DNA of 48,936 bases, taken from positions 1-48,936 of IMG/VR virus record IMGVR_UViG_3300020220_000088; one strand, given 5' to 3'. Below are positions 1-48,936 of this stretch, piece by piece. The notes beneath the pieces are model-generated. The model did no database searches and had not been told where the DNA came from. It was given only the letters and a program-made list of their open reading frames with translations. The stretch's first letter is position 1. Each line of letters begins with the position of its first letter. The translations under genes and the position numbers were made by a program. Source of the DNA: a virus.

Positions 1-2016
1 TACGGCATACATGTTTCCACGATGACTTGCTGCTACAGATTGCCATAAATCAGAATTCATTTGTATTGGAGATGAGTTCTTTCTTGCCCAGTCACCACGA
101 ACTTGACCATGATCATTATGCCCCCATGCCCAAAGACTATCATCAGACTTTGTTGCTAAAACATGATACACAGTACCATGATTTCCATTCCATCCTTCAT
201 GTCCATAAGAAGTTCCTACTGTTTTCCATGTCCCTGGAATTTGATTCGGTGATGATCGTGAAGTTGTATCATTTTGACCTAAGTGCCCATGGGCATTGTG
301 ACCCCAACTATATAAGGATCCATTTGTTTTTCTTGCATAGACTCCATGATAATTAGTTGAAACAGTATCCCAATCAGTATCAGATCCGATTTGAATTGGA
401 GAAGAAGTATCGACATTATATCTATTTCCACCTTGTCCCCATCCACCGGTTCCCCAGTGCCACAGGGTTCCGTTAGTTCTTATGCCAAAAGTGCTGTAAA
501 GACCACTAGTAATAAAACTCCAAGATCCAGGAATTTGAATTGGAGAACTTCTGCTTTCAGAGAAAACATCTAGACTTTCATCCCAACCCATACCATAGAG
601 ACGATTATTACTATTAATTAAGTATACTCTTCTAGGAGAAATTGAAATTTTAGGCCAGTTGTTAGTTCCTCCAGGTGCCATAACTTGAACTGGAGAAGAA
701 TAATTAATATATTCTTCGTACTCTCTATTTGGAGTTACGACAGCACCTGCTGGGTAACTATGACCCGAACCAAGAAGTCTTCCGCCGTTTCTACCCCATC
801 CCCAAATACTACCATCTGATTTTCTTGCCCACACATTAGTAGCGCTTCCCCAAACATTAGTCCAAGTGTCAGCACCAATTTGTTGTGGAGAAGAAGCGTT
901 GGCAGTGTTATTAATTCCAAGATTAACATGTTCATATCCTCTACCTCCATGCCCCCATCCCCATAAAGTTCCACCAGTTTTAATACCAAAAGCACATCTT
1001 CCAGCACCTACAATATCAATCCAACTTCCTGATACTTGCACTGGTGATGCAACACTATTTGATGTGGAATTATTTCCAATTTCTCCTACAGGATTATGTC
1101 CCCATGCCCATAGAGTATTATCGGTTTTTATTGCATAACATGCATGCGACCCTGCAGAACATTTACTCCAATTGGAAAGAGTACCTACTTGAGATGGAGC
1201 ACTTCTGCTAGTTGTATCATTTTGACCTAATTCTCCATGGCCGTTGTAACCGCATGTCCAAAGAGTTCCATCAGTTTTAACACCAACAAATCCTGTATAG
1301 AAAGATGCTAATTTGTCGGACCAGTTGAGTCCAGTAACTTGAACAGGTGAAGATCTTGGCGTTGTTGTGCCGTCTCCCAATTGCCCATGGTTATTAACTC
1401 CCCATCCCCATAAAGTTCCATCAGTTTTACCTGCCAACATCCAAGAAGCAGAGAAATCGTCCGAATACCCTTCATGTCTCTTTACAAATGCCCAATTTGT
1501 ATCAATACCTACTTGAACAGGTGATGAAAACTTTATTTGTGAGTAGTTTGAATCTACTCCACCAACACCATGGTTATTAGATCCCCATGTCCAAAGAGTT
1601 CCATCAGTTTTAATTCCCACTCCTGCTGATGCAACTGCATTATGATCTTTTGTTGTGGCAACGTCTAACCAATTATAATCAGAAAATACAAGAACTGGAG
1701 AAGTTCTTTTTTGCCCCATGCTGGATTGTCCAGTTATACCAAGTCCATCATGTCCCCATGCCCAAAGAGTATTGTCATTTTTAATTCCAAATTGTGCATG
1801 ATAACCAGAGTTGGTAATTATTTTCCAACTTGGAGAACTAAGTCCAAATGCCTGAACAGGAGAAGAGGAATCTCCTTCTTGACTTTGCCTTCCTAATTGG
1901 TTATGTGAATTACTTCCGGAAGTATATACATTAAATACGCCGAAATCGTCATTCAAAGTTTTGTTATAGTGTCCTGACAAACTAAAAGAATTTCTCTTGT
2001 GATAACTCTTTGGCAT
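1..2016 (-). CDS. RCC1-repeat tail fibre-like protein (C-terminus beyond window)
   Basis: Open frame from an ATG at 2014-2016 to the left edge with no stop, giving 672 visible codons. After a short N-terminus (begins MPKSYHKRNSF) the protein consists of about a dozen repeats of roughly 50 residues. Each contains the RCC1 signature: a DGTLWxWG strand, an NxxGQLG turn, then SSPxQI and a W at the start of the next blade. RCC1 repeats are known to build seven-bladed beta propellers; a phage protein with this many would form one or more propellers or an open solenoid. Its place beside two other RCC1 genes and the fibre block suggests a host-recognition or decoration role, which is inference. The start lies 32 bases downstream of an ATAAATA box. 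The preceding gene in transcription order is the DxD glycosyltransferase-like gene ending at 2054. The C-terminal architecture is unknown because the gene is cut by the window. Confidence 0.8.
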   Translation of the reverse strand, partial: MPKSYHKRNSFSLSGHYNKTLNDDFGVFNVYTSGSNSHNQLGRQSQEGDSSSPVQAFGLSSPSWKIITNSGYHAQFGIKNDNTLWAWGHDGLGITGQSSMGQKRTSPVLVFSDYNWLDVATTKDHNAVASAGVGIKTDGTLWTWGSNNHGVGGVDSNYSQIKFSSPVQVGIDTNWAFVKRHEGYSDDFSASWMLAGKTDGTLWGWGVNNHGQLGDGTTTPRSSPVQVTGLNWSDKLASFYTGFVGVKTDGTLWTCGYNGHGELGQNDTTSRSAPSQVGTLSNWSKCSAGSHACYAIKTDNTLWAWGHNPVGEIGNNSTSNSVASPVQVSGSWIDIVGAGRCAFGIKTGGTLWGWGHGGRGYEHVNLGINNTANASSPQQIGADTWTNVWGSATNVWARKSDGSIWGWGRNGGRLLGSGHSYPAGAVVTPNREYEEYINYSSPVQVMAPGGTNNWPKISISPRRVYLINSNNRLYGMGWDESLDVFSESRSSPIQIPGSWSFITSGLYSTFGIRTNGTLWHWGTGGWGQGGNRYNVDTSSPIQIGSDTDWDTVSTNYHGVYARKTNGSLYSWGHNAHGHLGQNDTTSRSSPNQIPGTWKTVGTSYGHEGWNGNHGTVYHVLATKSDDSLWAWGHNDHGQVRGDWARKNSSPIQMNSDLWQSVAASHRGNMYAV

Positions 2017-2041
2017 TATACTACTCTTTGGTATTAATACT
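2005..2041. repeat. Imperfect tandem duplication over the start of the left RCC1 gene
   Basis: Two adjacent units, 2005-2022 (ACTCTTTGGCATTATACT) and 2023-2041 (ACTCTTTGGTATTAATACT), differ by one substitution and one inserted base. The first unit contains the start codon of the RCC1 gene on the minus strand. In the second unit the equivalent triplet reads ATA instead of ATG, as if a start region had been duplicated and one copy lost its start codon. Confidence 0.7.
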
Positions 2042-2047
2042 TTTTAT

Positions 2048-2054
2048 TATTTAT
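2048..2054 (-). promoter_or_regulatory. T4-late-type promoter box ATAAATA upstream of left RCC1 gene
   Basis: The minus strand reads TGATAAATAATA over 2045-2056. The ATAAATA core resembles the T4 late promoter consensus TATAAATA and lies 32 bases before the ATG at 2016. The preceding gene's stop codon TGA (2054-2056) overlaps the box by one base. Function is inferred from motif and position only. Confidence 0.5.
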
Positions 2055-2746
2055 CAACTAAAAAATTCATCTTTAGATATAATCTCTTCGCACTTGTCAT
2101 AAAAAATGGAATTCCAGATTGATAATCTAGATTCAAACAAGTGAAAAAACATTTCTTCACCATTTTCTCTAGAAAACGTAGTTCCTATTCCAAATTCTGT
2201 TTTACCTTCTCCTAAATTCCAAATAGTTCCATGTCTAGGTCTTCGCACAAAAGAAGAAGGCATAAACATTTCAATTTTTACTCCTTTTTCTTCAGCAAGA
2301 TATGTATATTCTTCTCCAATATCTCCCCTATCAGTAATGGCAAATTTTAATCTATTGTATTTTGAAAATGTTTCTTTAGATATACAAAAACATGATGGTG
2401 CAACATATAAGTGTTCATCGTTTTTAATGTGACATGATCTCTGAACATTACCAACCAAAATCCCTTTTTCAGCTTGTTCAAAGGTATATTGGAGTGCCTC
2501 TGTACTTAGGGGAATACAATCCACATCTAAGACAAGAATAACATCATATTCCTTATCATAAAACAGATGAGACACTGCATAGTCCATAACTTTATCTGGA
2601 CTAATTTCATATTCACTAGCATTGTACATTAATGGTTCAAATGTACAATCTTCTAGTGTATTAAATTTATCAATAATCTTTTTTTGATGCTTTACTAGTT
2701 CCGGATCAACTTGAAAATTATAGTAAGTAAAAATTGCTTTTTTCAT
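2054..2746 (-). CDS. DxD-motif glycosyltransferase-like protein
   Basis: A 230-residue protein starting MKKAIFTYYN. A hydrophobic strand (residues about 68-73, DVILVL) runs straight into DVD at residues 74-76. This is the usual arrangement of the metal- and nucleotide-sugar-binding DxD motif of GT-A-fold glycosyltransferases. A later segment (about 139-175, DRGDIGEEYTYL then SSFVRRPRHG) could carry acceptor or catalytic residues, but I cannot assign them. There is no signal peptide or membrane segment, so it is probably cytoplasmic. It is the last gene of a four-gene run with two oxygenases and a GT9-like enzyme, 20 bases after the latter, so its substrate may be set by theirs. The exact family, sugar and acceptor are unknown. 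The start is the first ATG after the upstream stop; no clear Shine-Dalgarno sequence is seen. The glycosyltransferase call rests on the DxD context rather than on whole-family recognition. Confidence 0.6.
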   Translation of the reverse strand: MKKAIFTYYNFQVDPELVKHQKKIIDKFNTLEDCTFEPLMYNASEYEISPDKVMDYAVSHLFYDKEYDVILVLDVDCIPLSTEALQYTFEQAEKGILVGNVQRSCHIKNDEHLYVAPSCFCISKETFSKYNRLKFAITDRGDIGEEYTYLAEEKGVKIEMFMPSSFVRRPRHGTIWNLGEGKTEFGIGTTFSRENGEEMFFHLFESRLSIWNSIFYDKCEEIISKDEFFS

Positions 2747-2766
2747 TGAATTTTATAGAAATGTAA

Positions 2767-4092
2767 TTATGAGTCTTGAATCAACTCAGGTACTAGTTTG
2801 AACAATTTATTTATTGCCTCCGACCAATCGTTATATTTTGTTTGCCTTATTACAGTTACATTATCACCATACCATTTTATATCATCAGATGCCCAAATAA
2901 AATATGGAACTAATGGGACTAAAACAATAGTTTTTTTACCCATAGCAGCTGCTAAATGAGCTGTTGATGTGCAAGAAGTTACAATCAAATCCATCTGAGA
3001 AAAAACATCATAAGTATCTGACCAGTTTCTAATAAGATGTCTCAAATCCCAAACATTTTCATTCTTTTTCAAATCTTCTTTATCATCAATTTGAATTGAA
3101 AATAACTGACCATGTTCTTGTAATTTTAATAATGGTTTTAGGGGAAAACTTCTAAATTGATCGTGCTCAAATTGAGGATTTCCCTTCCATTTTATACATA
3201 TTTTTTTCTTGCCTTTTGCGATCTCGTCCAGTTCTGGAATATATTTTGATTCTTTTATAAGATAAGGTTTATGGTCATTGACTACAGGAGAATCTAATTC
3301 CAGTAAATACGGTGCAGACATTGCAGGAACAAATTTGTCCCATTTTTCCTTTAAAATTTCTTTAATGCAATAAATGTTTTCATATCCACAATCATGAAAA
3401 AATGCAACAAGATTTTTATCTGCGAATATTTTTACATTTTTTGCATATTTTTTAAAACATTCCGCATAACGAATGAATATCATCTCATCGCCAAGACCAC
3501 CTTCAAGAGTAAATGCTATTGTATCTACATGTTCTCCATTCCATCGTCTTTCTTTTGTAATACCATAGTCTCTTTCAAGAATCCACTCATTTCCCCAAAC
3601 ATGTAGATCTGCACCACTTACAATATACTTAAATCCATCTTTAAACCTATTGTGACCTAAACAATGCCAACCATAGTTAAATCTTGCTTGCGGAGAAATG
3701 TCTACTAGTTTTCCAAGTCCTTCATATGTTTCTTCAAACTTTCCTTGAGCAGTTTTGTAAAGAAAGAGGTCGACCTGATTATCTGGAGTATTCAAAAATT
3801 CTTTGGATATTTTGTTTTCTAAAATCCATTCTGCTTTATTAGCTTCTCTCAAATAATAAAAACAACGCGCTCTGTTTAAATGATATGTTTCTTCATGTGG
3901 ATAATATCTCAAAATTTCATTAAGACAATCTAAAGATTTATCAAACTTTTTTAAGTCGAAATAATTCTTGGATAATGCGTGTAAAATATTGGGATCTTTA
4001 TGTTTTTTCAAATAAACTTTTGCAAGTTCTTTGGATGCCTTTGGCTCATTTGAATCAGTCAGATCAAAAATTAATTCTCTAATCAGTTCCAT
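2767..4092 (-). CDS. TPR-domain glycosyltransferase, GT9/heptosyltransferase-like
   Basis: A 441-residue two-part protein. Residues about 15-135 are helical and look like tetratricopeptide repeats (for example NILHALSKNYFDLKKFDKSL and YPHEETYHLNRARCFY). The C-terminal part has marks of TPR-linked GT-B enzymes related to glycosyltransferase family 9: EGGLGDEMIFIRY at about 197-209, CIKWKGNPQFEHDQFRSFPL at about 299-318, and DLIVTSCTSTAHLAAAMGK at about 368-386. The last is the donor-site segment where an invariant-type His follows a T/S-rich turn. Such enzymes transfer sugars from nucleotide donors, and the TPR part commonly binds a protein or glycan acceptor. The start overlaps the end of the upstream oxygenase by 10 bases and lacks a clear Shine-Dalgarno sequence, suggesting translational coupling. 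Acceptor candidates are the adjacent RCC1 fibres or host surface glycans; neither is proven. Confidence 0.75.
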   Translation of the reverse strand: MELIRELIFDLTDSNEPKASKELAKVYLKKHKDPNILHALSKNYFDLKKFDKSLDCLNEILRYYPHEETYHLNRARCFYYLREANKAEWILENKISKEFLNTPDNQVDLFLYKTAQGKFEETYEGLGKLVDISPQARFNYGWHCLGHNRFKDGFKYIVSGADLHVWGNEWILERDYGITKERRWNGEHVDTIAFTLEGGLGDEMIFIRYAECFKKYAKNVKIFADKNLVAFFHDCGYENIYCIKEILKEKWDKFVPAMSAPYLLELDSPVVNDHKPYLIKESKYIPELDEIAKGKKKICIKWKGNPQFEHDQFRSFPLKPLLKLQEHGQLFSIQIDDKEDLKKNENVWDLRHLIRNWSDTYDVFSQMDLIVTSCTSTAHLAAAMGKKTIVLVPLVPYFIWASDDIKWYGDNVTVIRQTKYNDWSEAINKLFKLVPELIQDS

Positions 4093-4670
4093 TTTGTTTT
4101 TGTGTCAGAAGGAAGTCCTAAATTTGGTCTAGTATCAAAAAGATTATCTTTGAATTGTCCTTGAGCATCTACATAATGCATGAACAATTGATAATGTTCT
4201 TTTCCATCATATTTCTCTCTCCAGTGAGATAGTTTATTTCCTTTGTAAACTACTGCATCACCTATTTCTAGGTTGATACCAACAATTTCGTTACCTTCAT
4301 TTTGAATATAAAGTGGCCATTCAATATTTTTTTCTTTGAATAAGCACACAGATACTGAATGTTCACATTCTGGTCTATCGACATGAGGAAGTAATTCAGA
4401 GTCATTCAAATATATTCTAGCATAAGTATATGTTGGAAACAAATCTACTTGAATTGTTTCTGTTAAAGAACCACAGCACATGGATAAGAGAGTGTCAAAT
4501 GCAGGGTCTCCATAAATTGATTTTGATTTATCAACTTGCCCATCCCCATTTTCAAGTTGTTCATTTTTATTCAATAAGTCCAAATAATTTGCAAGATAAA
4601 GTGCAAATGGTTTTGGTATAAAATTTTTAATGACAACATATCCATCTCTAAGATAATCTAAGTGTTTCAT
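4083..4670 (-). CDS. 2-oxoglutarate/Fe(II)-dependent oxygenase (HxD...HWRE type)
   Basis: A 195-residue protein with the double-stranded beta-helix metal triad in view: H96-V-D98 in LLPHVDRPECEH, and H149 in LSHWREKYDG followed by a FMHYVD strand (about 163-168). This HWRE arrangement is typical of a phage and bacterial 2OG-Fe(II) oxygenase group. Members use oxygen and 2-oxoglutarate to hydroxylate a substrate, often a protein side chain. The residue binding the 2-oxoglutarate carboxylate is not obvious. The N-terminus (YLRDGYVVIKNFIP) matches the usual first strand of the fold. It overlaps the preceding oxygenase gene by 23 bases and the following glycosyltransferase by 10, indicating one operon. 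A purine-rich GGAGAAG lies just before the ATG. The substrate cannot be read from sequence. Confidence 0.8.
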   Translation of the reverse strand: MKHLDYLRDGYVVIKNFIPKPFALYLANYLDLLNKNEQLENGDGQVDKSKSIYGDPAFDTLLSMCCGSLTETIQVDLFPTYTYARIYLNDSELLPHVDRPECEHSVSVCLFKEKNIEWPLYIQNEGNEIVGINLEIGDAVVYKGNKLSHWREKYDGKEHYQLFMHYVDAQGQFKDNLFDTRPNLGLPSDTKTKWN

Positions 4671-5241
4671 ATACTTTCTTCTCCGTTATTATCCATGAAA
4701 CAATTGTGTGCTTGACTCCCGAAGTTACGGGATGAACTTTATGTGGATATTCTTTGTAAGCAGGAAATGCCAACAAAGTTCCCTCTCTGGGTTTAAATTT
4801 TATCCCCAAACTAGTCAATTCTATTTCACCTCCCTCATAATCATCATTTAAATAATACAATACTGCAATATCTCTTGGAACAACTCTTTCCCAGACACCA
4901 TTTTTAAAAAATTCAGAATCATTATGTTCAATATAGTGTCCTCCTACAGGATATTCTAGAAATTGAGGAGGTTCTATATCAATTAGAGTTGAGTTATATT
5001 TTGGCTTTAAAAATCTTTCGTGAGCTTGATAAATTGTAAAATTTAGTTTATTCCGTAAATCTTCAGGAATTGGATACCAAAGAGTATTTCTATCTTTTAA
5101 TTTAACACTTTCAGCGTCACTAGAACTATTACCAACTGTAGCTGAAGAAGGTTCTTGATTTGTTAATTCACGCAAAATATTAATATTTTTACTTGGAATG
5201 TAATTAGGTACAATTACAATCAAATCATAAGGATTAAACAT
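4648..5241 (-). CDS. 2OG-Fe(II) oxygenase, prolyl 4-hydroxylase-like
   Basis: A 197-residue protein. The C-terminal half matches the P4Hc pattern: H106-N-D108 in GHYIEHNDSE, a strand with YYLNDDYEGGEIEL (about 129-142), EGTLLAFPA (about 153-161), then H167-K-V-H-P-V-T-S-G-V-K177. The residues H106, D108 and H167 fit the iron triad, and K177 takes the place of the usual Arg or Lys that binds 2-oxoglutarate. Prolyl 4-hydroxylases hydroxylate proline in proteins; phage members may act on other residues. The N-terminal about 90 residues are unlike common P4H sequences and may choose the substrate. It is the first gene of the four-gene cassette, preceded by an ATAAATA box at 5269-5275 and by the 747-residue RCC1 gene ending at 5284. 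Confidence 0.85.
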   Translation of the reverse strand: MFNPYDLIVIVPNYIPSKNINILRELTNQEPSSATVGNSSSDAESVKLKDRNTLWYPIPEDLRNKLNFTIYQAHERFLKPKYNSTLIDIEPPQFLEYPVGGHYIEHNDSEFFKNGVWERVVPRDIAVLYYLNDDYEGGEIELTSLGIKFKPREGTLLAFPAYKEYPHKVHPVTSGVKHTIVSWIITEKKVYETLRLS

Positions 5242-5268
5242 TTAATCATACTGCATTATTTAAAATAC

Positions 5269-5275
5269 TATTTAT
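5269..5275 (-). promoter_or_regulatory. T4-late-type promoter box ahead of the oxygenase/glycosyltransferase cassette
   Basis: The minus strand reads AATAAATAGT, with the ATAAATA core 28 bases upstream of the ATG at 5241, in the short gap after the 747-residue RCC1 gene. The position suits late transcription of the four-gene cassette as one message. No other promoter-like element is evident inside the cassette, whose genes overlap or nearly abut. Confidence 0.5.
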
Positions 5276-5283
5276 TATGCGTA

Positions 5284-7527
5284 TTAATACTTGGTTCCGA
5301 CAACAAAACTCTTTCCAACAGAAACATTAACCCAAGCATTTCCGGTAATTTGAACTGGAGACGAGATAAACTCTGGTAAAGATGTTCTAGAACCACTAAG
5401 AGGGAAATTAATATTTCCCCAATTCCAGACTGTTCCATCAGTTTTTTTGGCAACAACTGTAGTTTCACTCATATCAAAACTTTCCCAAGTTGTACCTGGA
5501 ATTTGAACAGGAGATGAATGATTTTGTGAAAGATTAAATCCTGGATTTAATTCTATTCCCATAAAGTATAATTCACTATCTTGAGTTTTTGTTACGAAGA
5601 TTTTTCCTGCACCAGAGGAAATTTTTGTATTTGAAGTGAAGTCCCATCCAGTTGATCCAGATGCAATTTGAACAGGTGAAGAATAGAATAATGTAGTGTC
5701 ATTTGAAATGCCAAATACCCCATTCGTATTATCTCCCCATCCCCATAAAGTTCCGTCATTTTTAATTGCAACCACATATGTAGGACCTGCTTCAACTCTT
5801 CTCCAATCTGCACCTGGAATTTGTGTGGGTGATGATCTTGCCATCCTGTCAGACTGACCTAATTGTCCGGCATCATTATTACCCCATGCCCAGAGAGTTC
5901 CATCAGTTCTCTTTGAAACGCTAAATCCGTCTCCTGCAGATGGGTTATCATAACCAGTACCTAAAACTAAAGCTGGACCAATACCATTAGTTCTGTTATT
6001 TGTTCCAAGTTCTCCGTTAGTATTAATTCCAACCGCAAAGAGAGAAGAATCTGATCTTAGTAGAAGAGTATGATATCGTCCCGGAGCAACACCTGCCCAT
6101 GTTGTTCCGGGAATTTGTGTTGGTGAAGATCTATTTGCAGTATCACCTACACCAATTTGACCAAGATCATTTCTACCCCAAGCATACAGAGATGCATCAT
6201 TTCTTAGTGCAAATACTCCACTATCTCCATTAGCAAAAACTGAAGCCCAAGAAGTTCCTGGAATTTGAACAGGTGAAGATGAATTGATTCCAACTCCACC
6301 ATTATTTCCTATTTGCCCAAAAACATTTGCTCCCCATGCAAACAAAGTTCCATTTTGTTTTACGCAATAAGAATTACTTAATCCAGCACCGGCAATTGCC
6401 CAATCAGAACCGATTATTTGTGTAGGTGAACTTTGTGTCGAAACATCTCCAGAATAATTTAATCCACTTTGTCCAAAGGCATTAGAACCAAAATGGAATA
6501 GTGTATTGTTATTTTTTAGTGCTAGTACATGACTTCCAAACTTTGAGGCACTAACAGAAGCCCATGCTGTACCAAGAACTCCTACGGGAGAAGTTTTTCT
6601 AACAATTAAATCTTGTCCTAATGTTCCATAAACTCCATTTCCCCATGCCCACATTGTTCCGTCAGTTTTAATACCGACTACTACGGATCCACCACCCTTT
6701 ACTTGCTTCCATCCTGGTGAAATGAATATGGGAGATGCAGCATTTGTAGTATTATTTCTTCCTAATTGCCCTCTACTATTGCTACCCCAACAATATAAAG
6801 CATTATTTTGTACAGTGATGCCTAAAGTTGACTCTCCATACATTTGGGCAAATTTCCATCTTCCAGGAACTTGAACTGGGGATGAATAGTGAGTTGTATT
6901 TTCCATAGACCCAAGTTGTCCGGAGTCATTTCTTCCCCAAGTGTATAAAGATCCCTCTCCTCTTATTGCTAGGGATGACCATGCACCAGCAGAACATAAA
7001 GACCAATCGGAACCAAAAATTGAAATAGGTGCAGAAATATTTGTTCTGCTGAAATAGTCTTGTGCGTCTGCATCTCCAGATAATCCCAATTGTCCATAAT
7101 CATTAAGTCCCCATGCCCAAAGAGTTCCATTGTGCTTAATTGCCAAAGAATGATTTCCTCCTTCTTTGGATGCGGAAAGGTATCTCCAATAAACGTCACT
7201 ACCAACAATTTGTGTTGGAGAAGAATACGATCTAGTATCTTTTGTTCCAAGTTGCCCATGATTATTTCTTCCCCACACCCAGAGAGAACCATCTGATTTT
7301 GTCGCTAAACAATATCCATCACCAGCACTAAAATTATCCCATAACTCACTACCTATTTGTGTTGGAGAATTTTTGGATTGCCTTAACCCATTTGCAAGAC
7401 TTCCATTTACATCAAATCCAAAAGAATAAAGAGATCTTCCTTTGGATTCATCCCAAGAATTGAGATTTATCTTATCGGTTACTTCATTGAGTGCCCAGAC
7501 TCCTTTTTTACTGTAGTAATATGACAT
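5284..7527 (-). CDS. RCC1-repeat tail fibre-like protein, 747 residues
   Basis: After about 40 unique residues (starts MSYYYSKKGVWALNE) the protein is a run of about 14 RCC1-type repeats of some 50 residues. Recurring pieces are DGSLWVWGRNNHGQLG, SSPTQIPG and a W before each GxxH/GxxS turn. The last repeats are less regular and the protein ends in VGTKY with no separate C-terminal chaperone or receptor domain. RCC1 repeats normally form seven-bladed propellers, so 14 would suit two propellers. There is no signal peptide. Flanking genes are the 208-residue unknown protein upstream and the oxygenase cassette downstream. No ATAAATA box or strong Shine-Dalgarno sequence was found before the start, so it may be read through from the gene before it. 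A structural or receptor-binding role is inferred from location in the fibre block. Confidence 0.8.
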   Translation of the reverse strand: MSYYYSKKGVWALNEVTDKINLNSWDESKGRSLYSFGFDVNGSLANGLRQSKNSPTQIGSELWDNFSAGDGYCLATKSDGSLWVWGRNNHGQLGTKDTRSYSSPTQIVGSDVYWRYLSASKEGGNHSLAIKHNGTLWAWGLNDYGQLGLSGDADAQDYFSRTNISAPISIFGSDWSLCSAGAWSSLAIRGEGSLYTWGRNDSGQLGSMENTTHYSSPVQVPGRWKFAQMYGESTLGITVQNNALYCWGSNSRGQLGRNNTTNAASPIFISPGWKQVKGGGSVVVGIKTDGTMWAWGNGVYGTLGQDLIVRKTSPVGVLGTAWASVSASKFGSHVLALKNNNTLFHFGSNAFGQSGLNYSGDVSTQSSPTQIIGSDWAIAGAGLSNSYCVKQNGTLFAWGANVFGQIGNNGGVGINSSSPVQIPGTSWASVFANGDSGVFALRNDASLYAWGRNDLGQIGVGDTANRSSPTQIPGTTWAGVAPGRYHTLLLRSDSSLFAVGINTNGELGTNNRTNGIGPALVLGTGYDNPSAGDGFSVSKRTDGTLWAWGNNDAGQLGQSDRMARSSPTQIPGADWRRVEAGPTYVVAIKNDGTLWGWGDNTNGVFGISNDTTLFYSSPVQIASGSTGWDFTSNTKISSGAGKIFVTKTQDSELYFMGIELNPGFNLSQNHSSPVQIPGTTWESFDMSETTVVAKKTDGTVWNWGNINFPLSGSRTSLPEFISSPVQITGNAWVNVSVGKSFVVGTKY

Positions 7528-7575
7528 AGGATTTTATTCTCTGAACGTATGGGAGTTGTTTAATATAATATGTTT

Positions 7576-8202
7576 TTAGGTTGGTACTTCCATCAAACGA
7601 AGTCCAATTTTTTCTTCATCTGTTCCGGTTTCTTTAATTCTTTCTTTTTCAATATAACTAAACCATTCCCATCTAGACGAGAAACTTAAATTATAATAAG
7701 GAACTCTTAATTCTGATCCTGCAAAAGAAAGAACTTCCATTCTATTATCCCACAAGTTATAACTTTCAATAGGATCAGTATCATCAAAAACAAAATTTTG
7801 CAATTGTTCAATAATCTTATTTTTTAAAGTAGTAACAGTTTTTTCTATTAAAGATACTGAATAAGGTCTATATGGATCTTCGGGCGCGATTCTTTCAGAT
7901 TCTCTTTCTACAAATGCAGATACGTGCTCTTCAAGATTTGCAATTCTTTCTTCGGTTATTTGGTCAATTTTCGTTTTAATTTCAAAAGCAAATGTTCCCT
8001 TTGAAATTTCAAAAATATTATTGTCTTCATCGGCAGTTGCAGTCTCCCCTGCTTCAGCATAAACCCATTGTCCGTCTTTTGAAAAAGTAATTACTTTTAA
8101 TTCTGGGAGGTTGGGATGTGTCAGCCCATTAACTGCTGGTTGTAGTCCTACAGAAACTCCAGTTACAGAATCTACTTGTTGGTATTTAAAAAATTTAGCC
8201 AT
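7576..8202 (-). CDS. Unknown protein between RCC1 fibre genes
   Basis: A 208-residue protein that I do not recognise. Residues about 1-80 look beta-rich (ends DGQWVYAEAGE then EISKGTFAFEI). Residues about 85-150 are charged and probably helical or coiled coil (EERIANLEEHVSAFVERESE, then TLKNKIIEQLQNF). The C-terminal part (about 160-208) includes SSRWEWFSYIEKERIKE and ends in MEVPT. It starts MAKFFKYQQVDSVTGV at an ATG preceded by AGAGG and, 22 bases upstream, by an ATAAATA box. It sits between the 410- and 747-residue RCC1 genes with gaps of 34 and 48 bases, so a role as trimerising stem, adaptor or fibre assembly factor is plausible but unproven. Confidence 0.6.
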   Translation of the reverse strand: MAKFFKYQQVDSVTGVSVGLQPAVNGLTHPNLPELKVITFSKDGQWVYAEAGETATADEDNNIFEISKGTFAFEIKTKIDQITEERIANLEEHVSAFVERESERIAPEDPYRPYSVSLIEKTVTTLKNKIIEQLQNFVFDDTDPIESYNLWDNRMEVLSFAGSELRVPYYNLSFSSRWEWFSYIEKERIKETGTDEEKIGLRLMEVPT

Positions 8203-8223
8203 CTTTATGAAACCTCTTTGTTT

Positions 8224-8230
8224 TATTTAT
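8224..8230 (-). promoter_or_regulatory. T4-late-type promoter box before the 208-residue gene
   Basis: The minus strand reads CATAAATAAAA in the 34-base gap between the 410-residue RCC1 gene and the 208-residue gene, 22 bases upstream of the ATG at 8202. An AGAGG Shine-Dalgarno-like run lies between box and start. Confidence 0.45.
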
Positions 8231-8236
8231 GTTAAA

Positions 8237-9469
8237 TTATAATGTTTGCTTGGGTTGATTATATCTATAATAATTCACGAGAGCAACATGTTGTCCCCCA
8301 CCGGAAGCCCATCCAGAACCTGGAAGTTGAACGGGAGAATTTCTAGAGCTTCTATCAAAAACTCCAAGATTTCCATCATGATTATAACCAACGGATCTTA
8401 AGGAATAACCATCTTCTTGTAAATAAGTAGCAATTCGTCCACCAGAAGCATATCGAACATTAAAGTTCCTTCCTTGGAGTGGGTATTCTAAAGTGCTTGG
8501 GGAAGTCAATAATCCAGACTGTCCATGATTATTGTGCCCCCATCCCCAATAAGTATTATCATTCTTCATGGCAAACATGTGATGCTCTCCACCACCTACA
8601 AAATTCCAATCTCTGTGACCAACAACTTGAGTTGGTGAAGATAAATTTATAGATCCATATGGTCCAAAATATTGTGCAAGAGCTCCATGTCCATTATGCC
8701 CCCATGTCCAAAGAGTTGTGTCTTCTTTTATAGCAGCACAAGATTTTCCACCAAAAGCTCCAATTTTTCTCCAATCTGCACCTGGAATTTGTGTTGGTGA
8801 AGAACGATTATTCAAATCATTTTGACCTAATTGCCCATGATCATTGAGACCCCATAACCAAATCGTGTTATCTTCTTTCATAACACCAGACCAACCAAAT
8901 CCAATACTGAGATCTCTCCATCCATATCCCACAATTTGAGTGGGTGAGTATCTTGTCAGTTTATCATTTAATCCCAGTTGTCCAAATTGATTATCCCCCC
9001 ATGTCCAGAGAGTTCCATCTTCCCTAAGAGCAAGAGTGTGTCCAGAAGTATTTCCTGAAGGTGATAAAATATCTTTCCATGTTGTTCCTGGAATTTGTGT
9101 TGGTGAAGAACGATGAATTGAATCACCAAGACCAAGTTGTCCAACGTCGTTTCTTCCCCATGACCACAAAGTTCCATCAGATTTTAATCCTAGTGTGAAC
9201 TCATGCCCACATGTTGTTTTAATCCATTGAGAACCTGGAATTTGTACAGGAGAACTTCTATTAAATAAATCAACACACCCTAATTGCCCATAATTATTAA
9301 GACCACAAGTATATAATTCGCCAGATGAAATAATTTCTTCATATTTACTTTGAGGTTCTGTATCATCATCCGATAGATAATATTTTTCTGTCATATTTGA
9401 CAAAGACAATGCACCCTTTGTCCCTTCATATCTTTTATACGAGATAGAAATATTTTCAAATGAGTCCAT
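8237..9469 (-). CDS. RCC1-repeat tail fibre-like protein, 410 residues
   Basis: The N-terminal about 50 residues (MDSFENISISYKRYEGTKG) are unique. About seven RCC1-type repeats follow, first seen as GELYTCGLNNYGQLG and then with regular DGTLWSWGRNDVGQLG, HRSSPTQIPGTTW and AIKEDTTLWTWGHNGHG pieces. Seven repeats are the number expected for a single closed propeller, so this is the most canonical of the three RCC1 proteins here. It ends with a short unique tail (VNYYRYNQPKQTL). A good AGGAGT Shine-Dalgarno sequence (9475-9480) precedes the ATG. The gene follows the 311-residue beta-domain gene by 36 bases. Location suggests a distal fibre or decoration protein; the enzymatic exchange-factor role of eukaryotic RCC1 should not be assumed. 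Confidence 0.82.
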   Translation of the reverse strand: MDSFENISISYKRYEGTKGALSLSNMTEKYYLSDDDTEPQSKYEEIISSGELYTCGLNNYGQLGCVDLFNRSSPVQIPGSQWIKTTCGHEFTLGLKSDGTLWSWGRNDVGQLGLGDSIHRSSPTQIPGTTWKDILSPSGNTSGHTLALREDGTLWTWGDNQFGQLGLNDKLTRYSPTQIVGYGWRDLSIGFGWSGVMKEDNTIWLWGLNDHGQLGQNDLNNRSSPTQIPGADWRKIGAFGGKSCAAIKEDTTLWTWGHNGHGALAQYFGPYGSINLSSPTQVVGHRDWNFVGGGEHHMFAMKNDNTYWGWGHNNHGQSGLLTSPSTLEYPLQGRNFNVRYASGGRIATYLQEDGYSLRSVGYNHDGNLGVFDRSSRNSPVQLPGSGWASGGGQHVALVNYYRYNQPKQTL

Positions 9470-9505
9470 TTGTTACTCCTGTTAGATGAAACTTTAAATT
9501 ATTAA

Positions 9506-10441
9506 TTATGCAAGGGTTCTTGCAGCAATTGTTGCATTGAGTCTATTTGCATCTCTTGCAGAAACTCTTACTTTAAATCCTGCAGGGACAAACTTAGGTC
9601 TATCTAAAACTTCAACGGTAGCAGCATATGGAATAATCATGTCAAAAGTATAGTATCCTTGGATTGTATTAGAGGCATTTGTCCAAACAACAGTAGCCTT
9701 TACATCAGCAGCAGAATCAATATTAGTCAATAGAAGACTCTCAACCATATATTTTGAAGCATTGCTATAAATGTCGGTATAAGTATTTGCTAATGAGACA
9801 GAAGTTCCGACCCCAACAAAAGTAGTGTTACTTAAAACTTCTTCAACAGAAATTGTTGCGTGCAGAGCAGTTGCATTATTACTTCTTAACTGTAGATTTT
9901 GACCAGTCACTAAAACTTTTGGTTTTCTTAACAATTCTACAGTTGCTCCAGGTGGTACTGGAATATTATCAGCAATAAAAATATTATTAGAATATAATCT
10001 TGCATCAACAATGCAGTTATGCTCTCCTGTTATATTGCTAACCTGAATAGATTGAACAAGATACGTTGATGATGCTGTAACTCCTGCACTATATGCTGTA
10101 CTAAATCCTGTGGTTATAGCATATCCAACTGCACTACTGAGTCCAGTATTGAAAAGATATGCACCTGCAGATGGAAGGTTCGTAATTGCGGCACCATTAC
10201 CAACAAAACCACCAGTTGCTGTTACAACACCAGTTACATTAAGGTTGCCGCTTGAAACAACATTAATACTATCTGCAGTAATAGAGGTTGCCGTTAATAC
10301 ACCAACACTTGATGGTCCTGTGACTCTAATTCCACCTGCACCAGTAATTAGTTTTCCTGCTGGTAAAGTAGCACCTTCGGTAAGTTCTGGAGCACCATTT
10401 CCCGCTAAGTTTACAATAGTGTTAACTTTTAACTGTGACAT
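9506..10441 (-). CDS. Virion/fibre protein with duplicated beta domain
   Basis: A 311-residue protein. Residues about 1-95 resemble the repetitive shaft of marine phage fibres (GVLTATSITADSINVVSSG, then VVTATGGFVGNGAAITNLP). Two similar beta domains follow. The first (about 128-208) contains YLVQSIQVSNI, then IPVPPGATVELLRKPKVLV. The second (about 226-310) contains YMVESLLLTNI, then MIIPYAATVEVLDRPKFV. Both end in a strand with NATI or HATI. The same pattern appears once in the 113-residue protein at 17880-18221 (LLAQVANIDSASHNVTVSH, then ASILDGKLVLETGDVL). This suggests a mobile decoration or binding module. The start is preceded only by a weak purine run (AAAGAAGAAAA), and the gene follows the 90-residue gene by 14 bases. 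A structural role is inferred. Confidence 0.65.
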   Translation of the reverse strand: MSQLKVNTIVNLAGNGAPELTEGATLPAGKLITGAGGIRVTGPSSVGVLTATSITADSINVVSSGNLNVTGVVTATGGFVGNGAAITNLPSAGAYLFNTGLSSAVGYAITTGFSTAYSAGVTASSTYLVQSIQVSNITGEHNCIVDARLYSNNIFIADNIPVPPGATVELLRKPKVLVTGQNLQLRSNNATALHATISVEEVLSNTTFVGVGTSVSLANTYTDIYSNASKYMVESLLLTNIDSAADVKATVVWTNASNTIQGYYTFDMIIPYAATVEVLDRPKFVPAGFKVRVSARDANRLNATIAARTLA

Positions 10442-10455
10442 TTTTCTTCTTTAAA

Positions 10456-10728
10456 TTAGGTTTGATTACTTAAAATTATATATGTAACACTCGATCCTAC
10501 TGCAACAGTTGCTCCAGCAGAAACAGATACTTCGCCAAAATGAGCATATGTGTTTCCAACTTGATCTAACACAACTGTACTCTGTACAGTAGATGGGTGT
10601 GTGTAAATTGTTGCACTGACAATGCCAACAGATACATTAGAACCAGAGAGATCCAATGTATCACTTTGTGGTAATTCTTGTATTTGGTTTGCGGTGGTAT
10701 TATATATTAATGGAATTCTTTCAGCCAT
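10456..10728 (-). CDS. Small virion-type protein, 90 residues
   Basis: A 90-residue protein beginning MAERIPLIYNTTANQIQELP. I recognise this kind of N-terminus from short fibre-associated proteins of marine T4-like phages, but not its function. The remainder is beta-rich (TVVLDQVGNTYAHFGEVSVS) and ends YIILSNQT. There are no cysteines, signal peptide or membrane segment. A strong AAGGAG Shine-Dalgarno sequence lies at 10738-10743 just before the ATG. It is placed between the 180-residue fibre module and the 311-residue beta-domain protein, all in the same direction. It is likely a structural accessory; no enzymatic motif is seen. Confidence 0.6.
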   Translation of the reverse strand: MAERIPLIYNTTANQIQELPQSDTLDLSGSNVSVGIVSATIYTHPSTVQSTVVLDQVGNTYAHFGEVSVSAGATVAVGSSVTYIILSNQT

Positions 10729-10746
10729 GAATTTTAACTCCTTTTA

Positions 10747-11289
10747 TTAAAAATAGATTGAACCTATACCATCACGAAGTTGAATCGTGGCAATTCCAGA
10801 AGTCACATTCAAATTTTGTGCGCCAGATCTTAATCCGATTGTAAATGTTTTGTTCACAGTAACATTTGCTGTAGAACCTTGGGCAGTGACTGCAGCTCCA
10901 ACAAAATTCAAACTAGTAAAGTTTCCTTGAGAAACACCAGCAGAAGAAACACCAACTTCACCTGTTCCACCACCTCCACCACCGCCGGTGATGTTAATAG
11001 TGGCAATTCCCGCAGCAACAGTGACTGTAGAAATTCCAGGACCTCTAAAGTCGATAAGAGTTGCTGCTGTTCCAACAAGACTGCCAGAACTACTAATTCC
11101 AACGCCTTTTACATTTTGAAGATATTGACCATCACCATAGTAAGTTACAACACCAGAAGTTGCTGTAACTACACCACTGTTAACGACAACAGTTCCGAGT
11201 GTAGAGATGCCTGAACTGTTGATGTTAATTACATCAACAATATTCCTACTGTTGTCTACAACAGTAGTTCCTCCTATCTTAATAGCCAT
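10747..11289 (-). CDS. Free-standing fibre module with poly-glycine hinge
   Basis: A 180-residue protein starting MAIKIGGTTVVDNSRNIVDV, a start typical of phage fibre segments. It contains a shaft module (VVTYYGDGQYLQNV, then TAATLIDFRGPGISTVTVAA, then IATINITGG) followed by a seven-glycine run (12 of the codons around 10970-10995 are G-rich) and a further beta segment ending in GIGSIYF. Nearly the same module lies inside the 1550-residue fibre (15361-15560) and in the 196-residue protein at 12586-13176. This gene therefore looks like a separately encoded piece of a longer fibre. It starts with a GGAG Shine-Dalgarno sequence 8 bases from the ATG and a perfect TATAAATA box 32 bases upstream. 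There is no S74 chaperone, so it may need a partner for folding. Confidence 0.65.
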   Translation of the reverse strand: MAIKIGGTTVVDNSRNIVDVININSSGISTLGTVVVNSGVVTATSGVVTYYGDGQYLQNVKGVGISSSGSLVGTAATLIDFRGPGISTVTVAAGIATINITGGGGGGGTGEVGVSSAGVSQGNFTSLNFVGAAVTAQGSTANVTVNKTFTIGLRSGAQNLNVTSGIATIQLRDGIGSIYF

Positions 11290-11320
11290 CTTCGTGTCTC
11301 CACTCGGCTGTATCTTTTAA

Positions 11321-11328
11321 TATTTATA
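11321..11328 (-). promoter_or_regulatory. Perfect T4-late-type promoter TATAAATA
   Basis: The minus strand reads TATAAATA at 11321-11328, identical to the T4 late promoter consensus, 32 bases upstream of the ATG at 11289. The box contains the TAA stop codon (11324-11326) of the 413-residue fibre gene, so promoter and stop share bases. Confidence 0.65.
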
Positions 11329-12565
11329 AATTTTTATTTCTTAATTGTTTAACTTCTTCTTGAAGTTCTACAACTTCTTCTTTTAATTCTTTAATTGCTT
11401 CAATTAAAACAGCAACAATACCATTATAATTAACTCTTTTTATTTCTTCGGTGGATACCAGTTCTGGTATTACCTCTTCAATATTTTGTGCTATTACGCC
11501 AACAGATGGTTTTCCATCAGTAATCCAATTAAATCTAACACCTTCAAGTTGCGATACTAAATTTAAAGCAGTATCTATTCTAGAAATATTGGTTTTTAAA
11601 CTAATATCTGAGGTTGAATTGAAGTCTGAAGCACTTACTGTGCCAGAGCTCTTAATATTTCCAGATACATCTAATAATTCAGTAGGAACATCTGAACCAA
11701 TTCCTAATCTACCATTTGCTTTCTCAAAGGTAAATTTTGGCGTAGATGAAGAACTAATTACAAAGTTAGTGCAATCAGTTTGCAAATCCAATACTAATTT
11801 ATTAGATCCCCCATTATAAGAAAGTTGAGCATCATCTGATGTTCCGAGTCTAAGAACATCGGAATCAGATAAATCTATAGCTTCATTTACATTTAAAACA
11901 TTAAAATAACCATTAGACCAATATGTACTAGAACTTCCCACATTTCCAGTGTTGTTTACTGGAGAAATAACATCTTTTACAATAAAAGATGTTAAAGTAC
12001 TAATTCCAATAGTTGCTTGACCTGCACCAAAAAAACCAGAAAAATTACTGGTAAAATTTATTGTACTTGCAGTTCCAAGTGGACTATTATTAATTAAAAT
12101 TGGAATTCCTGCGCTAGAAGTGGCAACAATTCCAAATAACGCAGACCCATCAAGAGCAGGAAGTGCTCCATAAAGTGAAGATGATGGAACACTGGTTAAT
12201 CCAACTGCACTACCCTTAAAAGAAGTTGCAGTAATAATTCCTATAGTGTTTATATTAACTGTCGATGATAAATTATCAACTAAAGCAGATCTAAAATTTG
12301 TTTCCGTTGTAGTATCTATACTTGTTATATTTTTTAATTGTCTGCCACTGCTTATCACTTGAGTACTTCCAATAGACAATGAGGATAGAGAAGTACTTGT
12401 TAAGTTTGATAAATCTGCTCTTGCTAATTCGTAACCACCAACTTGAGAACCATCATGTACCCTCAAAGAGTTTGTAGAGGAATTAACAGACAACTCACCA
12501 GCAGCTCCCTGGAAATTGTTATTTTGTGTCCCAGTCCCTCTTCTAAATTGAACTATAGTTGGCAT
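11324..12565 (-). CDS. Tail fibre with Mtd-like N-terminus and S74 intramolecular chaperone
   Basis: A 413-residue protein. The N-terminus (about 1-52: VQFRRGTGTQNNNFQGAAGE, then LRVHDGSQVGGYELAR) closely resembles the N-terminal domain of Bordetella phage major tropism determinant, a trimer that anchors receptor-binding proteins to the virion. The middle is a repetitive beta shaft, including NTGNVGSSSTYWSNGYF. The C-terminal about 100 residues form a peptidase S74 (endosialidase-type) intramolecular chaperone: STSDISLKTNI carries the Ser and the Lys five residues later that form the self-cleavage dyad, then GVIAQNIEEVIPELV, YNGIVAVLIEAIKELK and a coiled-coil tail. Such chaperones trimerise the fibre and are then cut off. 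It is a likely receptor-binding fibre. The start is preceded by GAGG. Confidence 0.85.
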   Translation of the reverse strand: MPTIVQFRRGTGTQNNNFQGAAGELSVNSSTNSLRVHDGSQVGGYELARADLSNLTSTSLSSLSIGSTQVISSGRQLKNITSIDTTTETNFRSALVDNLSSTVNINTIGIITATSFKGSAVGLTSVPSSSLYGALPALDGSALFGIVATSSAGIPILINNSPLGTASTINFTSNFSGFFGAGQATIGISTLTSFIVKDVISPVNNTGNVGSSSTYWSNGYFNVLNVNEAIDLSDSDVLRLGTSDDAQLSYNGGSNKLVLDLQTDCTNFVISSSSTPKFTFEKANGRLGIGSDVPTELLDVSGNIKSSGTVSASDFNSTSDISLKTNISRIDTALNLVSQLEGVRFNWITDGKPSVGVIAQNIEEVIPELVSTEEIKRVNYNGIVAVLIEAIKELKEEVVELQEEVKQLRNKNL

Positions 12566-12585
12566 GAGTTTTTTCCTCTATTTAT

Positions 12586-13176
12586 TTAAGTTAGGACTTC
12601 AAAGTCGTAAGAAGCAATACTTCCTGCTGGTTGTGTTAAACAATCGAAAGAAGGGATCAAAGGAATTCCGAATGCATCAGTGGTTTGATTTAAATTTCCA
12701 TAATCTCCAGTTGGGAAAGTATCAATTAATAAAGAAATAGTTGCAATTCCAAGAGTAGATGCTGCTGATATTTGAGCACCAACTATATTTAATATAGTTA
12801 CAGCGGTGCCAACTAAAACTCCTTCATCTTGAATATTAATACCAGAAATTCCACCAGATCCACCTTCAATATTAATGGTAGCAATCCCCGCAGAGACAGT
12901 AACCGTAGAAATTCCAGTCCCTTTAAAGTTGAGAATAGATGCCCCAGTTCCTACATTATTACTATCATATTGAATTCCAACGTCTATTCCAGTTAAGTTA
13001 GATCCATCTCCATAATAATAATTGGCGGTAACATTTCCATTAAAGGTTCCACTACCCTTTACATGAAGTTTAGTGGTCGGTGTAGTTGTGCCAATACCAA
13101 CTCTATCATTAATAATATCGACAAAAATATTATTATCAGAAACTAGATTGGCACTTTGCCTGTTTTTACCTGCCAT
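12586..13176 (-). CDS. Short tail fibre-like protein, 196 residues
   Basis: A 196-residue protein. It starts MAGKNRQSANLVSDNNIFVD, passes through RVGIGTTTPTTKLHVKGSG, a common phage fibre element also found before S74 domains. It then carries the YYGDGSNLTGI shaft module and the NFKGTGISTVTVSAGIATIN piece shared with the 180- and 1550-residue proteins. A second similar piece (VGTAVTILNIVGAQISAAST) follows, and it ends SIASYDFEVLT without a chaperone domain. It could be an independent short fibre or a remnant split from a longer one; the frame is intact with an AGGGA ribosome site. It sits between the two S74-bearing fibres. Function beyond virion structure cannot be read. Confidence 0.65.
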   Translation of the reverse strand: MAGKNRQSANLVSDNNIFVDIINDRVGIGTTTPTTKLHVKGSGTFNGNVTANYYYGDGSNLTGIDVGIQYDSNNVGTGASILNFKGTGISTVTVSAGIATINIEGGSGGISGINIQDEGVLVGTAVTILNIVGAQISAASTLGIATISLLIDTFPTGDYGNLNQTTDAFGIPLIPSFDCLTQPAGSIASYDFEVLT

Positions 13177-13218
13177 TACTTCATATTTCCCTACATTTTT
13201 TTAGTGACAAATAATATT

Positions 13219-16200
13219 TTAACTATTTATTTCACCTAAAATTTGGTGTTTTAACATTTTAATTTCATTTTGTTGTTCTTTAACACACTCAATTAATAAT
13301 GCAATCAATCCATTATAATTGACGGATTTTGTTTCTTTGTTGGAAACAATATTAGGAAGAACTTTTTCAACCTCTTGAGCAATAACGCCCATTGAAGATC
13401 TATCATCACTCTTCCAATCAAAAGTAACTCCTGTGATTTGAAGAAGTTTTTCTAATGGATTTTCAATCTGAGCGATATTTTTCTTTAAATTAATGTCAGA
13501 AGAAGAATTAAAATCAGTTGCTGTTACGATTCCACTTACAATTGCATCACCATAAACATCAAGTTTTGCTGTTGGCACCAATGTTCCAATACCGACGTAA
13601 TTAGAAACTGTAGTAATTATAGTTCCGCCGACCCCAATATTAAAACTTGTTGCAGTTAAAACACCAACAGAAATACCATTAGAAGTTGTATTATCTCTTC
13701 CAGTAACTGAGTTTAAAGTATCAGTTTCAGTGTATGATGTTAAGTATGTGTTGGTATCTTCAGTTCCATTTGCTTTTAAGAATCCACCACTATTTGAACT
13801 CTTCACAAAAGAATTAGCAGTTACTATTCCTGTGGAATTGACATTACCAACATTTAATGAATTGAGAGTTCCAACAGAAGTTAAAGAAGATATAGTAACA
13901 CCAGAACCAAGAGATGTGGATGATAAAACATCTACCCCATCAATTTTATAAGTTCTGCCAGATGAAATATTTAAGTTTTCACTGGATTTAAAAGCAGTAT
14001 TAGTATAGTCATATAAAAATGTATTATTTGGTCCAATTTTAATACCAGCTCCATCTGAAAGTAAATCAGTTGTTGCTGTAGAAGCAATACCAATAACAAA
14101 ATCTGCAAGTTCTATAGTTGTAGAATTGATAAATGTTTGAGATCCATCAATAAACAAATCGCCTTTAATTCGCAATACACCGGTATTATCTCCTATACCT
14201 GCAGGATCAATTACAATTTCTGATGGTCCAGTAATTGTATTATTAGTAATATTAATTCCTGTACCAGAATTGCCCGTGGATAATCTTGATGCAGTAACAA
14301 TTCCTGTTGTATTAACATTGGAATTTGAATTTAATGCTGTTGCTATTCCTGCGGAATGTGCATATGTAGCAATTCCTGCTATATCTGCATATGGTGCAAC
14401 AGAAGCCACTGCATTAATTGTTATTTCTCCATTGGTTCCATTTATAGGACTAATAGTTATATTAGTTCCAGCCTTAATCGCAGTTACAATTCCAGTTAAA
14501 TTGGATCCACTTCCAGAGAATGATGTAGCAGTAACAATTCCACTTGTAACTGTGAGTCCTGACGAAATAGTTACATAACTTGTCAATCCTACTTGAGGAG
14601 TTGAACCTTCTCCAGTGCCATTATTAACGATAATTTGATTTGATGTTCCACTTAAAGAATGTACATAATCTCCGGATGTATGATCTCCGAGAGAAATTGA
14701 ATTTGCAGTAATTGAAGAAGCAAGAGAAACATTATTTGTACCATTAAAAGATACTGCGGTTGCAGTAATCGGTCCAGTAATATTAAAATTTCTTGAATTT
14801 TGAAGTTTAGTTGCAGTAGAAGCAGTTCCTATTAAATCACCGTAAATAGTTGTTGCTGTTAAAATTCCACTAATATAGGTATTTCCATATACAGTTAAAG
14901 AAGAATTTATTGATGGACTTCCAATTGTTACTGGAGAAATAGTAGATATCCCAGATCCTTCACCAGGTTGCCCCCATACGGGATCTACTCTAATGATATT
15001 GAGAGTATATGTAATAATTTCAATAATGTCTCCTTCAGATGCACCTTCAGTTAAAATGACAGATGTTTCATTAGTGGCGGTAAAATCAGAAGAACTTAAT
15101 TTTATACCATTCAAATATACATCAGCATACCCAATACTATAAGTAGCAGCAAATGTAGTTTGACCTGCAGCAGAAGTATAAGTATAAATTACTCTCGATG
15201 TTCCTGGAATATTAATTGTAGTTATTCCAGAATTAGTAGTAGAATAAATTGTAGATATGCCACCACCAGTGAAATTAAAAGTAGTTGTGGCAGTACTAAC
15301 TAAAATATTATTGTAACTGACTGCAGATTCTGCTGCTCCACCTTCAATTGTGATAATACCTGTATTATTTTCAATAACAACTGAAGCAATTCCACTTCCT
15401 CTGAAATCTAGAGTAGTTGCTCCAGTTCCTACAAAAGTAGAATTAATTCCTAATCCAACTCCAGTAATTATATTTTGTAAATATTGACCGTCTCCATAAT
15501 AAGTTATAATTCCAGAAGTTGCTGTTATAATACCAACAGTACTAATTGATACTTTTCCTAGTGTAGAAATTCCAGTTACATTTAAATTATTAAATGATGG
15601 ATTGTCTGTTAGTTCAATTGTCGCTTGTCCAAAAACACTAGATGATGCTGTAATATTATTACCAATAAAATTTAAAATATTAAATTCATTAGGAGAACCT
15701 ATTAAATTACCTTCGTCATAAATCGAAAGACCTGTAATAGCATTTGATGGAGCAGCATTAGCCCATACAATTCCATTTGCTGTAGAACTTACTACTTGAC
15801 CAAGTGCACCTGGACTATTATTAAAATCATATAAACGACTACGAATTCTTATATTACCATTAACATCCAATAATTGTGTTGGGGTAGTTGTTCCAACACC
15901 AACTCTATTTGTCGTATCATCATAATAAAGATTTAAAGAACCCCCAATTATTCCATTATTATTATATTGAAACTGCCCATCAATACCAGCCGCATTTATT
16001 GATGTTGCAGAAATTCCAGTTAATTTACTACCATCTCCATAATAAACTACAGTTGTAACACCAGGATTAGTTGATGTGATGATACCTGTTGTCGAGATAG
16101 AAACAGTACCTATCGTTGTGATACCATTTACATTTAATTCATTAAGAGTCCCAACTGAAGTTAGAGAAGATATAGTAACACCAGATCCAAGAGTTGTGGA

Positions 16201-17871
16201 ACTTAATACATCGGTGCCATTAATCTTATAAGTTTTACCAGAGGAAAGATTGAGGTTCTCACTTGATTTTAGTGCGGTATTCGTGTGATCATATAATAAG
16301 GTATTGTCTGGTCCAATTTTAATTCCAGCACCATCAGCAAGTAAATCAGTCGTTGCGGTGGATGCAATACCAACAATAAAATCAGCAAGTTCAATCGTTG
16401 CAGAATTAATGATGGTCTGTGTTCCATCTACAAATAGATCACCTTTAATTCTGACGGCACCAGTATTATCACTAACTCCAGAGGGATCGATAGTGATTTC
16501 TGAAGGACCACTGATTGTATTTGCGGTAATGTTTATTGCAGAACCGATAACACCAGTAGAAAATTGAGATGCTGTAATAATACCAGCATTAAAGTTTCCA
16601 GATGCATCTCTAGATACTAAAGTTCCTGCGGTGTTTGTTGAAGTTGCGTCAGTGTTAACTGTAATATAATTATCAGTAACTGCAACTGATATATGAGTTC
16701 CACCAACAATATTTAATGTATCGGTAAGAAGAGATATTGCATCTGTACCAGTATTGCCGGCAATATTCAATGTTGTTGCAAGAGCAGTACTTCCTGCAGA
16801 TGTTAAACGACCTCTAGAATTAACAGTAAATGTTGGAATCTGCGTTGTAGATCCATAGGTTCCAGAAGTTACGCCTGTGGTTGAAAGACCTAAAATAACT
16901 GCTGCAGTTTCTACACCAGAATTATTAACTACAATGTCAGAAAAACCAGAATCTGAAATTGTAGCAACATAATTGCCGTAAGTATCTGTGCCAAGAGCAA
17001 CACTATTTGGTTGTACAGACGCTGCAGTTGATGCAATACCAGTAAGATTTCCTACAAATCCACCCGTAGCACTAATAATTCCAGATGCACTAACATTTTT
17101 TAAATTAAAAATATCATTATCTGTAAATTGTATGTTACCTACTGCAAGTCTTGTGCCATAATTAAGTTGAGTTGAACCAATCCCAATCGCATAGTTACTT
17201 AACCATGCATCAGTGTTAAGACCTGCAAATGCATTGGTCTTAAACCACATGAATTTTTTATATGTTGGTGGTAAAGTTTCAATACCAACAACAGTTAAAT
17301 TAACTAGTGGAGTCCCCTCAGTCGAAGCAATAGCAACACCACCATGATTTGATGTTGTGTCGGTTGAAACATCATTGCCATATGAATCAGTTGTAAATCC
17401 AAGAATTATATCTGCATCTTTGACCTTAAAATCTTCTGTAATAAGGTATCCAGTTGTTCCACCAACTGTAATATTTCCTGTTACATTTAAATTATTATTA
17501 ACTTGGAGATCATTTCCAATAGTTACATTTCCAGGAAGTGTTGGATTTGTAACAAATCCAACAGTTGGATTTGACCTTTCTCCAATTCCCCCAGTAACAA
17601 CGATTTGATTTTCTGTACCGGTAATAGTCTCTACATAATCACCAAAAGTATCAGTACCCAATCCAACAGAATTTGGTAATACCGATCTGGCAGTAGACGC
17701 AATACCGGCAAATGCAACACTTGCAGTTAAAACTTGTGCGTTTATTTGTTTTGCAGTTAAGATGCCAGTAAATTCGCTATCACCTATTACATATAGTGAC
17801 GGTTGGTTCTCAGTATAAGAACTTACACCAATTCTAGAATATTTTTGTCTACCGCTCAGGAACCTTGGCAT
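13219..17871 (-). CDS. Long tail fibre with S74 intramolecular chaperone, 1550 residues
   Basis: A 1550-residue protein. The N-terminus (MPRFLSGRQKYSRIGVSSYT) may attach to the virion. Most of the length is a threonine-, serine- and glycine-rich beta shaft with repeated units such as GIVTATSF, YYGDGSKLTGI and SGSGSNLTGIV, typical of marine T4-like fibres. Two stretches (DNA 16141-16535 and 13861-14255) are near copies 760 codons apart. A segment near the middle (about residues 890-960: YTYTSAAGQTTFAATYSIGY) resembles a small inserted beta domain. The last about 110 residues are a peptidase S74 chaperone: SSSDINLKKNI with the Ser/Lys self-cleavage dyad, then GVIAQEVEKVLPNIV, YNGLIALLIECVKEQ and a coiled-coil end. 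It is a likely trimeric receptor-binding fibre matured by cleavage. It lies 8 bases after the 113-residue gene; no clear Shine-Dalgarno sequence. Confidence 0.85.
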   Translation of the reverse strand: MPRFLSGRQKYSRIGVSSYTENQPSLYVIGDSEFTGILTAKQINAQVLTASVAFAGIASTARSVLPNSVGLGTDTFGDYVETITGTENQIVVTGGIGERSNPTVGFVTNPTLPGNVTIGNDLQVNNNLNVTGNITVGGTTGYLITEDFKVKDADIILGFTTDSYGNDVSTDTTSNHGGVAIASTEGTPLVNLTVVGIETLPPTYKKFMWFKTNAFAGLNTDAWLSNYAIGIGSTQLNYGTRLAVGNIQFTDNDIFNLKNVSASGIISATGGFVGNLTGIASTAASVQPNSVALGTDTYGNYVATISDSGFSDIVVNNSGVETAAVILGLSTTGVTSGTYGSTTQIPTFTVNSRGRLTSAGSTALATTLNIAGNTGTDAISLLTDTLNIVGGTHISVAVTDNYITVNTDATSTNTAGTLVSRDASGNFNAGIITASQFSTGVIGSAINITANTISGPSEITIDPSGVSDNTGAVRIKGDLFVDGTQTIINSATIELADFIVGIASTATTDLLADGAGIKIGPDNTLLYDHTNTALKSSENLNLSSGKTYKINGTDVLSSTTLGSGVTISSLTSVGTLNELNVNGITTIGTVSISTTGIITSTNPGVTTVVYYGDGSKLTGISATSINAAGIDGQFQYNNNGIIGGSLNLYYDDTTNRVGVGTTTPTQLLDVNGNIRIRSRLYDFNNSPGALGQVVSSTANGIVWANAAPSNAITGLSIYDEGNLIGSPNEFNILNFIGNNITASSSVFGQATIELTDNPSFNNLNVTGISTLGKVSISTVGIITATSGIITYYGDGQYLQNIITGVGLGINSTFVGTGATTLDFRGSGIASVVIENNTGIITIEGGAAESAVSYNNILVSTATTTFNFTGGGISTIYSTTNSGITTINIPGTSRVIYTYTSAAGQTTFAATYSIGYADVYLNGIKLSSSDFTATNETSVILTEGASEGDIIEIITYTLNIIRVDPVWGQPGEGSGISTISPVTIGSPSINSSLTVYGNTYISGILTATTIYGDLIGTASTATKLQNSRNFNITGPITATAVSFNGTNNVSLASSITANSISLGDHTSGDYVHSLSGTSNQIIVNNGTGEGSTPQVGLTSYVTISSGLTVTSGIVTATSFSGSGSNLTGIVTAIKAGTNITISPINGTNGEITINAVASVAPYADIAGIATYAHSAGIATALNSNSNVNTTGIVTASRLSTGNSGTGINITNNTITGPSEIVIDPAGIGDNTGVLRIKGDLFIDGSQTFINSTTIELADFVIGIASTATTDLLSDGAGIKIGPNNTFLYDYTNTAFKSSENLNISSGRTYKIDGVDVLSSTSLGSGVTISSLTSVGTLNSLNVGNVNSTGIVTANSFVKSSNSGGFLKANGTEDTNTYLTSYTETDTLNSVTGRDNTTSNGISVGVLTATSFNIGVGGTIITTVSNYVGIGTLVPTAKLDVYGDAIVSGIVTATDFNSSSDINLKKNIAQIENPLEKLLQITGVTFDWKSDDRSSMGVIAQEVEKVLPNIVSNKETKSVNYNGLIALLIECVKEQQNEIKMLKHQILGEINS
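13224..13230 (-). promoter_or_regulatory. T4-late-type promoter box inside the end of the 1550-residue fibre gene
   Basis: The minus strand reads GAAATAAATAGTTAA, giving an ATAAATA core 48 bases upstream of the ATG at 13176. The box encodes the last residues of the fibre (EINS then stop at 13219-13221), so coding sequence and promoter-like box coincide. Confidence 0.45.
13861..14255 (-). repeat. Internal fibre duplication, copy B
   Basis: This is the C-terminal-side copy of a roughly 395-base direct repeat within the 1550-residue fibre gene. Its partner is at 16141-16535, an exact offset of 2280 bases at both ends, so no net insertion or deletion has accumulated. The encoded block includes SGPSEI/TGPSEI, IKGDLF.DG, ELADF, ATTDLL.DGAGIKIGP, SSENLN and LGSGVTISSLTSVGTLN. 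Confidence 0.85.
16141..16535 (-). repeat. Internal fibre duplication, copy A
   Basis: This is the N-terminal-side copy of the fibre repeat whose partner is at 13861-14255. The copies agree at most codons, with conservative changes such as ITIDPSG versus IVIDPAG. Both encode a block of about 132 residues, making this a module-level duplication of the fibre shaft. Confidence 0.85.
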
Positions 17872-17879
17872 TTTTCGTA

Positions 17880-18221
17880 TTAGTTAAGTGTTTCTAAGAT
17901 GCTACCGATGAATTTCAAATTAGTGTTATCGCTTCCAGATAATACTAATACATCACCAGTTTCAAGAACTAATTTTCCATCAAGTATACTTGCAGTGTCA
18001 TTTCCTGCAATTGCAAAATTTTTAACAATTTCAGTTGTTACTGCAATACCAGAAACAGATCTTTGATGAGAAACTGTCACATTATGAGATGCAGAATCAA
18101 TGTTTGCTACTTGAGCTAACAAAACAACTCCAGAATAACCTACAGGTGCTGTATAAATTCCAACTGGATTTGTTGTTGCTACTTTTGTAATTGTTTTAAA
18201 TACATTAAGTGCTAATGCCAT
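17880..18221 (-). CDS. Small beta-domain virion protein, 113 residues
   Basis: A 113-residue protein starting MALALNVFKTITKVATTNPV. One beta domain fills it: GVVLLAQVANIDSASHNVTV, FAIAGNDTASILDG, LETGDVLVLSGS and a final IGSILETLN. The layout matches each half of the duplicated domain in the 311-residue protein at 9506-10441, so both probably share a decoration or adaptor function. A perfect AGGAGG Shine-Dalgarno sequence (18232-18237) precedes the ATG. It is encoded by the final Gly-Gly codons of the upstream 619-residue gene, so translation of the two is probably coupled. No catalytic motif is seen. Confidence 0.65.
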   Translation of the reverse strand: MALALNVFKTITKVATTNPVGIYTAPVGYSGVVLLAQVANIDSASHNVTVSHQRSVSGIAVTTEIVKNFAIAGNDTASILDGKLVLETGDVLVLSGSDNTNLKFIGSILETLN

Positions 18222-18227
18222 TTTATA

Positions 18228-20087
18228 TTAACCTCCTAGTGCGAGAATGAATGGTGTCACATTTGCGAATAAACTCTTGGAATAGAAGTTTCCAGAAATA
18301 GTTCCAGTTTGTTGGTTAATCACAACACCATCACCAATTCGGAAGTTACCTGATTGGTCTGTACCTGTATAAACAACTAATCCTCCATTGCGAGCGTCAG
18401 TTTCATTTTCTTGAATAGGAACTCCTCCTGTTGATGGAAGAGCAGACGCAATTTGAGTTCCAGAACCAATGTATTCAAATGAATGTCCAGATGCTAACAC
18501 TCTACTTTGTTTAAATATAGGAACTGTTGTCCCAACACCAACGGCATATGGAACGTTCTCAGAAAGAGTAATTGTGCAAATTCCAGAAATAACTGGTGTT
18601 GAATTTTGAATAAAATAATATGTAGGTATCATTGTTAATGTTGCTGTAGCAGTATTAAATCCAACATTCGGAGCAGAAATAGTAATGGTTGGTGTGGTTG
18701 AGTATCCTCTTCCACTAGAAACTAAATCAATTTCTGTTATTGAACCATTTGATACAGATGCAACTGATTGTGCAGCAACACCCCAAGAAGTGAGAGGATC
18801 AGAAATTGTTACAATTGGTTGACTAGTATATCCAGTTCCACCAGATCCAACAGTAACTTTTTTAATTGTGTAATAAAGTTCACCAAAGTATAAAACTTGA
18901 CCATCGAAAGGTCTTACAGTATTAATTTTTACTGTTCCACCAGATTGATATGTATGAGGAAGAGTTGATGCACCAACATAAACCGAGAAAGAATTTGATG
19001 ATGGAACAGATTGAATTTCAAAAATATATCCTCCACTTCCTGATGGATAAGTTACAATTCCAGGTCCAGATGTACAAGTAAAAGCAAGACCTGCGATTGT
19101 AAGACCCATTCCAACATTAAAATTATGATTAGAATTTACAGTAATTGTAGTTAAACCAGTTGCATTATCATAAACTGCATTTGTAACATTATAGGTTGGT
19201 GTGTTTAAATCTAAAGTAAATACATCAGAATCAGCAGCAGCAGAACTTGTAACAATTCCAGTAAATTTTAAAGGACTTACACCATCAGCAACTAATCCAT
19301 AATTACCAAATGATGAATTGGAGTTAGTTAAATCACATGCACCACCAGTTCCACAATATACAGCAATATCATCACAAATAGTAAACATAGATACTAACTG
19401 AGCATATCCCTCATGAGTAATTGATGCTCCAATACCATTTTGATTGTATTGAGTATAACTATCCAGAACCATTGATTTGAGTGGTCCAATTGCTTTAGAA
19501 CCATCAACTTTTAATCCAATACTATTAGAAATAAAGTTGGTACAATTTTGAATATATGGTGATTGTGCAAAATACTTAACCTCATTTGGATTAAATGTAA
19601 ATATGGCCTTTCCAGAATTTAATGTTCCTGTGTAAGACATTTCTGCAATATAATTTCCAGGAGAAACATAAAACAAATCTTCATCTGCATTTTGAGGACT
19701 TACAGATACTTCTCTTAGACTATCACCAACTATTGAAACTTGTTCTGGAATAATGAGTGGATTATTCTCTACATAAGATCCAGCACTAACTTTAATAACT
19801 GTTCCTGTTGTTGCTTCTGTAAGTGCTGCTCCGATTGTTCTTTTTGCGTCTCCAATTTTTTTTCCTGTATTGGTGTCGATTCCGTCTGCTGTGACATATA
19901 GAATATTAGTAATTGTTGTTCCTGCACTGACTCTTACAATATCGGAACCAATTCCTGCACGGTTCCTTTGGATGTAGAGTTCGGCATCATGTGTATTAAG
20001 AGCTAATTCCCCCAATGGTAATTGTTCTACCGTTGGTTTCTTACCAGGAACTGCTGATCGTTTAATTCTGATTATTGGTGCTGCCAT
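18228..20087 (-). CDS. Beta-helix-like tail fibre/virion protein, 619 residues
   Basis: A 619-residue protein. The N-terminus (IIRIKRSAVPGKKPTVEQLP, then GELALNTHDAELYI) is a fibre-anchoring pattern related to the FKRG-type starts of the 492- and 413-residue fibres. Residues about 65-270 look like a right-handed beta-helix of the pectin-lyase type (LYVTADGIDTNTGKKIGDAK, then RTIGAALTEATTGTVIKVSA, then PLIIPEQVSIVGDS and short asparagine-rich rungs). Residues about 390-490 carry two GxGYxxxPxVxI repeats (GGTGYTSQPIVTIS, GRGYSTTPTITIS). It ends with GTISGNFYSKSLFANVTPFI. Such proteins are common virion components of marine T4-like phages; a binding or depolymerase role is possible but no catalytic residues stand out. 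An AGGGG ribosome site lies 4 bases before the ATG. The leader upstream holds a perfect 18-base palindrome. Confidence 0.75.
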   Translation of the reverse strand: MAAPIIRIKRSAVPGKKPTVEQLPLGELALNTHDAELYIQRNRAGIGSDIVRVSAGTTITNILYVTADGIDTNTGKKIGDAKRTIGAALTEATTGTVIKVSAGSYVENNPLIIPEQVSIVGDSLREVSVSPQNADEDLFYVSPGNYIAEMSYTGTLNSGKAIFTFNPNEVKYFAQSPYIQNCTNFISNSIGLKVDGSKAIGPLKSMVLDSYTQYNQNGIGASITHEGYAQLVSMFTICDDIAVYCGTGGACDLTNSNSSFGNYGLVADGVSPLKFTGIVTSSAAADSDVFTLDLNTPTYNVTNAVYDNATGLTTITVNSNHNFNVGMGLTIAGLAFTCTSGPGIVTYPSGSGGYIFEIQSVPSSNSFSVYVGASTLPHTYQSGGTVKINTVRPFDGQVLYFGELYYTIKKVTVGSGGTGYTSQPIVTISDPLTSWGVAAQSVASVSNGSITEIDLVSSGRGYSTTPTITISAPNVGFNTATATLTMIPTYYFIQNSTPVISGICTITLSENVPYAVGVGTTVPIFKQSRVLASGHSFEYIGSGTQIASALPSTGGVPIQENETDARNGGLVVYTGTDQSGNFRIGDGVVINQQTGTISGNFYSKSLFANVTPFILALGG

Positions 20088-20119
20088 TCAACCCCTCATT
20101 GATGGTATATACCGCAAGA

Positions 20120-20137
20120 ACCGAATATATATTCGGT
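20120..20137. promoter_or_regulatory. Perfect 18-base palindrome in a gene leader
   Basis: ACCGAATATATATTCGGT is identical on both strands and could form a hairpin or bind a symmetric protein dimer. It lies between the ATAAATA box at 20146-20152 and the ATG at 20087, inside the predicted leader of the 619-residue fibre gene. On the minus strand no run of T follows it, which argues against an ordinary terminator for the genes here. Confidence 0.6.
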
Positions 20138-20145
20138 GTTATTAT

Positions 20146-20152
20146 TATTTAT
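20146..20152 (-). promoter_or_regulatory. T4-late-type promoter box before the 619-residue fibre gene
   Basis: The minus strand reads TTAAATAAATAATAATAA, with the ATAAATA core 59 bases upstream of the ATG at 20087 and directly after the TAA stop (20153-20155) of the 61-residue coiled-coil gene. The long leader is occupied by the palindrome at 20120-20137. Confidence 0.5.
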
Positions 20153-20338
20153 TTAAGTAAAATCTTCTTCAACTTTTGGTGCTTTTTTATTTTTGAGTTT
20201 TGTTAATTCAGTATCAAGTAAATCAATTTTTTTATTTAATTGACTCACTTGAGTTTCTAAAACTATATTTTGATTAAACAATTCAAATGCTTTTTGTTGA
20301 TATGTTGCTATAACTGATTTTAAGTCATCATCAGACAT
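20153..20338 (-). CDS. Small coiled-coil protein, 61 residues
   Basis: A 61-residue protein beginning MSDDDLKSVIATYQQKAFEL, predicted helical throughout. Heptad-spaced hydrophobics continue through VSQLNKKIDLLDTELTKLKN, and an acidic tail ends EEDFT. Short coiled-coil proteins of this kind are common in marine T4-like phage structural regions; they may be fibre assembly helpers comparable in size to T4 gp57A, but I see no direct sequence match. It has its own ATAAATA box 26 bases upstream of the start and a small hairpin in the leader, so it could be expressed independently of neighbouring fibres. Confidence 0.65.
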   Translation of the reverse strand: MSDDDLKSVIATYQQKAFELFNQNIVLETQVSQLNKKIDLLDTELTKLKNKKAPKVEEDFT

Positions 20339-20346
20339 AAAATAAT

Positions 20347-20361
20347 AGGAGATAAACTCCT
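20347..20361 (-). promoter_or_regulatory. Leader hairpin sequestering a Shine-Dalgarno sequence
   Basis: The minus strand reads AGGAG-TTTAT-CTCCT, a perfect 5-base stem with 5-base loop, 9 bases before the ATG at 20338. The only good Shine-Dalgarno sequence of the coiled-coil gene (AGGAG) is the 5-prime arm. In the open state it is too far (about 18 bases) from the start; in the folded state it is paired. Translation may therefore depend on this fold. Confidence 0.5.
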
Positions 20362-20363
20362 CT

Positions 20364-20370
20364 TATTTAT
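20364..20370 (-). promoter_or_regulatory. T4-late-type promoter box before the coiled-coil gene
   Basis: The minus strand reads CATAAATAAGAGG. The ATAAATA core is 26 bases upstream of the ATG at 20338 and just before the leader hairpin, in the gap after the 492-residue fibre gene. Confidence 0.5.
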
Positions 20371-20387
20371 GAATAGGTCTATAATTT

Positions 20388-21866
20388 TTAGAATGTTCCA
20401 GCGTCTATGGTTATATTTTGAAGATTGAGTTCTGCCCCAATACACCCAATAACTTCTTGAGCCCCGCCAGTACAAGTATTGTTCACCCATAATGCACCAA
20501 TTTCAATAGGTGCATATGTCGTCACTGAAAGTTGTGGAGTTCCTACTGTTGTTCCATCAGTATCTGCTGCAAGAACAGTAGCAAATTTAAAGATTGAAAT
20601 ATTTGACTTACCAGCATCTGCAGATTCCCATACAACTGCAGATTTTTTAGCAGAACCATCATAATAATTAAAAAGAACACCCAAGTCCCAAGTTGTGGCA
20701 GAACTTGGTGCATTTCCATCAACTCTTCCAAGTTCAATTGTGCGATCTTCAATAGTTAATGCTGCAGTATTAACTTGAGTTGTAGATCCATTTATAAATA
20801 GATTTCCAGTAACTGTTAAGTCATCATTAATAATGGTATTTCCGTTGCCAGAATCCAAAGTCAGTGGACCAGTATTTGTATCAATAGTGTTATTATCGGT
20901 AACACCTATTTGTATATTGTCAATTGTAGCCTGCCCCATTGTGCTGCTACCATTAACAACCATGTTTCCTGTTATAGTTGTTAATGATGATTCAAGATAC
21001 AAATCATCTGGTCCTGCTGCAGTAGTTCCATCATCATTTCTAATTCCAATGTGAAGTCTAGCATTCTCTCCACTTTCTACATAATATTGAATAAAAGCAA
21101 CATCTCCAGAACCACCGCCTGGATCTGAAGGCCAAACAATTCCATATCCATTTGTTATTCCATAACCAACAGATGGAACTATTTTTCCAGAAAAATAAGA
21201 ATTTCTCCACCTCTGAGTCGAAATGCCAATATCATAACTATTATCATCATTTGGAACTAAGTTAGATACAAATTCTCCTCCAACATTAATATTATCGGTG
21301 TTAGAATCACCAATATTAATTGTACCACCCCTAAAAGTTACTACACCGACAAATTCTGATGTTCCCCCTACATAAAAACTTCCACCAATTGAAACATTTT
21401 TATTGATACCAAGACCACCATCAATCTGAACAGAACCAGTATCTGGATTTCCTAAAGTGTTATCTGTTGTATCAGTAAATGATGTAATTCCTGGGAGAAC
21501 AGTGCTAGCAGGGAGAGAATTGGTCCAACTTAAATTACCAGTTGCATTTGTTGCTAAAAGAAAAGTGTTAACAGGAGTTTCAGGTAAAGTATAAGTTGTA
21601 ACTCCTACAAGAGTATCAGGTGATTTAATTTGAATATTGTTGGTTCCATCTTTATCAACTAAAGACAATCGCAAAGATGATGTTCCATCTTCTCTTCGCC
21701 AATAACGATGAGAACCAAGAAATTTATTACCGCTTACAGAAGTGTCAAATCCAATAAAAAAGTCAAAGTTGTTTAAAGAAAGAGCAGGTTCTCCGGGTCT
21801 AAGTGCAGGTACTGTTCCCGCTGCCCCAGCAGAACCTCTCTTAAACTGAAGAACTGGTGCTGCCAT
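20388..21866 (-). CDS. Tail fibre-like virion protein, 492 residues
   Basis: A 492-residue protein. The N-terminus (VLQFKRGSAGAAGTVPALRP, then GEPALSLNNFDFFIG) belongs to the FKRG/PGE type found at the anchoring end of many phage fibres. It is followed by a GSHRYWRREDGTSSLRL segment and a beta shaft with TSTEF-like modules such as LGNPDTGSVQIDGGLGINKN, and NDDNSYDIGISTQRWRNSYF. The C-terminal about 140 residues (IEDRTIELGRVDG, then WDLGVLFNYYDGSAKKSAVV) are a conserved-looking beta domain ending IDAGTF. There is no S74 chaperone. The ending resembles that of the 113-residue protein just upstream (IDLDGGTF), which hints at a shared docking tail. An AAGGAA ribosome site and an ATAAATA box 26 bases upstream precede the start. 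It is probably a fibre or decoration subunit; the receptor is unknown. Confidence 0.75.
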   Translation of the reverse strand: MAAPVLQFKRGSAGAAGTVPALRPGEPALSLNNFDFFIGFDTSVSGNKFLGSHRYWRREDGTSSLRLSLVDKDGTNNIQIKSPDTLVGVTTYTLPETPVNTFLLATNATGNLSWTNSLPASTVLPGITSFTDTTDNTLGNPDTGSVQIDGGLGINKNVSIGGSFYVGGTSEFVGVVTFRGGTINIGDSNTDNINVGGEFVSNLVPNDDNSYDIGISTQRWRNSYFSGKIVPSVGYGITNGYGIVWPSDPGGGSGDVAFIQYYVESGENARLHIGIRNDDGTTAAGPDDLYLESSLTTITGNMVVNGSSTMGQATIDNIQIGVTDNNTIDTNTGPLTLDSGNGNTIINDDLTVTGNLFINGSTTQVNTAALTIEDRTIELGRVDGNAPSSATTWDLGVLFNYYDGSAKKSAVVWESADAGKSNISIFKFATVLAADTDGTTVGTPQLSVTTYAPIEIGALWVNNTCTGGAQEVIGCIGAELNLQNITIDAGTF

Positions 21867-21891
21867 TTCTTATTCCTTTGTCTTGTATTAA

Positions 21892-21898
21892 TATTTAT
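21892..21898 (-). promoter_or_regulatory. T4-late-type promoter box before the 492-residue fibre
   Basis: The minus strand reads AGATAAATATTAATA, core ATAAATA, 26 bases upstream of the ATG at 21866 and 4 bases after the stop (21902-21904) of the preceding 113-residue gene. Confidence 0.5.
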
Positions 21899-21901
21899 CT
21901 A

Positions 21902-22243
21902 TCAAAAAGTTCCGCCATCTAAATCTATTCTACTATCAAGATCAACATCGAGAGTATTAACAAAGTCTCCTGGAAGACCTGGTTGAGCACTTACTGTAGT
22001 TGATGCTGCAGAAAGAACTGCGTCTGGATCAACAATCACAAATTTATTTAAATTACTGTTGTATGCAACAACATAATTTTCTTTTTGTGGATTTGGTGTA
22101 ATCTTTGAGATGTCAGGAACACTTACATCAACAAGTTCTTGGAAATAGTTTGAAGGCATTGTCGTCTCCCTAGTGACTTTAAAAGAAGATTTTGGTGCAA
22201 ACTTAACAGTATACTGGATTCCGTTTGTTATTGAATTACTCAT
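21902..22243 (-). CDS. Small virion-type protein, 113 residues
   Basis: A 113-residue protein beginning MSNSITNGIQYTVKFAPKSS. A central part (YFQELVDVSVPDISKITPNP, then YVVAYNSNLNKFVIVDPDAV) reads like the short structural proteins that marine T4-like phages carry near gp16. It ends DLDSRIDLDGGTF, similar to the IDAGTF end of the 492-residue fibre encoded next. There is no signal peptide, membrane segment or enzyme motif. It starts 4 bases after the stop of the 110-residue gene and lacks a clear Shine-Dalgarno sequence, so translation is probably coupled. The exact role is unknown. Confidence 0.65.
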   Translation of the reverse strand: MSNSITNGIQYTVKFAPKSSFKVTRETTMPSNYFQELVDVSVPDISKITPNPQKENYVVAYNSNLNKFVIVDPDAVLSAASTTVSAQPGLPGDFVNTLDVDLDSRIDLDGGTF

Positions 22244-22247
22244 TAGA

Positions 22248-22580
22248 TTATACCGATATTGATGGTGTTACTAATGCCATACCTTCTATAACTCTAGATT
22301 TTATTCCACTTCCAGATGTAATCACTATATCATAATAGTTTCTTCCTTCCGACAAACTTGCAGTTGTAGTATGTGCCATTGAAACCTGTATTTTACCAGT
22401 ATTTGCGGTAATAGTTATACTGAAAGGATGTGATGTTAGGGAAGAATGGTGCTTTTTAATTTTAGCAACAGCGTAATAACCAGTTAAATTGAATGGAGTT
22501 CCATCAGAATTGTTAATTGTAAAAGTATTTTCAAAATAAGTACCTTTTTCAATTGTTATATTGACTGTTGGAATTGTCAT
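22248..22580 (-). CDS. Beta-sandwich virion protein resembling BppU N-terminal domain
   Basis: A 110-residue protein with one beta-rich domain. ITIEKGTYFENTFTINNSDG, then TPFNLTGYYAVAKIKKHH, then ISLSEGRNYYDIVI-like and IEGMALVTPSI strands follow the order found in the N-terminal domain of BppU-type phage baseplate proteins (KGDTF, DGTPIDLTGY, then YDI). That domain attaches receptor-binding parts to the baseplate in lactococcal phages; here it may be an adaptor or decoration protein. It follows gp16 with an ATAAATA box at the end of the gp16 gene and a 52-base leader. No strong Shine-Dalgarno sequence is seen. The homology call is from pattern only. Confidence 0.6.
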   Translation of the reverse strand: MTIPTVNITIEKGTYFENTFTINNSDGTPFNLTGYYAVAKIKKHHSSLTSHPFSITITANTGKIQVSMAHTTTASLSEGRNYYDIVITSGSGIKSRVIEGMALVTPSISV

Positions 22581-22632
22581 TTGTGGTTATGAATTGTGAG
22601 ATTTACTGAACTTACTACCACCATTTTTTTAA

Positions 22633-23067
22633 CTATTTATCTTCAATATTTTTATTTTGTTTTATGAGTTTTAAAAGATCCGATGTTGATCCAACAAAAA
22701 GTGCATTTGTTACATTTGTTGGATTTTTTGATTTTGTTTCATCAATGTCTTTCAACTTTTTTTGTAAATCTAATAATTTATCAGTAGCATCAGCTACATT
22801 TTTAATAAGTTGTCCTGCTACCTCATATGCCCTTGGTTGGTCAGTTTCTTGAGCTAATTCTAAAATAGAATTTATTGCTTCTTGCCCCTTTTCTATTAAA
22901 GAATATAAGTTTCCTCTGGTATATTGATAATCTTTATCTATATCGTCGTTTGATTTATTGATTTCAGGTCTAGTTGATATTACTTCAGATGAAACTTCTA
23001 TACTTAAATTTTCGTTTGAATCTTCAATATCAAAAGTTTGGTTTAATTTTTCAAATTTATCTTTCAT
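22633..23067 (-). CDS. 16: Terminase small subunit gp16
   Basis: A 144-residue protein, close to T4 gp16 (164). The central helical part, YTRGNLYSLIEKGQEAINSI, then ELAQETDQPRAYEVAGQLIK, and a coiled-coil TDKLLDLQKKLKDID, matches the small terminase of marine T4-like phages. T4 gp16 forms rings that regulate the gp17 motor during headful DNA packaging. The acidic N-terminus and the tail (NALFVGSTSDLLKLIKQNK) are also family-like. It starts 2 bases after the gp15 stop. gp17, which follows gp16 in T4, is not next here: fibre genes are. The last codons (GATAAATAG) form a late promoter-like box for the following gene. Confidence 0.88.
   Translation of the reverse strand: MKDKFEKLNQTFDIEDSNENLSIEVSSEVISTRPEINKSNDDIDKDYQYTRGNLYSLIEKGQEAINSILELAQETDQPRAYEVAGQLIKNVADATDKLLDLQKKLKDIDETKSKNPTNVTNALFVGSTSDLLKLIKQNKNIEDK
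22634..22640 (-). promoter_or_regulatory. T4-late-type promoter box overlapping the gp16 stop codon
   Basis: The minus strand reads GATAAATAGTT; the ATAAATA core encodes the final Lys and most of the TAG stop (22633-22635) of gp16. The next start, at 22580, is 54 bases downstream. It marks the probable beginning of fibre-block transcription. Confidence 0.5.
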
Positions 23068-23069
23068 AA

Positions 23070-24095
23070 TTATATGTCAACATTTTGAGATGGACTATAT
23101 TCTTTAAAATCTTGAAGGAAAGTTGTTTCTTCGTTAAATCCAAAATCATCTCCATATTCAATTAAAGTATCATCAGATGCATTAACTAGATTTATCTTTG
23201 TCCCCGCCACATGACCTTCAATTAAGGTATTTTCATAACCTCTAATGACAACTAATTTATTAGAATCTTTAGATTCAACATACATTAGTTCATTATGTAA
23301 ATAAATTCTAGATCCTGTTTCAATAGATGAAGCATCTATAACATTAATATATTTTGTTATTTCATCAATGTTATCTGCAAGTACAGTTGTGGCATCATCA
23401 TTGTAATCTTTTGTTGCTCTAGGAGTAACAACGTAACGCATCTCTCTTTTTTTGGTGTCTACTCCAGTCATATAATCCAAAGTAACTTTTTTGATAATTC
23501 CGGTAGAAGAGGATGGAATTGGTCCAAATAGATAAGTTTTTGCTGTAAATCTCAAAGTATAAACTAATGATCTTCTTTTCGTAAAATCACCTTCATAATC
23601 GTCAGTAAAAGAAACACCGTCTAATATTACTGGAATATCTTTTTTTTCGTTTATTGGATCAACCAAATTAATTGTCATGTTAAAACTTGGTTGAAAATAA
23701 GGCAATATCTGTTCAACAATTTGAAGAGCATCATCATTGAGTTTTGTAATTATATTTAATTCAAATTGCATATTATATGGAACGGGCATGTAAACTTTTT
23801 TACCGGTTTCCGATACAAAACTTTGTGTTGTAGTTACTTTTCTACTAGCATCATAATTTAGACCATTGAATTCAAATGACATTCTTGGGAGTGTCATTTT
23901 TACTGGTCTTAATGCTGAAGGGTCTTGCTCAATTCTTGCAAGAAACTTTTGAATTGGACCGTAAGCTAAAGGAACTTTAACAACACTAATTGTTTTATCA
24001 GAGTTATTAGTATGTCTAATTTCAATATTATTGAATATATTTCCAAAAGATATAATTGTCTTTCTAAAAATTTCGTGATAAAAATAACCAAACAT
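23070..24095 (-). CDS. 15: Tail sheath stabiliser and completion protein gp15
   Basis: A 341-residue protein with the gp15 start MFGYFYHEIFRKTIISFGNI and family segments VPLAYGPIQKFLARIEQDPS, LPRMSFEFNGLNYDASRK and PVPYNMQFELNIITK. In T4 the gp15 hexamer caps the tail tube and sheath and joins the neck. T4 gp15 has 272 residues; the extra length here lies mainly in a C-terminal segment (about 225-300: DYNDDATTVLADNIDEITKY, then SRIYLHNELMYVESKDSNKL) absent from T4. This segment resembles the VLVKDS-type inserts of the gp7-position protein (LLKINNEVITYTSI). An AAAGGA ribosome site precedes the ATG; the gene follows gp14 by 31 bases. Confidence 0.88.
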   Translation of the reverse strand: MFGYFYHEIFRKTIISFGNIFNNIEIRHTNNSDKTISVVKVPLAYGPIQKFLARIEQDPSALRPVKMTLPRMSFEFNGLNYDASRKVTTTQSFVSETGKKVYMPVPYNMQFELNIITKLNDDALQIVEQILPYFQPSFNMTINLVDPINEKKDIPVILDGVSFTDDYEGDFTKRRSLVYTLRFTAKTYLFGPIPSSSTGIIKKVTLDYMTGVDTKKREMRYVVTPRATKDYNDDATTVLADNIDEITKYINVIDASSIETGSRIYLHNELMYVESKDSNKLVVIRGYENTLIEGHVAGTKINLVNASDDTLIEYGDDFGFNEETTFLQDFKEYSPSQNVDI

Positions 24096-24126
24096 TTTAA
24101 TGCAATCCTTTACTTATATTTAACAA

Positions 24127-25506
24127 TTAAACTTCCCCAAAAGGATTTATTTCATTAAAATCAGTTATAGAATCTCCTTCAGATTCAAATAAATCATTTT
24201 GAGCATATGGATCTTCCAAATCGTTGGTTTCTATAGAAGTAATCATATAAATTGCCGATGATGCTAAACCAGTTAAAGTTTCTCCTTTATTAAAAGACCC
24301 ATTTAGGATTGCTACTTGCAGTTTACTTGTTACTTTATTCCAATCTCTAACTACTGCAGTTGTTGAAGTTGCAGATCCGATAACATCTTCATCATATATA
24401 TAAGTTCCCGTACCAATTATGGATGAATTGGAAATTGTAATTACTGGAGAAATTGTGTAACCAATACCAGCATTAGTTAATCTAATAGCAGATATGGTTC
24501 CAGCTGAGGAAACAACAGCAAGTCCTGTTGCAGTAACAGCATAAGAAACATTCGATGGTGCTGAAAAAGTTACTGTTGGTGTGCTTGCGTATTTAGTTCC
24601 ACCATTAGTAATGGTAATTATTCCAACTGAAGCAGCAGAAGTTGCTATACCTACAACTGCCTTTGCTCCTGTTCCATTGCCACCAATAAAATATATTTGA
24701 GGGACTTCCGTGTATCCATATCCAGGATTAGTTATTAAGACTTTATCTATTGAGTATGCTTTTGTTAATCCACTTCTAGATGTCATTATGGCAACTGCTG
24801 TTGCTGTTACACCCACTCCTGGTGGTGATATATTAACTGTCGGTGTAGATGTATATCCCTGCCCATCATTTATCAAAGTGATTGTTTGAACTCCACCTGT
24901 TACATTTGTAGTAACAGCTGTTGCTGTTACTCCTATTCCGGCAAGAGTAAGAGTTGCAGTATATCCTTGATTTTTAATAGTTTCGTCAATTTTTTCTACA
25001 CCAGTATCTATATCCTCGTTTCCATATTCAAAAAGTTCACATCTAAATTCATAAACATAATTTTTTCCAAGTTGATAAAATGGTTTTTCTCTCTCCACAA
25101 ATTTAATTTCAAATAATTTATCTCCCAATGGGAAAAAAATTAAATCGCCTTCATTTGGTCTAAGAGAAGACTTTATATTTGGTTGACCTTTTATCAAATT
25201 ACGTATGTATAAATCATATCTTTCTGCAGAAACAATTAAAGTTAATTCATCAGAAACCGTGACACCAAATTTTGTCAGAACATCAGAATTTTCAGCATAT
25301 CCCTCATAATTTGCAACATATGCTTCTAGTGGGTGAGCATTATCAAAAATGGATTCTACAACCTCTTTTATTATTGTTTTTTCTGTGATGTATTTTCTGG
25401 GTAAATAATGAATTTCTACTCCAAACATTCTCAGATGTTCATTAATCAAATCTTGTATTAATCCCTGTTCTCCAAAAGAACCTTGTAAAAAGAAAGGATT
25501 TAGCAT
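24127..25506 (-). CDS. 14: Neck protein gp14 with repeat insertion
   Basis: A 459-residue protein, much longer than T4 gp14 (256). The N-terminal about 190 residues are gp14-like: LNPFFLQGSFGEQGLIQDLI, FGVEIHYLPRKYITEKTIIK, LKFGVTVSDELTLIVSAERY-like, LRPNEGDLIFFPLGDKLFEI, YEFRCELFEYGNEDIDTG. Residues about 195-370 are an insertion of four GxGYxxxPxVxI units (DGQGYTSTPTVNIS, GYGYTEVPQIYFI, GTKYASTPTVTFS, GIGYTISPVITIS). The short C-terminus (DLEDPYAQNDLFESEGDSIT) returns to gp14-like sequence. gp14 with gp13 forms the neck that completes the head and docks the tail. The start overlaps the gp13 stop in TAATG, so translation is coupled. Confidence 0.88.
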   Translation of the reverse strand: MLNPFFLQGSFGEQGLIQDLINEHLRMFGVEIHYLPRKYITEKTIIKEVVESIFDNAHPLEAYVANYEGYAENSDVLTKFGVTVSDELTLIVSAERYDLYIRNLIKGQPNIKSSLRPNEGDLIFFPLGDKLFEIKFVEREKPFYQLGKNYVYEFRCELFEYGNEDIDTGVEKIDETIKNQGYTATLTLAGIGVTATAVTTNVTGGVQTITLINDGQGYTSTPTVNISPPGVGVTATAVAIMTSRSGLTKAYSIDKVLITNPGYGYTEVPQIYFIGGNGTGAKAVVGIATSAASVGIITITNGGTKYASTPTVTFSAPSNVSYAVTATGLAVVSSAGTISAIRLTNAGIGYTISPVITISNSSIIGTGTYIYDEDVIGSATSTTAVVRDWNKVTSKLQVAILNGSFNKGETLTGLASSAIYMITSIETNDLEDPYAQNDLFESEGDSITDFNEINPFGEV

Positions 25507-26348
25507 TATCCTATCATGTCAAGAGGTGGTAACTCAAATTCAGTCATCATACGTTTTTTAATATCTTCTAATTCGTTGATTGCATCTTCATATATTTCTC
25601 TGCCATTTAATTCAACACCACCAGGTAATTTAACTCCTCTAAATTTAATTAAGTTTTGTCCCCATTGTTTTTTAATTAAATAAGTTAAATATGGTTTTAA
25701 GAAAGAGTCATTCCAAACTCTAGGAGCATCTGCAGGATCTAAAACTCTATAACAATCAATAATTAAGTATTGTCCAACTTTTACTGATGCCCAATCCATA
25801 TCAATATAAAGTCTATCTTGCCTTTTATTGAATCTGATCATCTTCTCTGGATTTAATAACCAACTAATATCTTCCAAATATCTTTTTACCATTGTGTAGC
25901 TTAAAAGTTCTATCGTGTTAAAATAATATACATCATTAAGCATCAATTGATACTGAATATTAAACATTCCCTGTGATATTGTATTACTTCCATCTACCTT
26001 AAAAATTTTATTAACTCCGATTACTGCTGGAGGAATTTGTATATAATTTGAAGTTTCTTCATATGAAAATGTAGTAGCAGCTCCTACTATTGTAGAACTT
26101 GCTGATGTTGTTGTGATTCCAGATGAAGTAGTTGTTTTTGCCCTTCCTCTATCAATATCTTCCTGAGTTACTTTATATTTCAAGTACATTTGCATTACAC
26201 CATCAAAATGCCTTTCTTGAAAGTATTGAATGGCATCGTCAACAAGATCTTCAATTTGCTCATCAGCGACGTTGATTTCTAAAACTGGATAACCCAATTT
26301 TCTTTTGCAATAATCTATAAGTTCTTGTCTTGTAGATGGTTGAGCCAT
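25506..26348 (-). CDS. 13: Neck protein gp13
   Basis: A 280-residue protein, near the T4 gp13 length (309). Diagnostic stretches are QELIDYCKRKLGYPVLEINV, EDLVDDAIQYFQERHFDGVM, MDWASVKVGQYLIIDCYRVL and LKPYLTYLIKKQWGQNLIKF. gp13 and gp14 form the connector between portal and tail in T4. There is a small variable serine/threonine-rich insert (about 73-95, TTTSSGITTTSASSTIVGAA) of the same style as the fibre shafts. It begins a neck-to-terminase run (13-14-15-16) in T4 order. The leader carries an ATAAATA box and a GC-rich hairpin immediately before the start. Confidence 0.9.
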   Translation of the reverse strand: MAQPSTRQELIDYCKRKLGYPVLEINVADEQIEDLVDDAIQYFQERHFDGVMQMYLKYKVTQEDIDRGRAKTTTSSGITTTSASSTIVGAATTFSYEETSNYIQIPPAVIGVNKIFKVDGSNTISQGMFNIQYQLMLNDVYYFNTIELLSYTMVKRYLEDISWLLNPEKMIRFNKRQDRLYIDMDWASVKVGQYLIIDCYRVLDPADAPRVWNDSFLKPYLTYLIKKQWGQNLIKFRGVKLPGGVELNGREIYEDAINELEDIKKRMMTEFELPPLDMIG

Positions 26349-26358
26349 TATGATTTTG

Positions 26359-26370
26359 CCCCTATAGAGG
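26359..26370 (-). promoter_or_regulatory. Leader hairpin before gp13
   Basis: The minus strand reads CCTCTATAGGGG, able to form a 4-base stem with one G-U pair around UAUA. It is followed by GCAAAATCATA and the ATG at 26348. The GGGG arm is the only Shine-Dalgarno-like run, so pairing could modulate gp13 translation. Confidence 0.35.
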
Positions 26371-26377
26371 TATTTAT
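26371..26377 (-). promoter_or_regulatory. T4-late-type promoter box before gp13
   Basis: The minus strand reads CCATAAATACC. The ATAAATA core overlaps the TAA stop (26374-26376) of the 75-residue gene and lies 23 bases upstream of the gp13 ATG. It could start a 13-14-15-16 message, since those genes are separated by at most 31 bases and only a weak AAATATAAG run is seen before gp15. Confidence 0.55.
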
Positions 26378-26601
26378 GGTTTGTTAATTAATTCGACAAG
26401 TAAATTTTTTATATCCATTATATCTTCTTTAATCATATCGAAATCTTCTTCCAGTTTTTGTAATCGCATTTTTTCATTCTTAACTTCTTCTAAATGCTGC
26501 ATATGTTGTTTATATGCATTATAATTTGTGTTAATGATTGCACCAGATTCTAAATCTCGATAGAGATCAGTCCTTCCTTCAACAGGTATCAAATTGTCCA
26601 T
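26374..26601 (-). CDS. Small coiled-coil protein between baseplate and neck genes
   Basis: A 75-residue protein. The N-terminus MDNLIPVEGRTDLYRDLESG, then AIINTN, resembles short conserved proteins at this place in marine T4-like phages. The C-terminal two thirds are a predicted coiled coil (YKQHMQHLEEVKNEKMRLQK, LEEDFDMIKEDIMDIKNLLV). There is no enzyme motif. It starts 1 base after the stop of the DUF4815 gene, so it is translated together with it, and its stop overlaps the gp13 promoter-like box. A chaperone or scaffold-like role in tail assembly is possible; function unknown. Confidence 0.7.
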   Translation of the reverse strand: MDNLIPVEGRTDLYRDLESGAIINTNYNAYKQHMQHLEEVKNEKMRLQKLEEDFDMIKEDIMDIKNLLVELINKP

Positions 26602-26602
26602 A

Positions 26603-29600
26603 TTATGCTAATGCAATAGCTCTCAATTCTTTAATTAGAGGAACATTTGCTTGATCAGTTCCTGTCATAATAATTTTAATTGAAAACTTGTTGAATGATG
26701 GTAAATTGTCAATACTATATTCATATTCTGAGAATTGCTTTTCTTTATTATTTGGATTAATTTTTACATTAGAACTTGCAGTATTTTTTGATGAATCTAT
26801 AACTTGTCCGTTTACATCAAGATTTTCATATCCAGGGAATGGTTCATAGAATGGAGAATCTGTTGAACTATCATCTCTAAAAATTCTATACAGAACTTTA
26901 ATCTCAGATGTTTCTGGTCTATATGCACCAAACAAAACTTTAAGTGAAGTTGCTGGATTTGCTAATTTAATATCATTAGAAACGTAAACTGCAGAGTGAA
27001 TATCGTTTAGAGGATTTCTTGTGCTACGAACTCTTTCTGTATTAGCAGTCCAATTATCAACTGGGGCATCAATTTTATTGGACGTAAAGATAACATTAGC
27101 TCTATCAAGATCAATAACTGGAGAAACTCTATCATCACCTGTGAACATATCAATTGCACAAGTAAATGATTTATTACCGGGTAAATCAGTTAATTGGGAT
27201 TCTTCATTTTCCGGAGAGGCAATCATTCTTAAAGTAGTTAAGTCAGTTAGTGCTCCTGAAGTAATGTCTATTGGTTCAAATCCTTGATCTAGGAAAGAAA
27301 TTTCACTTCCATTAACACTTGTAGCACTGATTGTTCTAATTCTTCCAGAAATCCCAGTTCCTTTTGGAGTAAATGTTTTTATATTTGGTGTGATTGTTGA
27401 GAATACAATGTTTTGGGAAGCGGTAAATGTATCTAATCCTTCTCTAGTATAATTTGAACTTGATCCATTCTTTGTTTGATTAAAGAACAGATCTGGAAAA
27501 TCTGGATTTCCGGATCTACTAATTCCTCTGGTAGTATCACTCATATCAAGTTTAATATGATAATTATCTAGATTGATAGGAGTAGGAACGGTAGCTAAAG
27601 GTGCGGACATATTATGAATCCTATTAATTCTTCTTAGTGACACTCCATTAAATTCATACTTATAGACATTATCGTTAACTTCGTGTTGCTTTGCTTTGAG
27701 TTCTTTAAAGTTATCAGAATCAATTGCTCTTGTAATACCAGTTAAAGTATTATTAGATGAATTAGTTCCAGTATACTCAATAATTTCTTGTTCAATCTTA
27801 ACATAACCTGGATTTGTGCTAGAAACACTTACATTTTCAAAAGTTGTAAAAATACCAACATTTGAAACTTCAATTGAAGTAGTTGCATTTGTTGCATATC
27901 TTGCTAAGAGAGTTGCTGGTTTAATATCTGATTTTACTCCACGAATAAGAACTAAGTTGTTCGTAGAATTCATTCCGTGACTTGGGTTGGAAATTCTAAA
28001 GTGAAGACCATCATTCGTTGCATTTTGCTTGCGATAAGAAATTGTTGCAACTCCAATAGCACTTGTAACTCCAGCATTTGTTACAAATGTAGCAAGTTTT
28101 CCAAGGAGAGATGAAGTCGTACCTTGGACATTATCCAAAAATAGTGTATTAACAGAAGACAGAGAACTAACAGATAGTTGTGCGGAAGTGCTGCTAATAA
28201 TTGAAGAAGGAATTCCAACAATGTCTCCAACACGATAACCAAATCCACCATTAACAACTGATGTAATTCCAAGTTGATTTGAAGCAAATGTAACATTTAC
28301 AGTTAACCCTTCTCCTTCTCCAGTTATTGTGTCTAAAGGGACATTATTAATTGAGGTATTTGTATATCCACCTCCAACGTTTGTGGTTGTAAGTCCAGAA
28401 GGAGAGCTAACGGAACCAGCAAATCCCACTAGTTTTCCACTTAAGTTTGTGTCCGTAACACCAATACTTACGCCTAAAGTTAATGGAATTGCTGAAACAC
28501 TTGTAGATAATCCAAGTACAATTTTATTTGAAAGTGCATCAAGTGAACTAGGTTCTAAAGAAATTCTCGTATCATTTATAACTTTATCATTATCTTCCTT
28601 TGCTGTTCCAGGAATTGGGTTATATAATGAGAAGGTTGCTGGAGTTGTATTAAATTTAGCTCTGTACAGAGTAAACTTAAGATCTTCATACCCACTTGGT
28701 TCCCAAGTAGAACCATTCTGAGATTTAAACAGTGAACCAAGAGTTGGTTGTTGTGCAACAATTCTTTTTGCAGATTCTGGTAAATCTCTAGTTTGAATAT
28801 CTTCTTCACCCATTCTAGAAATCCAAACTTGATATTCTGTAGAATCGGAAAGAAGAACAATGGCATACTCTTTACCATTTTCTAGATAAACAGGAGCATC
28901 AAATTTGACTTCTGTTTTTTTAGATGCATCTGTAGATGGAGTTATATCTGCAGGAAGAACCTCTACTTCAGAAAATGGAAGAGGTAGAGATGTTGGTATA
29001 CCATTTTCAACTGTTCTTAATTGAACTATGACTGGTTTTTTAATTTGTACACCATTAACAGTGTAAACACCAACATCTTTCTTAAAAAAATACAAGTCTA
29101 ATTTTGTTACAAAAACTCCATTAGGTTCTGAAATTGTAAAACTCTGAGCTAAAGGATCTTTTGTATTACACTTTGCAGCTGGTGTCGATTTTGATTTAGT
29201 AACTCCGGTGGAGGAACTAACAATATTTGTAGAAGAATTTACTGTAGAATCTACACTTTGAACTGTTCTAGTTCTAGAATCTGGAACTACAGTTCTAGTA
29301 ACACTCGCATTTCTGATACTTAAAATTGTTGTTTCTTTTTCTTGAAGAAAACCCTGTGCAAAATAATCTTGCTGAGCAAAAGAACTTACAGTGCCACCAA
29401 CGGGATCATCTTCATCGGAGTCAGTTAACTTGAAATTTCTAATTCCAGTCTCAAATTTTCTTTCTCCATTATTGGGAAGATAGAATGAACCAATAAGTGT
29501 TCCCACTTCGTCAGAAATTAATCTCTGACGAGTTACTGTTGCGGAAGCACCACTATCTTCACCACGTAACTTACAATTTTTTCTTATTTGACCCCAGAAG

Positions 29601-32600
29601 GTTCCAATTGCTTCTTCTGCTAGAGATGCAGTATCTATGTTTAAAACAGTACTAGACAGTGCGTATCCGCTACCTAAACGGTCCCCAGTTTCACTGTATG
29701 GATTTGTATCATAAGTATCTGTTGGTGCGTCATATGGACCATATTTATGGTTGTGTTTTGCTACTCTAAACTCACCAATCACCTTACCAGAAGGATTAAA
29801 ACAAGTTACCGTTTCACCCACTTTAAATGGACGATTACCTGTTACATTATCCATTTCGATTTCCACAAGTTTAGGGAAACAGTAAGTACCAACTCTTACA
29901 TTATCAAAAAATGGATAAAATTGTGTATTTGGTTTTAATTTTTTAGCAGTAAATTCAATATCCCTTTCTCTCATGTCATAAATGACGCTGGTATTGATAA
30001 CTCTTTCACCTAAAGATTGTTCATCTTCAACTGGATTAACTTCCCAAGAAATTCCCTCTCTTGTTTCATTAACAGATACTTTATTCGTCCCCTTTGTCGA
30101 TTTATTTCCATTTGTTTGATTTGCATTTATAGAAGAATTGACGGGGACAGCTCCTGTCCAATCAGTAATCCAGTCTCCCCAAACAGTTGCTTTGTTTTTT
30201 GCTCCTCCTGTTATTCCTTGAACAGTTTCTAATGTAGATTGGTAACTACCTTCAAGTTCTATTTTATTTGTTTTTGGTTTGCTCGAATCAAACCAAGTAT
30301 CTGATGATGGATTAAGTTGAAGAATTCCAACGTAAGAAGTTACTAAGAAAGGTGTTACATTTTCTACTCTAGTTGCAAATTCATTTTTAACCAGTTCTTC
30401 ATGTGTATATTTGATTGTTACAATCTTATTTTTATGTCTCCTATAATTTTCATCTTGAGATTCTTCTTCATAGGTATAATCAACTGAACTATCTTTTGAT
30501 GCAGCAATTCCAATAGCTGCAGACTGACCTATTAAATCTAAAGCTACTGTATTAGGTGATGGTCTTAAATAACCTTTTACTTTATCAATACTTGCTTTAA
30601 AAATAGGACTTTTTTCATTGTGTGAGACATGAGACTTAAAGTTATCTACAAAAAATCCAGACTTAAATCGATCAAGTCCATTTGTTTTAACTGATAAAGT
30701 ATCTGCGGCAACTTCTAATAAAGAAAGTTGAGTATAGTACTCAAGATTTTTAATTCTACCCTCAAGTCTTGAGATATCTTGCATTCTATATCTTTTGTGG
30801 GTAGCCAAAGATATTTTTACATCATTGATATTATACAAATATGCTGGAATATTAACCGTAGCAACTTCCAACATATCATCCATGTTTTTGGCTGGCAATG
30901 GATTAAGTGATGGAGTTCCCTTTACAACTTGAATATTACCTTCTTTACTTAAAAATATTTTATCAATTCTTGGTAAGTAATATGTAAAACTTACAAAGAA
31001 ACTTTCATCTGGTGCAAGATAATATTGATTTGATTGTCCTTGCCCAGAAAAGTTTCTTGCTGAAAACTCAAATGGGGAATAATTAGAACTCATATCATAT
31101 GCAGAAACTCTTGGTCTGATGTCAAGTCTATCTGAAGCTCTATCTGCGTTGATAAAAGGTAAGTTGCTATACTCTTCGACTGGATAACTATCTACAGTAA
31201 TAATATCTCCAGTATCTGATGCTTCAATATAATAATTCTGGAAAATAACTTTTATTTTGCGAGTTGGACTAAATCTATCGTCTTTTTTAATAAGACGGGA
31301 ATAATCATAATAATTATTTTTATATCCTTCGTCTAGTTCATATCTTGATGTGATGTTTTTATCACTTAAAGTGAGAGTATCACATATTCCTGTTATATTT
31401 GAATCTGCAAATGATACTATTTCATTAAAACTAAATTCAATAGAATTTAAATAAACAAACTCAATTGTTGAGTTTGAAGGTGTGGAAACTATAATTCCTA
31501 CTGCACCACTTGTCTGACCTATAAACTGCTCTCCAATTAAAAGATCTGTAGTAACCTTGTTAATTCCACTTAAGGATCCTACAACAAATGACATAGTTGG
31601 CAATGTAGGATTATTTGTATCGTCGGATTCAAATATTGCTAAAACTTTAGTCACATCTGGGACATTTAGTGAAATTTGCTCATCTTGAACTCTAGTGCCA
31701 TAAACTTGACTATAAGTAAGTCCATCGTTTAGGGTAGTTGCTCCTGTTCCGGACTCTTGTTTATTTGATCTGCCAATAATAAGTGAATTAACCTTGTTAA
31801 GTTTTTTTACTTTCGCATTAAGATTGGATTTCTTAACGGTGACAATTAAAGTAGCATTACTTCCACTTGCTTTAGTTAAATTTTTAATTTCTAGTTGCTT
31901 CATTCCATTAAGGAATGAAAATTGAGAAGAAATTAAAGGTTCAATAATACCATCACTGTAGGATAAAGAATATCTACCTATTGCATGTCCAGTGTAAATG
32001 TAATCAGTTCCCGTTAAATCTGGGCCAGTTATAGTGTTTCCGGAAAAAGAAGCAATATTATACTGTCTTCTTAAGATTACTTCAGAATTTTTAGAATCAA
32101 CCGATTTAACATTTTTTTGTGTCAGTTTAGCAGTATAAGTTGAATCTGAGACATCAAATCTTTTGGCAGTTTTTAATGTTAAATCAGAAACAGTAATTTC
32201 AGCATTAGATGTATCACCATCACATATTCCAACAACACTAGTAACGGATGATAATCCCAAGACTCTTCCACTTGAAGATATTGAATTAATTCTATTAAAA
32301 GTAACAGTGCTAAAACCTGGTCTATTGTAACTAATAATATTTCCTACAGTTACAATTCCAATAAAATTAGTACTTGAAGAAGTTAAAGTGCATATTCCTG
32401 TTCCATCTTTGGCTGTTATCGTATATGATGGAATAGGAATTTTTGATCCAGACGATCTAATAGTAACATCTGGTGAAGAATCTATATTAAGAAGAAAATC
32501 TGCATTAAAAGTTTTTGAACCTTCAGTTTGATGAACAGAATATACATTGCCTAATTTATAATCATCCACTGATTTAATAGTATGCCCAAAAGTACCTATA

Positions 32601-34162
32601 CCATTTACAACAATTCCTTCATTTTTTACAAATTTTCCATTTATTTCATAAAGAGTTAATGAGTCCGTAGCAGCTGCCCCAACTCTTAAATATCCCTGTG
32701 CTCCACTTGAAGTACCTTCAATTAAAGTTGGCACTGATAATGTAATATTTGTACTTAACCCAATTTTAGTAAAAGTTTCTACATCAAAAAAACTTAATTC
32801 CCAGTTAGTAGTGACACCAACTGTTTGAACTTGTCTAAAGTCATATGCTCTAGCCACACCAATCTCATCACCAGCAGCAACTGAAAGATTTGTACCTAAT
32901 CTTCTATCTCTAAGACTTAAATAAGATGTTGTTCCCAGTCCAACTACAGGTTGACCGTAAATGTTGTTAACATAAACTGATCCACCAGCTTTAAAAGCTA
33001 CTCCTTCGTTGGTTACTGTATTGGTGGTTCTTGGTTTTTCTATATCAATTAATGTTTGTCCATCTTTAATGACTTCAAATCCCCTAACATAAGCCTTTCC
33101 TGGTGAAATTTTATACACCAGTAAATCATCTGATGCTTGATTGCCATTAGTTGTCAATTCATTTTCAAAAAATAATCCATTATTACCCAACCTATCATTT
33201 AGTGAATTTTGGGAACTAATAGTAAATGGATTGATATAGTAATCGCCAGACTCATCATACGTTCTTCTTGCCAACTCTTCGGCAATTACATTATATTGAG
33301 TTTTATTTGCAAATTTTTGTACAACTCCACTATTTAATCTTAATAATTCAATAAAATCTTGATCATTGAAATCATCTAGTGGTTTTTTAATTAAAGTTGT
33401 TGAAATTTTTAATCTATCAGCTCCTGGTGCAGAATAATTTGAAAATCCTCTTGAATTATCATATAAAGATTCATCTTGATCAGCAGAGACTATTTCTTCA
33501 TCAATAAAGAGTCCAATTCTATGCGAGGGTGTATTTGAAAAATTGTCTAAAACTAAAGTTTGAGATGAAACTCTTACAAAATATCCTCTTATAAAATAAA
33601 CACCCTCTGAAATAAATGCTGCTGATCCAGAATTTGTGGATGAAGTGTTAATTGCCTTTGCAAAATTTTGACCAGAAGAAATGATATTTGAAATTCCAAA
33701 AGTAATATCAGAAAGTGTAACTAAATTTTCCCCATCAACAAATTTAACCACACCGAAGTCTGTACCAGCACTTTCATAATTTATATAAAGAATTATATTT
33801 CCTGTATCCTCATTAATTGCAGTATTAGTAATTCCTGCAACCACTCCACTAATAGATCCCTGTATTTTTACTCCTATCAGTTTATCTAGATATAAATTTA
33901 CGGGTAAACCTAAAAAGTCAGGTTCAATTTGTACACTTTCATACTCTAGTGTGAATGTTATGCCACCGGGAATGACTCTGGCACCCTCTTTGAAAAAATG
34001 ACTTCCAAATTTTTCAATTTGATTTTGAAGGATAGACTGTAAAGTAGTTAATTCTCTAGCTTGTACTGAATATCCTGGCTTAAAAAGAACTTTATGAAAA
34101 TCTTTATTTGGATCAAAATCGTCAAAATAGGGAGTTCTATTTAAATTAGTTTCCTGTGGCAT
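26603..34162 (-). CDS. DUF4815-type giant baseplate/fibre-connector protein, 2519 residues
   Basis: A 2519-residue protein. Its first about 70 residues (NLNRTPYFDDFDPNKDFHKV, then LFKPGYSVQARELTTLQSIL, NQIEKFGSHFFKEGARVIPG) match the DUF4815 signature known from marine T4-like phage structural proteins. A further conserved stretch (about 1050-1140) has LAPDESFFVSFTYYLPRIDK and SRLEGRIKNLEYYTQLSLLE. The C-terminal half contains GxGY-type units (GGGYTNTSINNVPLDT, GFGYRVGDIVGIP) and ends with KFSIKIIMTGTDQANVPLIK. Its position after gp8 corresponds to T4 gp9/gp10, so a role linking baseplate to fibres is likely but inferred. It starts 5 bases after the gp8 stop. It is very long for this slot (T4 gp10 is 602 residues). 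Confidence 0.75.
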   Translation of the reverse strand: MPQETNLNRTPYFDDFDPNKDFHKVLFKPGYSVQARELTTLQSILQNQIEKFGSHFFKEGARVIPGGITFTLEYESVQIEPDFLGLPVNLYLDKLIGVKIQGSISGVVAGITNTAINEDTGNIILYINYESAGTDFGVVKFVDGENLVTLSDITFGISNIISSGQNFAKAINTSSTNSGSAAFISEGVYFIRGYFVRVSSQTLVLDNFSNTPSHRIGLFIDEEIVSADQDESLYDNSRGFSNYSAPGADRLKISTTLIKKPLDDFNDQDFIELLRLNSGVVQKFANKTQYNVIAEELARRTYDESGDYYINPFTISSQNSLNDRLGNNGLFFENELTTNGNQASDDLLVYKISPGKAYVRGFEVIKDGQTLIDIEKPRTTNTVTNEGVAFKAGGSVYVNNIYGQPVVGLGTTSYLSLRDRRLGTNLSVAAGDEIGVARAYDFRQVQTVGVTTNWELSFFDVETFTKIGLSTNITLSVPTLIEGTSSGAQGYLRVGAAATDSLTLYEINGKFVKNEGIVVNGIGTFGHTIKSVDDYKLGNVYSVHQTEGSKTFNADFLLNIDSSPDVTIRSSGSKIPIPSYTITAKDGTGICTLTSSSTNFIGIVTVGNIISYNRPGFSTVTFNRINSISSSGRVLGLSSVTSVVGICDGDTSNAEITVSDLTLKTAKRFDVSDSTYTAKLTQKNVKSVDSKNSEVILRRQYNIASFSGNTITGPDLTGTDYIYTGHAIGRYSLSYSDGIIEPLISSQFSFLNGMKQLEIKNLTKASGSNATLIVTVKKSNLNAKVKKLNKVNSLIIGRSNKQESGTGATTLNDGLTYSQVYGTRVQDEQISLNVPDVTKVLAIFESDDTNNPTLPTMSFVVGSLSGINKVTTDLLIGEQFIGQTSGAVGIIVSTPSNSTIEFVYLNSIEFSFNEIVSFADSNITGICDTLTLSDKNITSRYELDEGYKNNYYDYSRLIKKDDRFSPTRKIKVIFQNYYIEASDTGDIITVDSYPVEEYSNLPFINADRASDRLDIRPRVSAYDMSSNYSPFEFSARNFSGQGQSNQYYLAPDESFFVSFTYYLPRIDKIFLSKEGNIQVVKGTPSLNPLPAKNMDDMLEVATVNIPAYLYNINDVKISLATHKRYRMQDISRLEGRIKNLEYYTQLSLLEVAADTLSVKTNGLDRFKSGFFVDNFKSHVSHNEKSPIFKASIDKVKGYLRPSPNTVALDLIGQSAAIGIAASKDSSVDYTYEEESQDENYRRHKNKIVTIKYTHEELVKNEFATRVENVTPFLVTSYVGILQLNPSSDTWFDSSKPKTNKIELEGSYQSTLETVQGITGGAKNKATVWGDWITDWTGAVPVNSSINANQTNGNKSTKGTNKVSVNETREGISWEVNPVEDEQSLGERVINTSVIYDMRERDIEFTAKKLKPNTQFYPFFDNVRVGTYCFPKLVEIEMDNVTGNRPFKVGETVTCFNPSGKVIGEFRVAKHNHKYGPYDAPTDTYDTNPYSETGDRLGSGYALSSTVLNIDTASLAEEAIGTFWGQIRKNCKLRGEDSGASATVTRQRLISDEVGTLIGSFYLPNNGERKFETGIRNFKLTDSDEDDPVGGTVSSFAQQDYFAQGFLQEKETTILSIRNASVTRTVVPDSRTRTVQSVDSTVNSSTNIVSSSTGVTKSKSTPAAKCNTKDPLAQSFTISEPNGVFVTKLDLYFFKKDVGVYTVNGVQIKKPVIVQLRTVENGIPTSLPLPFSEVEVLPADITPSTDASKKTEVKFDAPVYLENGKEYAIVLLSDSTEYQVWISRMGEEDIQTRDLPESAKRIVAQQPTLGSLFKSQNGSTWEPSGYEDLKFTLYRAKFNTTPATFSLYNPIPGTAKEDNDKVINDTRISLEPSSLDALSNKIVLGLSTSVSAIPLTLGVSIGVTDTNLSGKLVGFAGSVSSPSGLTTTNVGGGYTNTSINNVPLDTITGEGEGLTVNVTFASNQLGITSVVNGGFGYRVGDIVGIPSSIISSTSAQLSVSSLSSVNTLFLDNVQGTTSSLLGKLATFVTNAGVTSAIGVATISYRKQNATNDGLHFRISNPSHGMNSTNNLVLIRGVKSDIKPATLLARYATNATTSIEVSNVGIFTTFENVSVSSTNPGYVKIEQEIIEYTGTNSSNNTLTGITRAIDSDNFKELKAKQHEVNDNVYKYEFNGVSLRRINRIHNMSAPLATVPTPINLDNYHIKLDMSDTTRGISRSGNPDFPDLFFNQTKNGSSSNYTREGLDTFTASQNIVFSTITPNIKTFTPKGTGISGRIRTISATSVNGSEISFLDQGFEPIDITSGALTDLTTLRMIASPENEESQLTDLPGNKSFTCAIDMFTGDDRVSPVIDLDRANVIFTSNKIDAPVDNWTANTERVRSTRNPLNDIHSAVYVSNDIKLANPATSLKVLFGAYRPETSEIKVLYRIFRDDSSTDSPFYEPFPGYENLDVNGQVIDSSKNTASSNVKINPNNKEKQFSEYEYSIDNLPSFNKFSIKIIMTGTDQANVPLIKELRAIALA

Positions 34163-34167
34163 GATTG

Positions 34168-35739
34168 TTAAAACTGCAGTATGATTTTGATGTCTTCTTT
34201 CTGATTAGAAGTTCTAATTACTGAGGGTCTATTATCAACATATAGTATATCACCAGAATATTTTTGAACTTCTGGAGAAGATACACCCTCTATAAAGGAT
34301 TGACCAAGGTAATAAGTAAAATTATTTATCACCGTAGAAATACCTGGATTATTAGTGGTTCCAAATGAAGTGTCTATTGTTAGATTATTGGATCCACCAA
34401 AAATAGTTAGTGCTCCGCCTGTTCCAGTTGTTGATGAAAAATGATGCTGTTCATATCCATATTGTGGAGAGATTGGATTGTCATAAGCATCTCTTTGAGT
34501 AGAAATTGAAACACTGGATTCTTGCCAATACTTTAAAACACCAGTTGTATTATTCCATGAAGCAACTTTACCTATTGATGTTGAAGCAACTCCTACAGTT
34601 TGTGTTATTTGAGAATCTAAAGTATAAGTTGTTGATGTTACTTGCCCAGTCAATTTGAGAGCGTATAAAGCACTTGCTTTTTGTTTAGTTAGAATAGTGG
34701 TTGAATCGTAAGAAGTCGGATTTTTTATGATTCCAACTCTGGCAAATTGATTTCCAGTTACAAAATCTGGATCTACTGAATCATTTTCAAATCTTGAATA
34801 GATTAGAGTCTTTGTAGCACCAAGTTCTTTATAAACATCATATCCATGCCCTCCTTGAGGAGGAATAACTACTAAAAATTCAGCATCTTTATCAGAAGGA
34901 CCATTAGTAATTCCAACAGAGTCTAAATCAACAGTTCCAAAAGTGTATCCAGAACCTCCATTTGTTACAGTTACAGATAAAACTTTTTGATCTGCCCCAA
35001 CTACAATTGAACATAGTGCTCCTCTACCATTTCCTTTGATAGGAACATTATTATACGTATTGGGAGTATATCCTTCTCCTCTATCAATTACAATTGCGGT
35101 TTTAATCTGCTGACTTATTGTAGTATTATCTCTTACTGCTGCAACACTTGTATTTGTTGCCCAATCTGATGGAACAGGCATGTAGTCTGTAGAGTCAAAC
35201 TTAATTAACTCTGATGGTTTGATAGTATAAAGATACTTCCACAAATATCCATCACCACTTATCCCAGCAAATCTTGGCTCTAAATCAACAAATGTTGGTT
35301 CATCTAAAGATGGTTTTCCATTAGGATTTTCTGGATCTGCACCATTGTTAATACAGATATAAACTCTATAATCACTGTTTACAATATAGTAGTTTGCATT
35401 ATATAAATTTGTTGCTCCACTATTGGGTGCTATATTATCTGCCGAATAGTCATGACGATACATATCATATGTTGTACCAGACTCCCAGTTAATTTTTCTG
35501 ATAACTTTTGAAATATCTGAAGAATTTAACTTCTTCATTGCAATTATAGTATCCCAAAAAGAGTGATACTGGTCAAAATTATCTACAGGTCCTGGTGGGT
35601 TAGTGTCCCAATCCGCATCAACTTCATTTGCATTAGGAAGACCTAGAAAAATATAATAACTTGAAGTCACTGAAGCAATTCCAGTAACTAAATTATCACA
35701 ATTTAATATTCTAAACTGATTTGTAATTATCGCAGACAT
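34168..35739 (-). CDS. 8: Baseplate wedge protein gp8
   Basis: A 523-residue protein, against 334 in T4. Its gp8-like features include TNQFRILNCDNLVTGI, YYIFLGLPNANEVDADWDTN, YHSFWDTIIAMKKLNSSDIS, then KVIRKINWESGTTYDMYRHD and YLWKYLYTIKPSELIKFDST. gp8 is a wedge component that joins gp6, gp7 and gp10 in the baseplate. An insert of about 70 residues (about 205-275) carries two GxGY units (DRGEGYTPNTYNNVPI, NGGSGYTFGTVDLDS), the repeat also found in gp14 and the gp7-position protein. The C-terminal part (YGYEQHHFSSTTGTGGALTI and IRTSNQKEDIKIILQF) is also as in marine gp8 proteins. The leader has a double ATAAATA run at 35751-35761, close (12-16 bases) to the start. Confidence 0.85.
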   Translation of the reverse strand: MSAIITNQFRILNCDNLVTGIASVTSSYYIFLGLPNANEVDADWDTNPPGPVDNFDQYHSFWDTIIAMKKLNSSDISKVIRKINWESGTTYDMYRHDYSADNIAPNSGATNLYNANYYIVNSDYRVYICINNGADPENPNGKPSLDEPTFVDLEPRFAGISGDGYLWKYLYTIKPSELIKFDSTDYMPVPSDWATNTSVAAVRDNTTISQQIKTAIVIDRGEGYTPNTYNNVPIKGNGRGALCSIVVGADQKVLSVTVTNGGSGYTFGTVDLDSVGITNGPSDKDAEFLVVIPPQGGHGYDVYKELGATKTLIYSRFENDSVDPDFVTGNQFARVGIIKNPTSYDSTTILTKQKASALYALKLTGQVTSTTYTLDSQITQTVGVASTSIGKVASWNNTTGVLKYWQESSVSISTQRDAYDNPISPQYGYEQHHFSSTTGTGGALTIFGGSNNLTIDTSFGTTNNPGISTVINNFTYYLGQSFIEGVSSPEVQKYSGDILYVDNRPSVIRTSNQKEDIKIILQF

Positions 35740-35750
35740 TTAAGGTTTTT

Positions 35751-35761
35751 TATTTATTTAT
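35751..35761 (-). promoter_or_regulatory. Double ATAAATA run before gp8
   Basis: The minus strand reads CATAAATAAATAAAA, giving two overlapping late promoter-like cores (35751-35757 and 35755-35761) that include the TAA stop of the giant gp7-position gene. The nearest core is only 12 bases from the gp8 ATG, leaving little room for a leader, so the promoter assignment is uncertain. Confidence 0.35.
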
Positions 35762-38700
35762 GAGGTATATAGTGATCTGATAGAGTTTAATCTTACAATA
35801 AGTGGAGCTGTTGATAATCCAGTGATTCCATTAGTCAAATCAACATCAAAATTAGTTGGATTTGGTCCTCTATTAAAGTTATGAATTCTTCCCCAACTAA
35901 ATCTACCAAAAAATGCACTATTTCCCAATCCTGTTAAATTATTAAATGATGTTACACTAGTAGTTACACGAACTAATTCTGATGTGGTTCCAACTCCTAC
36001 AGCATCTCCTGTAATTTTTTCAACCTTGTGCGCTTGGTATACGTTGTTAATATATGTGCTACCAATTCCTAACGTGGTATTGCTCATATCAATAGAAGTC
36101 AATCCACTACCAATCACCGATTCTGAAACAACAAAATAATATCCAGTTTGTATTCCAGAAACTGTTTGTGCGGTTCCAACTTCATTTGAATTCCTAAAAA
36201 CAGAATCTTTAGGGATATAAAAATCAAAAGTTATTCCAGTAGTAATTCCAGATATGCTCGTGGTTCCAACTCCACTGATAACACCCTCATCCCCTTGATA
36301 AGATACATTTAAGATCGTTTCTGTTTTAAAAGTATCAAATTCGATAAGAACTCTTGGTGGATTTATAGATGTATAACCAGACCCTGGACTTGTTACTGAT
36401 ACTAAAGATACAGTTCCAAGTCCACTAATTGCAGCCGTTGCTATTGCTACTGTTCCTGATGTTGGTGTGGAAACTGTTACCGTAGGTGTTGTAGAAAATC
36501 CTACTCCACCATCTTCAATAACAATACTTGAAATTGTACCAGCTGCCGAAACAACTGCGGTTGCTATTGCAGATCTTCTATCATTTTGAGAAATTATTTT
36601 TATGTTTTGTTTAGCCATTACTAACATTTCTGGACTATAATTAAACAAAGGTCTTACACTTTGAACAAAAATAGAGGTGGATGCAATTCCTACAGAGTTT
36701 ATAAGTGTTGTAACTGGGAATATGTTTGAGTTCAATTCATCTCTACTTTTTGACACTAAATTAGAGTCAAGATAAAAATCATCTTTTTGTTTGCACCATT
36801 CTACCGTTCTTACAACAGATACATCTGAAGTAATTCCTGGTCCAAAATATTGAGTTGTGAATACTGAGTCTACAGTTAAAATTTCAGAAACAATTCTTCT
36901 ATTTTGGGTATATACATCTCTTATAGATCCAAGTTGATCTGTTAATTTTAATTTATCTCCAACTTTAATTGTGGGGGTTATATTAATATCTAATACATCT
37001 GCAGAAGAACCCTTGAAGAATAAAAGTTTTGAAGAGTCTTCTGCCTTAGGTGCTTCTAGAAATTCAATTTGAGATCCACCATCAAAAATGTAAGACTCTC
37101 CTGGAAGTTGAAGGACATCATTGATAAAAACTAAGAGATTTTGCTCTGGTTGTATTGGAGATCCTTTTTTAACAACAAAATTTGTAATCACACCATTTTC
37201 TTTTAATGTGAAAACTTTTTTAAATCCATCAAATTCTTCATTAATGTCATCAATTACAACAAACTGCCCTGGATACCAAGCATTAAAACTGTCATTATAA
37301 ACTTCATCAACAGTAAGTTGGAATGGTCTATATGACAGAGATGTGTCAGTAGGAATACCAGTAGAACCTCCAACATTTATAGTCAATACATTTCCTACAG
37401 TGTATGCGTACCCTGCATTGTTAATTGTGAATTCAGTTACACTATTTCCAAATCCAACCACTATGTTTACAGTAGCTTCTGTTCCGATACCACTATTTGA
37501 TGCATCATACACGAGTGGAATGTTTTCATAATTCAACGGTGAATCAATAATTATTTCAGGTGGATTTGTAGATGTGTATCCAGACCCTGGATTTGTAACA
37601 GCAATCGAGACAATAATTCCATTGACTGCTGTTGCTGTTCCTATGGATACTTTTCCTTCGGATGTAGCAGCAGAAACTGTAATAGATGTTTGTATACCTG
37701 GTCTATATCCAGATCCACTATTGCCGATAGAAACCGATTGTATTGTCCCCGCTACAGAGACTATGGCAGTTCCTCCAGCAGATACAAGAGGTTGGAACCC
37801 ATATCCTTGTGTTGAACCAACTGAGACTATAATCCCACCTCTAGGAACTCCACCACTGTTGATATCGAATTTCATTGGACCGGTTCCAACTGTGTTTTGA
37901 CTAAATACAACACTTGAAATTCCAGAATTTTCTACTACTTCGTATGCATATGTTTGACCAACTGAAACAGGATATTTTGGTTTTTGGAAAATATTGTTAA
38001 TCAACAATATTCCCGCAGAAACTGAGTCTGAAGTCACAATTCCACTTACATTTTCACTATTTGATTTGAGGGTAAAGGTATCTTCTAACCCATTAAACTG
38101 ACTGCTTATATTGTCAAATATAAAATTATTAGAGTAAGATGTATTTGAAGATCCTATGGGTGATGTCCTTAAGAATATTCTTCCTTGAAAAGAAGAATTT
38201 TGTTCAGTATTTGTTTCATCACCATGAGGAGCTTCAATAAAATAAATTTTATCATCAACAATATTATAAACACCTTCATATTTTGTAATTATGGATCCAG
38301 TTGTGTGAATTTGAGATATTGTTCCTAATTGTTCTCTTCTGCAAGCAACTTTATTTACACCACCAATACCAATATCGGTTATCAACATAAATTCATCATC
38401 AATTTTTATTAAATCTTTAGCATAAAATCCACTGACATTATTGAATTCAATCAATGAAGTTGTCGAAACATCATCAGTATCTACTGTAACATGAGTAGTT
38501 TTTGCCGTAGAAACAACTGGAGTTTGTATTATATTATCAATTGTTATAAGTGATTTTGAATTTGATTTAAAGTTTGATTTAAAAATATGAGAATTTCCAA
38601 CACCTACAGAAGTAATATCAAAAACTTCTGGTTTTGGTTTTAAAGATTTTTCCGGAGTTTCTGCAAATTTAACTAAGTTTTCACTAATTTTTACAGCATA

Positions 38701-41700
38701 TAGTGTACTTGGAAGTAAATCAGTTGATCCTACACCAGTGACTGTTGTGGTAGCAATTCCAATTCTTGTTCCAACGGTAGAGTAATCAATCTTTTCTCCA
38801 GTGACAAAGAAATGGTTTGGAATACTTATTGTATCCTTAGCAATATTAACTTCACTTGATGAACTACCATTAACTATTTTTTTAAAGATTGGGAAAGATT
38901 TATGAGAAAGATTGAAATCTTTTGTGAGAGAAATTTGTGTTCCTTCATATCCAAGTGAAATAGTGTCAGATCTTATTAGAGAACTTAAAAGATCTACTTC
39001 TATATTATTTTGTTTTGGTGATAGTTGTAATGTTTTTTGATATACTCTAACTTGAGTGGCAATATTTGCATTTGGTGTAAATGTTAAATGAGTTTCAGTT
39101 GTTGATTTTGCTGCTCCGATAGTTCCGAGAGAACTATTTGACATAATAACAGCATACTCAGAAACTTGTGGATTATTATTAAAATCATTAGTTAATACAA
39201 CTTCAGAAAGTTGTATTTCATTATTTGTTATATCATGGATTTGAATATAATAAAGAGCGCCTTCATGGGTATTACTTGTAAACCCAGATACTCTATTTTC
39301 AGTTGGTGTAGGAGACGGTCCAATTGAAACGTAAGATGAAGAAAGTTCTCCTTTATATAAAACTAATGTTCCAATGCCAGTTGAAGAAGTATTACCCATT
39401 AAAGTTGACAATCCTCTAACATTTACTCCTATATTTGGGTTTGGAGTAAATGTTATAATCATATTTCCAGAAGAGGTTGTTACACCAAACTCACCTACAA
39501 CTCCACTTCCAAATAATGGAGTGCGATCACCAGAGTCTACATCTCCGAATATTTCATAATAAACATCAGAACCATCACTAGTAACATTTACTTCAGTGAA
39601 TTGAACATTTCCATTACTTGCAGAAGCGGAAAGTAGGACTTTTGCTGAAGAATAAGTATTAGTTGATATTGATACGATATTACTTGTTGATGGTGAGGGT
39701 GAAGAAGATATCGAAATAGAAGTGCTTGCGAAACTTACAACATCACCCAAGGAAGAAGTTCCTATTCCAGTGATATTAGAGTCTGCCAAACAAACATTGA
39801 TATTTGACATATTATAACTATTATATTCATATTTTGTTGGATAGAAAAGAATCTCTGCATTATCTCCAGATCTTCTGAAACTAAAACTTCCAAGGTCTAA
39901 AACAGTTTCATTTCTTCCATAAGCGGTAAGGTATCCATTGGCACCGTCATAAACAACATTAACGATTATAATTTCCTTCTCTCCAAAATAACGAGCATCT
40001 TTAATTAAGATATAAAATTGTGCTGCATTATATTTCGTAGTATCAAAAGTTCCAACAACAGTATATGCAAAAATATTTGGAGTGTCATCAAAATATTGAC
40101 TAATGTCATCTATTTTCAAAACACGATTAGAAACAAATTCTTTATAATCCAATAATCTTAAACTATCAAAATTAATCTGATTGGATGTTAGTGATGACTT
40201 AAACGAACTAGTAGTTTCCTTCGCAATTGCATAATCTTCATAACAATCAAAATCTTTTTCTTGAATTATATCTATTAATATATCAGTATCAGACGATAAA
40301 ACTTGAAGATTATCTTCTGGATTAATTGATACAACTTCCGATTCAACTTGAAGATCAGAAAACTTTTTAAATCCAACAGTGTGTGTTAATGCATCAACTT
40401 TATCATCCCATTTTTCAATAGGAACTTTGGATTTTAAAGAATAGGAGAAGTTTTGATAGTAATCACCATCTTGCAAAACTTGTAAAGTTGTACTTAGTTT
40501 TCCAGTATCTTTTTCATAATCAAGTTTTGTTTTAGTGTATGGGCCAACAGTGAAATCTGCACTAGATTGATAATTCTTCACTACAAAAGATTTATTATTA
40601 GTCGCACCACGAATAGTTTCTAAAGGTTGTATTTCTCTAGTAGAGTTATTGATTTTAAGTAATTTAAAAGTTGGATCCCATTTTACTACTACTCCAATTT
40701 TTTCTTTTCCTATGTAAATATCTTCACCAACATTATATTTTGACTTTCCGGATAATAATTTGGTATCAAACTTAGGTAAATAACTTTCAGGAACTATTCT
40801 TCCAAATGAATTTGTTCCGTTTTGGATTGAGTTTGATTTTGAAAATTGACCCGGATTTTCTCCTATATCAAGTTTATATTGAAGAACACCTTTACCTCCT
40901 CCAATATTAGGAGTAATACCACTTAACGTAAATAATTCATACCCATAATCTGCGGAATTATATCCAGATCCGCCGGTTAATGTAATTCCAATTCCCTCAA
41001 TAAAAATTTTACTTCCTAGTGGGAACGGCCAAGATTTTGCGTCACTGAATCCTGTTGCTAAATTAATCGTAACAACTTTCGTACTGGAATTAAAACTTAT
41101 ATTTGTAATTCCAATGCCATTATTGTTATTAATAGCAACGATATTTGGTTTATCGAATAACGAATTGGTATTTGTTAAAATTTTAACATCTGTTACTACA
41201 TTGCCGGATAATTGAGATTGTAGTTCGCACTCAGTTTTAACTTCTCCTGTAACAGGATCTATAACAATTAATTTTGGTGGAATAGAATATTTTTTACCAC
41301 CATAAGTTACTTTTATATTATCAATACTATAAAGTTCTTCTACTTTTATTTTTTGAGGAAGTTGTGCAATTGGTTTTAAAGTAGGATCTGATGGATATTC
41401 AAATCCAGGTGTCTGAATATTTGTTTTTAATATTTTTCCAATATTTGAACTTTGTGCTAAGAGAACACCATTATACCCAGAATCTGATACAATAGAAGTT
41501 ATACCTGGAGTTGATTTGTATCCCTTTCCTCCGAAAATAACATCTACATCGTATATTGATCCCAAAACATTTTGTTCTTTTGTTCTATACTTAGTCCTAG
41601 AATTATTTTTTGTATAAGAATTATTCTCTGGATATGATTTTAAATTAAAAGTAAAAGAAGTAGTTCCAATTCCCGTTATTGTATGTCTATCATTAAATTT

Positions 41701-44700
41701 ACTTTTTACTCTGCTTATACTATTAAATTCATAAACATCTTCATCTATTAAAATTTCAGATTTTTCTGGAGTTAAGTATGATTTTCCAGTTAGAGGTGTT
41801 AATTTATAGAATAATTTTTGGGGGATATCTTTTGTAACTTTTAATGTAAGTTTTGCATTATTTGTAACTCCAACTGTTCCTGTTCTTGTAACTTCAAATT
41901 GAGGATTTTTTAAAGAAGTTGTAAAAATATTAGAAAAATTAGATCTATCATACAAATCAAAATTAAATGCTTGTACTAATGATCCACCATCAATATCAGC
42001 TAGAGATGAATCTGACAGATCAAAATTAACTGTGTAACCTTCAGTGAAAGTTAAGGGGGGATTTACGGATGATATTTCGTGATTAGAACCTGTGCTAGCA
42101 ATACTAACACAAGATGGACTTTTTAATGTAGACTCAAAATAAGAATTGCTTAGTTTAAATCTATCTTTATCAACTTTTACTACAAAATAAATTTTATCTG
42201 ATAATAATCCAGATGCTGTGTTTGTTGAACTGTATATTACTTTATTACCAGTTGAATAATTGTGATCTGATAAAGTAATGATACTTGTAGAAGTGTCTAT
42301 TCCAGATCCACCAAAACTTCTTGGATTTACAACTAATCTTCTGTTTGCTGCATTATATTTTATAATCACATTTGTGCTAATTCCAGGCTCAACCTCTACT
42401 TGAATTACATCATCAACTTGCAAACCGTGACTATTTTTTGTTTCTAAAGTTGCAACATTTTTTTCTACTTTAACAATTACTTGTTCTTCTTGTGTTTTGA
42501 AACTATGGAAGTCACCTGTTCCGTAAGATATAAAATAAAGAACATTGGACGTGGATCCTATCCCAACAAACCCTCCAGTAGAACCAATTCCTACAGGTGT
42601 TGTTGAAATACCAATAGTATCGTCTGTAAATTTAGCAACATATACAAAAGAATTGTCGGTTAAAGTAGTGCTTCCAATTCCAGTTGCAGATACTGAGAGA
42701 GAATTTCCTCCCTCATTAAAATATAAAAGTTTTTGGCCAGTCACTAATTTATGTTGAGGAATATAAATTGATTTTAAATCAACTATTTTTTCTACAAAAG
42801 TAGAACCATAAGAAACTGATATTGTTGTGGTAAGTCCAACAGTTCCAATAGCTACAGAATGTTGTGGATCAAAGAATAATTTTCTTTGTGAATTTGTACT
42901 TACATTCGTAGAAAATCCACTATTGTAAGTAAATCTCCTGGGATCATCCTCTACAATTGTTCCAATACCCACAGAATTAAGTCCAACTGCCCCATCATAT
43001 TCTCTTCTAACCTTTACTCGTCTAAAGGTATTATCAATGTTGAGAACAAGGAATTTTTCTGTTCCTGTTCCTGGTTGTTGTATTTTTAAAATATCGTTTT
43101 CTTTAAGTGTATTGGAACTTAAAGAGTTTTGGAAATGTAAGAAAGTTGTTAATCCTGTAACACCAGTTGTTCCTAATCCAACTGCTAATGTGAATTTATT
43201 AGAAGGTACATCAATTTGATAAAATCCACCAAAATCAGAATAACTATTCGAAGAAATTCCAGATATACTTACAAAATCTAAATTCTTTAATGAATGTGGA
43301 ATTGTCGATATTCCTTCAACTAATCCTAATGTATCTAAGACATTAAGAGAAACATTTTCTACTGTAACAATAGATGATGCAAGAGATACTATTCTATCTT
43401 CAAAAATTTCAGTAACTCTAGCAATAGAACCCTCCCCATCAGTATCTGTATTGTTAAAGGATATCTTATCACCAACTTCATAATTATATCCAGCACTAAC
43501 AATGCCTACAGAATCCACCTTACCAATAGAAGAACTAGAAACATCTATTAAATGATTTGTTACTTTTTGAGGTTGTATGATTGATTCGCATTCAGATCTA
43601 TCGAAATTTAATTTATATGGATAAGAATTTCTTATATAATTTCCTACTGTCAAATCAAAATCATTTTGATTTGATGATGGTAAGTAATTAAATTTATTAG
43701 GTAGAGACTTATAACTGTTTCCAATTACATAAGGGAAAACTGGCCTTCTATATTTTTTATATACATTGTCATATCCATTTGGTATATTATTAATAGTCGT
43801 AAAATAAGCATAAACTCCATTTGGATAATCTGGAGTTTTGCAAAATCTTCCATTATGTTCGTCAAGATCTCCATTGTTTGTAAAAACATAATCTTCTACA
43901 AAAAATCCCTGATCAAAACCGGAAGGACGATTTGGTTGAGTAATTAACTCATATCCAGACGATAAAGCTTTTATGTTTCCGCCAGTTGCATTAGTGTAAC
44001 CATATGGACCATAAATTGGATGTCCATCATAAGACCAACCTAAGATAGGTGAGTGTTTTGTCGAAAGAACTTCATTATTATTAAATATCAAATCATTTTG
44101 CTGATGATTATTGGATCCATCTGTATTTTTAGATGGTAGGTTTTTTCTTAATTCTCTTGGTGCAAAGAGATTTACATATTGCAATTCTTCAACAATACCT
44201 GGAACTATCAATCCATCATCATCAGATGTTGCAAATAAATCTTTATATTTTTCAACTAGATTAACAGTCCATTTCTTTATGTTTGCTCTAAACTTTGCAT
44301 TTTTACCACTAGAGACAACAGTTATCTCACAATTATCTGTTCTAAATCCAACTCCACCATTTTTTACTTTAACAGACGTAACTTTTCCATCAACAATTAC
44401 TGGCGTAAGTTTTGCATATGCTCCACTGCCAGCAAAACTAAATGATGGAGATGAGTTGTATTCACTACCGGAATTTAAAACAACAATACTTGATATTTTT
44501 TCCCCAGAAATAATTGGTTTCACAACAGCATTTTTACCACTGTTCAAACTAATTTCTGGTTGCTTATCAAAATTAATTATATCGGTAGATCCATAACCCA
44601 TCCCATTATTAGTCAGTTGAATTGATGTAATTTCTCCTTTAAAAATAGGATCTATTTGTGCCTGAAACTGAGAGACATTGGTTGTACCAACTCCAATTCT

Positions 44701-47700
44701 ACCATTAACAGTAACACTAATTGGAGGATAGTTAAACGAGTGAACACCAGATCCTTTTGATTGTAGGTCAATATATTGGTTTGTTAGATAAAAATCTTTT
44801 GTTATTGATGTAGTGCCAATTCCTGTTGGACATAATCTAAAATTATTATCATCAAGTTTAATAACAAAATAATTTCTTGAAGTATCTAATCCAGAAATTA
44901 CATTTCCTGTCGTTTTATAAGTTACTATTTCTCCGGATTTAAAGTCATGATTTTGTATATTGATGCTATCATTAAAAGTATTGATACCAACCATTTCAAC
45001 AATTCTTTTTTTGTTTTCGTAACCACTACCACCATTTATGACTTGAATTGAACTAATAATATTTTTTTGCTCAGCAGATCTAAATCTTTGATTTCCAGTC
45101 CCCGAACTTGTGATATTTATTTCATTGGTTTGATTGAGAGCATCATCCTGATTATTATAAATTTTAATTGATTTGTCGTTAATAATCGAAACATAATATG
45201 CAGTGTCATCATTGAGATAATCTTTTGTTATGTCATCTCCAGAAGTGGTTCCTATACCAATTTTAGTGCCACCGAAAGAATTGTATATGACTTCTTCTCC
45301 ACCACTAAATCTATGATCTGTATTGAATCCAATAAAATTAGAAGTAGTGCTTATAAATCCACCACTAGACGTAGAAATTCCAAAAGCATTGAAATAAACA
45401 TCATTATAAATTTTAGATAATTTTGCCTCAGCGATTGCTCCAGAACCATTTCCGCCAGAAATTAAAATTGATGGTATGTTGATATACGAAAATCCACCAT
45501 CAATTACTTTAATCTCTTTTAATGAACCTTTTACGGCGCAGTTACCTGTAGCACCAACTCCTGTGGAGTCTAAAATTTTAACAATAGGTGGGTTAATAAC
45601 ATCATAGTCTTCACCACCATCAAGAACCTCAATAGATTCTATGGGTCCATAACAAACAGAATCCTCTCCCTTATAGTTTAAAATCTCAACACCATTTATT
45701 AAAACACCAACTCTGGTTTGGGGTTTAGTTTCTACATTTATGTCTTTTGGTGAGATTGGTTCTTCTATTTTTCTTACAATCTTTTGAGATAATAAAGACT
45801 TGCCAGTATTCTTTAAAGGAGTAATTGTTATTGATACTAAATCTTCAATATAATTTTCAAAGGTAACAAATAAATTATTTTTTATATTTGAATTGCTAAG
45901 AGACAATTTAAATGTATCGTTATCTATTTTTTTAACAACATAGTTTTTTACATTCGTTGAAAAAATATCTGGATCTGCAGTTAACCTAATTACATCTCCA
46001 GTAAAAAATTGATGATTTGGAACAATAAAATCTGTTGTTACAGATGAACTACTTAGTGTTAAAGTTTTTGCTCTATTGGTTGTTTTAATTGCGTATGAAG
46101 GTAAAGATGATGATGTAATAACAACACTTCCTTCATTATCATAAACATTCTGAATGTCGGAAGTAAAATAATTTTTTGTTATTGTAGTATCCGTTAACTT
46201 TACCAATCTTCTAATAAAATGTTGATTGGAAAAAGTATTTGCATTCAAAAAACTTATATTGGCAGATATTTGAAATTTTGTATCGGATATTACTTTCTCA
46301 ACCTTAGCTTCAGTGATACCGTTGTTTACTTTATTAACAAAATGGATATCATCATTTGCAGACAGTAAATGGTCATCAAAAGATGTTACAACAAAATACT
46401 GTCCATTTTGAGAAATGGATTTAATATCAAATTTTGTAGAGGTATTGAATTTCCAAGAGTTAAATCTTACATCTTCTTTATTTTTTATAATTCCTAAACT
46501 TTCTATTAATATTGGATCTCCAGACTCATAGTAATATTCATCTTCATCATTTAAATTTATTTCTTCTAAAACTCCAGTAATTCTAAAATCAATCCTGTTT
46601 CCATTTTCATCTAATCCGTATGATTGATATTCTGCAGATTCAATGTCATCTCCAATTGTAGATGTTGGAACATTTGTACAATTTAAAAATTGATTATTTG
46701 TTTTATCAGTATAAGTTACTTCTGTTTCATTAATTATTAATGTTCCAGACTCGGGAAATCCTATTGTAGAATCAACTGTCAAGTCCGATCCATTAACTTG
46801 TACTAATTTTGTTTTTGGATGTACTTTAAAATTTCCGTAAATTGATCCAAAAGTACGTGTGTCTTTATCATAACCAAAATCAATATCAAGAATATAATAC
46901 AACTCTTGATTAAAATATTTTATTTCGACCTCTGATACTGATGCATAAGAGTTTGTTGTTCCAGATACTGTCGTAATATCTTGGAATATTGATGATCCTT
47001 CTAAATCTAGAATATTACCACTGATTGGTTTTACAACCATTCTATTAACCACCCTATAATCATTTGCGGATGGTTTTAACAAATAATCTTGAGGTTTTAT
47101 TGTTTCTGCATTTTCACCGTATAAAGCTTTAAATAAAATGCTGTTAGCTTTTGGAGTTCCTTTTGTAGAATAAAAATCTTTAGATTGAATTAAAAAGTTT
47201 TTTTGATCTAATCCAGAATATAATTCAACATCTTCAAATCCAGGTAAAAATTGTATTTTTATTTTTCTAAAAAATTCTTTAAGAAAAAGTGTACTTAAAT
47301 TTTCTACTTTAGATCCAACTTCATGAGTGTCATTTTCTGTAGTCTCATATGACACTTGTTGTCCAGAAAAATTATAAGAAGTAATTCCACTAAATCCCCT
47401 GATGCATCCTTCGAAAGATGTTTCTGTGATGGAAGTGTAAGTAATAACTTCATTATTAATTTTTAGTAGACCATATCTAGCAGGCCAACCAAAAGTGCTT
47501 TCAACTTTTATAGAAGTATCTGTAAAATCAACAAATTCTGTAGTAACAGTGCTGCTATCGTTTAAAACTTTGGATGTGTAACTATCAGTTTTAATTAAAC
47601 TATCAATATTTTTTGCAATATTGATAGGTTCAGAAAAATTTTCTTGAGATTCGTAATACTGTTTTAAGAATGGTGCAAATAAAGGATATTCCTCTTGCAT

Positions 47701-47757
47701 AAAAAGAGGAATTTGGGATTCTACGTTATGCTTAACAGAAATTTTTGATTCGGTCAT
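35758..47757 (-). CDS. 7: Giant gp7-position baseplate wedge protein with YHYH-like segment, 3999 residues
   Basis: A 3999-residue protein occupying 12 kb between gp6 and gp8, the place of T4 gp7 (1032 residues). The N-terminus (MQEEYPLFAPFLKQYYESQE, then PINIAKNIDSLIKTDSYTSK) and the C-terminus (GRFSWGRIHNFNRGPNP) are as in marine T4-like gp7 proteins. About residues 1235-1330 contain WSYDGHPIYGPYGY, FVEDYVFTNNGDLDEHNGRF and CKTPDYPNGVYAYF, the hallmark of the YHYH domain, whose biochemical function is unknown. Much of the rest is a string of beta repeats: at least ten GxGYxxxPxVxI units and many VNxxxxHGLxxGDxVxV-like units (SGEIVTYKTTGNVISG, ATGIGSTTLTD). It starts 1 base after the gp6 stop (translational coupling), with an AGGTAAT ribosome site. 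It is probably the longest strut of the baseplate wedge. Confidence 0.8.
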   Translation of the reverse strand: MTESKISVKHNVESQIPLFMQEEYPLFAPFLKQYYESQENFSEPINIAKNIDSLIKTDSYTSKVLNDSSTVTTEFVDFTDTSIKVESTFGWPARYGLLKINNEVITYTSITETSFEGCIRGFSGITSYNFSGQQVSYETTENDTHEVGSKVENLSTLFLKEFFRKIKIQFLPGFEDVELYSGLDQKNFLIQSKDFYSTKGTPKANSILFKALYGENAETIKPQDYLLKPSANDYRVVNRMVVKPISGNILDLEGSSIFQDITTVSGTTNSYASVSEVEIKYFNQELYYILDIDFGYDKDTRTFGSIYGNFKVHPKTKLVQVNGSDLTVDSTIGFPESGTLIINETEVTYTDKTNNQFLNCTNVPTSTIGDDIESAEYQSYGLDENGNRIDFRITGVLEEINLNDEDEYYYESGDPILIESLGIIKNKEDVRFNSWKFNTSTKFDIKSISQNGQYFVVTSFDDHLLSANDDIHFVNKVNNGITEAKVEKVISDTKFQISANISFLNANTFSNQHFIRRLVKLTDTTITKNYFTSDIQNVYDNEGSVVITSSSLPSYAIKTTNRAKTLTLSSSSVTTDFIVPNHQFFTGDVIRLTADPDIFSTNVKNYVVKKIDNDTFKLSLSNSNIKNNLFVTFENYIEDLVSITITPLKNTGKSLLSQKIVRKIEEPISPKDINVETKPQTRVGVLINGVEILNYKGEDSVCYGPIESIEVLDGGEDYDVINPPIVKILDSTGVGATGNCAVKGSLKEIKVIDGGFSYINIPSILISGGNGSGAIAEAKLSKIYNDVYFNAFGISTSSGGFISTTSNFIGFNTDHRFSGGEEVIYNSFGGTKIGIGTTSGDDITKDYLNDDTAYYVSIINDKSIKIYNNQDDALNQTNEINITSSGTGNQRFRSAEQKNIISSIQVINGGSGYENKKRIVEMVGINTFNDSINIQNHDFKSGEIVTYKTTGNVISGLDTSRNYFVIKLDDNNFRLCPTGIGTTSITKDFYLTNQYIDLQSKGSGVHSFNYPPISVTVNGRIGVGTTNVSQFQAQIDPIFKGEITSIQLTNNGMGYGSTDIINFDKQPEISLNSGKNAVVKPIISGEKISSIVVLNSGSEYNSSPSFSFAGSGAYAKLTPVIVDGKVTSVKVKNGGVGFRTDNCEITVVSSGKNAKFRANIKKWTVNLVEKYKDLFATSDDDGLIVPGIVEELQYVNLFAPRELRKNLPSKNTDGSNNHQQNDLIFNNNEVLSTKHSPILGWSYDGHPIYGPYGYTNATGGNIKALSSGYELITQPNRPSGFDQGFFVEDYVFTNNGDLDEHNGRFCKTPDYPNGVYAYFTTINNIPNGYDNVYKKYRRPVFPYVIGNSYKSLPNKFNYLPSSNQNDFDLTVGNYIRNSYPYKLNFDRSECESIIQPQKVTNHLIDVSSSSIGKVDSVGIVSAGYNYEVGDKISFNNTDTDGEGSIARVTEIFEDRIVSLASSIVTVENVSLNVLDTLGLVEGISTIPHSLKNLDFVSISGISSNSYSDFGGFYQIDVPSNKFTLAVGLGTTGVTGLTTFLHFQNSLSSNTLKENDILKIQQPGTGTEKFLVLNIDNTFRRVKVRREYDGAVGLNSVGIGTIVEDDPRRFTYNSGFSTNVSTNSQRKLFFDPQHSVAIGTVGLTTTISVSYGSTFVEKIVDLKSIYIPQHKLVTGQKLLYFNEGGNSLSVSATGIGSTTLTDNSFVYVAKFTDDTIGISTTPVGIGSTGGFVGIGSTSNVLYFISYGTGDFHSFKTQEEQVIVKVEKNVATLETKNSHGLQVDDVIQVEVEPGISTNVIIKYNAANRRLVVNPRSFGGSGIDTSTSIITLSDHNYSTGNKVIYSSTNTASGLLSDKIYFVVKVDKDRFKLSNSYFESTLKSPSCVSIASTGSNHEISSVNPPLTFTEGYTVNFDLSDSSLADIDGGSLVQAFNFDLYDRSNFSNIFTTSLKNPQFEVTRTGTVGVTNNAKLTLKVTKDIPQKLFYKLTPLTGKSYLTPEKSEILIDEDVYEFNSISRVKSKFNDRHTITGIGTTSFTFNLKSYPENNSYTKNNSRTKYRTKEQNVLGSIYDVDVIFGGKGYKSTPGITSIVSDSGYNGVLLAQSSNIGKILKTNIQTPGFEYPSDPTLKPIAQLPQKIKVEELYSIDNIKVTYGGKKYSIPPKLIVIDPVTGEVKTECELQSQLSGNVVTDVKILTNTNSLFDKPNIVAINNNNGIGITNISFNSSTKVVTINLATGFSDAKSWPFPLGSKIFIEGIGITLTGGSGYNSADYGYELFTLSGITPNIGGGKGVLQYKLDIGENPGQFSKSNSIQNGTNSFGRIVPESYLPKFDTKLLSGKSKYNVGEDIYIGKEKIGVVVKWDPTFKLLKINNSTREIQPLETIRGATNNKSFVVKNYQSSADFTVGPYTKTKLDYEKDTGKLSTTLQVLQDGDYYQNFSYSLKSKVPIEKWDDKVDALTHTVGFKKFSDLQVESEVVSINPEDNLQVLSSDTDILIDIIQEKDFDCYEDYAIAKETTSSFKSSLTSNQINFDSLRLLDYKEFVSNRVLKIDDISQYFDDTPNIFAYTVVGTFDTTKYNAAQFYILIKDARYFGEKEIIIVNVVYDGANGYLTAYGRNETVLDLGSFSFRRSGDNAEILFYPTKYEYNSYNMSNINVCLADSNITGIGTSSLGDVVSFASTSISISSSPSPSTSNIVSISTNTYSSAKVLLSASASNGNVQFTEVNVTSDGSDVYYEIFGDVDSGDRTPLFGSGVVGEFGVTTSSGNMIITFTPNPNIGVNVRGLSTLMGNTSSTGIGTLVLYKGELSSSYVSIGPSPTPTENRVSGFTSNTHEGALYYIQIHDITNNEIQLSEVVLTNDFNNNPQVSEYAVIMSNSSLGTIGAAKSTTETHLTFTPNANIATQVRVYQKTLQLSPKQNNIEVDLLSSLIRSDTISLGYEGTQISLTKDFNLSHKSFPIFKKIVNGSSSSEVNIAKDTISIPNHFFVTGEKIDYSTVGTRIGIATTTVTGVGSTDLLPSTLYAVKISENLVKFAETPEKSLKPKPEVFDITSVGVGNSHIFKSNFKSNSKSLITIDNIIQTPVVSTAKTTHVTVDTDDVSTTSLIEFNNVSGFYAKDLIKIDDEFMLITDIGIGGVNKVACRREQLGTISQIHTTGSIITKYEGVYNIVDDKIYFIEAPHGDETNTEQNSSFQGRIFLRTSPIGSSNTSYSNNFIFDNISSQFNGLEDTFTLKSNSENVSGIVTSDSVSAGILLINNIFQKPKYPVSVGQTYAYEVVENSGISSVVFSQNTVGTGPMKFDINSGGVPRGGIIVSVGSTQGYGFQPLVSAGGTAIVSVAGTIQSVSIGNSGSGYRPGIQTSITVSAATSEGKVSIGTATAVNGIIVSIAVTNPGSGYTSTNPPEIIIDSPLNYENIPLVYDASNSGIGTEATVNIVVGFGNSVTEFTINNAGYAYTVGNVLTINVGGSTGIPTDTSLSYRPFQLTVDEVYNDSFNAWYPGQFVVIDDINEEFDGFKKVFTLKENGVITNFVVKKGSPIQPEQNLLVFINDVLQLPGESYIFDGGSQIEFLEAPKAEDSSKLLFFKGSSADVLDINITPTIKVGDKLKLTDQLGSIRDVYTQNRRIVSEILTVDSVFTTQYFGPGITSDVSVVRTVEWCKQKDDFYLDSNLVSKSRDELNSNIFPVTTLINSVGIASTSIFVQSVRPLFNYSPEMLVMAKQNIKIISQNDRRSAIATAVVSAAGTISSIVIEDGGVGFSTTPTVTVSTPTSGTVAIATAAISGLGTVSLVSVTSPGSGYTSINPPRVLIEFDTFKTETILNVSYQGDEGVISGVGTTSISGITTGITFDFYIPKDSVFRNSNEVGTAQTVSGIQTGYYFVVSESVIGSGLTSIDMSNTTLGIGSTYINNVYQAHKVEKITGDAVGVGTTSELVRVTTSVTSFNNLTGLGNSAFFGRFSWGRIHNFNRGPNPTNFDVDLTNGITGLSTAPLIVRLNSIRSLYTS

Positions 47758-47758
47758 A

Positions 47759-48936
47759 TTACCTGCTTATTGGTCCGTTAGAAAAACTTGAAGTTCTTAC
47801 ATATGAAAATCCTGAAGTATCAGCACCAGATGAAATTGTATCGGAAATCATATTAACATTTAATGATTTTGAATCTATTTGTAAGAACAGATCTTGCAGT
47901 CCAACTACATCGTTTGACTCTGGAATTGCTTCAATTTCTATAATATTTTCTGGAGTTTTTATTTCAGTTTCTATTATATTTAATACATTTAGAATTATCT
48001 CCCCTTTTGAATAATCGACTGAACCAACATTATCTCTTACAATCTCATAGTCATTAGTTGATGTTTTTTTGAATAAGAATAATTTTCCCTTCTCTCCATT
48101 TTGATCTGGATAATCCGACAAGTAAAGGTCTCCTGTAATACCACTAACCTTAAATGATGTAGATTTTATATTAAATGGAGTTCTTTTTCCTGTAGTATCA
48201 TACTTAAGGTGAAAAGGATTTCCAAAACATATTTCATAGTCTGCAAAAGTATTAAGAGAGGCTCTTAAGTCTCTTCTAATTTTAATTTTAGTAATGTTTG
48301 AAGTAATTGCTGGATCTATATCATCAATTATCTTTAAGAGTTTGCTATATTTTAATCGACTACCAAATTGATTTAATTCATTCGATCTAGAAAAGGATGT
48401 GAGATTATTAATCACCTTTGTCTTTAAATCGTTTGGAGATATAGTTGAATTGGAATTATAATAAACCGAACTGTTGACTTCAACAAAAATATATTTTAAA
48501 TCTACAATTTCGGGGAGAATTCCTGCTACCGAATATTGCTTTAAATCTTTTACAATTTTTCTTTTAACAATGTTTGAAATATAATTATAATTTCTTGGTT
48601 TAATTGCAATAAGAACTTTTCCATACTGTGGTGGATCTAAATCTTCTCCACCAAAAACAGTGACAGCTTCTGCTTCGGGAAAAACTTTTGGAACAATAGA
48701 TTCATAGTCAGAAGCAGTAACTGCTCTACTTTGAGCTGAATAAAATTTAGGTGCATAATTACGAACTGATGAAATATTCTCTATGTCATCTCCACCCGCA
48801 GAAGATTTGAGAGTTGTTAAATTTGATATTCCGGAAGAAATTATATTTCCATTATTGTCAACTATTTTTCCACTAAAAGAAAAAAGTGAAATGCCGTTTC
48901 CCAGTTTTCCTTTTGTAATAATATAAGATACTGTAA
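47759..48936 (-). CDS. 6: Baseplate wedge protein gp6 (N-terminus beyond window)
   Basis: An open frame of 392 codons with no start before the right edge. A GTG at 48413-48415 could be mistaken for the start, but the frame continues upstream with clear gp6 sequence: NYAPKFYSAQSRAVTASDYE, then FGGEDLDPPQYGKVLIAIKP, then RNYNYISNIVKRKIVKDLKQ and PEIVDLKYIFVEVNS. The C-terminal part has FGSRLKYSKLLKIIDDIDPA and a beta domain ending SSFSNGPISR. gp6 is the dimeric core of each T4 baseplate wedge (660 residues), so roughly 60% is visible. Its stop is 1 base before the start of the gp7-position gene, so the two are coupled. The complete gene and its promoter lie outside the window. Confidence 0.9.
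   Translation of the reverse strand, partial: TVSYIITKGKLGNGISLFSFSGKIVDNNGNIISSGISNLTTLKSSAGGDDIENISSVRNYAPKFYSAQSRAVTASDYESIVPKVFPEAEAVTVFGGEDLDPPQYGKVLIAIKPRNYNYISNIVKRKIVKDLKQYSVAGILPEIVDLKYIFVEVNSSVYYNSNSTISPNDLKTKVINNLTSFSRSNELNQFGSRLKYSKLLKIIDDIDPAITSNITKIKIRRDLRASLNTFADYEICFGNPFHLKYDTTGKRTPFNIKSTSFKVSGITGDLYLSDYPDQNGEKGKLFLFKKTSTNDYEIVRDNVGSVDYSKGEIILNVLNIIETEIKTPENIIEIEAIPESNDVVGLQDLFLQIDSKSLNVNMISDTISSGADTSGFSYVRTSSFSNGPISR

Follow-up and report, generated by a model that had tools for sequence, protein, structure and literature searches.

A four-gene cassette flanked by RCC1 fibre genes probably opens a tail-fibre glycosylation island in a T4-like water virus

Analysis of 48,936 nucleotides from the IMG/VR virus record IMGVR_UViG_3300020220_000088 (the window, positions 1 to 48,936) suggests that four adjacent genes of this T4-like water virus are the head of a late-expressed island with which the phage probably glycosylates its own RCC1 beta-propeller tail fibres. 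Virion-fibre O-glycosylation is the most likely function of the system, and heptose is a possible sugar. This reading builds on computed gene content, gene order, conservation, RCC1 linkage and folds, and it centres on the gene encoding a TPR-containing glycosyltransferase (TPR-GT), whose linkage to RCC1 fibre genes extends over highly diverged viruses and into some bacterial MAGs. At the DNA level, the only match to the first 20 kb of the window was a 0.5 kb fibre stretch, shared at 71-72% identity with a marine single-cell virus and with phages resembling P-SSM2/P-SSM5.

The four genes lie on the minus strand, and their coordinates, the overlaps of 23 bases (OxA/OxB) and 10 bases (OxB/TPR-GT) and the gap of 20 bases before the last gene agree base for base with those given in an earlier, sequence-only reading of this DNA. 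They encode OxA (4648..5241, 197 aa), a 2OG-Fe(II) oxygenase of the prolyl-4-hydroxylase type (H106/D108/H167/K177); OxB (4083..4670, 195 aa), a putative second, divergent 2OG-type oxygenase (H96/D98/H149); TPR-GT (2767..4092, 441 aa), a putative fibre O-glycosyltransferase composed of an N-terminal TPR region (residues ~1-165) and a C-terminal GT-B domain; and the DxD protein (2054..2746, 230 aa), a predicted GT-A-fold glycosyltransferase. RCC1 fibre genes, also on the minus strand, lie on both sides, as had been reported. Directly upstream of OxA are a 747-aa RCC1 beta-propeller fibre gene (5284..7527; Pfam RCC1 E 1.6e-75, WD40_RLD E 2e-109), orf208 (7576..8202, minus strand) and a 410-aa RCC1 fibre gene (8237..9469; Pfam RCC1 E 1.5e-42), with both RCC1 products being candidate substrates. 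The spacer orf208, for which Pfam and PHROG comparisons gave no match, holds the same position between two RCC1 genes in L001, L003 and about a dozen further loci. Downstream, positions 1..2018 contain the 5' part of a further RCC1 fibre gene, whose complete 1183-aa ORF spans L002 12077-15628.

Of 17 ATAAATA late-promoter-like boxes on the minus strand, 12 sit 5-60 nt before ORF starts (0.5 expected). Neither sigma-70-like promoters nor terminators were more frequent here than in shuffled background. The sequence-only reading had placed one such box before all four genes, and a box is indeed found 28 nt upstream of OxA (5269..5275, minus strand); it was rejected as the sole promoter of the cassette, given that the 3' end of TPR-GT harbours another (2808..2814, minus strand), 62 nt ahead of the start of DxD. 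A third box (2048..2054, minus strand) precedes the downstream RCC1 gene by ~30 nt.

The association between TPR-GT and RCC1 fibres was surveyed across viral loci. RCC1 was found at 68 of 73 TPR-GT loci, or 51 of 55 after redundancy removal, counts that are not independent because the loci were ranked by similarity to the query and many contigs are fragments. An RCC1 ORF lies within 110 bp upstream of TPR-GT in 30 of the 68, and three of the four exceptions are contigs ending short upstream. By comparison, RCC1 occurred at none of the 79 loci around OxA relatives, a gene-neighbourhood control in viral contigs that is not matched phylogenetically (Fisher p ~1e-32). The co-occurrence with RCC1 fibres that the sequence-only reading had suggested surveying holds for the cassette but does not extend to OxA-type oxygenases in general. 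The reverse scan, starting from RCC1, recovered TPR-GT at 53 of 76 loci. Furthermore, RCC1 is rare among phage records (40 of 50,697), yet it is present in all four records (3 distinct phages) with TPR-GT. The cultured cyanophages S-SRM01, grown on Synechococcus KCZYC6, and BUCT-ZZ01, grown on Synechococcus elongatus PCC 7942, carry the pair, BUCT-ZZ01 with a single copy each of RCC1 and TPR-GT. Pairs were also detected in MAG contigs of Bdellovibrionales, Bacteroidetes, Methylobacter and Planctomycetota, and TPR-GT was absent from all nine examined cases of RCC1 fibres from Gram-positive and other phages. A literature search over mostly open-access journals found no paper on this pairing.

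Besides the window, a marine single-cell virus and roughly a dozen further viral loci show the cassette order RCC1-x-RCC1-OxA-OxB-TPR/GT-(OxC)-DxD-RCC1. This order is more than chance, given that independent viruses whose proteins are 45-56% identical have it too. Insertion sites and island contents do vary, as would be expected if unrelated functions had merely come together in a plastic fibre region, but the survey counts in both directions and the conserved order and overlaps disfavour such chance co-location, which we judge very improbable. The linkage does not in itself prove that RCC1 is the substrate.

The architecture of the linked enzyme points to protein glycosylation. The sequence-only reading had described it as TPR-GT9-like, and the TPR part is recognised by sequence, whereas the GT9 part survives as a fold match. 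The AF2 model (pLDDT 94, pTM 0.90) comprises TPR plus GT-B, and its Foldseek matches are headed by SPINDLY/OGT (SPINDLY E 2e-9) and include bacterial and human OGT and the GT9 structures WaaF (1psw; E 2e-5, TMt 0.51) and 3tov (TMt 0.53). A GxGD motif is invariant in the N-lobe. Assignment to GT9 by sequence was rejected, as the Pfam Glyco_transf_9 score (14.9 bits) falls below the cut-off of 22, a model reached by only one of 51 TPR-GT members (E 0.003); none of the 51 matched GT41 in Pfam. The modelled architecture thus resembles that of cytoplasmic protein O-glycosyltransferases, and the score below the GT9 cut-off makes the sugar donor a guess.

A longer contig from this virus reveals that the cassette is the start of a larger island, which lies between the gene for the terminase small subunit (22633-23067) and that for the large subunit and further encodes GT25, additional 2OG oxygenases, a glycosyltransferase and proteins related to split HldE, HldD, a HAD phosphatase and a cupin. 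Genes of the HldE/HldD type serve ADP-heptose synthesis. The downstream relatives (split HldE, 1e-38 and 2e-32; HldD, 2e-63; plus HAD) match the NCBIfam heptose models below curated cut-offs; the HldE/HldD/HAD set is kept in G002 and W01, with HldD complete only in G001/G002. Genes of this type are also present, rearranged, at distant TPR-GT loci, although near only 9 of the 55 non-redundant loci, and they were found at none of the 79 control loci. Neither the insertion point in the genome nor the gene complement of the islands is constant. Relatives carry a sulfotransferase and a methyltransferase, and multiple oxygenases recur within the same island. This larger glycan island, with its ADP-heptose-type genes and, in relatives, sulfotransferase and methyltransferase, had been overlooked by the sequence-only reading.

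Its gene content also bears on an alternative, namely that the island blocks superinfection through synthesis or alteration of the host's LPS or capsule, a role that has been suggested for glycosyltransferases in the pelagimyophage/cyanomyophage host-recognition cluster. Counter to the fibre reading, GT25 and HldE/HldD relatives are usually taken as LPS genes, and such phage genes have been so interpreted (PMC7029224; PMC9602691). We nonetheless consider host-surface remodelling unlikely: the key enzyme has a protein-OGT architecture (TPR + GT-B) and follows RCC1 fibre genes in diverse phages and, should the host be a cyanobacterium, cyanobacterial LPS contains no heptose (PMC4390846).

Both oxygenases retain the intact triads previously described. 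OxA exceeds the Pfam cut-off for 2OG-FeII_Oxy_3 (E 2.3e-14; 54.6 bits versus a cut-off of 27), and H106, D108 and H167 are invariant across 14 relatives, with K or R at position 177. A profile of these relatives matches the solved bacterial P4Hs 3itq/5hv0 (E 4e-14), a similarity from which OxA is predicted to be a prolyl-4-hydroxylase-type enzyme that hydroxylates proline. In OxB, H96, D98 and H149 (HxD...H) are invariant in 12 of 12 relatives. OxB by itself matched no Pfam family, two of its 12 relatives match 2OG-FeII_Oxy_2 weakly (best E 0.0017), and its profile matched neither a 2OG enzyme nor any other relevant structure in the PDB, nor the OxA profile. It belongs to PHROG 2954/3531, annotated as 'ferrochelatase', a label that we rejected because Pfam finds no ferrochelatase domain. 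Natural fusions of OxB with an OxA-like domain, adjoining glycosyltransferase genes, occur in PHROG 3531 and S-SCSM2R.

These enzymes might instead act on free metabolites, 2OG levels (N-status, NtcA) or sugars, being near the fibres only through a hypervariable region. Cyanophages have many 2OG oxygenases in varied contexts (OxA matches 323 records), and an earlier proposal gave them a part in 2OG/NtcA regulation (PMC3037559). Members of the cassette subfamily of OxA and OxB, however, retain their position between RCC1 and TPR-GT although their sequences are only 42-56% identical, and the island repeatedly contains several oxygenases; we regard this alternative as rather unlikely.

The last cassette product matched no family, and a single-protein scan with it recovered the same virus only. 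The previously noted DxD motif, 74-DVD-76, is conserved, with D74 and D76 invariant among relatives. Its AF2 model (pLDDT 83) gives GT-A matches in Foldseek (LH3 GT domain, COLGALT1, b4GalT7 and KdsB; E ~1e-5, TM ~0.5), suggesting a GT-A-fold glycosyltransferase.

The sequence-only reading had proposed that hydroxylation precedes glycosylation, in the manner of Skp1 and collagen, perhaps on prolines of the SSPxQIPG turns of the RCC1 repeats. Modification of virion proteins stands as the best reading for the glycosyltransferase, but an obligate hydroxylation step does not. Among distant TPR-GT loci, RCC1 is present in 35 of 39 and OxA or OxB in none, so TPR-GT needs no OxA/OxB and, as far as co-occurrence tells, need not follow the Skp1/collagen order; most TPR-GT loci lack OxA/OxB, which weakens the link of these two to the fibre. 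The loops give a mixed picture. In the SSP turn, the first Pro was rejected as a hydroxylase-specific mark, being found in all groups with or without hydroxylases, whereas the second Pro of SSPxQIPG (loop position +4) is present in 83% of RCC1 loops with OxA versus 7% without. In L112/L113, which have lost OxA/OxB/OxC, about 1 of 13 loops has the second Pro (counted by eye in L112). OxA has, however, one origin on the tree, so that this correlation is close to one event, and L124, L114 and L117 keep OxA with only 0-33% such Pro; too few loops of Gram-positive RCC1 phages fit the pattern for comparison. Strict two-step modification of these prolines by OxA/OxB and then TPR-GT is thus quite improbable, even with a P4H-like OxA and a DxD fold resembling, among many GT-A enzymes, the GT domain of LH3 and COLGALT1.

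For the fibre-glycosylation reading, we infer substrate, donor, step order and biological effect as follows. In the host cytoplasm, during morphogenesis, the TPR domain would bind the RCC1 fibre protein, and the GT-B domain would start the glycan on surface loops by adding one sugar, for which the near-invariant Ser-Ser in SSPxQ(I/V) turns offers the first candidate sites. A fibre location is consistent with the N-terminal tail-fibre domain of a relative's RCC1 proteins (PHROG 18673, E 9e-14). Heptose from ADP-heptose is the leading guess for the donor, in view of the downstream genes related to HldE kinase, HldE nucleotidyltransferase, HAD phosphatase and HldD. The DxD protein, GT25 and other glycosyltransferases may extend the glycan, with sulfotransferase and methyltransferase capping it in relatives, and OxA and OxB may hydroxylate either the glycan or the fibre, in the latter case perhaps at the second Pro of SSPxQIPG, a decoration that would run in parallel or be optional. 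The effect could be altered host-receptor binding, fibre stability or masking.

More tentatively, these loci might represent a widespread, previously unrecognised class of phage protein glycosylation with TPR-GT dedicated to RCC1 fibres, to which one clade adds SSPxQIPG-turn hydroxylases, a heptose pathway, sulfation and methylation, yielding post-translationally built, possibly variable receptor-binding surfaces. Phage glycosyltransferases and the many cyanophage 2OG oxygenases have lacked agreed substrates, and the roles given to them so far are in LPS remodelling or the nitrogen status of the host. Because one glycosyltransferase subfamily and RCC1 fibres are genetically linked in both directions, a concrete candidate substrate can now be named, and the idea is testable now, as two cultured cyanophages carry the pair. 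It also offers a candidate role for phage RCC1 proteins, for which DNA ordering has been guessed (PMC7247149). If fibres are decorated post-translationally, sequence-based host prediction would miss it.

Among known systems, the pelagi-/cyanomyophage host-recognition cluster likewise combines tail fibres and many glycosyltransferases, with rfaE, in one variable T4-like region, but RCC1 is not mentioned there and LPS modification is proposed (PMC7029224). That cluster lies between VrlC and gp14, so the present island, between the terminase genes, was rejected as an instance of it by location. Collagen LH3/COLGALT1 and Skp1 P4H-GT likewise join hydroxylases of prolyl/lysyl type with GT-A enzymes, whose GT domains the DxD protein resembles in fold, whereas the main glycosyltransferase here is widespread without hydroxylases. 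SPINDLY/OGT of GT41, nucleocytoplasmic protein O-glycosyltransferases with TPR + GT-B, are the best Foldseek matches of TPR-GT, albeit at ~10-12% identity, low whole-chain TM (0.3-0.4) and without a Pfam GT41 match. GT9 heptosyltransferases (WaaF 1psw, 3tov) share the GT-B fold and N-lobe GxGD but differ in Pfam score, acceptor and the lack of a TPR domain. In the BAHT systems (TibC-TibA, AAH-AIDA-I), a dedicated GT-B heptosyltransferase uses ADP-heptose to modify a repetitive adhesin (PMC4358343); the TPR-GT gene is paired with RCC1 genes, whose products are candidate substrates. TibC forms an iron-containing dodecamer and has autotransporters as its targets, whereas TPR-GT has TPR repeats and ADP-heptose as a possible donor. 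Finally, FlmG of Caulobacter is a bacterial gene product that acts with pseudaminic acid on flagellin, with no paired hydroxylases or RCC1, but it shares the N-terminal TPR and C-terminal GT-B arrangement, its TPR part binds the flagellin substrate, and it performs the cytoplasmic protein O-glycosylation that is predicted for TPR-GT (PMC7591256).

The four cassette genes proposed by the sequence-only reading were reproduced exactly, including their catalytic residues, overlaps of 23 and 10 bases and 20-base gap. The OxA product (4648-5241) belongs to the prolyl-4-hydroxylase type of 2OG oxygenases, by its Pfam match (E 2.3e-14) and its similarity to solved prolyl-4-hydroxylases (E 4e-14). OxB (4083-4670) encodes a divergent relative: the HxD...H motif is invariant among its aligned relatives, and a 2OG Pfam family is weakly matched by 2 of the 12 members. 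The ferrochelatase label of its PHROGs family was unsupported. OxB and an OxA-like domain are fused in a single protein in PHROG 3531 and in phage S-SCSM2R, where a run of glycosyltransferase genes comes after the fusion, suggesting that OxA and OxB work jointly. An ATAAATA box stands 28 nt ahead of OxA, and 12 of the 17 minus-strand boxes sit 5-60 nt before ORF starts (0.5 expected), a placement that fits T4-type late promoters.

The predicted structure of the 441-aa TPR-GT (pLDDT 94) combines an N-terminal TPR superhelix with a GT-B glycosyltransferase, and in structure it resembles SPINDLY and O-GlcNAc transferases most closely, followed by GT9 heptosyltransferases. By sequence, it falls in neither GT9 nor GT41. 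Its N-lobe, the lobe that carries the catalytic Asp in GT9 enzymes, holds an invariant GxGD (G199, G201, D202). The DxD protein was modeled as a GT-A fold (pLDDT 83) weakly matching COLGALT1 and the glycosyltransferase domain of lysyl hydroxylase LH3, a likeness that, at a TM of about 0.5, shows fold class only.

The cassette recurs as RCC1-orf208-RCC1-OxA-OxB-TPR-GT-OxC-DxD-(OxD)-RCC1 in six IMG/VR contigs identical to one another and in MH319737.1, a marine single-cell virus. Here an additional oxygenase gene (OxC) separates TPR-GT from DxD, and the six contigs also have an OxA-like gene (OxD) downstream of DxD. Most of this order is kept at about a dozen more IMG/VR loci. The orf208 gene (window 7576-8202), a candidate fibre adaptor or chaperone, is conserved at all cassette loci reaching that far, where it separates the two RCC1 genes that lie upstream of OxA.

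Scanning IMG/VR with a TPR-GT profile revealed RCC1 genes at 68 of 73 loci, or 51 of 55 after removal of near-identical TPR-GT proteins, the remaining relatives not being independent; by contrast, none of 79 loci surrounding OxA relatives in other viruses held RCC1, TPR-GT or Hld genes. Of the four loci lacking RCC1, three (L139, L170 and L175) are on contigs truncated upstream, and their close relatives carry RCC1. An RCC1 ORF ends within 110 bp of TPR-GT in 30 of the 68 loci, and the reverse scan with RCC1 found TPR-GT at 53 of 76. Among 50,697 phage records, RCC1 occurs in 40 and TPR-GT in 4 (3 distinct phages), every one of which also carries RCC1; TPR-GT was absent from all nine RCC1 phages examined whose hosts are Gram-positive or other bacteria. 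The pair is also present in bacterial MAG contigs. The RCC1 propellers are best read as fibre proteins, since those of the related virus G002 bear predicted N-terminal tail-fibre domains. In phage BUCT-ZZ01 of model strain PCC 7942, an RCC1 gene is followed at a distance of about 40 nt by a TPR-GT that is fused at its C-terminus to a putative SAM methyltransferase (L010 5860-7584).

The oxygenases are distributed differently. Among the 16 TPR-GT loci closest to this one, 14 carry OxA and 12 carry OxB; neither occurs at the 39 distant ones, though RCC1 is present at 35 of these, and the glycosyltransferase can therefore be retained without either hydroxylase. A published view is that such oxygenases serve 2OG/nitrogen control (PMC3037559), a role that may apply here too. 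The sequence-only reading had tentatively placed hydroxylation at the SSPxQIPG turns of the RCC1 repeats. Conservation of Ser-Ser ahead of Pro exceeds 90% both with and without OxA nearby, whereas Pro after Q(I/V) is found in 83% of loops at OxA loci versus 7% at TPR-GT loci without it. This association hints at QIPG hydroxylation, but the TPR-GT tree gives OxA a single origin (of 2 changes, one is interpreted as a loss) and such prolines are few at several OxA-bearing loci. L112 and L113 lack OxA, OxB, OxC and the three RCC1 genes adjoining them, and in the remaining L112 repeats a count by eye puts Pro after Q(I/V) in about 1 loop of 13.

Beyond the end of the window, a longer contig that shares 99.97% identity with it exposes a larger island with a 1183-aa RCC1 gene, GT25, a 2OG-Oxy_5 enzyme, relatives of HldE-nucleotidyltransferase, HldE-kinase and HldD, an EcbF-type HAD phosphatase, a cupin, a halogenase and a 211-aa conserved protein without family match, taken as a putative glycosyltransferase on account of its neighbours alone. 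At the cassette locus L003, a second, shorter TPR-GT paralogue (29% identical) lies farther along the island (18233-19306). In the virus of the window, this fibre and glycan island stands between the genes for the small (window 22633-23067) and large (L023 16389-18038) terminase subunits. G002 and W01 retain the island set and add a sulfotransferase, HldD being complete in G001 and G002 only (W01 ends inside it); G002 further adds a rhamnosyl-O-methyltransferase-like enzyme and more 2OG oxygenases. Six RCC1 genes, roughly 53-62% alike, stand in tandem in G002 (44260-55882; L026 4260-15882), possibly a repertoire of fibre tips. Two tryptophan-halogenase-like genes adjoin the heptose genes (L002 20107-21309; G001 28765-30399 and 31807-32997, 544 and 396 aa), with no match in G002 or W01; halogenation of the glycan or fibre is conceivable.

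The heptose-gene matches are strong yet fall under NCBIfam curated cut-offs, and we therefore only infer that the island encodes an ADP-heptose pathway. The HldE-kinase relative (L002 17872-18621) is short, at 249 aa, matches the 315-aa model in three separate pieces and is of about equal size across three viruses. A 117-aa cupin (L002 18985-19338), which accompanies the HldE/HldD genes in each of these viruses, weakly matches D-lyxose isomerase and might substitute for GmhA, which was not seen. Such clusters have been viewed as remodeling host LPS (PMC7029224), which may hold here as well. Heptose is absent from cyanobacterial LPS (PMC4390846), so, were the host a cyanobacterium, it would be surprising to find a phage ADP-heptose pathway in that role.

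The best explanation appears to be a fibre-dedicated O-glycosylation system, in which TPR-GT would O-glycosylate the RCC1 fibres and the oxygenases would supply additional decoration. This reading combines the RCC1 linkage with two precedents: FlmG, a cytoplasmic case in which a TPR domain can deliver a structural protein to the GT-B domain (PMC7591256), and TibC, for which ADP-heptose is usable in decorating a repetitive adhesin (PMC4358343).
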